From: an uncultured Gammaproteobacteria bacterium
GTDB taxonomy: Bacteria; Pseudomonadota; Gammaproteobacteria; Pseudomonadales; Pseudohongiellaceae
Length of the DNA: 36,821 nucleotides
Assembly: GCA_903837345.1 (NCBI GenBank)
Contig: CAILUG010000012.1
Location: 1 to 36,821, forward strand
Reading direction: 5' to 3'
Shown one piece after another: positions 1 to 36,821 of this stretch. How positions within the stretch are numbered: position 1 is the stretch's first letter; the number at the start of each line of letters is the position of its first letter. The translations under genes were made by a program, and so were the position numbers. Below the pieces are notes generated by a model. It was not told where the DNA came from. It made no database searches and saw only the letters and a program-made list of their open reading frames with translations.

Positions 1-295
1 CTGAGGCGATCCGCGCTTCTCTCATCAACCGATACACCCGGTTCTCACTGCAGGGCATACCGCCGTCCTTCATATCCTTCGTGATGTTCCGGTAGCCATA
101 CACACAGCCGCTTTCCAGCCAGTACTGTTTGATCTGGCCTGTCAGTCTCACGTTGTCCAAAGCCCTGGGACTCAGCGGCTCTGCCAGCCAGGCATAGAAC
201 CCTGTGCGTTCGATATCCAATATCCTGCACATGGCTGCAATAGAAAAGCGATGGAGCCAATCCTTTACGAACGCGTACTTCTCTTTGACTCCCCG
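1..295 (-). CDS. IS3-family transposase OrfB, N-terminal part (partial, frameshift-expressed)
   Basis: About 95 residues are visible in the -1 frame relative to OrfA, starting around VKEKYAFVKDWL and including an HTH_21-type segment (MCRILDIERTGFYAWL) and CVYGYRNITKDMK. This is the N-terminal region of IS3 OrfB; the rve/DDE integrase core lies beyond position 1. There is no good independent start, so expression as an OrfAB fusion by -1 frameshifting is likely. The OrfB frame is open only downstream of a TGA at 337-335, so the slip must occur between about 334 and 265. AAAG runs lie within this window at 321-312 (CTAAAGGAGG) and near 288-281. Confidence 0.8.
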
Positions 296-561
296 GCAAA
301 GTACGCGGCGGCCTCCTTTAGGATGTCGCGCTCTTCAGTCACGCGGCGTAGCTCTGACTTCAGCTTGCGGATCTCTTCCTGCTGACTTGTCAGCGCCTGA
401 TGTTGGCTACTGTTAGCCCCGTAGTACTTGCTGATCCAGTCATGCATGCTTTTGACTGTGACCCCCAGCCGCTGGGCGACTTCGGCTACCTTGTAGCCTC
501 TGTCAGTTACCTGTCTTACTGCTTCAATCTTGAAATCTTCGGGATAGCGTTTACCGCTCAT
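265..561 (-). CDS. IS3-family transposase OrfA (HTH protein)
   Basis: This 98-residue protein has the usual OrfA size. Residues about 5-45 form a transposase_8 type helix-turn-helix (RYPEDFKIEAVRQV, then VAEVAQRLGV and SMHDWISKYYG), which binds the IS ends. Residues about 60-85 form a heptad-like helix (EEIRKLKSELRRVTEERDIL) for oligomerisation. The ATG at 561 is 5-45 bases inside a long dyad (566-607) that probably overlaps its promoter. The frame ends at 265 after running into OrfB in the -1 frame. The ORF looks intact. Confidence 0.9.
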   Translation of the reverse strand: MSGKRYPEDFKIEAVRQVTDRGYKVAEVAQRLGVTVKSMHDWISKYYGANSSQHQALTSQQEEIRKLKSELRRVTEERDILKEAAAYFAGESKRSTRS

Positions 562-565
562 GGTC

Positions 566-607
566 AGACACCTCTTTGATGCGTTAGTGTAACGCTATCA
601 AGTGTCT
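566..607. repeat. Nested inverted repeat upstream of the transposase gene
   Basis: Three arm pairs lie in register: AGACAC/GTGTCT (566-571, 602-607), TTGAT/ATCAA (576-580, 597-601) and GCGTTA/TAACGC (581-586, 590-595), with only GTG in the centre. The dyad sits just inside the presumed IS end and right before orfA. It could bind OrfA or the transposase, or form a hairpin that blocks read-through transcription into the IS. Confidence 0.7.
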
Positions 608-683
608 AGAATATCGGGGGCTTGCCAGTGAGCTATTCTTCATACATCCCCCCTTCAAGGATAAACCGGCTTGTTGTTCAATC

Positions 684-706
684 AAAAAAATTATTTTCAG
701 CTGAAT
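684..706 (-). terminator. Weak candidate terminator after the 714-1553 gene
   Basis: On the minus strand the lipoprotein gene is followed by the palindrome TTCAGCTGAA (696-705) and then a run of seven T (690-684). The palindrome has no proper loop, so the stem would be small. It is listed as a possible weak intrinsic terminator only. Confidence 0.25.
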
Positions 707-713
707 ATATTGA

Positions 714-1553
714 TTATTTTACTTCCGGAACCAGCCTGGGCTGGCCTGCACGGGTTGGTTCAAGCACGCCTTCGTCATCATTCAAAAAGTACCATTCATC
801 ACCCAGTTTTATGTGGCGATTTCCCTCTGCACAAACGTATTCTACCCAAATGATATCTTCGCTTTTGTGGTTGTAACGCTGGTTGATAGTCCAGGGTCTG
901 GTGAAAGCATCATCTACAGTGGTGATTTTGTCTTCCAGGGTATTGGCATCAATACGCCGGATTTCTTCTGTTACTTCTGTCTGATTGTTTTCATGAAATA
1001 CAACGCCGGTGGAATCAATCGAGCGCGGACCTTTTATACCTTTGGTCGTAATTGAAAGCATGTCATAGATGCCATCGTTGTTTTCATCATGCCACTGCCC
1101 GAGAGAGTATCCATTGAATTCAGGAAGAATGTAATCGGGCCACGCACGCCCATCAGTGTAAACACGACGCACCTGGCTTTCCCAGTCAGCATAGATATAG
1201 GTAATTTTCGGGGTAATGATGATTTCCATGGGAAAACTCATCTTCATCACCCGCGGCATGCCCGGGGGCAGACAGGTGGCAGGAGGGTCCCCGGCCAGGA
1301 TGCCCTGTTTGCGGAGCTCCAGATTATGTTCGTAAACAGCCTGGTATTCCGCAGTTAACGGTGCAGGGCCCGCTTTTGCATAGCCTTCCGGTGGCCAGTT
1401 CAGACTGCCAATACGCTCCCATTGTCCGCTCCAGTCCGGATACTCGGTGCCCCGGCGGGCTGCGGAATTATTCGTGGTTGTTGTACATGATGAGACAGTG
1501 AGCGCAGCCAGTATCATTGCGGAAGCCAGAATCGTGAATCTGCAGTATTGCAT
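714..1553 (-). CDS. Exported lipoprotein, paralogue of the 11152-11931 protein; unknown function
   Basis: This 279-residue protein starts with a hydrophobic segment and a lipobox (LTVSSC, Cys23), so it is probably a lipoprotein. I cannot name the family. It aligns along its length with the exported protein at 11152-11931: a Trp-Glu motif near the start (SGQWER versus NGVWEF), CLPPGMPRVM versus CLPFGHVRSM, a YIYADWES/YLFEVNTW strand, and a late ITTKGIKGPRSIDSTG/VTTGNYNGKTRLDTAG strand. The order suggests a beta-rich fold. In both places the gene is immediately downstream of a DUF6152 gene, here 14 bases after its stop, so the two proteins probably act together in the periplasm. The ribosome site is weak, which suggests coupling to the upstream gene. 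Confidence 0.75.
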   Translation of the reverse strand: MQYCRFTILASAMILAALTVSSCTTTTNNSAARRGTEYPDWSGQWERIGSLNWPPEGYAKAGPAPLTAEYQAVYEHNLELRKQGILAGDPPATCLPPGMPRVMKMSFPMEIIITPKITYIYADWESQVRRVYTDGRAWPDYILPEFNGYSLGQWHDENNDGIYDMLSITTKGIKGPRSIDSTGVVFHENNQTEVTEEIRRIDANTLEDKITTVDDAFTRPWTINQRYNHKSEDIIWVEYVCAEGNRHIKLGDEWYFLNDDEGVLEPTRAGQPRLVPEVK

Positions 1554-1567
1554 GCGCTATTGCTCTG

Positions 1568-1960
1568 CTAGCTTTTTGCCCGGGGATCAATGGGAGTGCC
1601 ATTTTCCCAGCGCGGGTTGCTGAAATTGCCGCCAAAGGCCCCGCTGCGCAACGGCCGGACAGTTAACACGATCCGATCACCCGGCTTGAGCGTCATGGGT
1701 GTCCAGCCCTGCCGGAATATTCCGCTCGTATTGCCTCCTTCCAGCAACCATCTCTGGATGCTGCCATCGGCGCCGGCAACCTCCAATACTATGACGCAGT
1801 GGGGATTGGTGAATTTCCATTCAATCACCTTGCCCTGCAGTTCTATCGGTTTTTCGGAATCATATATAGCGGTTGAATGGTGTGCGTAAGAAATATTCCA
1901 GGTTGCCAGCATAAACACAAAAAGGGCTGTCCTGAGTTTTATTGCCTGGGTAGCAGTCAT
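1568..1960 (-). CDS. DUF6152-family periplasmic protein (copy 1)
   Basis: A 130-residue protein begins at ATG 1960, chosen because AGGAGG lies 6 bases upstream; an in-frame start at 2023 lacks this. Residues 1-26 are a signal peptide ending SYA, so the mature protein should begin His-His-Ser. The rest matches the small DUF6152 beta domain: GKVIEWKFTNPHCVIVLEV, then RWLLEGGNTSGIFRQGW and LKPGDRIVLTVRPLRSG. The family has no established function known to me. The gene heads a two-gene unit with the lipoprotein at 714-1553 and is divergent from the carboxylesterase gene. A second copy lies at 10735-11136. Confidence 0.85.
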   Translation of the reverse strand: MTATQAIKLRTALFVFMLATWNISYAHHSTAIYDSEKPIELQGKVIEWKFTNPHCVIVLEVAGADGSIQRWLLEGGNTSGIFRQGWTPMTLKPGDRIVLTVRPLRSGAFGGNFSNPRWENGTPIDPRAKS

Positions 1961-2156
1961 CTGGGCCTCCTGTTGGTTCAGGAATTCAATCTGATTTGGA
2001 AACAGAAAAATTCTGAACCTCATGGTTCTTTATTTGGGTCCGAAGTTGCCACACGATACAAGCATAAGCAATACGGGAAGCGCGCAGCCTGCGGATTTAT
2101 CGTAGTATCAGCCAATCCATACGGGCGCTCACTGTTACCATTCGGGAGGAGTATCC

Positions 2157-3800
2157 ATGAAGGCCGATCACGAGCTTAAGTCCGCGCTGGCAAGGCGTGC
2201 GTTTATTGCAAATGCAGCAAGCGGCACCGCCCTGCTGTGTTTGAGCAGCCTGTCTTCCGGGCTGCTGGCCCAGGATCTGCTCCTGGCCAAACCTGGCAAG
2301 ACCGTCAAGACCCAGTACGGCGCTGTGCGAGGCCTGGTCCGGGATGATGTCCAGCAGTTCTGGAACCTGCAGTATGGCGCGTCCACCGCTGGCGCCAACC
2401 GTTTCAAGCCTCCGCAAGCGCCGGCTGCGTGGTCGGGTGTGCAGGATCATTTCCAGGTTGGCACCCGCAGTTTCCAGCAGCCGGGCGTGGGTGAACCTTC
2501 GCCTGTGGTATTGGCGATGAACCGGCTGGAGCAAGAAAGCGAAGACTGTCTGCGGCTCAATGTCTTCACACCCGGCACCGACCGGCGCGCGCGCCCGGTG
2601 ATGGTGTGGATGCATGGTGGCGGTTTTACGTCCGGCTCCGGCAATTACCTGATTTACGACGGCACTTATCTGGCCAAAAAAGAAGACGTGGTGGTGGTAT
2701 CGGTGACCCATCGCCTCAACATCTTCGGCTTTTTGCATCTTGCCGACCTCGGCGGTGAGCAGTGGGCGGGTGCCACCAATGCCGGCATGCAGGATCTGGT
2801 AGCTGCCTTGCAGTGGATCCACGACAACATAGCCCAGTTCGGCGGCGACCCCGATCGCGTCACCATTTTTGGCCAATCGGGTGGTGGCAGCAAAACCACC
2901 ACTTTGATGGCCATGCCTGCAGCCAAAGGATTGTTTCATCGTGCGATCGCCCAAAGTGGCGCGGCGCTGCGTGGCATTACTGCATCGGATGCCAGTGCGG
3001 CGACAGAAAAATTTCTGGCAAAACTCAACCTCAACAGCAAACAGCTGGAGCGCTTGCAGAGCCTGACACCGCAACAGATTCAGGATGCACTCTACAGTCA
3101 GCCTGCCATTCCAGGCCTGGGTACTGGCCCGGTGATTGACGGCAAGGTCATTCCCCGTCATCAATGGGAACCGACTGCGCCGGAATTCTCGGCCAATGTG
3201 CCGCTGCTGGCCGGCTCCGTTGCTACCGAAAACGGCTGGGTGGGCCCACCGCCTTTCGAACTGGCCGACGCAGAATTGCTATCGCTGTTCACGTCAGGCA
3301 TCGCCAACAAGGATGCGACCAAAGGCCAGCAGCTGCTCGATCTTTACCGCAGCCGCTATCCGCAACTGCGCAATCGCATGCTGTGGCTGACGGCAGAGTC
3401 GGACAATACCCGGCGCCGCAACGCGCAAGAGCTGAACAAGCTGAAATTTGAACAAGGCAAGGCACCCTCCTGGCTTTATTACTTCAACTGGTTTTCCCCC
3501 GTGCACGACAACCGCATGGGTTCCTACCATACGCTCGACATCCCGTTTGTGTTCAACAATGTGGATGTGGGGGCTTCGATGACCGGTGCCGGCCAGGAGC
3601 GTTACCGGCTGGCCCATGTGATGAGCGCCGCCTGGGCCGCCTTCGCCAGAACCGGCAATCCTGATCATGCCGACATGCCACACTGGCCTGCCTTCAACCC
3701 TGCCGAGTATCCGACCATGGTGTTTGGAAACGAAGTGATAATGAGACAGGACCCGAACCGGGAAGAGCGGTTGGCACTGGCAAGCTTGCACAAAGGATGA
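2157..3800 (+). CDS. Secreted type-B carboxylesterase
   Basis: This 547-residue protein belongs to the carboxylesterase type B / cholinesterase family (alpha/beta hydrolase) and should hydrolyse carboxylic esters in the periplasm. The oxyanion-hole HGGGF is at 153-157, the nucleophile elbow GQSGGG puts Ser at 241, and the likely acid and base are Glu359 (ATENGW) and His458 (SYHTLDIPFVF). Length is normal. The N-terminus (ARRAFIANAASGTALLCLSS) is a signal with a twin-arginine-like start, though the Tat consensus is imperfect. GGAGGAG lies before the ATG. It is divergent from the DUF6152 unit, and its stop overlaps a small ORF by ATGA. The substrate cannot be told from sequence. Confidence 0.93.
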   Translation: MKADHELKSALARRAFIANAASGTALLCLSSLSSGLLAQDLLLAKPGKTVKTQYGAVRGLVRDDVQQFWNLQYGASTAGANRFKPPQAPAAWSGVQDHFQVGTRSFQQPGVGEPSPVVLAMNRLEQESEDCLRLNVFTPGTDRRARPVMVWMHGGGFTSGSGNYLIYDGTYLAKKEDVVVVSVTHRLNIFGFLHLADLGGEQWAGATNAGMQDLVAALQWIHDNIAQFGGDPDRVTIFGQSGGGSKTTTLMAMPAAKGLFHRAIAQSGAALRGITASDASAATEKFLAKLNLNSKQLERLQSLTPQQIQDALYSQPAIPGLGTGPVIDGKVIPRHQWEPTAPEFSANVPLLAGSVATENGWVGPPPFELADAELLSLFTSGIANKDATKGQQLLDLYRSRYPQLRNRMLWLTAESDNTRRRNAQELNKLKFEQGKAPSWLYYFNWFSPVHDNRMGSYHTLDIPFVFNNVDVGASMTGAGQERYRLAHVMSAAWAAFARTGNPDHADMPHWPAFNPAEYPTMVFGNEVIMRQDPNREERLALASLHKG

Positions 3801-3943
3801 AAGCTGTTCCGGACGCCATGGCCGCTGACCTCAACAAGTACGATTGGTTTGTATGTACTCGGGAGTGTCAGCCCGTCGGGGCAATACACCGGGAACAGGG
3901 CAAGCCAACCTTGCAACTGGTCAGTCTGGCAGCCATTGCCTGA
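3797..3943 (+). CDS. Candidate 48-aa protein, translationally coupled to the esterase
   Basis: An ATG at 3797 overlaps the esterase stop (ATGA) and opens a 48-codon frame. A second in-frame ATG lies at 3818. The product contains KYDWFVCTRECQPVGAIHRE and then KPTLQLVSLAAIA, with two cysteines. There is no signal peptide or clear membrane segment. I do not recognise it. An AAAGG stretch abuts the ATG, too close for an ideal ribosome site, so expression would rely on termination-reinitiation. The alternative is a chance frame in a 169-base gap. Confidence 0.4.
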   Translation: MKAVPDAMAADLNKYDWFVCTRECQPVGAIHREQGKPTLQLVSLAAIA

Positions 3944-3969
3944 AAACGACAGTGCCGGACATGGAATAA

Positions 3970-5913
3970 CTACTTGCGGGTAATGGCATTGCTTTTGGCG
4001 CCATTGGCTATATTCATGCCTTCGCGCGCAGCCGCAGTCACTCGCGTTATATCCAGCGTATTCAGTTTGTAATAGGTAGTGGAAGACACATCCGGATTGC
4101 TGGAAGCCATGTTCAACACCTTGGTGTAAAACAGCTCGGGCGGATTTTTTGTACCAAAACGTGGCGCACCAGGGAAACTTCCCGCGCGGGTCAGTTGCTC
4201 CAGCGTCACCATCACCCGCGTCAGATTGTCTTCCAGTTTGCCTTGCATGTTGAAAGCCACAGTCGTGGCAGCCTGGGCAACTTCATCGGCGCTGGCTTGC
4301 TCTGGCATTACACCTGCCGGCAACGCCATCATGATTGCATCTTCGGCAGCTACACCATTCGCAACCGGGGATACTGCACTGACCGGCTTTGGCTGGCTGC
4401 CCACAAGTTTGTCGATAAATTTCACTGTTTCACCATGCCCCCTTGCCAACGCCAGATCGCGCGGTGTGTAGCCACCAATGTCGCGGGCATTGAAATCAAC
4501 GCCGTTGTCCCAGGCCAATTGCAGCACTTCATTCCAGCCGGTCCTGGCGGCGCCATGCGCTACATTCTGGCCGTTGGCAGCACGGTCGTGGATATTGGCG
4601 CCGGCCTTGAGCAGCAGCTGCATGATTTCAGCAGCTGCTGCACCGGTGGTGAATTGGCCGGAAAGGGGGATGTCTTTGAAGATGCCATAGACGCGCCAGA
4701 CACCCGCAGCTGCCAGCATTGGCGTCACTGCGTACACCTGGTTGGCAATGTCCACTCGCGCCTTGTAGGCAAGCAACAGCTTTACTGCCTCGATGTCACC
4801 GGCCTTGACTGCCTTGTGCAGCGCGGTGGCACCAGCATTGACCACGCGAGAATCAGCAGTGCCATCGGTATAACCGCGGTCACCGGCGCCACCGCGGAAC
4901 AGCGGCTCGTGCTTAAGCCGCATATCGACATAGGCGCCTTGCGCGAGCAGTGTTCTGGCGATATCGAGAGCAGTCAGTCGGTCGGTTGAAGGCAGATCAC
5001 CATGGCTGCTGCTGGTCATCAGGTGCATGTCTATCGCGTTGTACAGTGCAGTGCGTCCCCACCAGTCCCAGCGTTTGATATCGGCGCCGCGTTCGATCAA
5101 GAGTGCCGCCGTATCGTAATGCAGATTGAGAGTCGCCATCAGCAACGGCGTCTGACCCCACAGGTCAGGCAGGTTGATATTGGCGCCGCCGTCCAGCAGT
5201 GCCGCCACACAGTCCTTGCATCCCTCTCTCGCGGCATACAGCAACGGCGTGTAACCGCCACCCGTATCCAGCGGTTTGATGCGGGGTTCCGAAGTTACCC
5301 AGCGCGGCCATTGCTGATCCTTGCTTCTGGCATTCACCTCGGCGCCGTGTTTGACAAGCAATGTGATCATCGCCGGCTGCTGCTGCGCAGCTGCCCACAT
5401 CAGCGCGCTTTGACCTCCCCAGTTTTCCTTGACGTTTACCTTGGCCCCTTTATCAAGCAGCAATCTGGCTGTATCAACATTGCCGGTTCTGACCACCGCC
5501 ATCAGCAGCGTCTGCCCTTCACTGTTGGGAGATTCGAAATCACCGCCGGCACTGACCAGCGCTTTCATGATCGGATAGTTGCCGTGTTCGGAGGCCACTG
5601 TCATCGGCGAGGCACCGTAAACATTGCGGATATCCGGCCTGGCACCTTTTTTCAGCAACAGCTGCACCAGGGGCAGATCCTGTTTGAACACGGCCCAGTG
5701 CAACGCGGTGGTGCCATCGACCGCAAGCTGATTGACCTGAACGCCACTGGCGATCAGTGCCAGTGCTGCCTCGCGCTTGCCTTCATTCACCAGATCAGGC
5801 AGTGACTCCGCTGCAAACACACTCGTGGTAGCGGTCAGCCACAGCAGTGCCGCGCAGACAAGCACGCGGCGGAGACTGGAGAATGGTGAACCCACTGCAA
5901 ACATCCGCAACAT
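3970..5913 (-). CDS. Exported ankyrin-repeat protein
   Basis: This 647-residue protein starts with a signal peptide (VLVCAALLWLTATTSVFAA) followed by roughly ten ankyrin repeats across residues about 40-520. Examples are GTTALHWAVFKQDLPLVQLLL, GQTLLMAVVRTGNVDTARLLL, GYTPLLYAAREGCKDCVAALL and GATALHKAVKAGDIEAVKLLL. Ankyrin arrays mediate protein-protein binding. The C-terminal 120 residues are not ankyrin and include a conserved-looking tract (DNLTRVMVTLEQLTRAGSFPGAP, split here as residues around 565-590). Its ATG overlaps the DUF1552 stop by one base (TGATG), so it is the last gene of the four-gene operon. It may act as the scaffold for the other exported products. Confidence 0.88.
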   Translation of the reverse strand: MLRMFAVGSPFSSLRRVLVCAALLWLTATTSVFAAESLPDLVNEGKREAALALIASGVQVNQLAVDGTTALHWAVFKQDLPLVQLLLKKGARPDIRNVYGASPMTVASEHGNYPIMKALVSAGGDFESPNSEGQTLLMAVVRTGNVDTARLLLDKGAKVNVKENWGGQSALMWAAAQQQPAMITLLVKHGAEVNARSKDQQWPRWVTSEPRIKPLDTGGGYTPLLYAAREGCKDCVAALLDGGANINLPDLWGQTPLLMATLNLHYDTAALLIERGADIKRWDWWGRTALYNAIDMHLMTSSSHGDLPSTDRLTALDIARTLLAQGAYVDMRLKHEPLFRGGAGDRGYTDGTADSRVVNAGATALHKAVKAGDIEAVKLLLAYKARVDIANQVYAVTPMLAAAGVWRVYGIFKDIPLSGQFTTGAAAAEIMQLLLKAGANIHDRAANGQNVAHGAARTGWNEVLQLAWDNGVDFNARDIGGYTPRDLALARGHGETVKFIDKLVGSQPKPVSAVSPVANGVAAEDAIMMALPAGVMPEQASADEVAQAATTVAFNMQGKLEDNLTRVMVTLEQLTRAGSFPGAPRFGTKNPPELFYTKVLNMASSNPDVSSTTYYKLNTLDITRVTAAAREGMNIANGAKSNAITRK

Positions 5914-7247
5914 CAGATTTCCGCAAACATGCCGGTGCTGTTGCCGAGCGCTTCAATACCGGCAATACCGGCACGCTCCAGTATGGTCAGCACCAGATTG
6001 GCATGCGGTGTATTGGTGGCATATTTCAGATGCTGCCCGCCTTTGATACGTCCATAGCCTTTGCCAAAGATGGCCGAGGGCAGCGGATCAGCATTGTGGG
6101 CGTTGGAGTCACTCATGTTGCTGCCGAACAGCAGGATGGAATGATCCAGCAGCGTGCCGTCGCCATCATGCGTTTTGGCAAGACGATCCAGAAATTTGGC
6201 GAACAGTTTGGAGTGGTAAGTCTGCACCACCGCACACTTGTCCATCTTGTCCGGCACGTAACGGTGATGCGACAGCGGATGGTAGGCATCGGAAATTCCC
6301 ACCTGGTTATAGGTCAGCATGCTGAGCTCGGCCGAGATCATCATTGAAGCCACCCGCGTCAGCTCGGTTTCATAGGCCAGCGCTGTCAGATCGAACATCA
6401 TGCTGATGTGCTGCTCCCAATTGGCCGGCACCCCCAGCGGCGCGTCAGGAATGGCAACACCGGTGAAATTGCGCGCACCCAGCTTCTGCACCTGCTTCTC
6501 GACATCACGCACCGAATCCAGATATTCCTCCATGCGCACGCGGTCGGCAGCACCCAGTTTGCTGTCCAGTGAGGTGGCACTTTCTGCCACCAGGTCCAAC
6601 AGGCTGAATTTCTGGTGCTTGATCGAGTCGCGCTCGCTCTGGTTGTTGCCCTGACCGAACATCCGGAAAAACAATTTGCGGGGGTTGTGCTCCATCGGCA
6701 ACGGCTGGGTGCGGGTCCGGAACGAGATGGTGGAGCCGTAACCGCAGCCGGTTTTCGCGCTGCACACGCCGGATGCGGATGAGGCTTTCACTTCGGTACA
6801 CAGTTCCAGCGAGGGAAACGGTGTGTCCTGGCCGAGGTGTTGTGCCGCGATCTGGTCAGCAGAGATGCCGTAATTGGGGTCTTTTTCGTTGTTGGCGAAT
6901 GGTGAAGCACAACTCAGCCAGGTGCCGGGTGAAGTGGCATGCACACCAGCTCCCTCGGCAGCCGTGTTGCGCAGATTGCTGACTATGGTCATCTGGTTTT
7001 GGTAGGCGGCCAGCGGTTTCAGAATCGGCGTCAAATCAAATGCAGGGCCGGTAGCCGCCGGTGTCCACTTGTCCATGATGGCGCCATGCGGAAAATAGAA
7101 GAAGCCCAGCCTGGGTTTGGCAGAGGCAGCCGTCTGTGCCAGCGCAGTGCCGGCAGGAATCATAGCATCCAGCAATGGCAAAGCCACGGCAGCGCCCGCG
7201 CCACGCAATAAAGCCCTGCGTGAAAGATGTTTCCTGGTGATGAACAT
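5913..7247 (-). CDS. DUF1552 protein, Tat-exported
   Basis: This 444-residue protein opens with a twin-arginine signal (LSRRALLRGAGAAVALPLLD). The mature part matches DUF1552: LGFFYFPHGAIMDKW near the start, then SPGTWLSCASPF, a Cys-containing CSAKTGCGYGSTISF segment, DSVRDVEKQVQKL, and HHRYVPDKM. The fold is related to sulfatase/alkaline-phosphatase-like proteins in some annotations, but no activity is established to my knowledge. DUF1552 genes are commonly next to DUF1592-type genes, as here: it lies 17 bases downstream of one, with GAGGG before the ATG. Tat export suggests the protein folds, perhaps with a cofactor, before translocation. Confidence 0.88.
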   Translation of the reverse strand: MFITRKHLSRRALLRGAGAAVALPLLDAMIPAGTALAQTAASAKPRLGFFYFPHGAIMDKWTPAATGPAFDLTPILKPLAAYQNQMTIVSNLRNTAAEGAGVHATSPGTWLSCASPFANNEKDPNYGISADQIAAQHLGQDTPFPSLELCTEVKASSASGVCSAKTGCGYGSTISFRTRTQPLPMEHNPRKLFFRMFGQGNNQSERDSIKHQKFSLLDLVAESATSLDSKLGAADRVRMEEYLDSVRDVEKQVQKLGARNFTGVAIPDAPLGVPANWEQHISMMFDLTALAYETELTRVASMMISAELSMLTYNQVGISDAYHPLSHHRYVPDKMDKCAVVQTYHSKLFAKFLDRLAKTHDGDGTLLDHSILLFGSNMSDSNAHNADPLPSAIFGKGYGRIKGGQHLKYATNTPHANLVLTILERAGIAGIEALGNSTGMFAEI

Positions 7248-7264
7248 AAAGCGTCCCTCAGTCT

Positions 7265-9676
7265 CTATTTTGTTGGTGGCGGTGCACTTGCTGCCAGTTG
7301 TTCCTTGGCTGACAGGCTTTTCATCCGGAACTGTTCGCTGTTGACAATCTGTAGCACCAGCGTTGAGAAACGGTAATTGTCCGCTGCGGCTTCCCGCACA
7401 ATACGCCTTACTGTCGGCATATCGGCATATTTGACCCCGCGCCCCAGTGCAAACGTCATCAGTTTCTCGGCAAAAGTCTGCACGAACTGCTGCGGACGCG
7501 CCATCAGTGCAGCCCGCAATGCGACCGGACTGCCCACTCTGGTGCCATCTGCCATCACACCTGATGCATCGATCGGCGTCCTCGCCATACGGTCATTGTC
7601 ACGCCAGCGGCCGACCGCATCGAAATTTTCCAGTGAAAAACCGAGCGGATCGATGACGCCATGACAGCCGTTGCAGGAAGGATTGCTGCGGTGGGTTTCC
7701 AGCCGCTCCCGCACCGTAGTGAACTCCTGGCCGATTTCAACTTCCTTGAAGCTTTCGACATTGGGTGGCGGTGCTGCCGGTGGTGTGCCGACGATTTTTT
7801 CCAGCAGCCATTTGCCACGCAATACCGGCGAGGTGCGATTGGGATATGAGGAGACCATCAGCACTGCCCCTTTGCCGAGCAGCCCCCACCGGTTTTTATC
7901 CCGCAGTTGCACGCGGCGGAATTCGCTGCCGCGGATGTCATTGATGCCGTAATGCAGGGCCAGGGTTTCATTAAGGTAAGTGTGATCTGCTGTCAAAAGT
8001 TCCAGCACGCTACGGTTTTCGCTGAAGATGCTCTGCATGAACAGCACCGCTTCCTGGGTAAGATCTGCGCGGATATTGCGGTCAACATCCCTGAATAATT
8101 GGCCATCCGGAGTGATGTTTTTGAGCTCAGCCAGCCCCAGCCACTGGTAGCCGAAATTGCTGGCAAGATTTTTTGCACGCGGATCCTTCAGCATGCGTTG
8201 CACCTGCTGTGCCAGCACGGCCGGTTTCTTGAGACCCTCATCAGTAGCAACCTTGAGCAAGGTTTCGTCAGGCACGGAACTCCATAAAAAGAATGACAGC
8301 CGTGACGCCAGCTCCAGACTGCTCAGCTCGTAACTGGCACCGGTGGGCGATGCCTTCCGCACCGGTTCTATCCGAAACAGGAATTTGGGATGCGCCAGAA
8401 TGCCCGACAGCGCAAAGCTGATGCCCTTCTCAAAGCCACCTTCGGCCTTGCCAGCCTCATACATATGCATCAACAGCCTGGTATCGTCGTCGGCGAGAAA
8501 ACCCTTGAAGGCTGCATTGGCGAGTGTTGTCACAATCTGTCTGGCACAGGCGCTCTCGTTCACATCGCGGCCGGGATAGCAGGAGAATATTTTCTGGCGG
8601 CTGGGAGTCTTGCCCAAACCGGTGGCACGCACCGGGCCATAGATTTCAATTTCCCGCAACGGTGGCAGCGCATCCTGCCCTTTCCTGGGCGACTGCTGCT
8701 GCAGCGGAGCATCTGATTCCGCAAACGAGCGATGCAGAAAAAACACGGCCAGCTTGTGCGGGCCGGCGGTGGTGCTGAGCGGGATATTGCGCAACCTTGC
8801 ATTCAATTCATCGAAGGCGGGGGCTCGCAGCTTGTCCTCACGTCCGGCTTCCTCCAGACCGCCAATAGTCGTTTCAAAAAACTTGCTGCCGTCGATGGTG
8901 GCAACCAGAGTGCTCTTGTAATCGAAACCGGCAGGCGCCAGGCCAGCGGCCATGCTGCCGATATTCAGCAGATAGTCGCCATCACTGGGAAAATAATGTT
9001 CCACCACCGCGCCGCCGCGCGAACCCAGCGGCAGTCCGTCAATATGAAAGGCCTGCCCGGCCTGGGAAAGCGTATACGGCGTGCCTGAGGGACTGGCTGC
9101 GGGCGTGCCTATGGCCTGCTCACTCACCACCCTGGCAGCACCCAGATACTGGTCAATGAACGTGGGCGTTACCTGCAGTGCCGTGGCGATATTGTCGAAG
9201 CCGTCTTCGGCACCATCCACCGGCAACAACGCTTCGGGATCTATATCAAGCTGCAACAAGTCGCGGATGACATTCGCATATTCGGTACGGTTCAGGCGGT
9301 GCAGCAGTTTGTCGCCCGCCGCAGGCGTGGTTTGCGGCTGGTCAAGCTTGCCTTCCAGCCACGCGACAAACGCATCAACCTCGTGACTGTCGGGGCGTTG
9401 CTTGCCGGGTGGCGGCATCATCCTGCCGCGCAACTTGCGCACCACTTTTTCCCACACCTCGGCATCCCGGGTGATGGTGTCGTGACTCATCTGCTCGAAC
9501 GCCAGGCCACCGCTGAAGTCATCCTGGTTATGACAGTCCATGCAGTACTTGTTCAGCAGGTTCCATTGGTCATCGGCCTTCGCGCCTGTGCATGCCAACA
9601 ACACCATGGCGAACAGACAGGCAACACTATTGCTGGCCAGCGTCTTGTTTGCAGTGATGGTCGCCGGTTTTGTCAT
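7265..9676 (-). CDS. DUF1587/1595/1592/1588/1585 multidomain c-type cytochrome-like protein
   Basis: This 803-residue exported protein has the multidomain order seen in Planctomycetes and Myxococcota. Residues about 40-110 are a cytochrome-like domain with CMDCH (45-49) and a possible axial Met in MMPPP (86-90). DUF1587 follows (RLNRTEYANVIRDLL, about 126-190), then DUF1595 (about 365-430), DUF1592 (ELASRLSFFLWSSVPD, about 445-575), DUF1588 (SYPNRTSPVLRGKWLLE, about 580-680) with a second haem motif CNGCH (668-672), and DUF1585 (about 703-785). The N-terminal signal ends in either a lipobox-like LLAC or AKA. Its ATG overlaps the stop of the upstream gene (ATGA). The two haem motifs suggest electron transfer with the DUF1552 partner. 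Confidence 0.9.
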   Translation of the reverse strand: MTKPATITANKTLASNSVACLFAMVLLACTGAKADDQWNLLNKYCMDCHNQDDFSGGLAFEQMSHDTITRDAEVWEKVVRKLRGRMMPPPGKQRPDSHEVDAFVAWLEGKLDQPQTTPAAGDKLLHRLNRTEYANVIRDLLQLDIDPEALLPVDGAEDGFDNIATALQVTPTFIDQYLGAARVVSEQAIGTPAASPSGTPYTLSQAGQAFHIDGLPLGSRGGAVVEHYFPSDGDYLLNIGSMAAGLAPAGFDYKSTLVATIDGSKFFETTIGGLEEAGREDKLRAPAFDELNARLRNIPLSTTAGPHKLAVFFLHRSFAESDAPLQQQSPRKGQDALPPLREIEIYGPVRATGLGKTPSRQKIFSCYPGRDVNESACARQIVTTLANAAFKGFLADDDTRLLMHMYEAGKAEGGFEKGISFALSGILAHPKFLFRIEPVRKASPTGASYELSSLELASRLSFFLWSSVPDETLLKVATDEGLKKPAVLAQQVQRMLKDPRAKNLASNFGYQWLGLAELKNITPDGQLFRDVDRNIRADLTQEAVLFMQSIFSENRSVLELLTADHTYLNETLALHYGINDIRGSEFRRVQLRDKNRWGLLGKGAVLMVSSYPNRTSPVLRGKWLLEKIVGTPPAAPPPNVESFKEVEIGQEFTTVRERLETHRSNPSCNGCHGVIDPLGFSLENFDAVGRWRDNDRMARTPIDASGVMADGTRVGSPVALRAALMARPQQFVQTFAEKLMTFALGRGVKYADMPTVRRIVREAAADNYRFSTLVLQIVNSEQFRMKSLSAKEQLAASAPPPTK

Positions 9677-10644
9677 GGCAGCTTCAGTAACCGGGTGCTC
9701 TGTGGATCCCGTAAATGCCCCTGGATGCTTTGCCAGGCCAGCGTCATGAACTGCGTGGGTTCGCCCATGGCAGCATCAAACTCCGCAGTGGGCTTTTCCA
9801 GCAGTATTTCCGCGAGACTTTCACTCTTGATGAACGAGCCATGCAAACGATCAAAGATGGTGAGGTACATCTGGTTTTGTGCCCGCAACTCCGGCAGCGT
9901 CATAAGGTCGCCATACGCCGGAACAATGCTGGTGTTGGCATTGGGGACCGACAGCAATGATACGAAGCTGTCCAGCATGCCGCCGATGTAACCACCGGTC
10001 GACCAGTCAAGCTCGGGCCAGCGCCGGTTGGATACCAGCCCGCCGGTAACCAGCACATTCTCATCCTCGAAATAAATCCAGATATCGCCGTCAGTGTGGG
10101 CATTGCGCATGTAGCCGTACTGCACCTTGCGGTCGCCGAGCCGGATCATGCCGTCGTCGAAAAAAGTGGTGCCGGGCAACGCCACGGCCGGCAGCGGCGA
10201 AAATGTGATACCTGACCACCGCTGCCAGACTTCGGTACTCTGCCACAGCATGGTGTTTTCATGGGCAATGATCTGCACGCCCTGCTGCCCCAGTGGTTGA
10301 TTGGAGCCAGTCTGCTCCCGATGCCAGTGGGTATTGAACAGGGCCCGGTACGGCCGGCCAGGAAAATTCTGCGCGATGGCCTTGTGCAATTCGCCGAACC
10401 AGTCGCTGTGGCCGCCATCCACCATGATCAGGCCTTCAGAGCTGTCTGCCACCAATACATTGCTGTCGGGGCCTTTCACCAAAAGCATCTTGTCTGACAG
10501 ACGCTGCGTCTGTATTTTGGTGGCCTGTGCAAACAACGCCCGGGATCCCGGCCAAGGCACAGCCGAACCAGTCAGTACGGCCGCTTGTTTGAGAAAGCCT
10601 CTGCGGCCCGGCTTACGGTCCTTGCAACTACGATTGGTTTCCAT
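9673..10644 (-). CDS. Tat-exported metallo-beta-lactamase-fold protein with a reduced metal site
   Basis: This 323-residue protein starts with a twin-arginine signal (GRRGFLKQAAVLTGSAV). The MBL fold is clear: SNVLVADSSEGLIMVDGG strand, HWHREQTGSN (106-115), HTDGDIWIYF (His183) and LVTGGLVS. The canonical HxHxDH is changed: Asp to Glu110 and His to Gln111. The Asp of the GDxL motif is Gly202, and the last His is replaced around AYGD (Tyr244). The three remaining His could hold one metal. A THWHxEQTGxN form occurs in a known MBL subgroup, so this is probably not decay. It is the first gene of the operon continuing through DUF1592, DUF1552 and ankyrin proteins. Catalysis and substrate are unknown. 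Confidence 0.85.
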   Translation of the reverse strand: METNRSCKDRKPGRRGFLKQAAVLTGSAVPWPGSRALFAQATKIQTQRLSDKMLLVKGPDSNVLVADSSEGLIMVDGGHSDWFGELHKAIAQNFPGRPYRALFNTHWHREQTGSNQPLGQQGVQIIAHENTMLWQSTEVWQRWSGITFSPLPAVALPGTTFFDDGMIRLGDRKVQYGYMRNAHTDGDIWIYFEDENVLVTGGLVSNRRWPELDWSTGGYIGGMLDSFVSLLSVPNANTSIVPAYGDLMTLPELRAQNQMYLTIFDRLHGSFIKSESLAEILLEKPTAEFDAAMGEPTQFMTLAWQSIQGHLRDPQSTRLLKLP

Positions 10645-10674
10645 GCGTATTTTCGAAGGTTTCGCTTGAACTGG

Positions 10675-10690
10675 TGCAGGAAAACCTGCA
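10675..10690. promoter_or_regulatory. Inverted repeat in the divergent region before DUF6152 copy 2
   Basis: TGCAGG and CCTGCA flank AAAA, and GTTTTAT follows on the plus strand. The site lies 45 bases before the DUF6152 ATG and 31 bases before the MBL-gene ATG on the other strand. It could be an operator for both units or a small leader hairpin. Confidence 0.45.
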
Positions 10691-10734
10691 GTTTTATCGA
10701 AGAATTTTCATGTTTTTCATTCGAGGGAGAGGTT

Positions 10735-11136
10735 ATGAAAGTCAATCGTAAAAGTAAACCGCTATTCTCTGTCACCTTGTTGTCGGCACTGCTGATGAGC
10801 AACGCCGCATGGGCGCATCATTCCGTGAGCAGCGAGTTTGACACCAACAAAACCATTGATGTGCGCGGCACCATCACCAAGGTTGAATGGGCCAATCCGC
10901 ACATCTGGCTCGCGCTGGATGTAACCGGCGCCGACGGCAAAGTTGTCAAATGGGGCTGTGAAATGGGTTCACCCAACCAGCTGGTGCGCCAGGGTTTCAC
11001 CAAAGAGAATCTGCCGGTAGGCACCGTCATTCGCACCCAGGCCAATCCTGCCAGAGACGGCTCCAACACCTGCAGCACCAGAAAGATCACACTGGATGAC
11101 GGCACTCCGGTGTTCAGTCGCCCCAGCGGCCAATAG
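10735..11136 (+). CDS. DUF6152-family periplasmic protein (copy 2)
   Basis: A 133-residue protein begins at ATG 10735, behind GAGGGAGAGG; an in-frame start 150 bases upstream would put non-signal sequence before the signal peptide. The signal ends AWA and the mature protein begins His-His-Ser, as in copy 1. The shared core is VRGTITKVEWANPHIWLALDV, then WGCEMGSPNQLVRQGFT and LPVGTVIRTQANPARDG. Two cysteines (CEMG and NTCSTRK) are absent from copy 1. It is 15 bases from the partner gene at 11152 and divergent from the MBL operon. Confidence 0.87.
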   Translation: MKVNRKSKPLFSVTLLSALLMSNAAWAHHSVSSEFDTNKTIDVRGTITKVEWANPHIWLALDVTGADGKVVKWGCEMGSPNQLVRQGFTKENLPVGTVIRTQANPARDGSNTCSTRKITLDDGTPVFSRPSGQ

Positions 11137-11151
11137 CGCAAGGATGACCCA

Positions 11152-11931
11152 ATGAATCTGACCAGAGTTTTCAAGGCCACCTGTCTCTCGCTGTTATTGG
11201 TTGGCGGACTTGCCCAGCAGGCCTTTGCACAAACCGCAGCGGCAATTCCGCGACTGTCGAGCGGCAAGCCCGACCTGAACGGCGTATGGGAATTTCCCTA
11301 TGTGCCCGACATGTCCGCCAAGGGCAACGGCAAGAACCAGACCGGTGCCGGGCCACTCCCCTACACCGCTGCCGGCAAACTGAACATGGACCGCTACGAC
11401 GCTGCCAAGGGCGATTACACCGGTGCCTGCCTGCCGTTCGGGCATGTGCGTTCAATGAACTCGCCCAACCCGGTGCAGTTTTTCCAGACCGACAAGGCAT
11501 TCGCCTATCTGTTTGAAGTGAACACCTGGCACCATGCTTTCAAGATCGGTGGCAAGAACGATATCTATGACCAGCCAGCCAGCTGGTATGGCAACTCCCA
11601 CGGCGAATGGAGTGGCGATACCTTCGTAGTCACCACCGGCAATTACAACGGCAAGACCAGACTGGACACTGCCGGCCATCCGCACAGCAACAAACTCACC
11701 GTCACTGAAAAGTTCACGCTGCGTGATGCCAATTCGCTCGACTATGAAGTAACCATCAATGACCCGATCTACTATTCAGCGCCGTGGAGCAACAAGCGCA
11801 TCTTCACCCGCATGAAGGGTGAGCTGGGCTTGCTGGAATATGCCTGCGAAGAAAACAACCGCGGCTTGTGGGAAGGCCGCATCAAGCCACCGGATTACAC
11901 CAACTGGCACACCTACAAGGATGGAGAGTAA
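11152..11931 (+). CDS. Exported WE-motif protein, partner of DUF6152; unknown function
   Basis: A 259-residue protein has a Sec signal ending at AFA (residue about 25). The mature part starts LSSGKPDLNGVWEF and contains GACLPFGHVRSM, a long middle stretch with HHAF and WYGNSHGEW, and TRLDTAGHPHSNKLTVTEKF. It is homologous to the lipoprotein at 714-1553, but has a cleavable signal instead of a lipobox and a 20-residue shorter chain. Proteins with this D-L-x-G-x-W start are common beside DUF6152 genes. I can assign no activity. It is co-transcribed with the DUF6152 gene 15 bases upstream. Confidence 0.78.
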   Translation: MNLTRVFKATCLSLLLVGGLAQQAFAQTAAAIPRLSSGKPDLNGVWEFPYVPDMSAKGNGKNQTGAGPLPYTAAGKLNMDRYDAAKGDYTGACLPFGHVRSMNSPNPVQFFQTDKAFAYLFEVNTWHHAFKIGGKNDIYDQPASWYGNSHGEWSGDTFVVTTGNYNGKTRLDTAGHPHSNKLTVTEKFTLRDANSLDYEVTINDPIYYSAPWSNKRIFTRMKGELGLLEYACEENNRGLWEGRIKPPDYTNWHTYKDGE

Positions 11932-11940
11932 GACGAAGTT

Positions 11941-11971
11941 GACCGGATGACTGGTTCCCCAGTCACCGGTC
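11941..11971. terminator. Convergent intergenic hairpin
   Basis: Arms GACCGG + TGACTGG pair with CCAGTCA + CCGGTC around a TTCC loop, with one bulged A at 11947. It lies between the convergent genes ending at 11931 and 11982. The 13-bp stem is strong, but no T-run follows on the plus strand and only a weak one on the minus strand. It may stop or stabilise both transcripts. Confidence 0.55.
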
Positions 11972-11981
11972 AGCAGCCCTG

Positions 11982-13865
11982 CTATTTACCGTCAACCGAC
12001 AATCCCAGCAGCACGTTACCCGGGGTCTCGCCGTTGGCGATATAGCCGGAAGTGACTATCAGCATGCCACCGGCAATGGCCGGACCGGGGCCATCCATCG
12101 AACCGCCGCGGCCGGTGAGTCCACCAACCGCTTCATAGGTGCGGACGCTGTCGAAATCCCACACTACCTTGCCGTCGCTGGTGGAATATCCGCGCAGATG
12201 ACCGTCGGCAGCGCCCGAGAAGGCAATGCCGTTGATTGCGCTGACCGCGGCCAATTGGGCCGGGCTGCAGCGCGACCGCAGGCCGCAATCGGCGGGCGGC
12301 GTGTGCCAGACTACTGCACCGGTGTCGAGCTTGAGTGCAAACATGCCGCCACCGGCTCTCGGATCGACATCGGTATTCGGGTTGCCTGGCACCACGATGC
12401 GTCCCATGTCGGACAAGGCTACGTAGAGGTTGGCCTGATCTGCTGCCGAGCCCCACTGGATGCCGCCGAGCGTGCCACCCTTGCCGAGGCGCACCGACCA
12501 CAGCAGCGCGCCGTCATGGTCGGGATCAATAGCATGCACGAGACCTGACTTCTGGCCGGCGACCAGCACGCGGCGGCCATGGCCGAGATCGACCAGGATC
12601 GGCGACGAGGCAAAATCAAAATCAGGACCGTTGGTGGCAGGGCACGCCGTGGTGTCGGTCATGCGGCAAGCGCTGTTGTAGGCATCATTGGCCGTCATCT
12701 GTTTCGACCACAACATTTTGCCGGTATCGAGATCCAGAGCGATGAACGCATCGCTGGTGGTGGTGGGCGGATCGCTGTAGTTGTCGCCGGTGGTGACGTA
12801 GACCGCACGCCTGACCGGATCGATGGTCGGACTCGACCATACTGGCGCACCCGACGGCCCCCACAACTGCACGCCCTTCTGGTTCTTGCCGGTCTGCTTC
12901 GGCACATCCACCGTCCAGGTTTTCCAGATCTGCTCCCCGGTCTGTGCGTCAAACGCCATCACACTGCCGCGGAATTTGCAGCATTCGTAATCAGCTGAAG
13001 TTGCCGCCACTTCCTCGCCGGAGGAAGTACCCAGATAGAGACGACCGTTGTACAGCATCACCGAGCCGGTGATTCTGGCGATCGGATAGTCATCGACTTT
13101 TTTCCGCCAGATCACTTCGCCGGTGAGGGCATCCAATGCATACAGGTTGGCAGCCCTGTCGCCGAAGAAGGCGGCGTAACGCGGGCCGGCGGCAGTATTG
13201 ATGCTGCCAATACTCACTGCTCCCCGCACAGGCGCCGTGGTTTTGAAATACCAGTGAATGCAGCCGGTCGACGCGCTCAGCGAATACATGAGGCTGCCCG
13301 CGCTGCCCACGAACACACGTTCACCGACCACGACCGGTTGCGCGTTGGCGCTGAGGTCACCCGGGAAGGCAAAGGCCCATTTCACTTTCAGTTTCGGTAC
13401 GTCGGCGGCAGCGAGGCTGGTGACTGCAGGATCCGCGAATCGCGAGTTGGTCGCGGTAACGCCCCAACCATTCCATGCCTGCGAGCGTAACAAATCCGCA
13501 GCTGCCGGATTGGACCAGGCCTGCGGCAGCGCGGACTTCGCACACATCGCGCTCGCCGGCGGCATGGTATCCAGCGGCCTGGAAAATTTCTTGCCGGTGA
13601 CATATTCCGCGATGGCGCGATGATCAGGCGAGGACCGGTTGGCTGCCATCGAAATCATCGAACCAGTCTGCAGCGCATCGAATATCTGCTCAGGCGCCAG
13701 CAGTCGCAACACCTCCCGTTTCGGCGCGCGCTCGTTGCCGCCCTCGTGACAGCCGGAGCACAGCGAGGTATACAGTGCGCCGCCGTCCTGGGCGGAAAGC
13801 TCACTCGCAGAAGCAAGCAATACCACAGCAGATACCAGTGCACGACCGATTCTTTTTGTCATCAT
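11982..13865 (-). CDS. Cytochrome c-PQQ dehydrogenase, polyvinyl-alcohol-dehydrogenase-like
   Basis: This 627-residue protein is taken to start at ATG 13865; a TTG lies two codons earlier. A signal peptide is followed by a small cytochrome c domain with CSGCH (36-40) and a candidate Met ligand in GSMISM. Residues from about 130 form a PQQ-binding beta-propeller: SQAWNGWGVTATNSRF, repeated D-x-x-TGxxxW blades, and a vicinal Cys pair in YECCKFRG. A haem c domain in front of the propeller matches polyvinyl-alcohol dehydrogenase; classical methanol-type quinohaemoproteins carry it at the C-terminus. It should oxidise alcohols in the periplasm. The true substrate may be another secondary alcohol. 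It is the last gene of the 17239 operon. No PQQ biosynthesis genes are in the window. Confidence 0.85.
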   Translation of the reverse strand: MMTKRIGRALVSAVVLLASASELSAQDGGALYTSLCSGCHEGGNERAPKREVLRLLAPEQIFDALQTGSMISMAANRSSPDHRAIAEYVTGKKFSRPLDTMPPASAMCAKSALPQAWSNPAAADLLRSQAWNGWGVTATNSRFADPAVTSLAAADVPKLKVKWAFAFPGDLSANAQPVVVGERVFVGSAGSLMYSLSASTGCIHWYFKTTAPVRGAVSIGSINTAAGPRYAAFFGDRAANLYALDALTGEVIWRKKVDDYPIARITGSVMLYNGRLYLGTSSGEEVAATSADYECCKFRGSVMAFDAQTGEQIWKTWTVDVPKQTGKNQKGVQLWGPSGAPVWSSPTIDPVRRAVYVTTGDNYSDPPTTTSDAFIALDLDTGKMLWSKQMTANDAYNSACRMTDTTACPATNGPDFDFASSPILVDLGHGRRVLVAGQKSGLVHAIDPDHDGALLWSVRLGKGGTLGGIQWGSAADQANLYVALSDMGRIVVPGNPNTDVDPRAGGGMFALKLDTGAVVWHTPPADCGLRSRCSPAQLAAVSAINGIAFSGAADGHLRGYSTSDGKVVWDFDSVRTYEAVGGLTGRGGSMDGPGPAIAGGMLIVTSGYIANGETPGNVLLGLSVDGK

Positions 13866-13899
13866 GTTCAATTTGACTCAATAATCAAGAAGCACCATT

Positions 13900-14562
13900 T
13901 CAATGGGCAATGGGCAATAGCGGCGGCATGTTGGCCGGCAAGCGCTGATCAACCGCATGCAGCAGCACGGCGGCGAGCAGGTAATCTCCCATGATGCCGG
14001 CAATCTCAAGTGCGCCCTGGCGGGTGAATTTTGCTTCGGCCTCAGCCCAGGTAGCCGCTGACAGATGATGGTCACGCATGATTTCACGACCGTAGCGAAT
14101 GATCACGGCGTCCTTCGCATCAAGCGCTTCCAGCGGGCCGTTGTTCTTGATGGCATCCACAGTCGCTTTCGGTGCGCCTTCGCTTAGCGCCGCTGTTTCA
14201 TGGAAGGTGTATTCATACTGCTGATCGAACTCGCGCGCGCTCACCAGAATGGCCACTTCAATGTAGCGGCGGCCGATGATGCTGTCGTAACGCAGGTACT
14301 GGTTGAGGATGTCCATCGCCTGCGCCACTTTCGGCATATGCAGCGAAACACCTCCGGGCCCGATCATCGGCGTGGTGCGGTTGATTCCTGCCACCTTGTC
14401 GTAAATCGCCTGATCTTCCGGCTTCATGTCGCTGCGCATCAGGGGTGGCATGCGCGAGAGTGACTGGGGATTGATATCGGACGGTAATGATTGCGCCTTG
14501 GCAGAAGTGCCAACCATAAGCGCAGCGAGCGCTGCCACCCGCACCACAGCAAGGATATGCAT
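13900..14562 (-). CDS. Exported carboxymuconolactone-decarboxylase (AhpD-like) family protein
   Basis: A 220-residue protein has a signal peptide ending AKA (residue 23), with AGGAGAGAG before its ATG. The mature part matches the CMD helical domain: residues 76-140 (HMPKVAQAMDILNQYLRYDS, RRYIEVAILVSAREF, YEYTFHETAAL) and a second helical half at 150-205. There is no cysteine, so it lacks the CxxC peroxidatic site of AhpD and cannot work as that reductase. A lactone-handling role like that of gamma-carboxymuconolactone decarboxylase is possible. It lies between the molybdopterin subunit and the PQQ dehydrogenase in one operon, suggesting it acts on an intermediate of their substrate. Confidence 0.85.
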   Translation of the reverse strand: MHILAVVRVAALAALMVGTSAKAQSLPSDINPQSLSRMPPLMRSDMKPEDQAIYDKVAGINRTTPMIGPGGVSLHMPKVAQAMDILNQYLRYDSIIGRRYIEVAILVSAREFDQQYEYTFHETAALSEGAPKATVDAIKNNGPLEALDAKDAVIIRYGREIMRDHHLSAATWAEAEAKFTRQGALEIAGIMGDYLLAAVLLHAVDQRLPANMPPLLPIAH

Positions 14563-14594
14563 CAGCTCTCTCTCCTAATTGGCACTATGTGCTT

Positions 14595-16763
14595 TCAGGC
14601 CAGCGACAACCCGTGTTGCGTCAGTGGCAGTGAACGGTAGCGCTTGCCGGTCGCTGCAAACAGCGCATTGCACAGCGCCGGAATCAGCGGTGCCTGGCCG
14701 GGTTCACCCACGCCGCCCCAGAAGCCGCCGGTCGGCGCCAGCACCACGTCCACCTTCGGCATCTCCTTGAGGCGCAGCACGCGGTAGTCGTGGAAATTGG
14801 CTTGCTTGACGCGACCGCGTTCAATGCCGATCTCGCCCCACATCGCAGCGCTGAGCGCCCACACGGTGGCGCCTTCCAGCTGCGCGCGCACGTTGAGCGG
14901 GTTCACCACATAACCGGGGTTGATCGCCTGCACGATGCGGTGAATGGTGATGACACCGGCGTCGTTGACCGAGAGCTCCACCACAGCCGCAGTAAAGCTG
15001 GCATAGGGTTCGGTGGTGGCGATACCGCGAAAGACTCCTTTCGGCGGCGCAGTATCCCAGCCGGCCGCTTTGGCCGCAGTTTCCAGGATGTGACGCGAGA
15101 GTTCATCTGCTGCCATGTGCCGCACGCGGAACTTGAGCGGATCTTCGCCGGCCGCTGCCGCCAGCTCATCGATGAACTGCTCGCGCGCGAACGGCGTTTG
15201 TGACCAGCCCACCGTGCGCCAGAAACCGATCGGCACATGGGTGGCGCGCTGGATGTAACTGTGATCCTGGTTTGCCACTTCATAAGGCAGACGCGAGAAA
15301 CCTTCGGTAGCCATCCCGTCGACGCCCTTCGCCAACGGTGCGCCTATCCGCTGCGCCATCAGTGAACCACTGGCGATGCGGGTTTGCCAGGCCACAACAT
15401 TGTTGTTGGCATCGAGGGCACCCTTGAGTTTGTACATCGCCAGTGGCCGGTACATGCCATGCTGGGTATCTTCTTCGCGTGACCACAACAATTTCACTGG
15501 CGTGCCCTGCGGCAGCTTCGCTGCAATCAGCGCCGCCTGCCGCGCGAAATCGCCGGAGCCGCGCCGGCCGAAACCGCCGCCGGCCTGCACGCGATGCACG
15601 ATGACGACTTCCGGCTTCAGCTTGAGCGCTGCGGCCACTTCGGAAGCGAGACCATCCGCAACCTGGGTGGAGGCCCACACATGCACCTCGGCAGCACTGA
15701 TCTGCACGGTGGCGCCCATCGGTTCCATCGGTGAATGACTGAGGTAAGGCGTGAAGTATTCGGCTTCGAGCACTTTACCCGCGCCTTTCATTGCAGTGTC
15801 CACATCGCCCTTGTTGTTCGGCAGTGGTGCCGCGTCGGTGGCGGTGAGGCCGGCCTCGAAAAACTTGCGGATGCTGGCATTGTCGGCTTTGCCATTGCCT
15901 TGTTCGTCCCAGTCGATCACGACTTCCGCCAATGCGTTTTTGGCGCGCCACCAGTTGTCGGCCACCACCACCACCGAGGCGCCGTCATCAATGGTAAAGA
16001 TGTCGATCACGCCGCGGCGTTTGCGGGCGCTGTCGGCTGCGAAACCGCGCGCCTTGCCACCAAACACCGGGCTCTGCGCAATCGCGGCATACACCATGCC
16101 GGGCAGGCTGACGTCGATGCCATAGACCTGGGTGCCGTTCACGGAAGCGGGAATATCCACACGCGGCTTCGACTGGCCGATGATGTTCCAGGTGGCCGGG
16201 TCTTTCAGTGGCACATCCTTCGGCACTGCTTGCGTAGCGGCCAGCGCGGCCAGGGCACCGAAACCGCTTTGTTTCTTGCTGGCGGCATGCGCGACAATGC
16301 CGTTCTTCACGGTGATCTCGCTGGCAGGCACTTTCCATGTTTGCGCGGCAGCTGCCACCAGCATCGCGCGCGCGGTGGCGCCAGCCTGGCGCAGGTAGCT
16401 CTGCGAATTGCGGATGGTCTGGCTGCCCACGGTTTGCATGCTGCCCCAGGCTTTGTTCATCAGAATATGTTCATGCACGTCGACATAGGCAATGTGCACC
16501 TGCTCCCAGTTGGCATCGAGTTCGTCGGCCACGATCTGCGGCGCCGAGGTCAGACTGCCCTGGCCCATTTCGGAGCGCGCGTACTTGATGGTGACGCTGT
16601 CATCCGGTGCCACTTCAACCCAGATATTCACGCGTTTGGGGCCGGCAGCGGCAGCGGCTTGCGCCTTGCTTGCAGGCAACGTGAACCCAAGAGCCAGGCC
16701 ACCGCCAACGGCAGCGCTGGAGAGCAGAAAATTACGACGCGAAATCCTGTTGGAAGTTTTCAT
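14595..16763 (-). CDS. Tat-exported molybdopterin hydroxylase large subunit (xanthine-dehydrogenase family, IorB-like), copy 1
   Basis: A 722-residue protein begins at ATG 16763, behind GAGGGG; a GTG five codons earlier overlaps the upstream stop (GTGA) and is the alternative. The twin-arginine signal is ISRRNFLLSSAAVGGGLALG. Molybdenum-cofactor segments are visible: YARSEMGQGSLTS, RVQAGGGFGRRG, FWRTVGWSQTPFA and the catalytic-Glu loop GGVGEPGQAPL near residue 690. The family hydroxylates aldehydes or aromatic N-heterocycles. It pairs with the [2Fe-2S] subunit just upstream, as in isoquinoline 1-oxidoreductase. There is no FAD subunit gene, so electrons probably go to a cytochrome. The substrate is not determined. 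Confidence 0.9.
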   Translation of the reverse strand: MKTSNRISRRNFLLSSAAVGGGLALGFTLPASKAQAAAAAGPKRVNIWVEVAPDDSVTIKYARSEMGQGSLTSAPQIVADELDANWEQVHIAYVDVHEHILMNKAWGSMQTVGSQTIRNSQSYLRQAGATARAMLVAAAAQTWKVPASEITVKNGIVAHAASKKQSGFGALAALAATQAVPKDVPLKDPATWNIIGQSKPRVDIPASVNGTQVYGIDVSLPGMVYAAIAQSPVFGGKARGFAADSARKRRGVIDIFTIDDGASVVVVADNWWRAKNALAEVVIDWDEQGNGKADNASIRKFFEAGLTATDAAPLPNNKGDVDTAMKGAGKVLEAEYFTPYLSHSPMEPMGATVQISAAEVHVWASTQVADGLASEVAAALKLKPEVVIVHRVQAGGGFGRRGSGDFARQAALIAAKLPQGTPVKLLWSREEDTQHGMYRPLAMYKLKGALDANNNVVAWQTRIASGSLMAQRIGAPLAKGVDGMATEGFSRLPYEVANQDHSYIQRATHVPIGFWRTVGWSQTPFAREQFIDELAAAAGEDPLKFRVRHMAADELSRHILETAAKAAGWDTAPPKGVFRGIATTEPYASFTAAVVELSVNDAGVITIHRIVQAINPGYVVNPLNVRAQLEGATVWALSAAMWGEIGIERGRVKQANFHDYRVLRLKEMPKVDVVLAPTGGFWGGVGEPGQAPLIPALCNALFAATGKRYRSLPLTQHGLSLA

Positions 16764-16774
16764 ATGGTTGCCCC

Positions 16775-17239
16775 TCACGCCTTGGCCACTTCAGGTGCAT
16801 TGCCAGCCACGTCGTGGATGGCATCCCGGATGCGCTTGTAGGTGCCGCAGCGACAGATATTGGTCATGGCTGCGTTGATGTCGGCATCGGTGGGCTTCGA
16901 TATTTTTTCGAGCAATGACACGGCCGTCATGATCTGGCCCGACTGGCAATAGCCGCATTGCGGCACCTGATGCTTGACCCAGGCCTGTTGCACCGGATGC
17001 GAGGCGTCGTGCGACAAACCCTCGATGGTGGTGATGCGCTTGCCCTCGGCGGAAGACACCGGCAGCACACACGAACGCATCGGTTCGCCATCAATATGCA
17101 CGGTGCAGGCGCCACATTGGGCGATGCCGCAGGAATATTTGGTTCCCTTCAGATCGAGGATGTCCCGAAGTACCCATAACAGGGGCATTTCCGGCTCCAC
17201 ATCCACTTCATGCACCTGGTTGTTGATTTGCAGTTTCAT
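16775..17239 (-). CDS. [2Fe-2S] subunit of molybdopterin hydroxylase (IorA-like), copy 1
   Basis: A 154-residue protein begins at ATG 17239 (GGAG upstream; an in-frame start at 17263 has none). It has the plant-type ferredoxin cluster site (KYSCGIAQCGACTVHIDG ... RSCVL) and the second four-Cys cluster domain (QCGYCQSG ... NICRCGTYKRIRDAI). Length is typical. It has no signal peptide, so it must be carried across the membrane with the Tat-tagged large subunit. It is first in a four-gene operon (Fe-S, Mo subunit, CMD-like, PQQ dehydrogenase). Confidence 0.92.
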   Translation of the reverse strand: MKLQINNQVHEVDVEPEMPLLWVLRDILDLKGTKYSCGIAQCGACTVHIDGEPMRSCVLPVSSAEGKRITTIEGLSHDASHPVQQAWVKHQVPQCGYCQSGQIMTAVSLLEKISKPTDADINAAMTNICRCGTYKRIRDAIHDVAGNAPEVAKA

Positions 17240-17333
17240 GGCTGGTCTCCGTAGTAGCAACATCCTAGATCAGAGCACTTGGACTGCGGTTTGGCAAGGG
17301 TGGTCAGGCAAGCTTCCACAATCAATCAGGGGT

Positions 17334-17348
17334 TAAGTGCTGCACTTA
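17334..17348. promoter_or_regulatory. Perfect 7-bp inverted repeat, candidate operator
   Basis: TAAGTGC and GCACTTA flank a single T; GG and CC just outside also match after one mismatch. It lies between the divergent hydroxylase operon (94 bases from its ATG) and the GGDEF gene (61 bases from its ATG), where a shared repressor or activator would bind. No regulator gene is next to it. Confidence 0.5.
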
Positions 17349-17409
17349 CCCTGTCGTTATACCCCTGAAAGAACCCTTATGAACCAGCCACGGCTCCGTT
17401 AAATCCCTT

Positions 17410-18795
17410 ATGCAAAGTCCTGCTTCCCCCGAAACCGACACCAAAGACTGGCGCCGCAAGTATTCTGATGTCGTGCGTGCGATGGAAGCCGACGAGCGCC
17501 AGTACCGGGAACAGCTGGGCACCCTGAAGCGGCTGGTTGCCAGGCTCTGTCTGGTTGGCAATGGGCAATCGCCGGAGCTGGATGCCACGCTACTAACACT
17601 GAAAGAAGTCATTGCCCGCGACCACGCACCTGCAGCCGAACTGGATGCAATCGCCTCCAATATTGCCAGTGTGGTGCTTGAACAGGACCGCCGCGCCACT
17701 GTGCCCTCCACTACCGGGCAAGCAACCGCAGCAGCCGCTGACCCGGCAGCAGTCGATCCGCGCCTGCGCGATGCACTGGTGCGGCTGTTGGGCGAGCTAA
17801 GGCGTGACCCGGAACTGATCAACAGCATTGATCTGCTCGGCATGGAACTGGCCTCGCTGGCCATCGCTGATGACCTGCCCCGGTTGGTACAACAGGCTGG
17901 CCAACTGGCTACCCAACGCATTCGCAATCTGGAGATGATGCGCAGCGGTCTGGAAAACCTGCTGGCGCAGATGATCACGCGTCTCGATGAAATGACTGGC
18001 TACATCGATGGCGATGAAGCCAGCAGGCAACAGGAGCACTCCCGTCGCACTGCTTTCACTGACCAGATGGCCGACGAAATGCAAGCATTGGGGGCCAGTG
18101 TGGAAGCGGGCTCCGACCTCGCACTGATCCGCGTGCAAATTCGCAACCGGCTGGATTCCATCAGCAGGCATTTGCAGGACTTCCGGCAACGGGAAACCGC
18201 TTACGCCAGCACCGCGCAACAAGGTACTGACGCGATGCGCGCCCGCATCGCCCAGCTGGAACAGGAAACCAGTGAATTGCAACAACGGGTGGAAGCCGAA
18301 AAACGCAACGCGATGCTGGATGCGTTGACGCAGGTGCCGAACCGCCTCGGCTGGGAACGTCGCTTTGATGAAGAGCTGCGGCGCTGGCAGCAATTTCCGC
18401 AGGAGACCTGTGTGCTCACCTGGGATATCGACCATTTCAAGCGCATCAACGACAGCTACGGCCACACTGCCGGCGACAAGGTGCTGAAGATCGTGGCCAA
18501 CCGCCTGGCCAAGGGCATTCGTGGCACCGATTTCCTGGCACGCTATGGCGGCGAAGAGTTCGTGATGATCCTGCCTGCCACTACGCTGGCAAGCGGCATC
18601 ACACTGGCGGATACCATCCGTGCTGCTATAGCCAACATCGGCTTCCACTTCAGTGGCAAGGCTGTGGTGATCACCATTTCCTGCGGCATTACCGCACTGC
18701 GTGAGGGTGATACTGCAACCAGCGCATTCGAGCGCGCCGACCAGGCCTTGTATCAGGCCAAGCAAAACGGCAGGAACCAGGTTGTCGAAGGTTGA
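17410..18795 (+). CDS. Diguanylate cyclase (GGDEF), DgcP-like
   Basis: A 461-residue cytosolic protein makes cyclic di-GMP. The C-terminal GGDEF domain (about 302-461) carries the active motif GGEEF at 380-384, the metal and substrate segments WDIDHFKRIND and GHTAGDKVL, and an RxxD inhibitory I-site (R371-D374) five residues before it, so the enzyme should be active and product-inhibited. Residues 1-270 are helical with no membrane segment, followed by a coiled coil (ARIAQLEQETSELQQRVEAE) that may drive dimerisation. The layout is like Pseudomonas DgcP, which I infer by eye only. It lies between two molybdopterin hydroxylase units without sharing an operon. The ribosome site is weak. Confidence 0.92.
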   Translation: MQSPASPETDTKDWRRKYSDVVRAMEADERQYREQLGTLKRLVARLCLVGNGQSPELDATLLTLKEVIARDHAPAAELDAIASNIASVVLEQDRRATVPSTTGQATAAAADPAAVDPRLRDALVRLLGELRRDPELINSIDLLGMELASLAIADDLPRLVQQAGQLATQRIRNLEMMRSGLENLLAQMITRLDEMTGYIDGDEASRQQEHSRRTAFTDQMADEMQALGASVEAGSDLALIRVQIRNRLDSISRHLQDFRQRETAYASTAQQGTDAMRARIAQLEQETSELQQRVEAEKRNAMLDALTQVPNRLGWERRFDEELRRWQQFPQETCVLTWDIDHFKRINDSYGHTAGDKVLKIVANRLAKGIRGTDFLARYGGEEFVMILPATTLASGITLADTIRAAIANIGFHFSGKAVVITISCGITALREGDTATSAFERADQALYQAKQNGRNQVVEG

Positions 18796-18845
18796 CTGAC
18801 AGCAGTCAGCCACATGCAACATGCATTGAATGCAGCCTGATTGTG

Positions 18846-18865
18846 TGTTGATTCACATATCAACA
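18846..18865. promoter_or_regulatory. Inverted repeat TGTTGAT-N6-ATCAACA, candidate operator
   Basis: Perfect 7-base arms are separated by six bases. The site lies 128 bases before the second hydroxylase [2Fe-2S] gene, in a 198-base gap with no other gene. A dimeric regulator is the likely binder if it is real. A small hairpin (GACTG/CAGTC, near 18793-18806) at the end of the GGDEF gene could be its terminator, though it lacks a T-run. Confidence 0.4.
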
Positions 18866-18993
18866 AGCCAGGACTTGCTCTTGCCTTTCCCGCCAATGAC
18901 TATCCACGCCGTCCGCAAGGACGAGTAAAAGGACGATCAGTCAACAAATCCGATAGAGAGGGACCTGTCCATTAATCAGTAGGGAGGTACCGC

Positions 18994-19425
18994 ATGATCT
19001 CGTTAAACGTAAATGGTAATAATTACAATGTAGATGTCGACCCCGCCACACCGCTCCTGTGGGTACTGCGTGACGTCCTGGGTCTGACAGGAACGAAATA
19101 CGGCTGCGGCATCGAGGTATGCGGCGCTTGCACAGTAATGATTGACGGCCAGCGCGAACCTTCCTGTGTATTCGATGTATCTTCGGCCATCGGCAAAAAA
19201 GTTGTCACCATCGAAGGCTTGTCGGCAGATCGCAGCCATCCCGTCCAGAAAGCCTGGATCAAACACCAGGTACCCCAATGCGGTTATTGCCAGTCCGGCA
19301 TGATCATGGCATGTGCTGCTGCCATGAAGGCAGGGCATTTCGGCAATGAAATTTTGTCAGAGATGAATCACATCTGCATATGCGGCACCTATTCCCGCAT
19401 CAAAGATGCAGTGGGGGAACTATGA
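18994..19425 (+). CDS. [2Fe-2S] subunit of molybdopterin hydroxylase (IorA-like), copy 2
   Basis: A 143-residue protein follows AGGGAGG eight bases upstream. Both cluster sites are present: KYGCGIEVCGACTVMIDG ... PSCVF and QCGYCQSG ... HICICGTYSRIKDAV. The usual Arg in the last CxC (CRC) is Ile here. It is closely similar to copy 1 (shared PLLWVLRD, GTKY, TIEGLS, KHQVPQCGYCQSG), so they are paralogues. No signal peptide. Its stop overlaps the next gene's ATG (ATGA), giving one two-subunit operon. Confidence 0.92.
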   Translation: MISLNVNGNNYNVDVDPATPLLWVLRDVLGLTGTKYGCGIEVCGACTVMIDGQREPSCVFDVSSAIGKKVVTIEGLSADRSHPVQKAWIKHQVPQCGYCQSGMIMACAAAMKAGHFGNEILSEMNHICICGTYSRIKDAVGEL

Positions 19426-21698
19426 CAATGACTACATACACAAGTGTGCCTCCGACTGCAGAAATCAATGCAACACTTGCCACTCACAAGCTAAATCGCC
19501 GCGGATTCCTGAAATTTTCAGCCAATGGACTTGCACTCGCCTTCGCCTTGCCGCTGATTGGACGCACTGATGAAGCGAATGCCGCGCTTTCCAGCCAGGA
19601 CCTTGCCAACAGCTACATCCATGTAAGTCCCAATGGAACCATCACGCTGGCATTTGGCGGAGCCGAAATGGGGCAAGGCTCCATGTCGGGTCTGGCACAA
19701 ATCATGGCTGAGGAATTGATGGTTGACTGGACCCAGATATCGGTTATGCAAGCATTGGCTAATACTGTGGTTTCGTATACCACCGGCGGCAGCAGTGCGG
19801 TGAGTCGACGCTATACCACCCTGCGCACAGCAGGCGCCGCTGCGCGCGAACTGCTGGTCGCTGCCGCCATGCAGGAAACCGGCGACAGCAACCGTGACAA
19901 TTTCAAAGCCGACAATGCAAAAATCATTTATCTGCCTGATACCCAGATCTGGTGGGAATACGGAGAGCTGGCAAGTGCCGCAGCGGGCATGACACTTCCC
20001 AACGATCTCAGACTCACCAACCCTGCCAACTTCCGGTTGATCGGCAAACCGCTGCCGCGCGTTGACATACCGGCCAAGGTGGATGGCAGTGCCAAATTCG
20101 GCATCGATATTTTTCTGCCAGGCATGGTGTTCGCAGCCATCAAACATTGCCCGACCATCGGCGGAACACTGACGAGCACACCTGTCAAACCGGCTGGTGC
20201 GCTTGCTGTGGTGGCATGTACTGCTTCCAACACCCGCGGCAACGTCATAGCCGGCAGCAAAAATGCGGTTGCAGTGGTAGCGAGCAACTCGTGGCTTGCT
20301 TTCAAACTGGCCAAGAGACTGTCAGTCAATTGGACACTGCCTGCCACGACTGCGGATGTCGACAGTACCCAACTGCTGGCCTATGCACAGGCGAAACTCG
20401 TCAGCAGCGCTGCCTTGGTGGCCGAGCCCTTGCCACCCACAACTTTTACGCCACAGAGTTTTGCACCCGTGCTGGAAGCCGATGTGGCCAACACCATGGG
20501 AGTTCCCACCATTGATGCAACCTACACCGCCCCCTATCTGGCCCACGCGACCATGGAAGTGCTTAACTGCACCGTCAATATCATGTATGCGGGCGACACA
20601 CCGGTGAGTTGCGAAATATGGGCACCGACGCAATCGGCAACAACAGTGGCGACCAACGCCGCCCTCCTCACCTTGTTGCCGGCTACTGCCATCACAGTCC
20701 ATACCACCTTCCTGGGTGGCGGACTCGGTCGCAAGATCGAACAGGACTACATCTGGCAGGCTATACAGGTAGCAATGGCAGTCAGGAAACCGGTGAAACT
20801 GACCTGGATGCGTGAAGAGGATTTCAGCCATGACCAATACCGGCCCATGGCACTCACCCGCGTCAGGGCCAAACTGGCCGGGGGCAAAATCCAGGCATGG
20901 TCCTACCGCACACTTTCGCAATCGATCACGGCACAACGTGGCCGCCTGACTGCCGGCAGCGTTGACTCGCAGGCAGTGGAAGGTGCTGTCCACTTGCCCT
21001 ACACGCTTGGCAAATATCTGGTGGAGTGGGTGCCGCTGGATGCAGGGATCCCGGTCGGTTACTGGCGCTCGGTGGGTGCCTCCATCAACTCGTTTGCAGT
21101 GGAAAGCATGATGGATGAACTCGCCACTGCTGCCGGCATTGATCCATTCACATTCCGCTACAACCACTTGGGTAACGGGGATCCGCGGGCAATGGCAGTC
21201 TTGCAGGCAGCGGACTTGCTGAGCAGCAGCTGGCGCAAGCAACTGCCTGCCGGACACGCCTGGGGTGTTGCCATTGCCCAGGCATTTGGTACCTGGGTAT
21301 GTGAAGTGGTGGAAATATCACAACCATCGGCAAGCTCTTTGCGAGTACACCGGGTTGACTGCGTGGTGGATTGCGGCACTGTCATCAATCCTGGCTCGGT
21401 GGAAGCACAGATGCAGGGCGGCATCCTGCATGCGCTCAATGCCACCTTGTGGGGAGAAGCAACATTCAAGGCAGGTGTTGCCACAAAACTCAACTTCAAC
21501 AACAGTCGGGTGATGCGTCTGGGTGAAATGCCTGCAGTGAGAGTACAAATCATGCCAAGCACCAATGCACCCAGTGGCATCGGCGAACCTGGAGTACCAC
21601 CATTGGCACCTGCGCTTGCCAATGCCTATGCAAGACTGGGCGGGATCCGCATCCGCAAATTGCCGTTCTTTCCGAATGCCACTATGGGAGGGTTATAA
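19422..21698 (+). CDS. Tat-exported molybdopterin hydroxylase large subunit (IorB-like), copy 2
   Basis: A 758-residue protein begins at ATG 19422, overlapping the [2Fe-2S] stop. A 30-residue leader precedes the twin-arginine motif LNRRGFLKFSANGLALAFALP. Cofactor segments are AFGGAEMGQGSMSG, LGGGLGRKIEQDY, YWRSVGASINSFA and the catalytic-Glu loop GIGEPGVPPLAPA near the C-terminus. It differs markedly from copy 1 in sequence, so it probably has another substrate. It has no cytochrome domain, and no FAD subunit gene is nearby. It is the last gene of its unit; a methyltransferase converges 37 bases away. Confidence 0.9.
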   Translation: MTMTTYTSVPPTAEINATLATHKLNRRGFLKFSANGLALAFALPLIGRTDEANAALSSQDLANSYIHVSPNGTITLAFGGAEMGQGSMSGLAQIMAEELMVDWTQISVMQALANTVVSYTTGGSSAVSRRYTTLRTAGAAARELLVAAAMQETGDSNRDNFKADNAKIIYLPDTQIWWEYGELASAAAGMTLPNDLRLTNPANFRLIGKPLPRVDIPAKVDGSAKFGIDIFLPGMVFAAIKHCPTIGGTLTSTPVKPAGALAVVACTASNTRGNVIAGSKNAVAVVASNSWLAFKLAKRLSVNWTLPATTADVDSTQLLAYAQAKLVSSAALVAEPLPPTTFTPQSFAPVLEADVANTMGVPTIDATYTAPYLAHATMEVLNCTVNIMYAGDTPVSCEIWAPTQSATTVATNAALLTLLPATAITVHTTFLGGGLGRKIEQDYIWQAIQVAMAVRKPVKLTWMREEDFSHDQYRPMALTRVRAKLAGGKIQAWSYRTLSQSITAQRGRLTAGSVDSQAVEGAVHLPYTLGKYLVEWVPLDAGIPVGYWRSVGASINSFAVESMMDELATAAGIDPFTFRYNHLGNGDPRAMAVLQAADLLSSSWRKQLPAGHAWGVAIAQAFGTWVCEVVEISQPSASSLRVHRVDCVVDCGTVINPGSVEAQMQGGILHALNATLWGEATFKAGVATKLNFNNSRVMRLGEMPAVRVQIMPSTNAPSGIGEPGVPPLAPALANAYARLGGIRIRKLPFFPNATMGGL

Positions 21699-21735
21699 CC
21701 TGCAGCAAGTTGATGGGTAGTGGTAGTCGCCCGGT

Positions 21736-22407
21736 TTACCTGGTTACAGCAAGTTGTGCGCGCGGTTTGAGTGCCGCGTGCACGAAGCTTCTGCCGGCGC
21801 TGTTGTGAATGAAGGTCTGCTCAACCACGTCGAAGGCGCTGCACAGATCATGCAACAGACGGATTTGCGGCCAGTGCAGATACATGGCAACGATGATGGT
21901 GCCGCCCGGTTCCAGAAAGGCGCAGAGCCGCTGAACGTGATACACCGGCTGCTCCAGGTAATAAAGCATGTCGTTGAAAATGATCAGCGGATAGTGGTGC
22001 TCAGGCACGTAGCTGGTAGCGTCACCGACAACGAAGCGACGGTTAGGTCGACCGAGCCTGGCCTGCACCGCGGCGACAGTCTGCGCGGCGATATCGACGC
22101 CGAGATAGTCGACATCATGACTGGCCAGTGCTTCCGCCAGCAAGCCGTTGCCGGCACCGATATCAAGCACTGCGCCCCGGGGTGCGAGTCGCCGTATCCA
22201 CTCGGCGAGCGCACCATAGCGTCCGGCATCGGCAAAGGAGTTCATCACAGCCCAGCCGGTGTTGACGTCCTGGTAATACTCGTCGAAAGCTGCGCCTGTC
22301 TCCACGTATTCAGGGCTTCTTGCATAGTGGCCCTTGACGCTGACCAGCGCTGACCTCAACGCCGGCGAATCGGCGACCAGCATCTTCAGGTATTGAACGG
22401 GCATCAT
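21736..22407 (-). CDS. SAM-dependent methyltransferase, class I
   Basis: A 223-residue protein is taken to start at the ATG that overlaps the upstream stop (TGATG at 22409-22405); a TTG lies four codons earlier. The SAM-binding motif I is VLDIGAGNGLL (80-90), followed by YLGVDIA (motif II), VVGDATSY and LIIFNDMLYYLE (motif IV) and LEPGGTIIVAMY. The substrate is unknown. It is translationally coupled to the exported hydrolase gene. Confidence 0.85.
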   Translation of the reverse strand: MMPVQYLKMLVADSPALRSALVSVKGHYARSPEYVETGAAFDEYYQDVNTGWAVMNSFADAGRYGALAEWIRRLAPRGAVLDIGAGNGLLAEALASHDVDYLGVDIAAQTVAAVQARLGRPNRRFVVGDATSYVPEHHYPLIIFNDMLYYLEQPVYHVQRLCAFLEPGGTIIVAMYLHWPQIRLLHDLCSAFDVVEQTFIHNSAGRSFVHAALKPRAQLAVTR

Positions 22408-23144
22408 CAGTGCGAGCAACCCTGTCTGGTCGCTTCAAAACCTTCGAACAGCCGGCCGGCTTTGTCGCCCGCGAGAGTTTCTATCCGGTGCGGCTGCCCC
22501 TTTTCGACGGTGTACCTGGCCACAGTGCCGTGCGCGCCCAGGAACTCCACTTCCCGTTTCATCTCTTCGTGCCAGCGGTACTCGTCATTCTCGCCTACGT
22601 ACATGTAGATGCACATCTTGGTCAATGCCAGCAGTTTCTTTTCACTCGGCTCCCACAAATAACCGGGAAATGACGTTACCGACAGGAAATATTTCGGGTT
22701 CGCCGCCGCCACATGAAAAGCCGCAATGCCGCCGTTCGACACGCCAGCGATGTGAAACTTGCCGTCAGTGATGTGGTAGTCCTTGAGAATCGTATCCAGG
22801 AATGCCGGAAAGATGCGGGCACCGCCTTCAAAGAACAGCTCGCCGCCCGGTGCAGCTGGCGCCACCACGATGTAGCCGCGGCGCTCCGCTTCCGCCTGCA
22901 GGTTGCGGTTGAGAATGGCATCGACTGTGTTCATCGTCTGCGGACCGCCACCGAATGCCAGAATGGCCGGATAGGACCTGGCGGGATCGTAGCCGTCCGG
23001 CAGCACGACTTTGTATTGGACATCAAGGCCGGCCGCCTTCATGGTCTTGTCAACCACGCTGGCAGAGGCATTTATTACTGTCAGCAAAGCGGTGGCCGCG
23101 AACAGCAACCTCAATCCCGCCCTTATTGTGCGATTCTTTGTCAT
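22407..23144 (-). CDS. Exported alpha/beta hydrolase (PHB-depolymerase/esterase-like)
   Basis: A 245-residue protein begins at ATG 23144, behind a G-rich ribosome site (GGGGGG, 7 bases away). Residues 1-29 are a signal peptide ending ASA. The fold is shown by VVLPDGYDPARSYPAILAFGGG (oxyanion region, 47-67), the nucleophile elbow GVSNGG (Ser136), a likely acid in VGENDEYRW (Asp187) and His219 (GQPHRI). It should hydrolyse an ester or similar bond outside the cytoplasm. It resembles LpqC/poly-hydroxybutyrate depolymerase-type esterases rather than classical lipases. Together with the type-B esterase and the EstB-like enzyme it makes three hydrolases in the window. It is divergent from the FadL-type gene. 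Confidence 0.8.
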   Translation of the reverse strand: MTKNRTIRAGLRLLFAATALLTVINASASVVDKTMKAAGLDVQYKVVLPDGYDPARSYPAILAFGGGPQTMNTVDAILNRNLQAEAERRGYIVVAPAAPGGELFFEGGARIFPAFLDTILKDYHITDGKFHIAGVSNGGIAAFHVAAANPKYFLSVTSFPGYLWEPSEKKLLALTKMCIYMYVGENDEYRWHEEMKREVEFLGAHGTVARYTVEKGQPHRIETLAGDKAGRLFEGFEATRQGCSH

Positions 23145-23290
23145 TGCATCCCCCCCACCGGCGCAGCGCCGACCAATAAAATTGAATTTGCAGCCCGACA
23201 CTGGTCAAAGTGTATTTGATTTTGATGCCGGCAAGGATTTATTCCTGTTGGTTTATCCAGCCCTTTACGCAAAACAGGGCGGGTTACCCC

Positions 23291-23304
23291 GATATGTTCA
23301 TATC
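23291..23304. promoter_or_regulatory. Dyad GATATG-TT-CATATC in the divergent region
   Basis: A perfect 14-base dyad lies in the 272-base gap between the hydrolase and FadL-type genes, the longest gap in the window. Its position, 113 bases before the FadL-type ATG, fits an operator. The rest of the gap shows no gene or other structure to me. Confidence 0.35.
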
Positions 23305-23416
23305 CTTATATGTTTTATTTGGCTCTCCTCCAGCTCCATCCTTGGTAGATTGCTGACCTGTGTTAACCGGCACACTCAAGGAAGTGTTGCCTCAGACCCC
23401 AAGAGAGCCCTCCTCC

Positions 23417-24784
23417 ATGAAGTTTTCCCGCAAGTTGCTTGTCTCCTCCATCCTGCTGGCCGTATCGATTGATGCGTACGCCACCAATGGCTATTTCACC
23501 CACGGACTGGGTGTGATCAACAAGGGCATGGCCGGCGCCGGTACTGCCACTCCGGAAGAAGCCATGGCCATTGCCAACAATCCGGCTTCGGCAGTATTGC
23601 TGGGTGATTCGTTCGAAGTAGGGCTATCCATTTTTTCACCTCGCCGTGAATACACCGCCTCCAGCAGCCTTGCCAATGGCAACGGTGGCGCCTTTACTAT
23701 TGCACCTGGCACCGTCGAAAGCGGCAGCAACTACTTCCCGATTCCCTACATCGCCAAGACCTGGAAACTGCAGGACGATCACGCTGTTGGTTTGAGCTTG
23801 TATGGCCGCGGTGGCATGAACACTGACTACAGCGGCGGCGCCGCCCTGTTTGATCCCGATGGTCCCGGTCCGGCTCCGGTCATGAAGCTGGCTGGCCCCT
23901 ATGGCATGGGTGAGGCAGGTGTGGATCTGACACAGCTGTTCGCCGAAGTGGCCTATGCCGGCAAATTCAACGACAAACTGGCGTGGGGCATCAGCGGCAT
24001 TTTTGCCGCACAGTCTTTCGCAGCCAAAGGTGTTGGCAGTTTCGCACCCTACACCTATACCTTCGCGGCAAGTGGCGGCCGCACCATGCCGACCAATCTC
24101 AGCAACAATGGTCACGAACTCTCGACCGGCTATGGCGCCAAATTGGGTGTGCAATGGCAACCGGTTGACCATGTGCGCATGGGTCTGAGTTACCAGAGCC
24201 GCATCTTCATGTCGAAGTTTGACGACTACCGTGACCTGTTTGCAGCACAAGGCGGTTTCAACATTCCGGAAAACATCCGCTTTGGATTGAGCTGGGATTA
24301 CAGCTCGCGTGTGACCCTGCATTACGACATGGACCACACCAACTACAGCAATATCGAATCAGTCGGCAACCCGATCGCCAACATCTTTGGTTGCCCTACT
24401 GCCGGCGCCGGCGGTACCAATCTTGGCGCCTGTCTGGGCGCCAATAATGGCGCCGGCTTCGGCTGGAATGATGTGACCGTGCATAAAATCGGTGTGTCCT
24501 GGCATCCGGAGAGTTTGCCGCAGTGGACCTTGCGCGCCGGCTTCAGCCACGGCCAGCAACCCATTGCGCCGTCAGAAGTGCTGTTCAACATGCTGGCACC
24601 CGGCACCATCGAGCGCCACTTCACCGTGGGCGGCACCTACAAGAGAGATGATGGCAAGCAATTCAGCATGATGCTGATGGTGGCGCCCGAGGGTAAAGTC
24701 AGCGGTACCAATACCTTCGATCCAACCCAGCGCATTGAACTTAAAATGCATCAATTCGAGCTGGAATTCGCACTGTCCTGGTAA
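23417..24784 (+). CDS. FadL/TodX-type outer-membrane transport protein
   Basis: A 455-residue protein begins at ATG 23417; the extra upstream frame would precede the signal peptide and is rejected. The signal ends DAYA (residue 22) and the mature protein starts TNGYFTHGLGVINKGMAGAGTA, the typical FadL N-terminal hatch segment. NNPASAVLLGDSFEVGLSIFSP and many alternating strands follow, ending in the aromatic LEFALSW, an outer-membrane barrel signature. The family lets long-chain fatty acids or other hydrophobic molecules cross the outer membrane. It is followed after 14 bases by the YeeE pair. Confidence 0.92.
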   Translation: MKFSRKLLVSSILLAVSIDAYATNGYFTHGLGVINKGMAGAGTATPEEAMAIANNPASAVLLGDSFEVGLSIFSPRREYTASSSLANGNGGAFTIAPGTVESGSNYFPIPYIAKTWKLQDDHAVGLSLYGRGGMNTDYSGGAALFDPDGPGPAPVMKLAGPYGMGEAGVDLTQLFAEVAYAGKFNDKLAWGISGIFAAQSFAAKGVGSFAPYTYTFAASGGRTMPTNLSNNGHELSTGYGAKLGVQWQPVDHVRMGLSYQSRIFMSKFDDYRDLFAAQGGFNIPENIRFGLSWDYSSRVTLHYDMDHTNYSNIESVGNPIANIFGCPTAGAGGTNLGACLGANNGAGFGWNDVTVHKIGVSWHPESLPQWTLRAGFSHGQQPIAPSEVLFNMLAPGTIERHFTVGGTYKRDDGKQFSMMLMVAPEGKVSGTNTFDPTQRIELKMHQFELEFALSW

Positions 24785-24798
24785 GCGGGGAGCACGGC

Positions 24799-25230
24799 AT
24801 TACTATCGATTGGGCAAACTTTACACCCTGGGTCTCGCTGCTGGGCGGCATCATGCTGGGCGTCGCGGCGGCACTGTTCATCCTGGTAAATGGACGTGTT
24901 CTCGGCATCAGCGGCATCCTGGGAGGCTTGTTCTTCCCAATCAAGGGCGATGCTGCCTGGCGGCTTAGTTTCGTGGCGGGTGTGCTGATCGCACCTGTGG
25001 TCTATACATTGTTTGCCACACCGATAGCAGCACGCATCGATGCAGGCTGGGCAACGGTTGTGATCGCGGGGTTACTGGTTGGTGTGGGTACACGTTATGG
25101 CTCAGGTTGCACCAGCGGTCACGGCGTCTGCGGCTTGTCGCGCCTTTCGCCACGCTCGCTGGTGGCCACGCTGGCTTTCATGGCTGCCGGCTTTGTCACC
25201 GTTTTCCTTGTTCGCCACGCCCTGGTTTAA
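24799..25230 (+). CDS. YeeE/YedE-family half-transporter, N-terminal half (apparent AUU start)
   Basis: The in-frame ATG at 24853 would cut off conserved N-terminal sequence (TIDWANFTPWVSLLGG) that is typical of the family. Reading back, the best start is ATT at 24799, 14 bases after the FadL-type stop, with GGGGAG six bases upstream; it yields 143 residues. The body has four or more hydrophobic helices and the conserved cysteine segment YGSGCTSGHGVCG (Cys104 and Cys111). The YeeE/YedE family (TsuA) moves thiosulfate or related sulfur compounds across the inner membrane, using Cys residues. It is a half-size version working with the gene 13 bases downstream. ATG 24853 is the conservative alternative. 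Confidence 0.85.
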   Translation: MTIDWANFTPWVSLLGGIMLGVAAALFILVNGRVLGISGILGGLFFPIKGDAAWRLSFVAGVLIAPVVYTLFATPIAARIDAGWATVVIAGLLVGVGTRYGSGCTSGHGVCGLSRLSPRSLVATLAFMAAGFVTVFLVRHALV

Positions 25231-25243
25231 GCGGGAGTCCACC

Positions 25244-25672
25244 ATGTATCACCATCGCCTGTCAGAATTCATTGCCGGACTGCTGTTTGGTCTTGGACTC
25301 ATCCTGGCCGGAATGACCAATCCTGCCAAGGTCATCGCTTTCCTGGACCTGTTCGGAGCCTGGGATCCATCGCTGGCGTTTGTGATGGGTGGAGCCATCC
25401 TGGTCGGACTGTTTGCATTTACGCTGGCAAAGAAACGCACCAGCAATTTTCTCGGAGGTGCCATTCATCTACCCAAGTTGAAGAACATCGACCGGCGTCT
25501 GGTGCTTGGCAGCCTGATTTTTGGTGCAGGCTGGGGCCTTGCAGGTTTTTGCCCGGGCCCTGCGCTGGTTTCCCTCGCCGCAGGTCAACCCAAGGCGGCG
25601 GGGTTTGTCGCTGCGATGATTGCAGGCATGCTGGTGTTTGAACTCATTGAGCGTCGCCAACCAAAATCATAA
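25244..25672 (+). CDS. YeeE/YedE-family half-transporter, C-terminal half
   Basis: A 142-residue membrane protein begins at ATG 25244 behind GGGAG. It has a first helix with GLLFGLGLILAGMTNPAKV, a second around residues 45-62, and the conserved cysteine segment GLAGFCPGPAL (Cys103) before a final helix. In the full-length YeeE protein these halves are joined. A DUF6691 label is used for such second halves. It lies 13 bases from the first half, so both are made together. No persulfide dioxygenase or rhodanese gene is near, unlike some related loci. Confidence 0.87.
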   Translation: MYHHRLSEFIAGLLFGLGLILAGMTNPAKVIAFLDLFGAWDPSLAFVMGGAILVGLFAFTLAKKRTSNFLGGAIHLPKLKNIDRRLVLGSLIFGAGWGLAGFCPGPALVSLAAGQPKAAGFVAAMIAGMLVFELIERRQPKS

Positions 25673-25687
25673 GTAGCAACGATCCGG

Positions 25688-26314
25688 CTACTTTATGTGC
25701 AGCTTGTGCAAACCACCGAATGAACCTCTGACAAACACATTGAATGCCAGTGACCACCTGGCTTCGTCTGAATCATTGGGCTGCACCGAATGCGAGACGA
25801 TGGAAGGGAAGATGCAGATGTCGTTGGTCTTCGGCTGATAAGGCCAGCTTTTGCAGTTGTAGATATTGTAAATACCCATGTCGAGATCAAGCACTGGCGG
25901 AAACGGCAGCTGGCTTTGCACGTCGCGATGAAACACGATCTCGCCGCCGGCACCGGGTGCCTGCAAATACAAAACACCCGACAACAACGAGTTGTTGTGC
26001 ATGTGGGCGCCAGCCTGGTCACCACGACCGTAGATGTTGATCCACGAGTTGGTGATGTAGAACTCCACGTTGCCGGCAACGCCATAGACTTCACGCGCAC
26101 AATAATTGATTTCATTCATGATGAGTGTGCGGATGCTGGCCAGGTCGGGCCGCTCGAGCACATTCTTGTCGACCGAGGTCAGGAAACTGAATGACTCACC
26201 GGTTGGCGTCTTGTGGGTATAGTCCAGAAACCGCAAATCCGGCTTGTTGAAATTCCCCAGGTTATTTACATACAGAGGAGTGGAAAAGAGGGGGATAACC
26301 TTTCTGTCGTTCAT
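25688..26314 (-). CDS. 2-oxoglutarate/Fe(II) oxygenase-like protein (TIGR02466 / 2OG-FeII_Oxy_5 family)
   Basis: About 208 residues from ATG 26314; an ATG one codon earlier is possible, and GGAG is 7 bases from the chosen one. The family core is clear: VIPLFSTPLYV at the start, NSWINIYGRGDQAGAHMHNNS (His104 and His106), LSGVLYLQAPGAGGEIVF, and the third ligand region FPSIVSHSVQPN (His175) with Arg186 for the cosubstrate. These cytosolic proteins are presumed hydroxylases of unknown target. The gene is divergent from the acetate kinase fusion and converges on the YeeE pair 15 bases away. Confidence 0.85.
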   Translation of the reverse strand: MNDRKVIPLFSTPLYVNNLGNFNKPDLRFLDYTHKTPTGESFSFLTSVDKNVLERPDLASIRTLIMNEINYCAREVYGVAGNVEFYITNSWINIYGRGDQAGAHMHNNSLLSGVLYLQAPGAGGEIVFHRDVQSQLPFPPVLDLDMGIYNIYNCKSWPYQPKTNDICIFPSIVSHSVQPNDSDEARWSLAFNVFVRGSFGGLHKLHIK

Positions 26315-26341
26315 CATGAAGCTCCGCCAACACGCCAATTC

Positions 26342-26370
26342 TGTTACCAAGTCCTGCATTATCCTATAGT
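26342..26370 (+). promoter_or_regulatory. Candidate sigma-70-like promoter of the acetate kinase fusion
   Basis: A -10 box TATAGT lies at 26365-26370, with TGTTAC 17 bases upstream at 26342-26347 as a weak -35. Transcription would start about 50 bases before the ATG at 26429, leaving a leader that contains the hairpin at 26388-26407. Confidence 0.45.
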
Positions 26371-26387
26371 AAACTCCGGTTGCTTCG

Positions 26388-26407
26388 GGCATTTTCCCGG
26401 AAATGCC
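26388..26407 (+). promoter_or_regulatory. Hairpin in the acetate kinase leader
   Basis: GGCATTT and AAATGCC are perfect 7-base arms, and TCC/GGA inside extend the pairing. It lies 21 bases before the ATG, close enough to mask or expose the ribosome site, which is itself weak. No T-run follows, so it is not an intrinsic terminator. Confidence 0.45.
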
Positions 26408-26428
26408 GCGCTTCTGTCAGTGACCCCT

Positions 26429-28258
26429 ATGAAAATTCTTGTGTTCAACGCAGGCAGCTCCAGCCTCAAGTTCGGAGTATTCGATCTCGAGCGCGCCGAC
26501 AGTCGCGTATTCAAGGGTGAATTCACCCAATTCACCCCTGCCGGTTCCGTGCTCAACTACCGGCTTGAGGGTGAACAGGGCCAGGAACACACACGCACCG
26601 ATACCGTCACCACTCTCGCCGATGCCATTGCACAGGTGCCGGCAGTGCTGCGCACTTTCGGCTATGAAGATTTTGCAGCGATTGGCCATCGGGTCGTGCA
26701 TGGCGGTGAAAAATTTCGCAACGCCGTGCTGATTGATGACAGTGTAGTGAAAGAGATTGACGCGTGCAGCACGCTGGCTCCACTCCACAATCCGGCCGCT
26801 TTGCAGGCCATCCGGCTCGTTCGCCAGCTGTGGCCGCTGTTGTCGCAGGTGGCGGTGTTCGACACTGCCTTCCACCACACGATCCCGGATTTCGCATGCA
26901 ACTACGCAGTGCCGGCTGCATGGCGCCAGCTCGGTGTACGGCGCTACGGATTCCATGGTACTTCGCATCACTACGTGGCCATCAAGGCAGCCGAGGCACT
27001 GCAGCGCCCGCTCAATGAACTGCGGCTGATCAGTTGCCATCTCGGCAATGGTGCCAGCGTATGTGCAATCAGTCATGGCCAGTCGGTCGATACTTCGATG
27101 GGCATGACGCCGCTGGAAGGCCTGGTGATGGGTACGCGCAGCGGCGATGTCGATCCAGGCGTGTTCACGTTTCTGGCGCGCGAACTGGGTCTCGATGCCA
27201 CTGCGGTGGAACAGCAACTCAACAACAACAGCGGTCTGCAGGCCCTGGCCGGCACCTATGAGCTGCCCGGGATTGAAGCGCACGCCGTTGCCGGCGATAC
27301 CAGGGCACAACTGGCATTGCGTCTCTATGCCTATCGGGTGCGCAAGTACATTGGCGCCTATGCGGCAGCCATGGGCGGCCTCGATGCAGTGGTATTCACC
27401 GGCGGCATTGGTGAAAACTCGGCCGACATGCGCCGCCGTATCTGTGAACGCCTCGAATTTCTCGGCTTGATGCTCGATGAAGACCGCAATCGCGCGCCCG
27501 ACCTTGCCGACTTCAGGGTTGCCGGCATTCACAGCATGGATGCGCGTGTAAAAGTTCTGGTTACCCGCACCAATGAGCAATACATGATTGCGCGCGAAGT
27601 GCAGGAGTTGCTGAACCAGCCCCGCAGTGAACACAATATCCGTATCCCGGTCGCGATCTCGGCCAGACATGTGCATTTGTCACCAGCCGCTGTCGATGCA
27701 CTGTTCGGCAAAGGCCATCAACTGACTCTGGATCATTCGCTGACACAGCAAGAAGGCTGGGCGGCCAGGGAAATGGTTGCGGTGATTGGTCCCAAAGGCA
27801 GCTTCCCCACCGTTCGCGTATTGGGACCGACTCGCAGCGCCACCCAGATTGAAATATCACGCACAGATACCTTCACCCTCGGCATCGATGCGCCGCTGCG
27901 GCCATCCGGCCATTTGCTGAACACGCCGCAGGTGCTTCTGCGCGGCCCGGCCGGCGAAATCACCACTGATGGCCTGATCGTGGCAGCCCGCCATATCCAT
28001 ATGAGCCCGGCAGATGCGCAAACACTGCATCTGCACGATGGTGACTATGTGGACATGATAGTCGGCAGCAGTGATCGTGCCGTCGATTTCACCCACACAC
28101 AGATCCGCGTCAAGGACGGCTTTGTCACCGAGATGCATATCGACACTGACGAAGCCAACGCTGCCGGCATCAGTTTCTGTACCACTGGCGAACTGGTGAC
28201 CAACAACGACCGGGGCACTGCAGCAGTGGTGAACAAACCCGGCAATGTGGCAGGATGA
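26429..28258 (+). CDS. Fused acetate/propionate kinase - PduL phosphotransacylase
   Basis: A 609-residue protein begins at ATG 26429 (MKILVFNAGSSSLKF, the true acetate kinase start). Residues 1-396 are a complete AckA domain: Asn7, HRVVHGGEKF (87-96), FDTAFH (144-149), RRYGFHGTSHH (171-181), HLGNGAS (204-210), TRSGDVDPG (236-244) and FTGGIGEN (323-330). After a ~10-residue linker, residues about 405-590 are a PduL-type phosphotransacylase with both zinc-binding motifs, SARHVHLS (411-418) and AARHIHMS (519-526). The pair of activities converts acyl-CoA to acyl-phosphate and then to acid plus ATP, or the reverse. No microcompartment targeting or shell genes are seen, so it should be cytosolic. 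It overlaps the CHAD gene (ATGA). Confidence 0.93.
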   Translation: MKILVFNAGSSSLKFGVFDLERADSRVFKGEFTQFTPAGSVLNYRLEGEQGQEHTRTDTVTTLADAIAQVPAVLRTFGYEDFAAIGHRVVHGGEKFRNAVLIDDSVVKEIDACSTLAPLHNPAALQAIRLVRQLWPLLSQVAVFDTAFHHTIPDFACNYAVPAAWRQLGVRRYGFHGTSHHYVAIKAAEALQRPLNELRLISCHLGNGASVCAISHGQSVDTSMGMTPLEGLVMGTRSGDVDPGVFTFLARELGLDATAVEQQLNNNSGLQALAGTYELPGIEAHAVAGDTRAQLALRLYAYRVRKYIGAYAAAMGGLDAVVFTGGIGENSADMRRRICERLEFLGLMLDEDRNRAPDLADFRVAGIHSMDARVKVLVTRTNEQYMIAREVQELLNQPRSEHNIRIPVAISARHVHLSPAAVDALFGKGHQLTLDHSLTQQEGWAAREMVAVIGPKGSFPTVRVLGPTRSATQIEISRTDTFTLGIDAPLRPSGHLLNTPQVLLRGPAGEITTDGLIVAARHIHMSPADAQTLHLHDGDYVDMIVGSSDRAVDFTHTQIRVKDGFVTEMHIDTDEANAAGISFCTTGELVTNNDRGTAAVVNKPGNVAG

Positions 28259-29055
28259 TTACTCCGGTGGCATTGCGTTCCACCAGTCTGGTGCACAGCC
28301 AGGTTGAACGCTTGCGCAGGAATTTGCAGACCCAGCTGGCGCTGGCGGATCCGGACCCGGGACAAATCCACGATATCCGGCTTTGTTGCAAAAAGCTGCG
28401 CAGCTGCATCCGCCTGCTACGCCACAAGGGCGATGCCAGCCACTGGCAGCAGGCAGACTCGGCCTTGCGGCTGGTATCCCGCCAGTTTGCGCCGGCCCGT
28501 GATGCCGAGGTTTTGCAACACACCATGCACATGCTGCATAACAGCACGCGTAGCAACCCCTGCCGCGCTGCTTGCCTGCAAGTGCTGCAGGCTTTGCAGC
28601 ACTCCCGCCCGGCAGCAAAGGTGAAGGGCAAAACCCGACCGACCAGCAAGGATGTGCCACAGTTGCTTGCTGACACCAAGCTTACTGAAAAAGCCATGGG
28701 CAAAGGCATGCTACTCACCCAACGGCGCTGTCTGCGTCTGGCCTGCAAAGCCTTCGAAGGCCACACCACAACCGAATCGCTGCATCGTCTGCGCCGCTGG
28801 GTGAAGTACCTGGGATACCAGTTCGGCCTGGCAGCATTGCCGACTCCGGCCAATGTGAAAACCCGGCAACAACTGGCTGTGCTCGGCAGAACCCTGGGCC
28901 ATATTCACGACCTGGTCCTGTTACAGCAGCAATTGGGAGCACTCAACCTGGTCGACCGGTCTGCAGCGGCACTGGTTGCTGTCCAGGCCAACCGGCTCAG
29001 CCAGCGGCTGATCGCACAGGCAGACCTGGCAACGCGTGCCTTGTTCGAAATTTGA
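28255..29055 (+). CDS. CHAD-domain protein
   Basis: A 266-residue alpha-helical protein has conserved His-containing CHAD repeats: QIHDIRLCCKKLRSCIRLLRH near the N-terminus, LHRLRRWVKYLGYQFGL in the middle and GRTLGHIHDLVLLQQQL later. CHAD domains bind inorganic polyphosphate, and basic residues line the helices here. It lacks a CYTH domain. Its ATG lies inside the stop of the kinase-PduL gene (ATGA), so the two are co-translated; a link between acyl-phosphate/ATP supply and polyphosphate is suggested only by this context. Confidence 0.88.
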   Translation: MITPVALRSTSLVHSQVERLRRNLQTQLALADPDPGQIHDIRLCCKKLRSCIRLLRHKGDASHWQQADSALRLVSRQFAPARDAEVLQHTMHMLHNSTRSNPCRAACLQVLQALQHSRPAAKVKGKTRPTSKDVPQLLADTKLTEKAMGKGMLLTQRRCLRLACKAFEGHTTTESLHRLRRWVKYLGYQFGLAALPTPANVKTRQQLAVLGRTLGHIHDLVLLQQQLGALNLVDRSAAALVAVQANRLSQRLIAQADLATRALFEI

Positions 29056-29170
29056 GCCGGCCACCAACAAGTTTGCCCATCGACAGGGAACCCCAAGCGC
29101 TCTGAGTGTCAGTGCTGATCTCCGGTACAATTGAGCCACCCCAAGGTTTGTATGGCTTCAATTCCGCTGC

Positions 29171-30121
29171 ATGTTGAGTGTTATCTGCTTTTCCAAAGAC
29201 AGGCCGCTGCAGCTGGATGCTTTTCTGGCCAGCCTGCATTTCTTTTCTGCACTTCCCTACTCACAGATCTCGGTTATTTATACGACTTCCGCCCACATCT
29301 CCTATGAAGCAGTGATCCACAACTATCCTGACGTGGTGTGGATCAGGGAATCTGCGTTCATTGACGACTTCAGGAAATGTGTTGCTCAGTCAGCAGATTT
29401 CATCATGCTTTGTTGCGACGACATGGTGTTCAAGGATTATTTTACTGCCGACACCATCGTCACTGCGCTGAAGGACAGACCTGACGCGCTCGCATTCAGC
29501 CTGAAACTTGGCGCCAATCTGCATTCATTGCCCAGGCTCAATATCGAAGACGAATTGCTGAGCTGGAACTGGCGGGTCAAGCGCAAGGGCGATTGGCATT
29601 ATCCCTGGGACGTCAGCGGCTGCGTTTACCGGCGCGAGCTGGTGACAACCCTGAGCGAGCGCTATCACGACTTGAGCAACCCGAACCGGCTGGAGTGGTT
29701 TATCGCCGCTGAAATCCATGACGACCTTGCCGTTATCCAGAACACGCTGCTGTGTTTCCGGACCAGCAAATGCATCATATTGACGATAAACCGGGTGCAG
29801 GACGAGTTCGAGAATGATTTCGACGCCAGCCGGGCATCTGATCCTGTCACTCTTTATGCTGCATATTGTGCCGGCAAGCGGTTGTACTGGCCGGCCTTCG
29901 CGCTGAAAGATTACAGTCGCAGTCACATCAACGGCCGCGATTTCAGACTGGCGGAAGCGGCGCCCAACCCGACTACTGCAGATGTTCAGCCCAGGACCAG
30001 ACTGAGCGCCCGCTCGTTGTCACTCAGGATTGCCTGCTGGGGTTTTGCCAGCAGCGCAGTCAATGTCTTGCGTTCCATTGTTCCGGCCAGGCTATTGTCG
30101 CTGGTGTGGAAGTCTTTCTAG
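29171..30121 (+). CDS. Putative glycosyltransferase-like protein
   Basis: A 316-residue cytosolic protein begins LSVICFSKDRPLQLDAFLASL, the pattern of a nucleotide-sugar-binding Rossmann-like GT-A fold, followed by SVIYTTS, DFIMLCCDDMVFKD (a DxD-like site near residues 80-85) and WDVSGCVYRRELV. The C-terminal 60 residues are basic and partly hydrophobic (RIACWGFASSAVNVLRSI), perhaps membrane-associated. The exact family and sugar are not recognised. The ribosome site is weak. It converges on the membrane protein gene 19 bases away. Confidence 0.65.
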   Translation: MLSVICFSKDRPLQLDAFLASLHFFSALPYSQISVIYTTSAHISYEAVIHNYPDVVWIRESAFIDDFRKCVAQSADFIMLCCDDMVFKDYFTADTIVTALKDRPDALAFSLKLGANLHSLPRLNIEDELLSWNWRVKRKGDWHYPWDVSGCVYRRELVTTLSERYHDLSNPNRLEWFIAAEIHDDLAVIQNTLLCFRTSKCIILTINRVQDEFENDFDASRASDPVTLYAAYCAGKRLYWPAFALKDYSRSHINGRDFRLAEAAPNPTTADVQPRTRLSARSLSLRIACWGFASSAVNVLRSIVPARLLSLVWKSF

Positions 30122-30140
30122 TACAGCCTGCAGCCGTGAA

Positions 30141-31370
30141 TCAGCTGAAATAACCCAGCAAGGAGATGGCACCGGTAGCTGATCCAGCCAATGTGGCAGT
30201 AAGCATGAAGCTGTCCCATCGCTGCCGTAACGGCTCTACTGCCAGTACCAGGTAGGGCAAACCCATCTCCATATATCGACTGGAAAAGTTGGCATCCATG
30301 AAGGAAGGCCATATACACATGAACAGCAGGCTGAGATTGGCGGCGACCAGCCTGGTATCGCTGCCAGCCTGCCAGATGGAATGGCCGACAAATGCCAGGA
30401 CGGCAATGCCCGATGTCAGCACCAGAGCGGCACAGAGGCCGCCATAGACATAAAACACGGATGACGGCAGCAAACGCTCGGCGGCAGTACGTAGCGGATA
30501 CTCTGACCAGATATCCAGCACTGCATTCATCAACGCAATTACCGCAAACAACACAAGCAGAAACCGGCGATGACGCCAGAGCAATGCAGGCGCCAACAGT
30601 GCCAGCGCGAAGCCGGCGTAGCCCAGCAACAAGAATGAGTTGTACAGACTCGGTGCATGTCGCACCAATTGAAAGTCCGGCGGCGTGAGTCCGCCCCAGA
30701 TCACGAATAACGGCAGCACCATCGCCAGGACTACGCACATGTACAGCGCTGCTGCTGTTCGCAGCCGCACATCCATCAATGCCAGCACCGGCGGCACCCC
30801 GGCCAGCAGAATATAAGGTTGCCTGCCCCATGCAGCCACGCCGAGGCTGACAGCGCTGGCGAGGAACCAGAGCAACACCGACCGTTTATCGCCAAGAGCC
30901 TGCAATCCCCTGCACAACAGGAACAGACTCAACGCTGCAAACACCAGCGCCGGCATCTCGGACAGTGCCATGCCCGCCAACACCCAGGTCGTGGGCACCA
31001 CCAGCACGGAGCCGGCAGTGAACAGTCGACCGGCAACATCATCACGGGCACTGGCAAAATACAGAATGACTCCCACCACCACCAGTAACAGCACATTCTC
31101 CAGCCGCATCCTGACCGGAGAGAGTGAAGTCAGCGGCTCGAATGCCAGTTGCACGAAGGTATTGAGCGGGCCATAGGTTCCCGGCAATGAAGTCAGGAAA
31201 TCCCTGCTCAGGCCGTGGTCATGGAAAACTGTCAGATAGTCGGCAGTCGAGAACGGCTCTTCATATACAAAAAACCCCGGTGATGAGACCACCACGGTGA
31301 CAAGACCGACAAACGCCAGCAACAGCAGGCTCAGCGACATCCATCTGTGGTCAAACGCCTGGCGCACCAT
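30141..31370 (-). CDS. Polytopic membrane protein, possible GT-C glycosyltransferase or transporter
   Basis: A 409-residue protein has about nine to eleven hydrophobic helices and starts with one (MSLSLLLLAFVGLVTVVV). The first loop has a charged motif (VYEEPFSTADY) and a further SEMPALV motif follows, a layout seen in GT-C enzymes, but no signature is definite. AGGGGATAAGGA precedes the ATG at 31370. Adjacent glycosyltransferase and lipid genes suggest surface polysaccharide or lipid assembly. Function is not assigned with confidence. Confidence 0.6.
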   Translation of the reverse strand: MVRQAFDHRWMSLSLLLLAFVGLVTVVVSSPGFFVYEEPFSTADYLTVFHDHGLSRDFLTSLPGTYGPLNTFVQLAFEPLTSLSPVRMRLENVLLLVVVGVILYFASARDDVAGRLFTAGSVLVVPTTWVLAGMALSEMPALVFAALSLFLLCRGLQALGDKRSVLLWFLASAVSLGVAAWGRQPYILLAGVPPVLALMDVRLRTAAALYMCVVLAMVLPLFVIWGGLTPPDFQLVRHAPSLYNSFLLLGYAGFALALLAPALLWRHRRFLLVLFAVIALMNAVLDIWSEYPLRTAAERLLPSSVFYVYGGLCAALVLTSGIAVLAFVGHSIWQAGSDTRLVAANLSLLFMCIWPSFMDANFSSRYMEMGLPYLVLAVEPLRQRWDSFMLTATLAGSATGAISLLGYFS

Positions 31371-31400
31371 TCCTTATCCCCTTTTTTCAGTACAAAGGTG

Positions 31401-31422
31401 AAGAGCACTTGAGTGCTTTTTT
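31401..31422 (+). terminator. Hairpin with T-run, upstream of the membrane protein gene
   Basis: On the plus strand an AAGAGCAC / GTGCTTTTTT stem (one G-T pair) with a TTGA loop is followed by T, a good intrinsic terminator shape. No plus-strand gene nearby needs it. On the minus strand the same stem lies between the 42-aa gene and the membrane protein gene with an A-run before it, so it may separate or attenuate those transcripts. Confidence 0.45.
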
Positions 31423-31546
31423 ATGGAGTATACGCTTTTAATTACCGGTTGAAATAACGGGCCCTGTGCTGCACCCGCATCAATCAGGATTTGCCTTTGA
31501 GATAGCAAGGCGTGTCGTCTTTCAATCTGGCAACACGCTGTTGTTG

Positions 31547-31675
31547 TCATTTGGCGTCTGCAGTTTGCCCTTTCCAGGCAGCCACCGCAGCGGTGGCCGA
31601 CTGGCACAAGGCTGCCAGCAAAGCTCCCAACATCAGCACACGCACAGCCGACCTTGTTGTATTGACGGATTTCAT
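31547..31675 (-). CDS. 42-aa exported peptide, after the cfa-like gene
   Basis: The frame starts at ATG 31675 with GGGAGG six bases upstream, 15 bases after the CFA synthase stop. The peptide is a signal-like segment, TTRSAVRVLMLGALLAALCQ, with ATA cleavage-like sites, then a short tail ending WKGQTADAK. The good ribosome site and signal peptide argue for a real gene. Function is unknown; the mature product would be only about 13-16 residues. A mis-predicted leader or decayed gene is possible. Confidence 0.55.
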   Translation of the reverse strand: MKSVNTTRSAVRVLMLGALLAALCQSATAAVAAWKGQTADAK

Positions 31676-31690
31676 CAAAGACCTCCCGGG

Positions 31691-32848
31691 TTATTTGTAC
31701 AAATATTCGCGTGTGACCGGCACTGGCCCGTGCTGCTTGCAAAGCTGCAACTGGAACACCACCAGGTCGGAATAGCGGAAAGCCGCTTCACATACGGCCA
31801 GGTAGAACTCCCACATGCGGCAGAATTCCTCCTGCATCAAACCGGCAATGTCGTGGCGATGGCTCTGGAAGCGCTGGAACCACTGTTGCAGCGTATTGGC
31901 ATAGTGCAAACGCCATACTTCGATATCGACTGACTGCAGACCGGTGCCTTCAACCGCAGTAGCCAGTTCCGATAGCGCCGGCGTGCTGCCGCCGGGAAAG
32001 ATGAATTCACGAATCCAGCGATTGGTGACGCCCGGCGGGCCGGTCCGCCCTATCGTATGGACAAGCGCTACCCCGTCCTGTTTCAGTAATTCATGGACTT
32101 TTTTGAAATAGGTGCGGTGAAACGGCCGCCCGACATGTTCGAACATGCCGATGCTGACGATGCGATCATAGCGGCCCTTGTGCTCGCGGTAATCGGCCAG
32201 TTCGAACCGCACATTGCTGAGACCGCGCCGGTGCTTCTCGCGCTCTGCCACTGCCAGCTGTTCGCGCGACAGCGTGATGCCGGTGACTTCACAATCGAAA
32301 TGGGTGGCCAGATGGAACACCATGCTGCCCCAGCCACAACCGATGTCGAGAATGCGATCACCGGGCCGCACCAGCAGCTTGGCTGCAATATGCCGGGCCT
32401 TGGCCTGCTGGGCCGCGTCGATATCCATGTCATCCTGGGGGAAATAGGCGCAGGAATAGAACATTTCCTGATCGAGAAAGCGGCGGAACACCTGCTCGGG
32501 CACGTCGTAGTGATGGCTTACGTTGCGATAGCTGTTGGTGACGCGATTCCACTGCTGCAACAGGCGTGCAAGGGTACGCAGACCAAAACCGGGCTCTATT
32601 ACTGCAAAATTGCTGCGCAGGATTGCCAGTAGTGCATGGATGCCGGTAGTGCCGGCATGCCAGGCACCTTCCATATAGGTTTTGCCCAGCTCGAATTCCC
32701 AGTCGCGGGCAATACGAACCAGCGCCGACTGGTCAGTAAAATGCCAATGCGCCTCAGTCCCGGATTTGCCAAAGGTATAGTCACCGCCTGGCAGATGCAG
32801 ATGCAAAATTCCGGTTTTGATGTGCTTTTCCAAGAGTTTGACAAACAT
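31691..32848 (-). CDS. cfa: Cyclopropane-fatty-acyl-phospholipid synthase
   Basis: A 385-residue protein of normal length. The N-terminal domain (1-110) is followed by the family motif SHHYDVPEQVFRRFLDQEMFY and YSCAYF (131-136), the SAM site RILDIGCGWGSM (165-176), VTGITLSREQ and a catalytic region around RTGPPGVTNRWIREFIFPGG. It adds a methylene from SAM across double bonds of membrane phospholipid acyl chains at the inner membrane. The gene is first in its unit, followed by the 42-aa peptide gene. Promoter lies in the 190-base gap shared with the BPSS1780 gene. Confidence 0.92.
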   Translation of the reverse strand: MFVKLLEKHIKTGILHLHLPGGDYTFGKSGTEAHWHFTDQSALVRIARDWEFELGKTYMEGAWHAGTTGIHALLAILRSNFAVIEPGFGLRTLARLLQQWNRVTNSYRNVSHHYDVPEQVFRRFLDQEMFYSCAYFPQDDMDIDAAQQAKARHIAAKLLVRPGDRILDIGCGWGSMVFHLATHFDCEVTGITLSREQLAVAEREKHRRGLSNVRFELADYREHKGRYDRIVSIGMFEHVGRPFHRTYFKKVHELLKQDGVALVHTIGRTGPPGVTNRWIREFIFPGGSTPALSELATAVEGTGLQSVDIEVWRLHYANTLQQWFQRFQSHRHDIAGLMQEEFCRMWEFYLAVCEAAFRYSDLVVFQLQLCKQHGPVPVTREYLYK

Positions 32849-33038
32849 ATCGACTCACCGTGGAAATCCGCCGGCAATATATGCCAGTGATTTTGATTTT
32901 CGGCAAGACATCATCGGCAAAGGATTGATCCCGGCGAAGGGGATCGACATCGGGCGGTGTGTACTTCGGACATCCGTGTGGGTAAAGTCTGCTCTCCCCC
33001 CGCGCCCCTCCAAATACAACACCAAAACGGGATCCTGC

Positions 33039-33872
33039 ATGGAAACAGACCACAATGAGCCCCCCGGCGAAACTGCCCCGGCGCAAGCTGTGGCCACTTT
33101 CGACACAATACATGCGCCACGCGTAGTCGTGGGCGACCGGGGTGCCGGCTGGATTGTCGAGGGCTGGGATCTGTTCAAGCAAGCCAAGGCCAGCTGGCTG
33201 CTGCTGGCGCTGGTGGGTGTTATCTGGCTGGAGCTGCTCGACAGCTTCCGTTTGCTGGCATTTTTCGACTCCCTGTTCTCCTTTGTGCTCTCAGCCGGCT
33301 TGTTGCTGGCGTGTCAGGCCAATTACCGGCAGCACCCGTTCAATCCTGCCATTCTGCTGGCCGGGTTTCGTCGTGAGTATCTGGGCCGTCTGCTGGGCGC
33401 CAATCTGGTCCTGATCGGGTTGTCGCTGCTCATTGCCGGTGTGGGACTGGGCGATCTGCTATGGCGGGTTGCTGGCGATGAGTCACTGCAGAACCTGCTC
33501 AGGCGGATGGCAGCGCAGTCCGATGTCACCGATCCAGTTTTCATGAACACCCTGCTTGAGATTGACGCGGCCTTTGGCCTGATGGGCTTGCTGTTTCGCA
33601 CCCTGGTGATCCTGTTGCTGGTAATCCCGCTGCTTGCAGCGGCGTGGTTCGCGCCGGCCCTCATTGTGCTCGGCAACTGTGACGTCAAAACCGCGCTGTG
33701 GTATTCGATGAAAGCAGCCACACACAATGTCTTGTCCTTCCTCATCTACGGCGTGTTGTTGCTGATTCTTGCGCTGCTGGCGTTATTGCCCTGGCACCTT
33801 GGCTACTTGCTGTTGATACCGGTTTTCCAACTTTCCGTTTATCTTTCCTATCGTGATATTTTTGTCAATTGA
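33039..33872 (+). CDS. BPSS1780-family membrane protein
   Basis: A 277-residue protein begins at ATG 33039. A ~40-residue soluble leader leads into the family start GAGWIVEGWDLFKQAKASWLL, then helices around residues 70-90, 110-140, 195-220 and 230-275, ending YLSYRDIFVN. Function is unknown; the family is common in beta- and gammaproteobacteria. Longer upstream in-frame sequence lacks a ribosome site and is rejected. It lies 17 bases before the serine hydrolase. Confidence 0.85.
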   Translation: METDHNEPPGETAPAQAVATFDTIHAPRVVVGDRGAGWIVEGWDLFKQAKASWLLLALVGVIWLELLDSFRLLAFFDSLFSFVLSAGLLLACQANYRQHPFNPAILLAGFRREYLGRLLGANLVLIGLSLLIAGVGLGDLLWRVAGDESLQNLLRRMAAQSDVTDPVFMNTLLEIDAAFGLMGLLFRTLVILLLVIPLLAAAWFAPALIVLGNCDVKTALWYSMKAATHNVLSFLIYGVLLLILALLALLPWHLGYLLLIPVFQLSVYLSYRDIFVN

Positions 33873-33889
33873 CCCTTGCTGGAACCACT

Positions 33890-35047
33890 ATGACTACCAA
33901 TACATCCGGCCTTGATGCCAACCGCCTGCAACATCTGAGAGAAGTAATCCAACAGGACATTGCCACCGACAAATATTTCGGCGCGGCAATTCTGGTGGCG
34001 CGCGACGGCAAGCCTGGCTTGCAGGAAGCGTTCGGCTGGTCGGGCGCCGATCATCAGCGCGCCCTGAAACTGGATTCGGTGTTTTCGCTGTTCTCTCTGA
34101 CCAAGGCCTTCACCACCGTGCTGACCTTGCGCGCCATCGAGCTGGGCCAGTTCTCGCTGACTACCCGTGTGGCCGAAATCATCCCGGAATTTGCCGGTGG
34201 CCAGCGCGAGAAGATCAATTTCTTCCATCTGCTGACCCACACTTCCGGGTTGCCGGCACTGTGGATACCCAAACCCGGCATGTACATCGACCGGCTCGAC
34301 GAGATCATCGAGGCGATCTGCCAGAACATCCGCTCGATCGATCCGCCCGGCAAGCGCTGCCATTATTCACCACTGTTCAACCATGCCCTGATGGGTGAAG
34401 CCGTGCGTCGCTGTGATCCGCTCAAGCGCAGCTATCGCCAGCTGTTGCAGGATGAAGTGCTGACGCCGCTCGGCATGAAAGACACCGCCGTCGGACTGCG
34501 CCGCGATCTTGCCGAGCGCCATATCTTCCCGGATTTCCGTGGCAAACCGCCGCAGGAACATCTGGGCCGCAGCAACCTGGGCCCGCAAGGTGCTTTCAAG
34601 GAAGAACATGCCGAGATGCCGTGGGTGGGCGGTATTACCAGCGTGCCCGACCTGTTCCGTTTCTCGGAAATGCTGCGCCTGGGCGGCACCTGCAATGGCG
34701 CCCGCATCCTGTCGCCGGCCATGGTCGATCTGGCCACCCGCAACTGGACCGGCGAATTGCCCAATGAACTTTACAAATCGGTGGCGATCAATCATGGCTG
34801 GGAACCTTATCCTGCCTACATCGGGCTTGGTTTCTGTCTGCGCGGCGACAGCGTCTGCCCCAACCTGTTCGGTTCGCTGCCCACTCCGCGCACGTTCGGC
34901 AATTATGGTTCCGGCAGCACGCTGTTCTGGGTGGATCCGGTGACGCAAGTGAGTTTCGTGTATCTGTCGGCCGGCATCATGCAGCAGGCGCAGAACATCG
35001 AACGCTTCCATCGCCTGTCCGACATTGCCGCTTCGGCGGCACTCTGA
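33890..35047 (+). CDS. EstB-like serine hydrolase (beta-lactamase class C fold)
   Basis: A 385-residue protein begins at ATG 33890; a TTG seven codons earlier overlaps the previous stop and is less likely. The nucleophile motif SxxK is SLTK (Ser69, Lys72). The Tyr motif is CHYSPLFNHALMGE (Tyr159; the second Asn of a classical YxN is Pro here, typical of esterase-like members). HLLTHTSGLP and GGITSVPDLFRFSEML are further landmarks. No signal peptide, so it acts in the cytoplasm as an esterase or peptidase rather than a true beta-lactamase. It is 13 bases from the GMC gene. Confidence 0.88.
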   Translation: MTTNTSGLDANRLQHLREVIQQDIATDKYFGAAILVARDGKPGLQEAFGWSGADHQRALKLDSVFSLFSLTKAFTTVLTLRAIELGQFSLTTRVAEIIPEFAGGQREKINFFHLLTHTSGLPALWIPKPGMYIDRLDEIIEAICQNIRSIDPPGKRCHYSPLFNHALMGEAVRRCDPLKRSYRQLLQDEVLTPLGMKDTAVGLRRDLAERHIFPDFRGKPPQEHLGRSNLGPQGAFKEEHAEMPWVGGITSVPDLFRFSEMLRLGGTCNGARILSPAMVDLATRNWTGELPNELYKSVAINHGWEPYPAYIGLGFCLRGDSVCPNLFGSLPTPRTFGNYGSGSTLFWVDPVTQVSFVYLSAGIMQQAQNIERFHRLSDIAASAAL

Positions 35048-35060
35048 AGAAGCTACCACC

Positions 35061-36686
35061 ATGAACGGTCAACATTTCGATTATGTGATCATCGGTGCCG
35101 GTACCGCCGGCTGCGTGCTGGCCAACCGGCTATCGGCCGATCCCTCCGTCAGTGTGGCGTTGCTGGAAGCCGGCCCCTCGGATGCCACACCGCTGGTGCA
35201 CATCCCGTCGTTTGTCGGCACGCTGATGTTTCACAAAAATTATGGCTGGGGCTACAACACGGTGCCGCAACCGCAACTGGGTGGACGCCAGATCCTGTTG
35301 CCGCGCGGCCGCATACTCGGTGGCTGCAGCTCCACCAACGGCATGGCGTATTTCCGCGGTCATCCGCGCGATTTCGACGAATGGGCCGCGCTGGGCAATG
35401 CCGGCTGGAGTTTCCGCGAGGTGCTGCCCTACTTCCTGCGCTCGGAAAACAACGACGATTACCGTGATTCACGTTGGCATGGCACCCACGGTGAAATGCA
35501 TATCTCGCATGTGCGCCAATACAACCCGATGGTCACACCGTTTCTGGCCGCCACCTCTGCACTCGGCTACGGACGCTGCGAAGATTTCAACGGCGTCGCT
35601 GATCCCACCGGTTTTGACGTGCGGCAGAATGCGATCCATCACGGCCGCCGCGTGTCAGGCGTGACAGCTTTTCTCGATCCGGTGCGCCATCGCAAGAATC
35701 TGCACATCATTACCGACTGCCTGGTGCAGCACATCATCATTACCGGTGGCCGCGCTACCGGCGTGACCGTGGAACGTGGCGGCGTTATCGAGACCATCGG
35801 CGCCAACAAGGAAGTGCTGCTGAGTGCCGGCGCCTATGGTTCACCCGCCATCCTGCAACATTCCGGCATCGGCGATGCCACTGCGCTGCACCGGCTCGGC
35901 ATCGACGTGAAGCTGCATATGCCGAAGGTTGGCCACAATCTGCACGATCATCCGTCTTCGGTGGTGCAGATGAAGACCAACAACACCGAATCCTACGGCC
36001 TGTCGTGGCAGGCCTTGCCGCGCAATGCCCTCAGCGTGTTCCAGTATCTGTTTGCGCGCACAGGCCAGATCGCCGGCAACCTGTTTGAAGTCACCGGCTT
36101 CCTGCGCACCATCGATGGTCTCGACCGCCCCGACGTGCAATTTGTCTTGATGCCCGCCAATCGCCCCAACCCCGGCCAGGCGTTTCCGCATGGCCATGGC
36201 TTCGGCATCAACTCTATTCTGTTACGGCCGAAGAGCCGCGGCAGCGTGCTGATCAGCAGCAATGATCCGCACGCCGCGCCATTGATCGACAACGCCTTCC
36301 TGCGCGACGATGCCGACCTGGAGCCGCTGCTGCGCGGTCTGCGCATTGCCCGCAAGATATTGGCAATGCCGCAAATGGCGAAGTACCAGGCCACAGAAAT
36401 TCTGCCAGGCCCTTCACTGGACAATGACGACGAATTGCGCGATTACATGCGGCGCACCTGCACCGCTGTTCATCATCCAGGCGGTTCATGCAAGATGGGT
36501 AACGATTCAGATGCCGTGGTCGATCCACAACTGAAACTACGTGGCATTGATGGCCTTCGTGTTGTGGATGCTTCCATCTTCCCACGCATGGTCGGCGGCA
36601 ACTCCAACGCCGGCGTCGTAATGGTGGCCGAGAAAGCGGCGGATATGATCCTGAACAAACCGGCTCCGGCCCCAATCGACCTTTAG
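35061..36686 (+). CDS. GMC-family FAD alcohol/choline dehydrogenase-like oxidoreductase
   Basis: A 541-residue protein begins at ATG 35061 (GAAGAAG upstream). The FAD-binding motif IIGAGTAGCVLANRLS (10-25) is followed by the GMC signature GRILGGCSSTNGMAYFRGHP and the C-terminal catalytic region VHHPGGSCKMG (His472) and GGNSNAGVVMVAEKAADM (Asn516). It oxidises alcohols to aldehydes with FAD; it most resembles AlkJ/choline-dehydrogenase-type members, but the substrate is not determinable. Cytosolic or peripheral membrane. It ends the three-gene run starting at 33039. Confidence 0.92.
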   Translation: MNGQHFDYVIIGAGTAGCVLANRLSADPSVSVALLEAGPSDATPLVHIPSFVGTLMFHKNYGWGYNTVPQPQLGGRQILLPRGRILGGCSSTNGMAYFRGHPRDFDEWAALGNAGWSFREVLPYFLRSENNDDYRDSRWHGTHGEMHISHVRQYNPMVTPFLAATSALGYGRCEDFNGVADPTGFDVRQNAIHHGRRVSGVTAFLDPVRHRKNLHIITDCLVQHIIITGGRATGVTVERGGVIETIGANKEVLLSAGAYGSPAILQHSGIGDATALHRLGIDVKLHMPKVGHNLHDHPSSVVQMKTNNTESYGLSWQALPRNALSVFQYLFARTGQIAGNLFEVTGFLRTIDGLDRPDVQFVLMPANRPNPGQAFPHGHGFGINSILLRPKSRGSVLISSNDPHAAPLIDNAFLRDDADLEPLLRGLRIARKILAMPQMAKYQATEILPGPSLDNDDELRDYMRRTCTAVHHPGGSCKMGNDSDAVVDPQLKLRGIDGLRVVDASIFPRMVGGNSNAGVVMVAEKAADMILNKPAPAPIDL

Positions 36687-36735
36687 CAAATTACTTTTAA
36701 TGATGTATCACAGATAGTCGAAGCCCGGCAGCCAG

Positions 36736-36821
36736 TAGAGCTTTTCAAAAACGTCGGAGGCCATGGATGGCCGGAGGCGAGCCAACAGGGACGTACTCGT
36801 GGCGTGTTTTGAAAAGCTCTA
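36736..36821. repeat. Structured inverted-repeat element at the window end
   Basis: TAGAGCTTTTCAAAA at 36736-36750 is matched exactly by its reverse complement at 36807-36821. Inside lies a second palindrome GGCCAT-GG-ATGGCC (36759-36772) and a GC-rich remainder. Similar 'CCATGGATGG...ACGTACTCGTGG' intergenic units recur in several marine gammaproteobacteria, by memory only. The 86-base unit looks like a MITE- or REP-like hairpin element. The window ends exactly at its last base. Confidence 0.7.

Follow-up and report, generated by a model that had tools for sequence, protein, structure and literature searches.

A duplicated gene set for DUF1592-type, DUF1552 and ankyrin proteins, a candidate periplasmic haem c oxidoreductase module in a gammaproteobacterium

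Introduction

In the genome of an uncultured gammaproteobacterium of the Pseudohongiellaceae (assembly GCA_903837345.1), genes for a DUF1592-type protein with two CxxCH motifs, a DUF1552 protein and a dedicated ankyrin-repeat protein form a duplicated, co-inherited set, accompanied at part of its loci by a gene for an MBL-fold protein; there is strong support for regarding the core three as a unit. The copy described here lies in a stretch of 36,821 nt (contig CAILUG010000012.1, positions 1 to 36,821; the window). We consider the chances evenly balanced that the set is a periplasmic haem c oxidoreductase module present in substrate-specific copies, with the ankyrin protein as assembly partner and the MBL-fold protein as a later accessory.

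Proteins of the DUF1592/DUF1552 kind are known from several phyla, and a search of the open-access literature found no reaction assigned to them, DUF1592 or DUF1552 being named in 4 papers and other domain names in a few more. In freshwater Verrucomicrobia, PSCyt3 genes, frequent in some genomes, adjoin a second family of unknown function (PMC5615132, available in part); the proteins have the same kind of PSCyt/PSD domain set as those described here, and the adjoining family is presumably DUF1552, a name with three indexed occurrences for that paper and none in its main text. Neither ankyrin nor beta-lactamase appears in that main text, whereas here an ankyrin protein is the dedicated third member and an MBL-fold protein the fourth; also, the DUF1552 clade of the module has lost an acidic residue at position 377. 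An earlier note on this DNA had taken the genes for the best candidate in the window for an undescribed system; this seems not to hold for the core DUF1592/DUF1552 pair, which appears to be in print already, without a function, but no description of the version with ankyrin and MBL-fold proteins was found in the open-access literature searched. The dedicated ankyrin partner provides an experimental handle that the bare pair lacks.

Gene order and predicted export

The four genes (Table 1) are contiguous on the minus strand, in the order MBL, DUF1592-type cytochrome, DUF1552, ankyrin. An ATGA overlap at 9673-9676 joins the first two reading frames, 17 bases separate the cytochrome and DUF1552 genes, and the DUF1552/ankyrin junction is TGATG, which is exactly the layout on one strand that the earlier note had claimed; from the gene overlap, co-translation of the four may be read. 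The note's further claim, of an export signal in every product, two of them Tat, agrees with the predictions: twin-arginine motifs are present in the MBL-fold (GRRGF) and DUF1552 (SRRAL) proteins, and Sec-type hydrophobic N-termini in the cytochrome and ankyrin proteins. By a simple heuristic, its tallies leaving aside 22 proteins cut by contig ends, 97 of 98 DUF1552 and 53 of 65 MBL homologues have a twin arginine with a hydrophobic stretch, and an N-terminal hydrophobic stretch is found in 83/83 ankyrin and 71/76 DUF1592 homologues. Sigma-70-like sites between 3700 and 11200 are at chance level (3, against 3.1 in shuffled sequences); terminator-like sites in the module region number 12, against 7.9 (sd 2.6) in shuffles.

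Table 1. Coordinates of the module, its motifs and its divergent neighbours in the window
Feature	Position	Strand	Basis or remark
MBL-fold protein, 323 aa, predicted twin-arginine signal, accessory member	9673..10644	-	Lactamase_B 41.1 bits, cut-off 22.7
MBL motif HWHREQ (canonical HxHxDH)	10312..10329	-	first two His retained; D120 to E, H121 to Q
DUF1592-type protein, 803 aa: PSCyt1-DUF1587-beta sandwich-DUF1595-DUF1592-DUF1588-DUF1585	7265..9676	-	Pfam; model pLDDT 86.5
First putative haem c motif, CMDCH, residues 45-49	9530..9544	-	N-terminal CxxCH in 15/15 own paralogues
Second putative haem c motif, CNGCH, residues 668-672, in DUF1588	7661..7675	-	in 14/14 uncut own paralogues
Beta-strand-rich stretch, residues 197-353 of the DUF1592-type protein	8618..9088	-	model secondary structure; read as jelly-roll sandwich
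DUF1552/HXXSHH protein, 444 aa, predicted twin-arginine signal, sulfatase-like predicted fold	5913..7247	-	Pfam 285.4 bits; model pLDDT 86.6
HPLSHH motif, residues 323-328, source of the Pfam family name	6264..6281	-	H323 and H327 in 94/94 alignment rows
N377...H384 stretch	6096..6119	-	N in place of the D/E of distant ankyrin-less relatives
Ankyrin-repeat protein, 647 aa, predicted exported, dedicated partner	3970..5913	-	Pfam Ank_2 201.2 bits
Short divergent intergenic stretch between module and DUF6152 gene	10645..10734	.	sequence
DUF6152 protein, divergent neighbour	10735..11136	+	Pfam 108.1 bits on longer ORF
Exported 259-aa protein, no Pfam family, kept with DUF6152	11152..11931	+	Pfam scan

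Copies, co-inheritance and order of gains

The genome (3.26 Mb) encodes 15 DUF1592 and 14 DUF1552 genes. At all 14 DUF1552 loci both DUF1592 and ankyrin are present, and 14 of the 15 ankyrin reading frames of the genome sit inside modules; the gene set thus stands together beyond chance, but the copy in the window is not a lone one, being one of about fifteen paralogous copies. Its DUF1592 paralogues are 39-49% identical to it. The distances between paralogues are correlated for DUF1592 and DUF1552 (0.75, n = 14; reached by 0 of 1000 permutations), DUF1592 and ankyrin (0.69; 1 of 1000) and DUF1552 and ankyrin (0.71; 2 of 1000), the ankyrin values resting on n = 10, with four loci whose ankyrin gene lies upstream falling outside the distance rule. 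The earlier note had left it to a survey whether the families might only rarely be found together; they strongly co-occur, and the core three co-evolve within this one genome.

The fourth member behaves differently. A six-frame scan finds an MBL gene at 8 of the 14 loci, one of them masked by an antisense reading frame; these module proteins score 315-407 bits, the next MBL protein of the genome 209, and their distances show no significant correlation with those of the other module proteins (0.10, 0.24 and -0.05, n = 8).

Outside this genome, the comparison covers 80 named loci. They are the best 80 among at least 590 confirmed candidates retrieved with a single peptide pattern from the Tat region, and are therefore close relatives. 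Among these 80, DUF1592 is found at 72 (5 absent, 3 untestable), ankyrin at 71 (4 absent, 5 untestable), MBL at 55 (5 absent, 20 untestable) and the complete set at 48, with 28 of the 42 misses at contig ends; the five loci without an adjacent DUF1592 gene count against the reading as one module. Twelve further loci from five genomes, hand-picked like 13 family loci and mostly from the tops of lists, have DUF1592 adjacent in 10 and ankyrin nearby in 9, but an MBL protein above 150 bits in none; the complete set of four is therefore no general arrangement, even where a genome carries it at another locus. One round of candidate scoring covered up to six candidates per genome. At seven distant phylum loci, taken from the eight other phylum genomes with a match (G383, E 1.4e-4, was dropped), the DUF1592/DUF1552 pair is found 7 times, ankyrin once and MBL not at all, one locus being untestable for the latter. 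Of the four-member set proposed earlier there remains, then, a core of DUF1592, DUF1552 and the dedicated ankyrin protein, the MBL-fold protein being an accessory.

This accessory was apparently gained once: in a quick tree with very long distant branches, MBL is present in 63 of 65 testable rows inside a clade of 78 and in none of the 25 outside it. The tree suggests a stepwise build-up, in which an old DUF1592/DUF1552 pair acquired first ankyrin and then, in one gain, MBL; L114, a distant row without ankyrin, groups with the ankyrin-bearing ones (branch length 5.9), a placement that is probably artefactual. Such ordered changes, first the gain of ankyrin together with the acid loss in DUF1552 and then that of MBL, point to the residues and partners of interest.

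Between 10 and 21 matches per genome were counted in the genus of the window, and 13-31 in six genomes behind the named loci; from these numbers the substrate of the module is probably important to these bacteria.

The core proteins and their proposed function

In the 803-aa protein, PSD4/DUF1592 is matched with 147.6 bits, and PSCyt3/DUF1588, PSD2/DUF1585, PSD3/DUF1587, PSD5/DUF1595 and PSCyt1 all exceed their Pfam cut-offs. The cytochrome motifs pointed out in the earlier note are borne out, both by the window protein and by its paralogues, one of which is cut by a contig end and does not enter the tally of the second CxxCH. By these motifs the protein is a putative haem binder, and it would act as a two-haem c-type oxidoreductase subunit. 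Its model matches no PDB fold at E 0.001, and its sequence has no credible match among solved structures, the one hit being due to chance (E 0.73). The sandwich domain weakly resembles CBM35/CBM6 in the model; the Foldseek matches to carbohydrate-binding modules (E 0.07-0.12, prob 0.89-0.98), to which other jelly rolls score alike, presumably fall on residues 197-353. This jelly-roll-like domain may help to bind a substrate that is oligomeric or hydrophobic.

The DUF1552 protein models as a sulfatase-like fold, the best PDB matches being sulfatases (best E 3.2e-6, prob 1.0, TM 0.38). As to the alkaline-phosphatase/sulfatase fold, the likeness is that of a predicted model; identity is 8-13%, TM is 0.29-0.41 with large rmsd over the 36 PDB matches with E up to 0.001, and the sequence matches no solved structure at E up to 1. 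Instead of the acidic residue, the clade of the module has a His-rich set. In an alignment of 94 rows that takes in ankyrin-less relatives, the 81 ankyrin-linked rows all retain H323, H327 and H384 and all have H or N at residue 54; none of them has D/E at residue 377 (N, G, S or C instead), which 7 of 7 distant ankyrin-less rows (L113-L118, L122) do have; five rows are second copies in their own locus, labelled for ankyrin by the main copy. From their position relative to the motifs, residues 54 and 377 are candidate metal-ligand places. The protein would be a relative of the sulfatase fold, its metal site rebuilt and rich in His, and would partner the 803-aa protein and form or complete an active site. 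A homology of DUF1552 with DUF1501 is not claimed (hhalign prob 1.4 over 30 columns, with two DUF1501 sequences).

The fold matches also offer the strongest of the alternatives, a hydrolytic system in which DUF1552 is a working hydrolase of the sulfatase/phosphatase type and the part of the cytochrome is limited to binding substrate or disposing of electrons. Sulfatase genes are indeed often near PSCyt genes, according to the available part of PMC5615132; the altered residues 377 and 54, should they be ligands as supposed, speak against it, and we regard this alternative as improbable.

For the exported ankyrin protein, a role as dedicated assembly partner is proposed, in haem loading, orientation or clamping, since ankyrins are reported in such a role for catalases: they promote catalase activity in other bacteria and are proposed to aid enzyme conformation or haem binding (PMC10294975, seen in part). 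Periplasmic pairs of the AnkB-KatB type described there resemble the module in that an exported ankyrin is encoded with a haem enzyme, but differ in the partner, which here is a protein with two CxxCH motifs together with DUF1552 in place of a catalase. That the module, like such pairs, serves against peroxide or in haem handling under stress would fit both the precedent and the two CxxCH motifs; 10-21 divergent copies per genome would be unexpected for one stress system, however, and DUF1552, the MBL-fold protein and the varying neighbours would be left unexplained, which makes this reading unlikely.

The MBL-fold protein

The closest PDB relatives of the MBL-fold protein are class B enzymes. 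Relative to H116, H118, D120, H121, H196, D221 and H263 in the standard ligand numbering, the window protein reads HHEQHGY: the site-1 ligands H106, H108 and H183 are retained, E110, Q111, G202 and Y244 stand at altered positions, and the two-zinc set of seven ligands is incomplete, much as the earlier note had said of the second-site ligands, most of which it held to be lost. Among 58 homologues, one has all seven ligands, and the three site-1 histidines are retained in 51, 53 and 54. Having joined later and probably once, the protein may serve as an accessory subunit whose site either holds one metal or is structural. Its top NCBIfam match is TIGR04559, which with TIGR04558 describes SoxH-related quinoprotein relay zinc metallohydrolases linked to cytochrome-coupled oxidation; this is its best NCBIfam likeness, yet it is not a member, scoring well below the cut-offs (53.5 against 280 bits for TIGR04559, 49.0 against 300 for TIGR04558) and having altered metal ligands.

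Altered metal-site residues in both MBL and DUF1552, together with protein-binding ankyrin repeats and a jelly-roll-like domain, would also suit a non-catalytic envelope scaffold or adhesion apparatus, in which the haem motifs would have a structural role and the two hydrolase-fold proteins would serve for binding. Against such an apparatus, which we likewise think has little chance of being correct, stand the retained CxxCH motifs, MBL site-1 histidines and DUF1552 histidines, by which selection looks catalytic or metal-binding.

Cbp2D of Cellvibrio japonicus is a single protein with DUF1587, a carbohydrate-binding module and two c-haem domains, and its haem domain reduces LPMOs, as described in the accessible part of PMC8981238; it has no DUF1552, ankyrin or MBL partner there, and its AA10 LPMO partner was not found in the genome of the window. 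That the module feeds electrons to lytic polysaccharide monooxygenases, as Cbp2D is proposed to do, an idea favoured by the DUF1587 of Cbp2D and by the initiation of LPMO reduction by CjX183 (same source), was dropped as highly improbable, because the genome has no match to LPMO_10, the LPMO family searched, and no solved X183 domain is among the DUF1592 profile matches at E up to 1.

Returning to the oxidoreductase module, copies that differ in substrate would make the set work like a PUL-type repertoire for oxidation. Less likely than not is the wider proposal of a novel kind of periplasmic machinery for oxidation, composed of a two-haem protein, two hydrolase-fold proteins whose metal sites were rebuilt for a different task and a private ankyrin chaperone as assembly factor, in 10-21 substrate-specific copies per genome; if it were true, these bacteria would carry an oxidation repertoire with a logic comparable to that of polysaccharide utilisation loci.

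Neighbouring genes

The neighbours of 14 own loci other than that of the window share little (78 of 79 neighbours used; 25 of 101 families listed), the top family, MFS_1, occurring in 4; such differences between copies fit a substrate repertoire. PQQ quinoproteins were considered as a partner of the module and rejected: they make up 7 of 114 neighbour proteins at 30 of 38 qualifying named loci, and enrichment is not claimed because about 30 PQQ reading frames are present in the genome in any case (from 56 match rows). The intergenic stretch upstream of the window's module gives a good alignment with the nearest relative only and has no convincing conserved promoter. Beyond it, the DUF6152 gene is kept beside the module in 3 of the 4 orthologous loci that reach upstream, and the gene for the 259-aa protein in all 4.

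The Four Genes and Their Copies in the Genome

Re-reading of the sequence bore out the earlier note on the four reading frames, whose order, junctions and coordinates are as it had them, and all four family assignments lie above the Pfam cut-offs. The 803-residue protein has the complete PSCyt/PSD architecture with two CxxCH motifs; both motifs, and an extra cysteine pair 11 residues apart, are present throughout the 14 uncut paralogues of the genome. NCBIfam returned no match for DUF1552, DUF1592 or DUF6152 and placed the MBL protein weakly near SoxH-related quinoprotein relay hydrolases, far below the cut-offs of those families.

The genome (3.26 Mb, 63 contigs) encodes 15 DUF1592 and 14 DUF1552 genes; all 15 places were retrieved, the fifteenth DUF1592 gene being truncated by a contig end. 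DUF1592 and an ankyrin gene accompany DUF1552 at each of the 14 loci; MBL is present at eight, absent from five and untestable at one. The order is MBL-DUF1592-DUF1552-ankyrin at six loci, ankyrin-DUF1592-DUF1552 at four and DUF1592-DUF1552-ankyrin at two, with MBL after ankyrin at one further locus and before it at another. Since 14 of the 15 ankyrin-repeat reading frames (grouped by hand from 70 match rows) are module members, and the eight module MBLs reach 315–407 bits against their own profile with the genome's next MBL at 209 bits, the ankyrin and, in this genome, the MBL subfamily are close to exclusive to the module. The one ankyrin frame outside the DUF1552 modules (L148, on contig 62) belongs to the same subfamily (499 bits) and has different neighbors.

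Occurrence in Other Genomes

DUF1552 was found in 40 of 59 genomes drawn from the family, including this one, with 10 to 21 matches apiece in the 11 genomes of the genus; in the phylum draw it occurred in just nine of 397 (own included), each of the others having one match. The best 80 of 590 candidate loci, every one anchored on DUF1552, had an adjacent DUF1592 gene in 72 cases (five absent, three untestable), ankyrin in 71 (four absent, five untestable) and MBL in 55, five of them on the opposite strand (five absent, 20 untestable). Five of these loci (L071, L072, L093, L095 and L104) combine DUF1552 with ankyrin or MBL and lack an adjacent DUF1592. Six of the genomes that supplied such loci carry from 13 to 31 DUF1552 matches each, fragments among them; their labels read Terriglobia, Bryobacteraceae (two), Acidobacteria, Rhodospirillales and Gammaproteobacteria. 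Twelve further loci from five of these genomes had DUF1592 adjacent in ten and ankyrin near in nine. The four-family co-occurrence proposed earlier was borne out for DUF1592, DUF1552 and ankyrin, these being together at all 14 loci of the genome, and in part for MBL, which looks like an accessory: the complete set was found at 48 of the best 80 loci, and MBL at none of the 12 further ones. In 13 chosen family loci the DUF1592/DUF1552 pair was always present, ankyrin in 12 and MBL in none (one untestable); seven distant phylum loci had the pair in all, ankyrin in one and MBL in none (one untestable).

The MBL subfamily was found at E 1e-70 or better in two of 369 genomes of the class, own included (at most six candidates of each genome were scored); the second genome's copy and the 209-bit copy both lie outside any module. 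Loci L134 and L135 each hold an MBL of this subfamily in the broad sense, with DUF1592/DUF1552 absent nearby; these are possibly solo relatives of the accessory MBL. Four modules (L059, L077, L086 and L095) come from the public MAG MoH-23oct19-118, labelled Klebsiella pneumoniae; this label looks wrong, and organism names of such MAGs are therefore to be treated with care.

History and Co-evolution

A tree of 112 DUF1552 rows, with the 12 further loci outside it, requires three changes for MBL, one gain and two losses, and four for ankyrin. The gain of MBL maps to the root of a clade of 78 rows (SH-aLRT 99), in which 63 of 65 testable rows carry MBL; none of the 25 testable rows outside does. 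Nine of the 14 copies in the genome have another species' copy as nearest row, so most module duplications look older than the species; L018, L019 and L021, all from this genome, cluster together.

The three core genes, those for DUF1592, DUF1552 and ankyrin, have evolved together as one set. Their pairwise distances correlate at 0.80–0.86 over 58–73 loci and, inside the genome, where there is no species effect, at 0.69–0.75 (n = 14, 10 and 10, the ankyrin sets omitting, by a distance rule, four loci with upstream ankyrin), values equalled by 0, 1 and 2 of 1000 permutations. Support for MBL evolving with this core is weaker: its distances correlate with the others at 0.55–0.64 over 55–63 loci, but no such correlation is seen inside the genome.

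Altered Residues in MBL and DUF1552

The site-1 histidines of MBL are retained in 51, 53 and 54 of 58 aligned homologs. Glutamine replaces H121 in 33, and 14 retain it; D221 persists in 31, with G in its place in 25, and H263 in five. Residue 120 is aspartate in 29 homologs and glutamate in 24, and a single homolog has the canonical ligand set. In DUF1552, H323 and H327 occur in all 94 rows and H384 in 93. At position 377, all 81 ankyrin-linked rows have N, G, S or C, whereas the seven distant rows that lack ankyrin (L113–L117 and L122, scored so, and L118, counted in with a flank too short for the label) all have D or E; ankyrin-less L044 and L095, inside the ankyrin clade, have N. Judged from the alignments, the change at 377 would parallel those in MBL. 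The ankyrin-linked rows are approximately a single clade, so that the match between ankyrin and residue 377 counts as roughly a single coincidence in their history rather than as 81 separate ones.

Predicted Structures and a Possible Function

The DUF1552 model (pLDDT 86.6, pTM 0.85) has sulfatases as best PDB matches (E 3.2e-6, prob 1.0, TM 0.38), among 36 matches with E up to 0.001 and TM 0.29–0.41. The DUF1592 model (pLDDT 86.5, pTM 0.87) matched nothing in the PDB at E 0.001, the lowest E (0.004, prob 0.28) being a flagellar cap; CBM35, CBM6 and agarase-CBM matches (E 0.07–0.12, prob up to 0.98) appear alongside other jelly rolls. Sequence searches gave no credible solved relative of either.

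Signal motifs suggest that all four proteins are exported, two via Tat, a route suited to cytoplasmic cofactor loading. The ankyrin protein may then aid haem uptake by the putative two-haem protein, or docking with DUF1552, by analogy to catalase-ankyrin pairs, a precedent for ankyrin aiding a haem enzyme (PMC10294975). DUF1592 and DUF1552 would jointly bind and oxidise a substrate, which may differ from copy to copy, and the two haems would pass the electrons on to cytochromes of the periplasm; MBL would be an accessory that joined later, its site holding one metal or being structural.

PSCyt3 genes adjoin a family of unassigned function, apparently DUF1552, to which PMC5615132 gives no role; the nearest studied protein found with a DUF1587 domain is Cbp2D (PMC8981238). 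The core pair thus appears to be in print, and searches of open-access papers turned up neither an account of a form that carries ankyrin and MBL nor one of its multiplication in Gammaproteobacteria.

Surroundings

Features of the window and of three other loci
Feature	Location	Remark
DUF6152 + exported unknown	714-2023	flanks module
Esterase	2157-3800	no counterpart among orthologous loci
Ankyrin	3970-5913	- strand, 647 aa
DUF1552	5913-7247	- strand, 444 aa
DUF1592-type cytochrome	7265-9676	- strand, 803 aa
MBL	9673-10644	- strand, 323 aa
DUF6152 + exported unknown	10735-11931	flanks module
PQQ/cytochrome protein	11982-13871	beside molybdenum-hydroxylase-type genes
Two molybdenum-hydroxylase-type large subunits	14595-17263, 19380-21698	twin-Arg N-termini by eye; one with own 2Fe-2S subunit
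Long ORF	26213-28258	resembles, by eye, acetate kinase fused to phosphate propanoyltransferase-like C-terminus
Ankyrin ORF	L148 7476-9248	
Possible solo MBLs	L134 8343-9248, L135 7838-8731	

Four orthologous loci extend far enough upstream for comparison; a gene for a 259-residue protein recurs in all of them and DUF6152 in three, so that the copy in the window resembles a divergon with two genes on one side and four on the other. The 40 DUF6152 matches of the genome form a separate expansion. Neighbors of the other copies include, among the families listed, tannase/feruloyl esterase, LigB, RPE65-type, GH3, PQQ and FMN-dehydrogenase proteins, each seen once in a set of 78, a varied catabolic setting with no constant partner. 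A profile search of the genome for LPMO_10 gave zero matches; its PQQ beta-propeller reading frames, approximately 30 in number from 56 match rows, amount to a heavy load of quinoproteins that are likely periplasmic.
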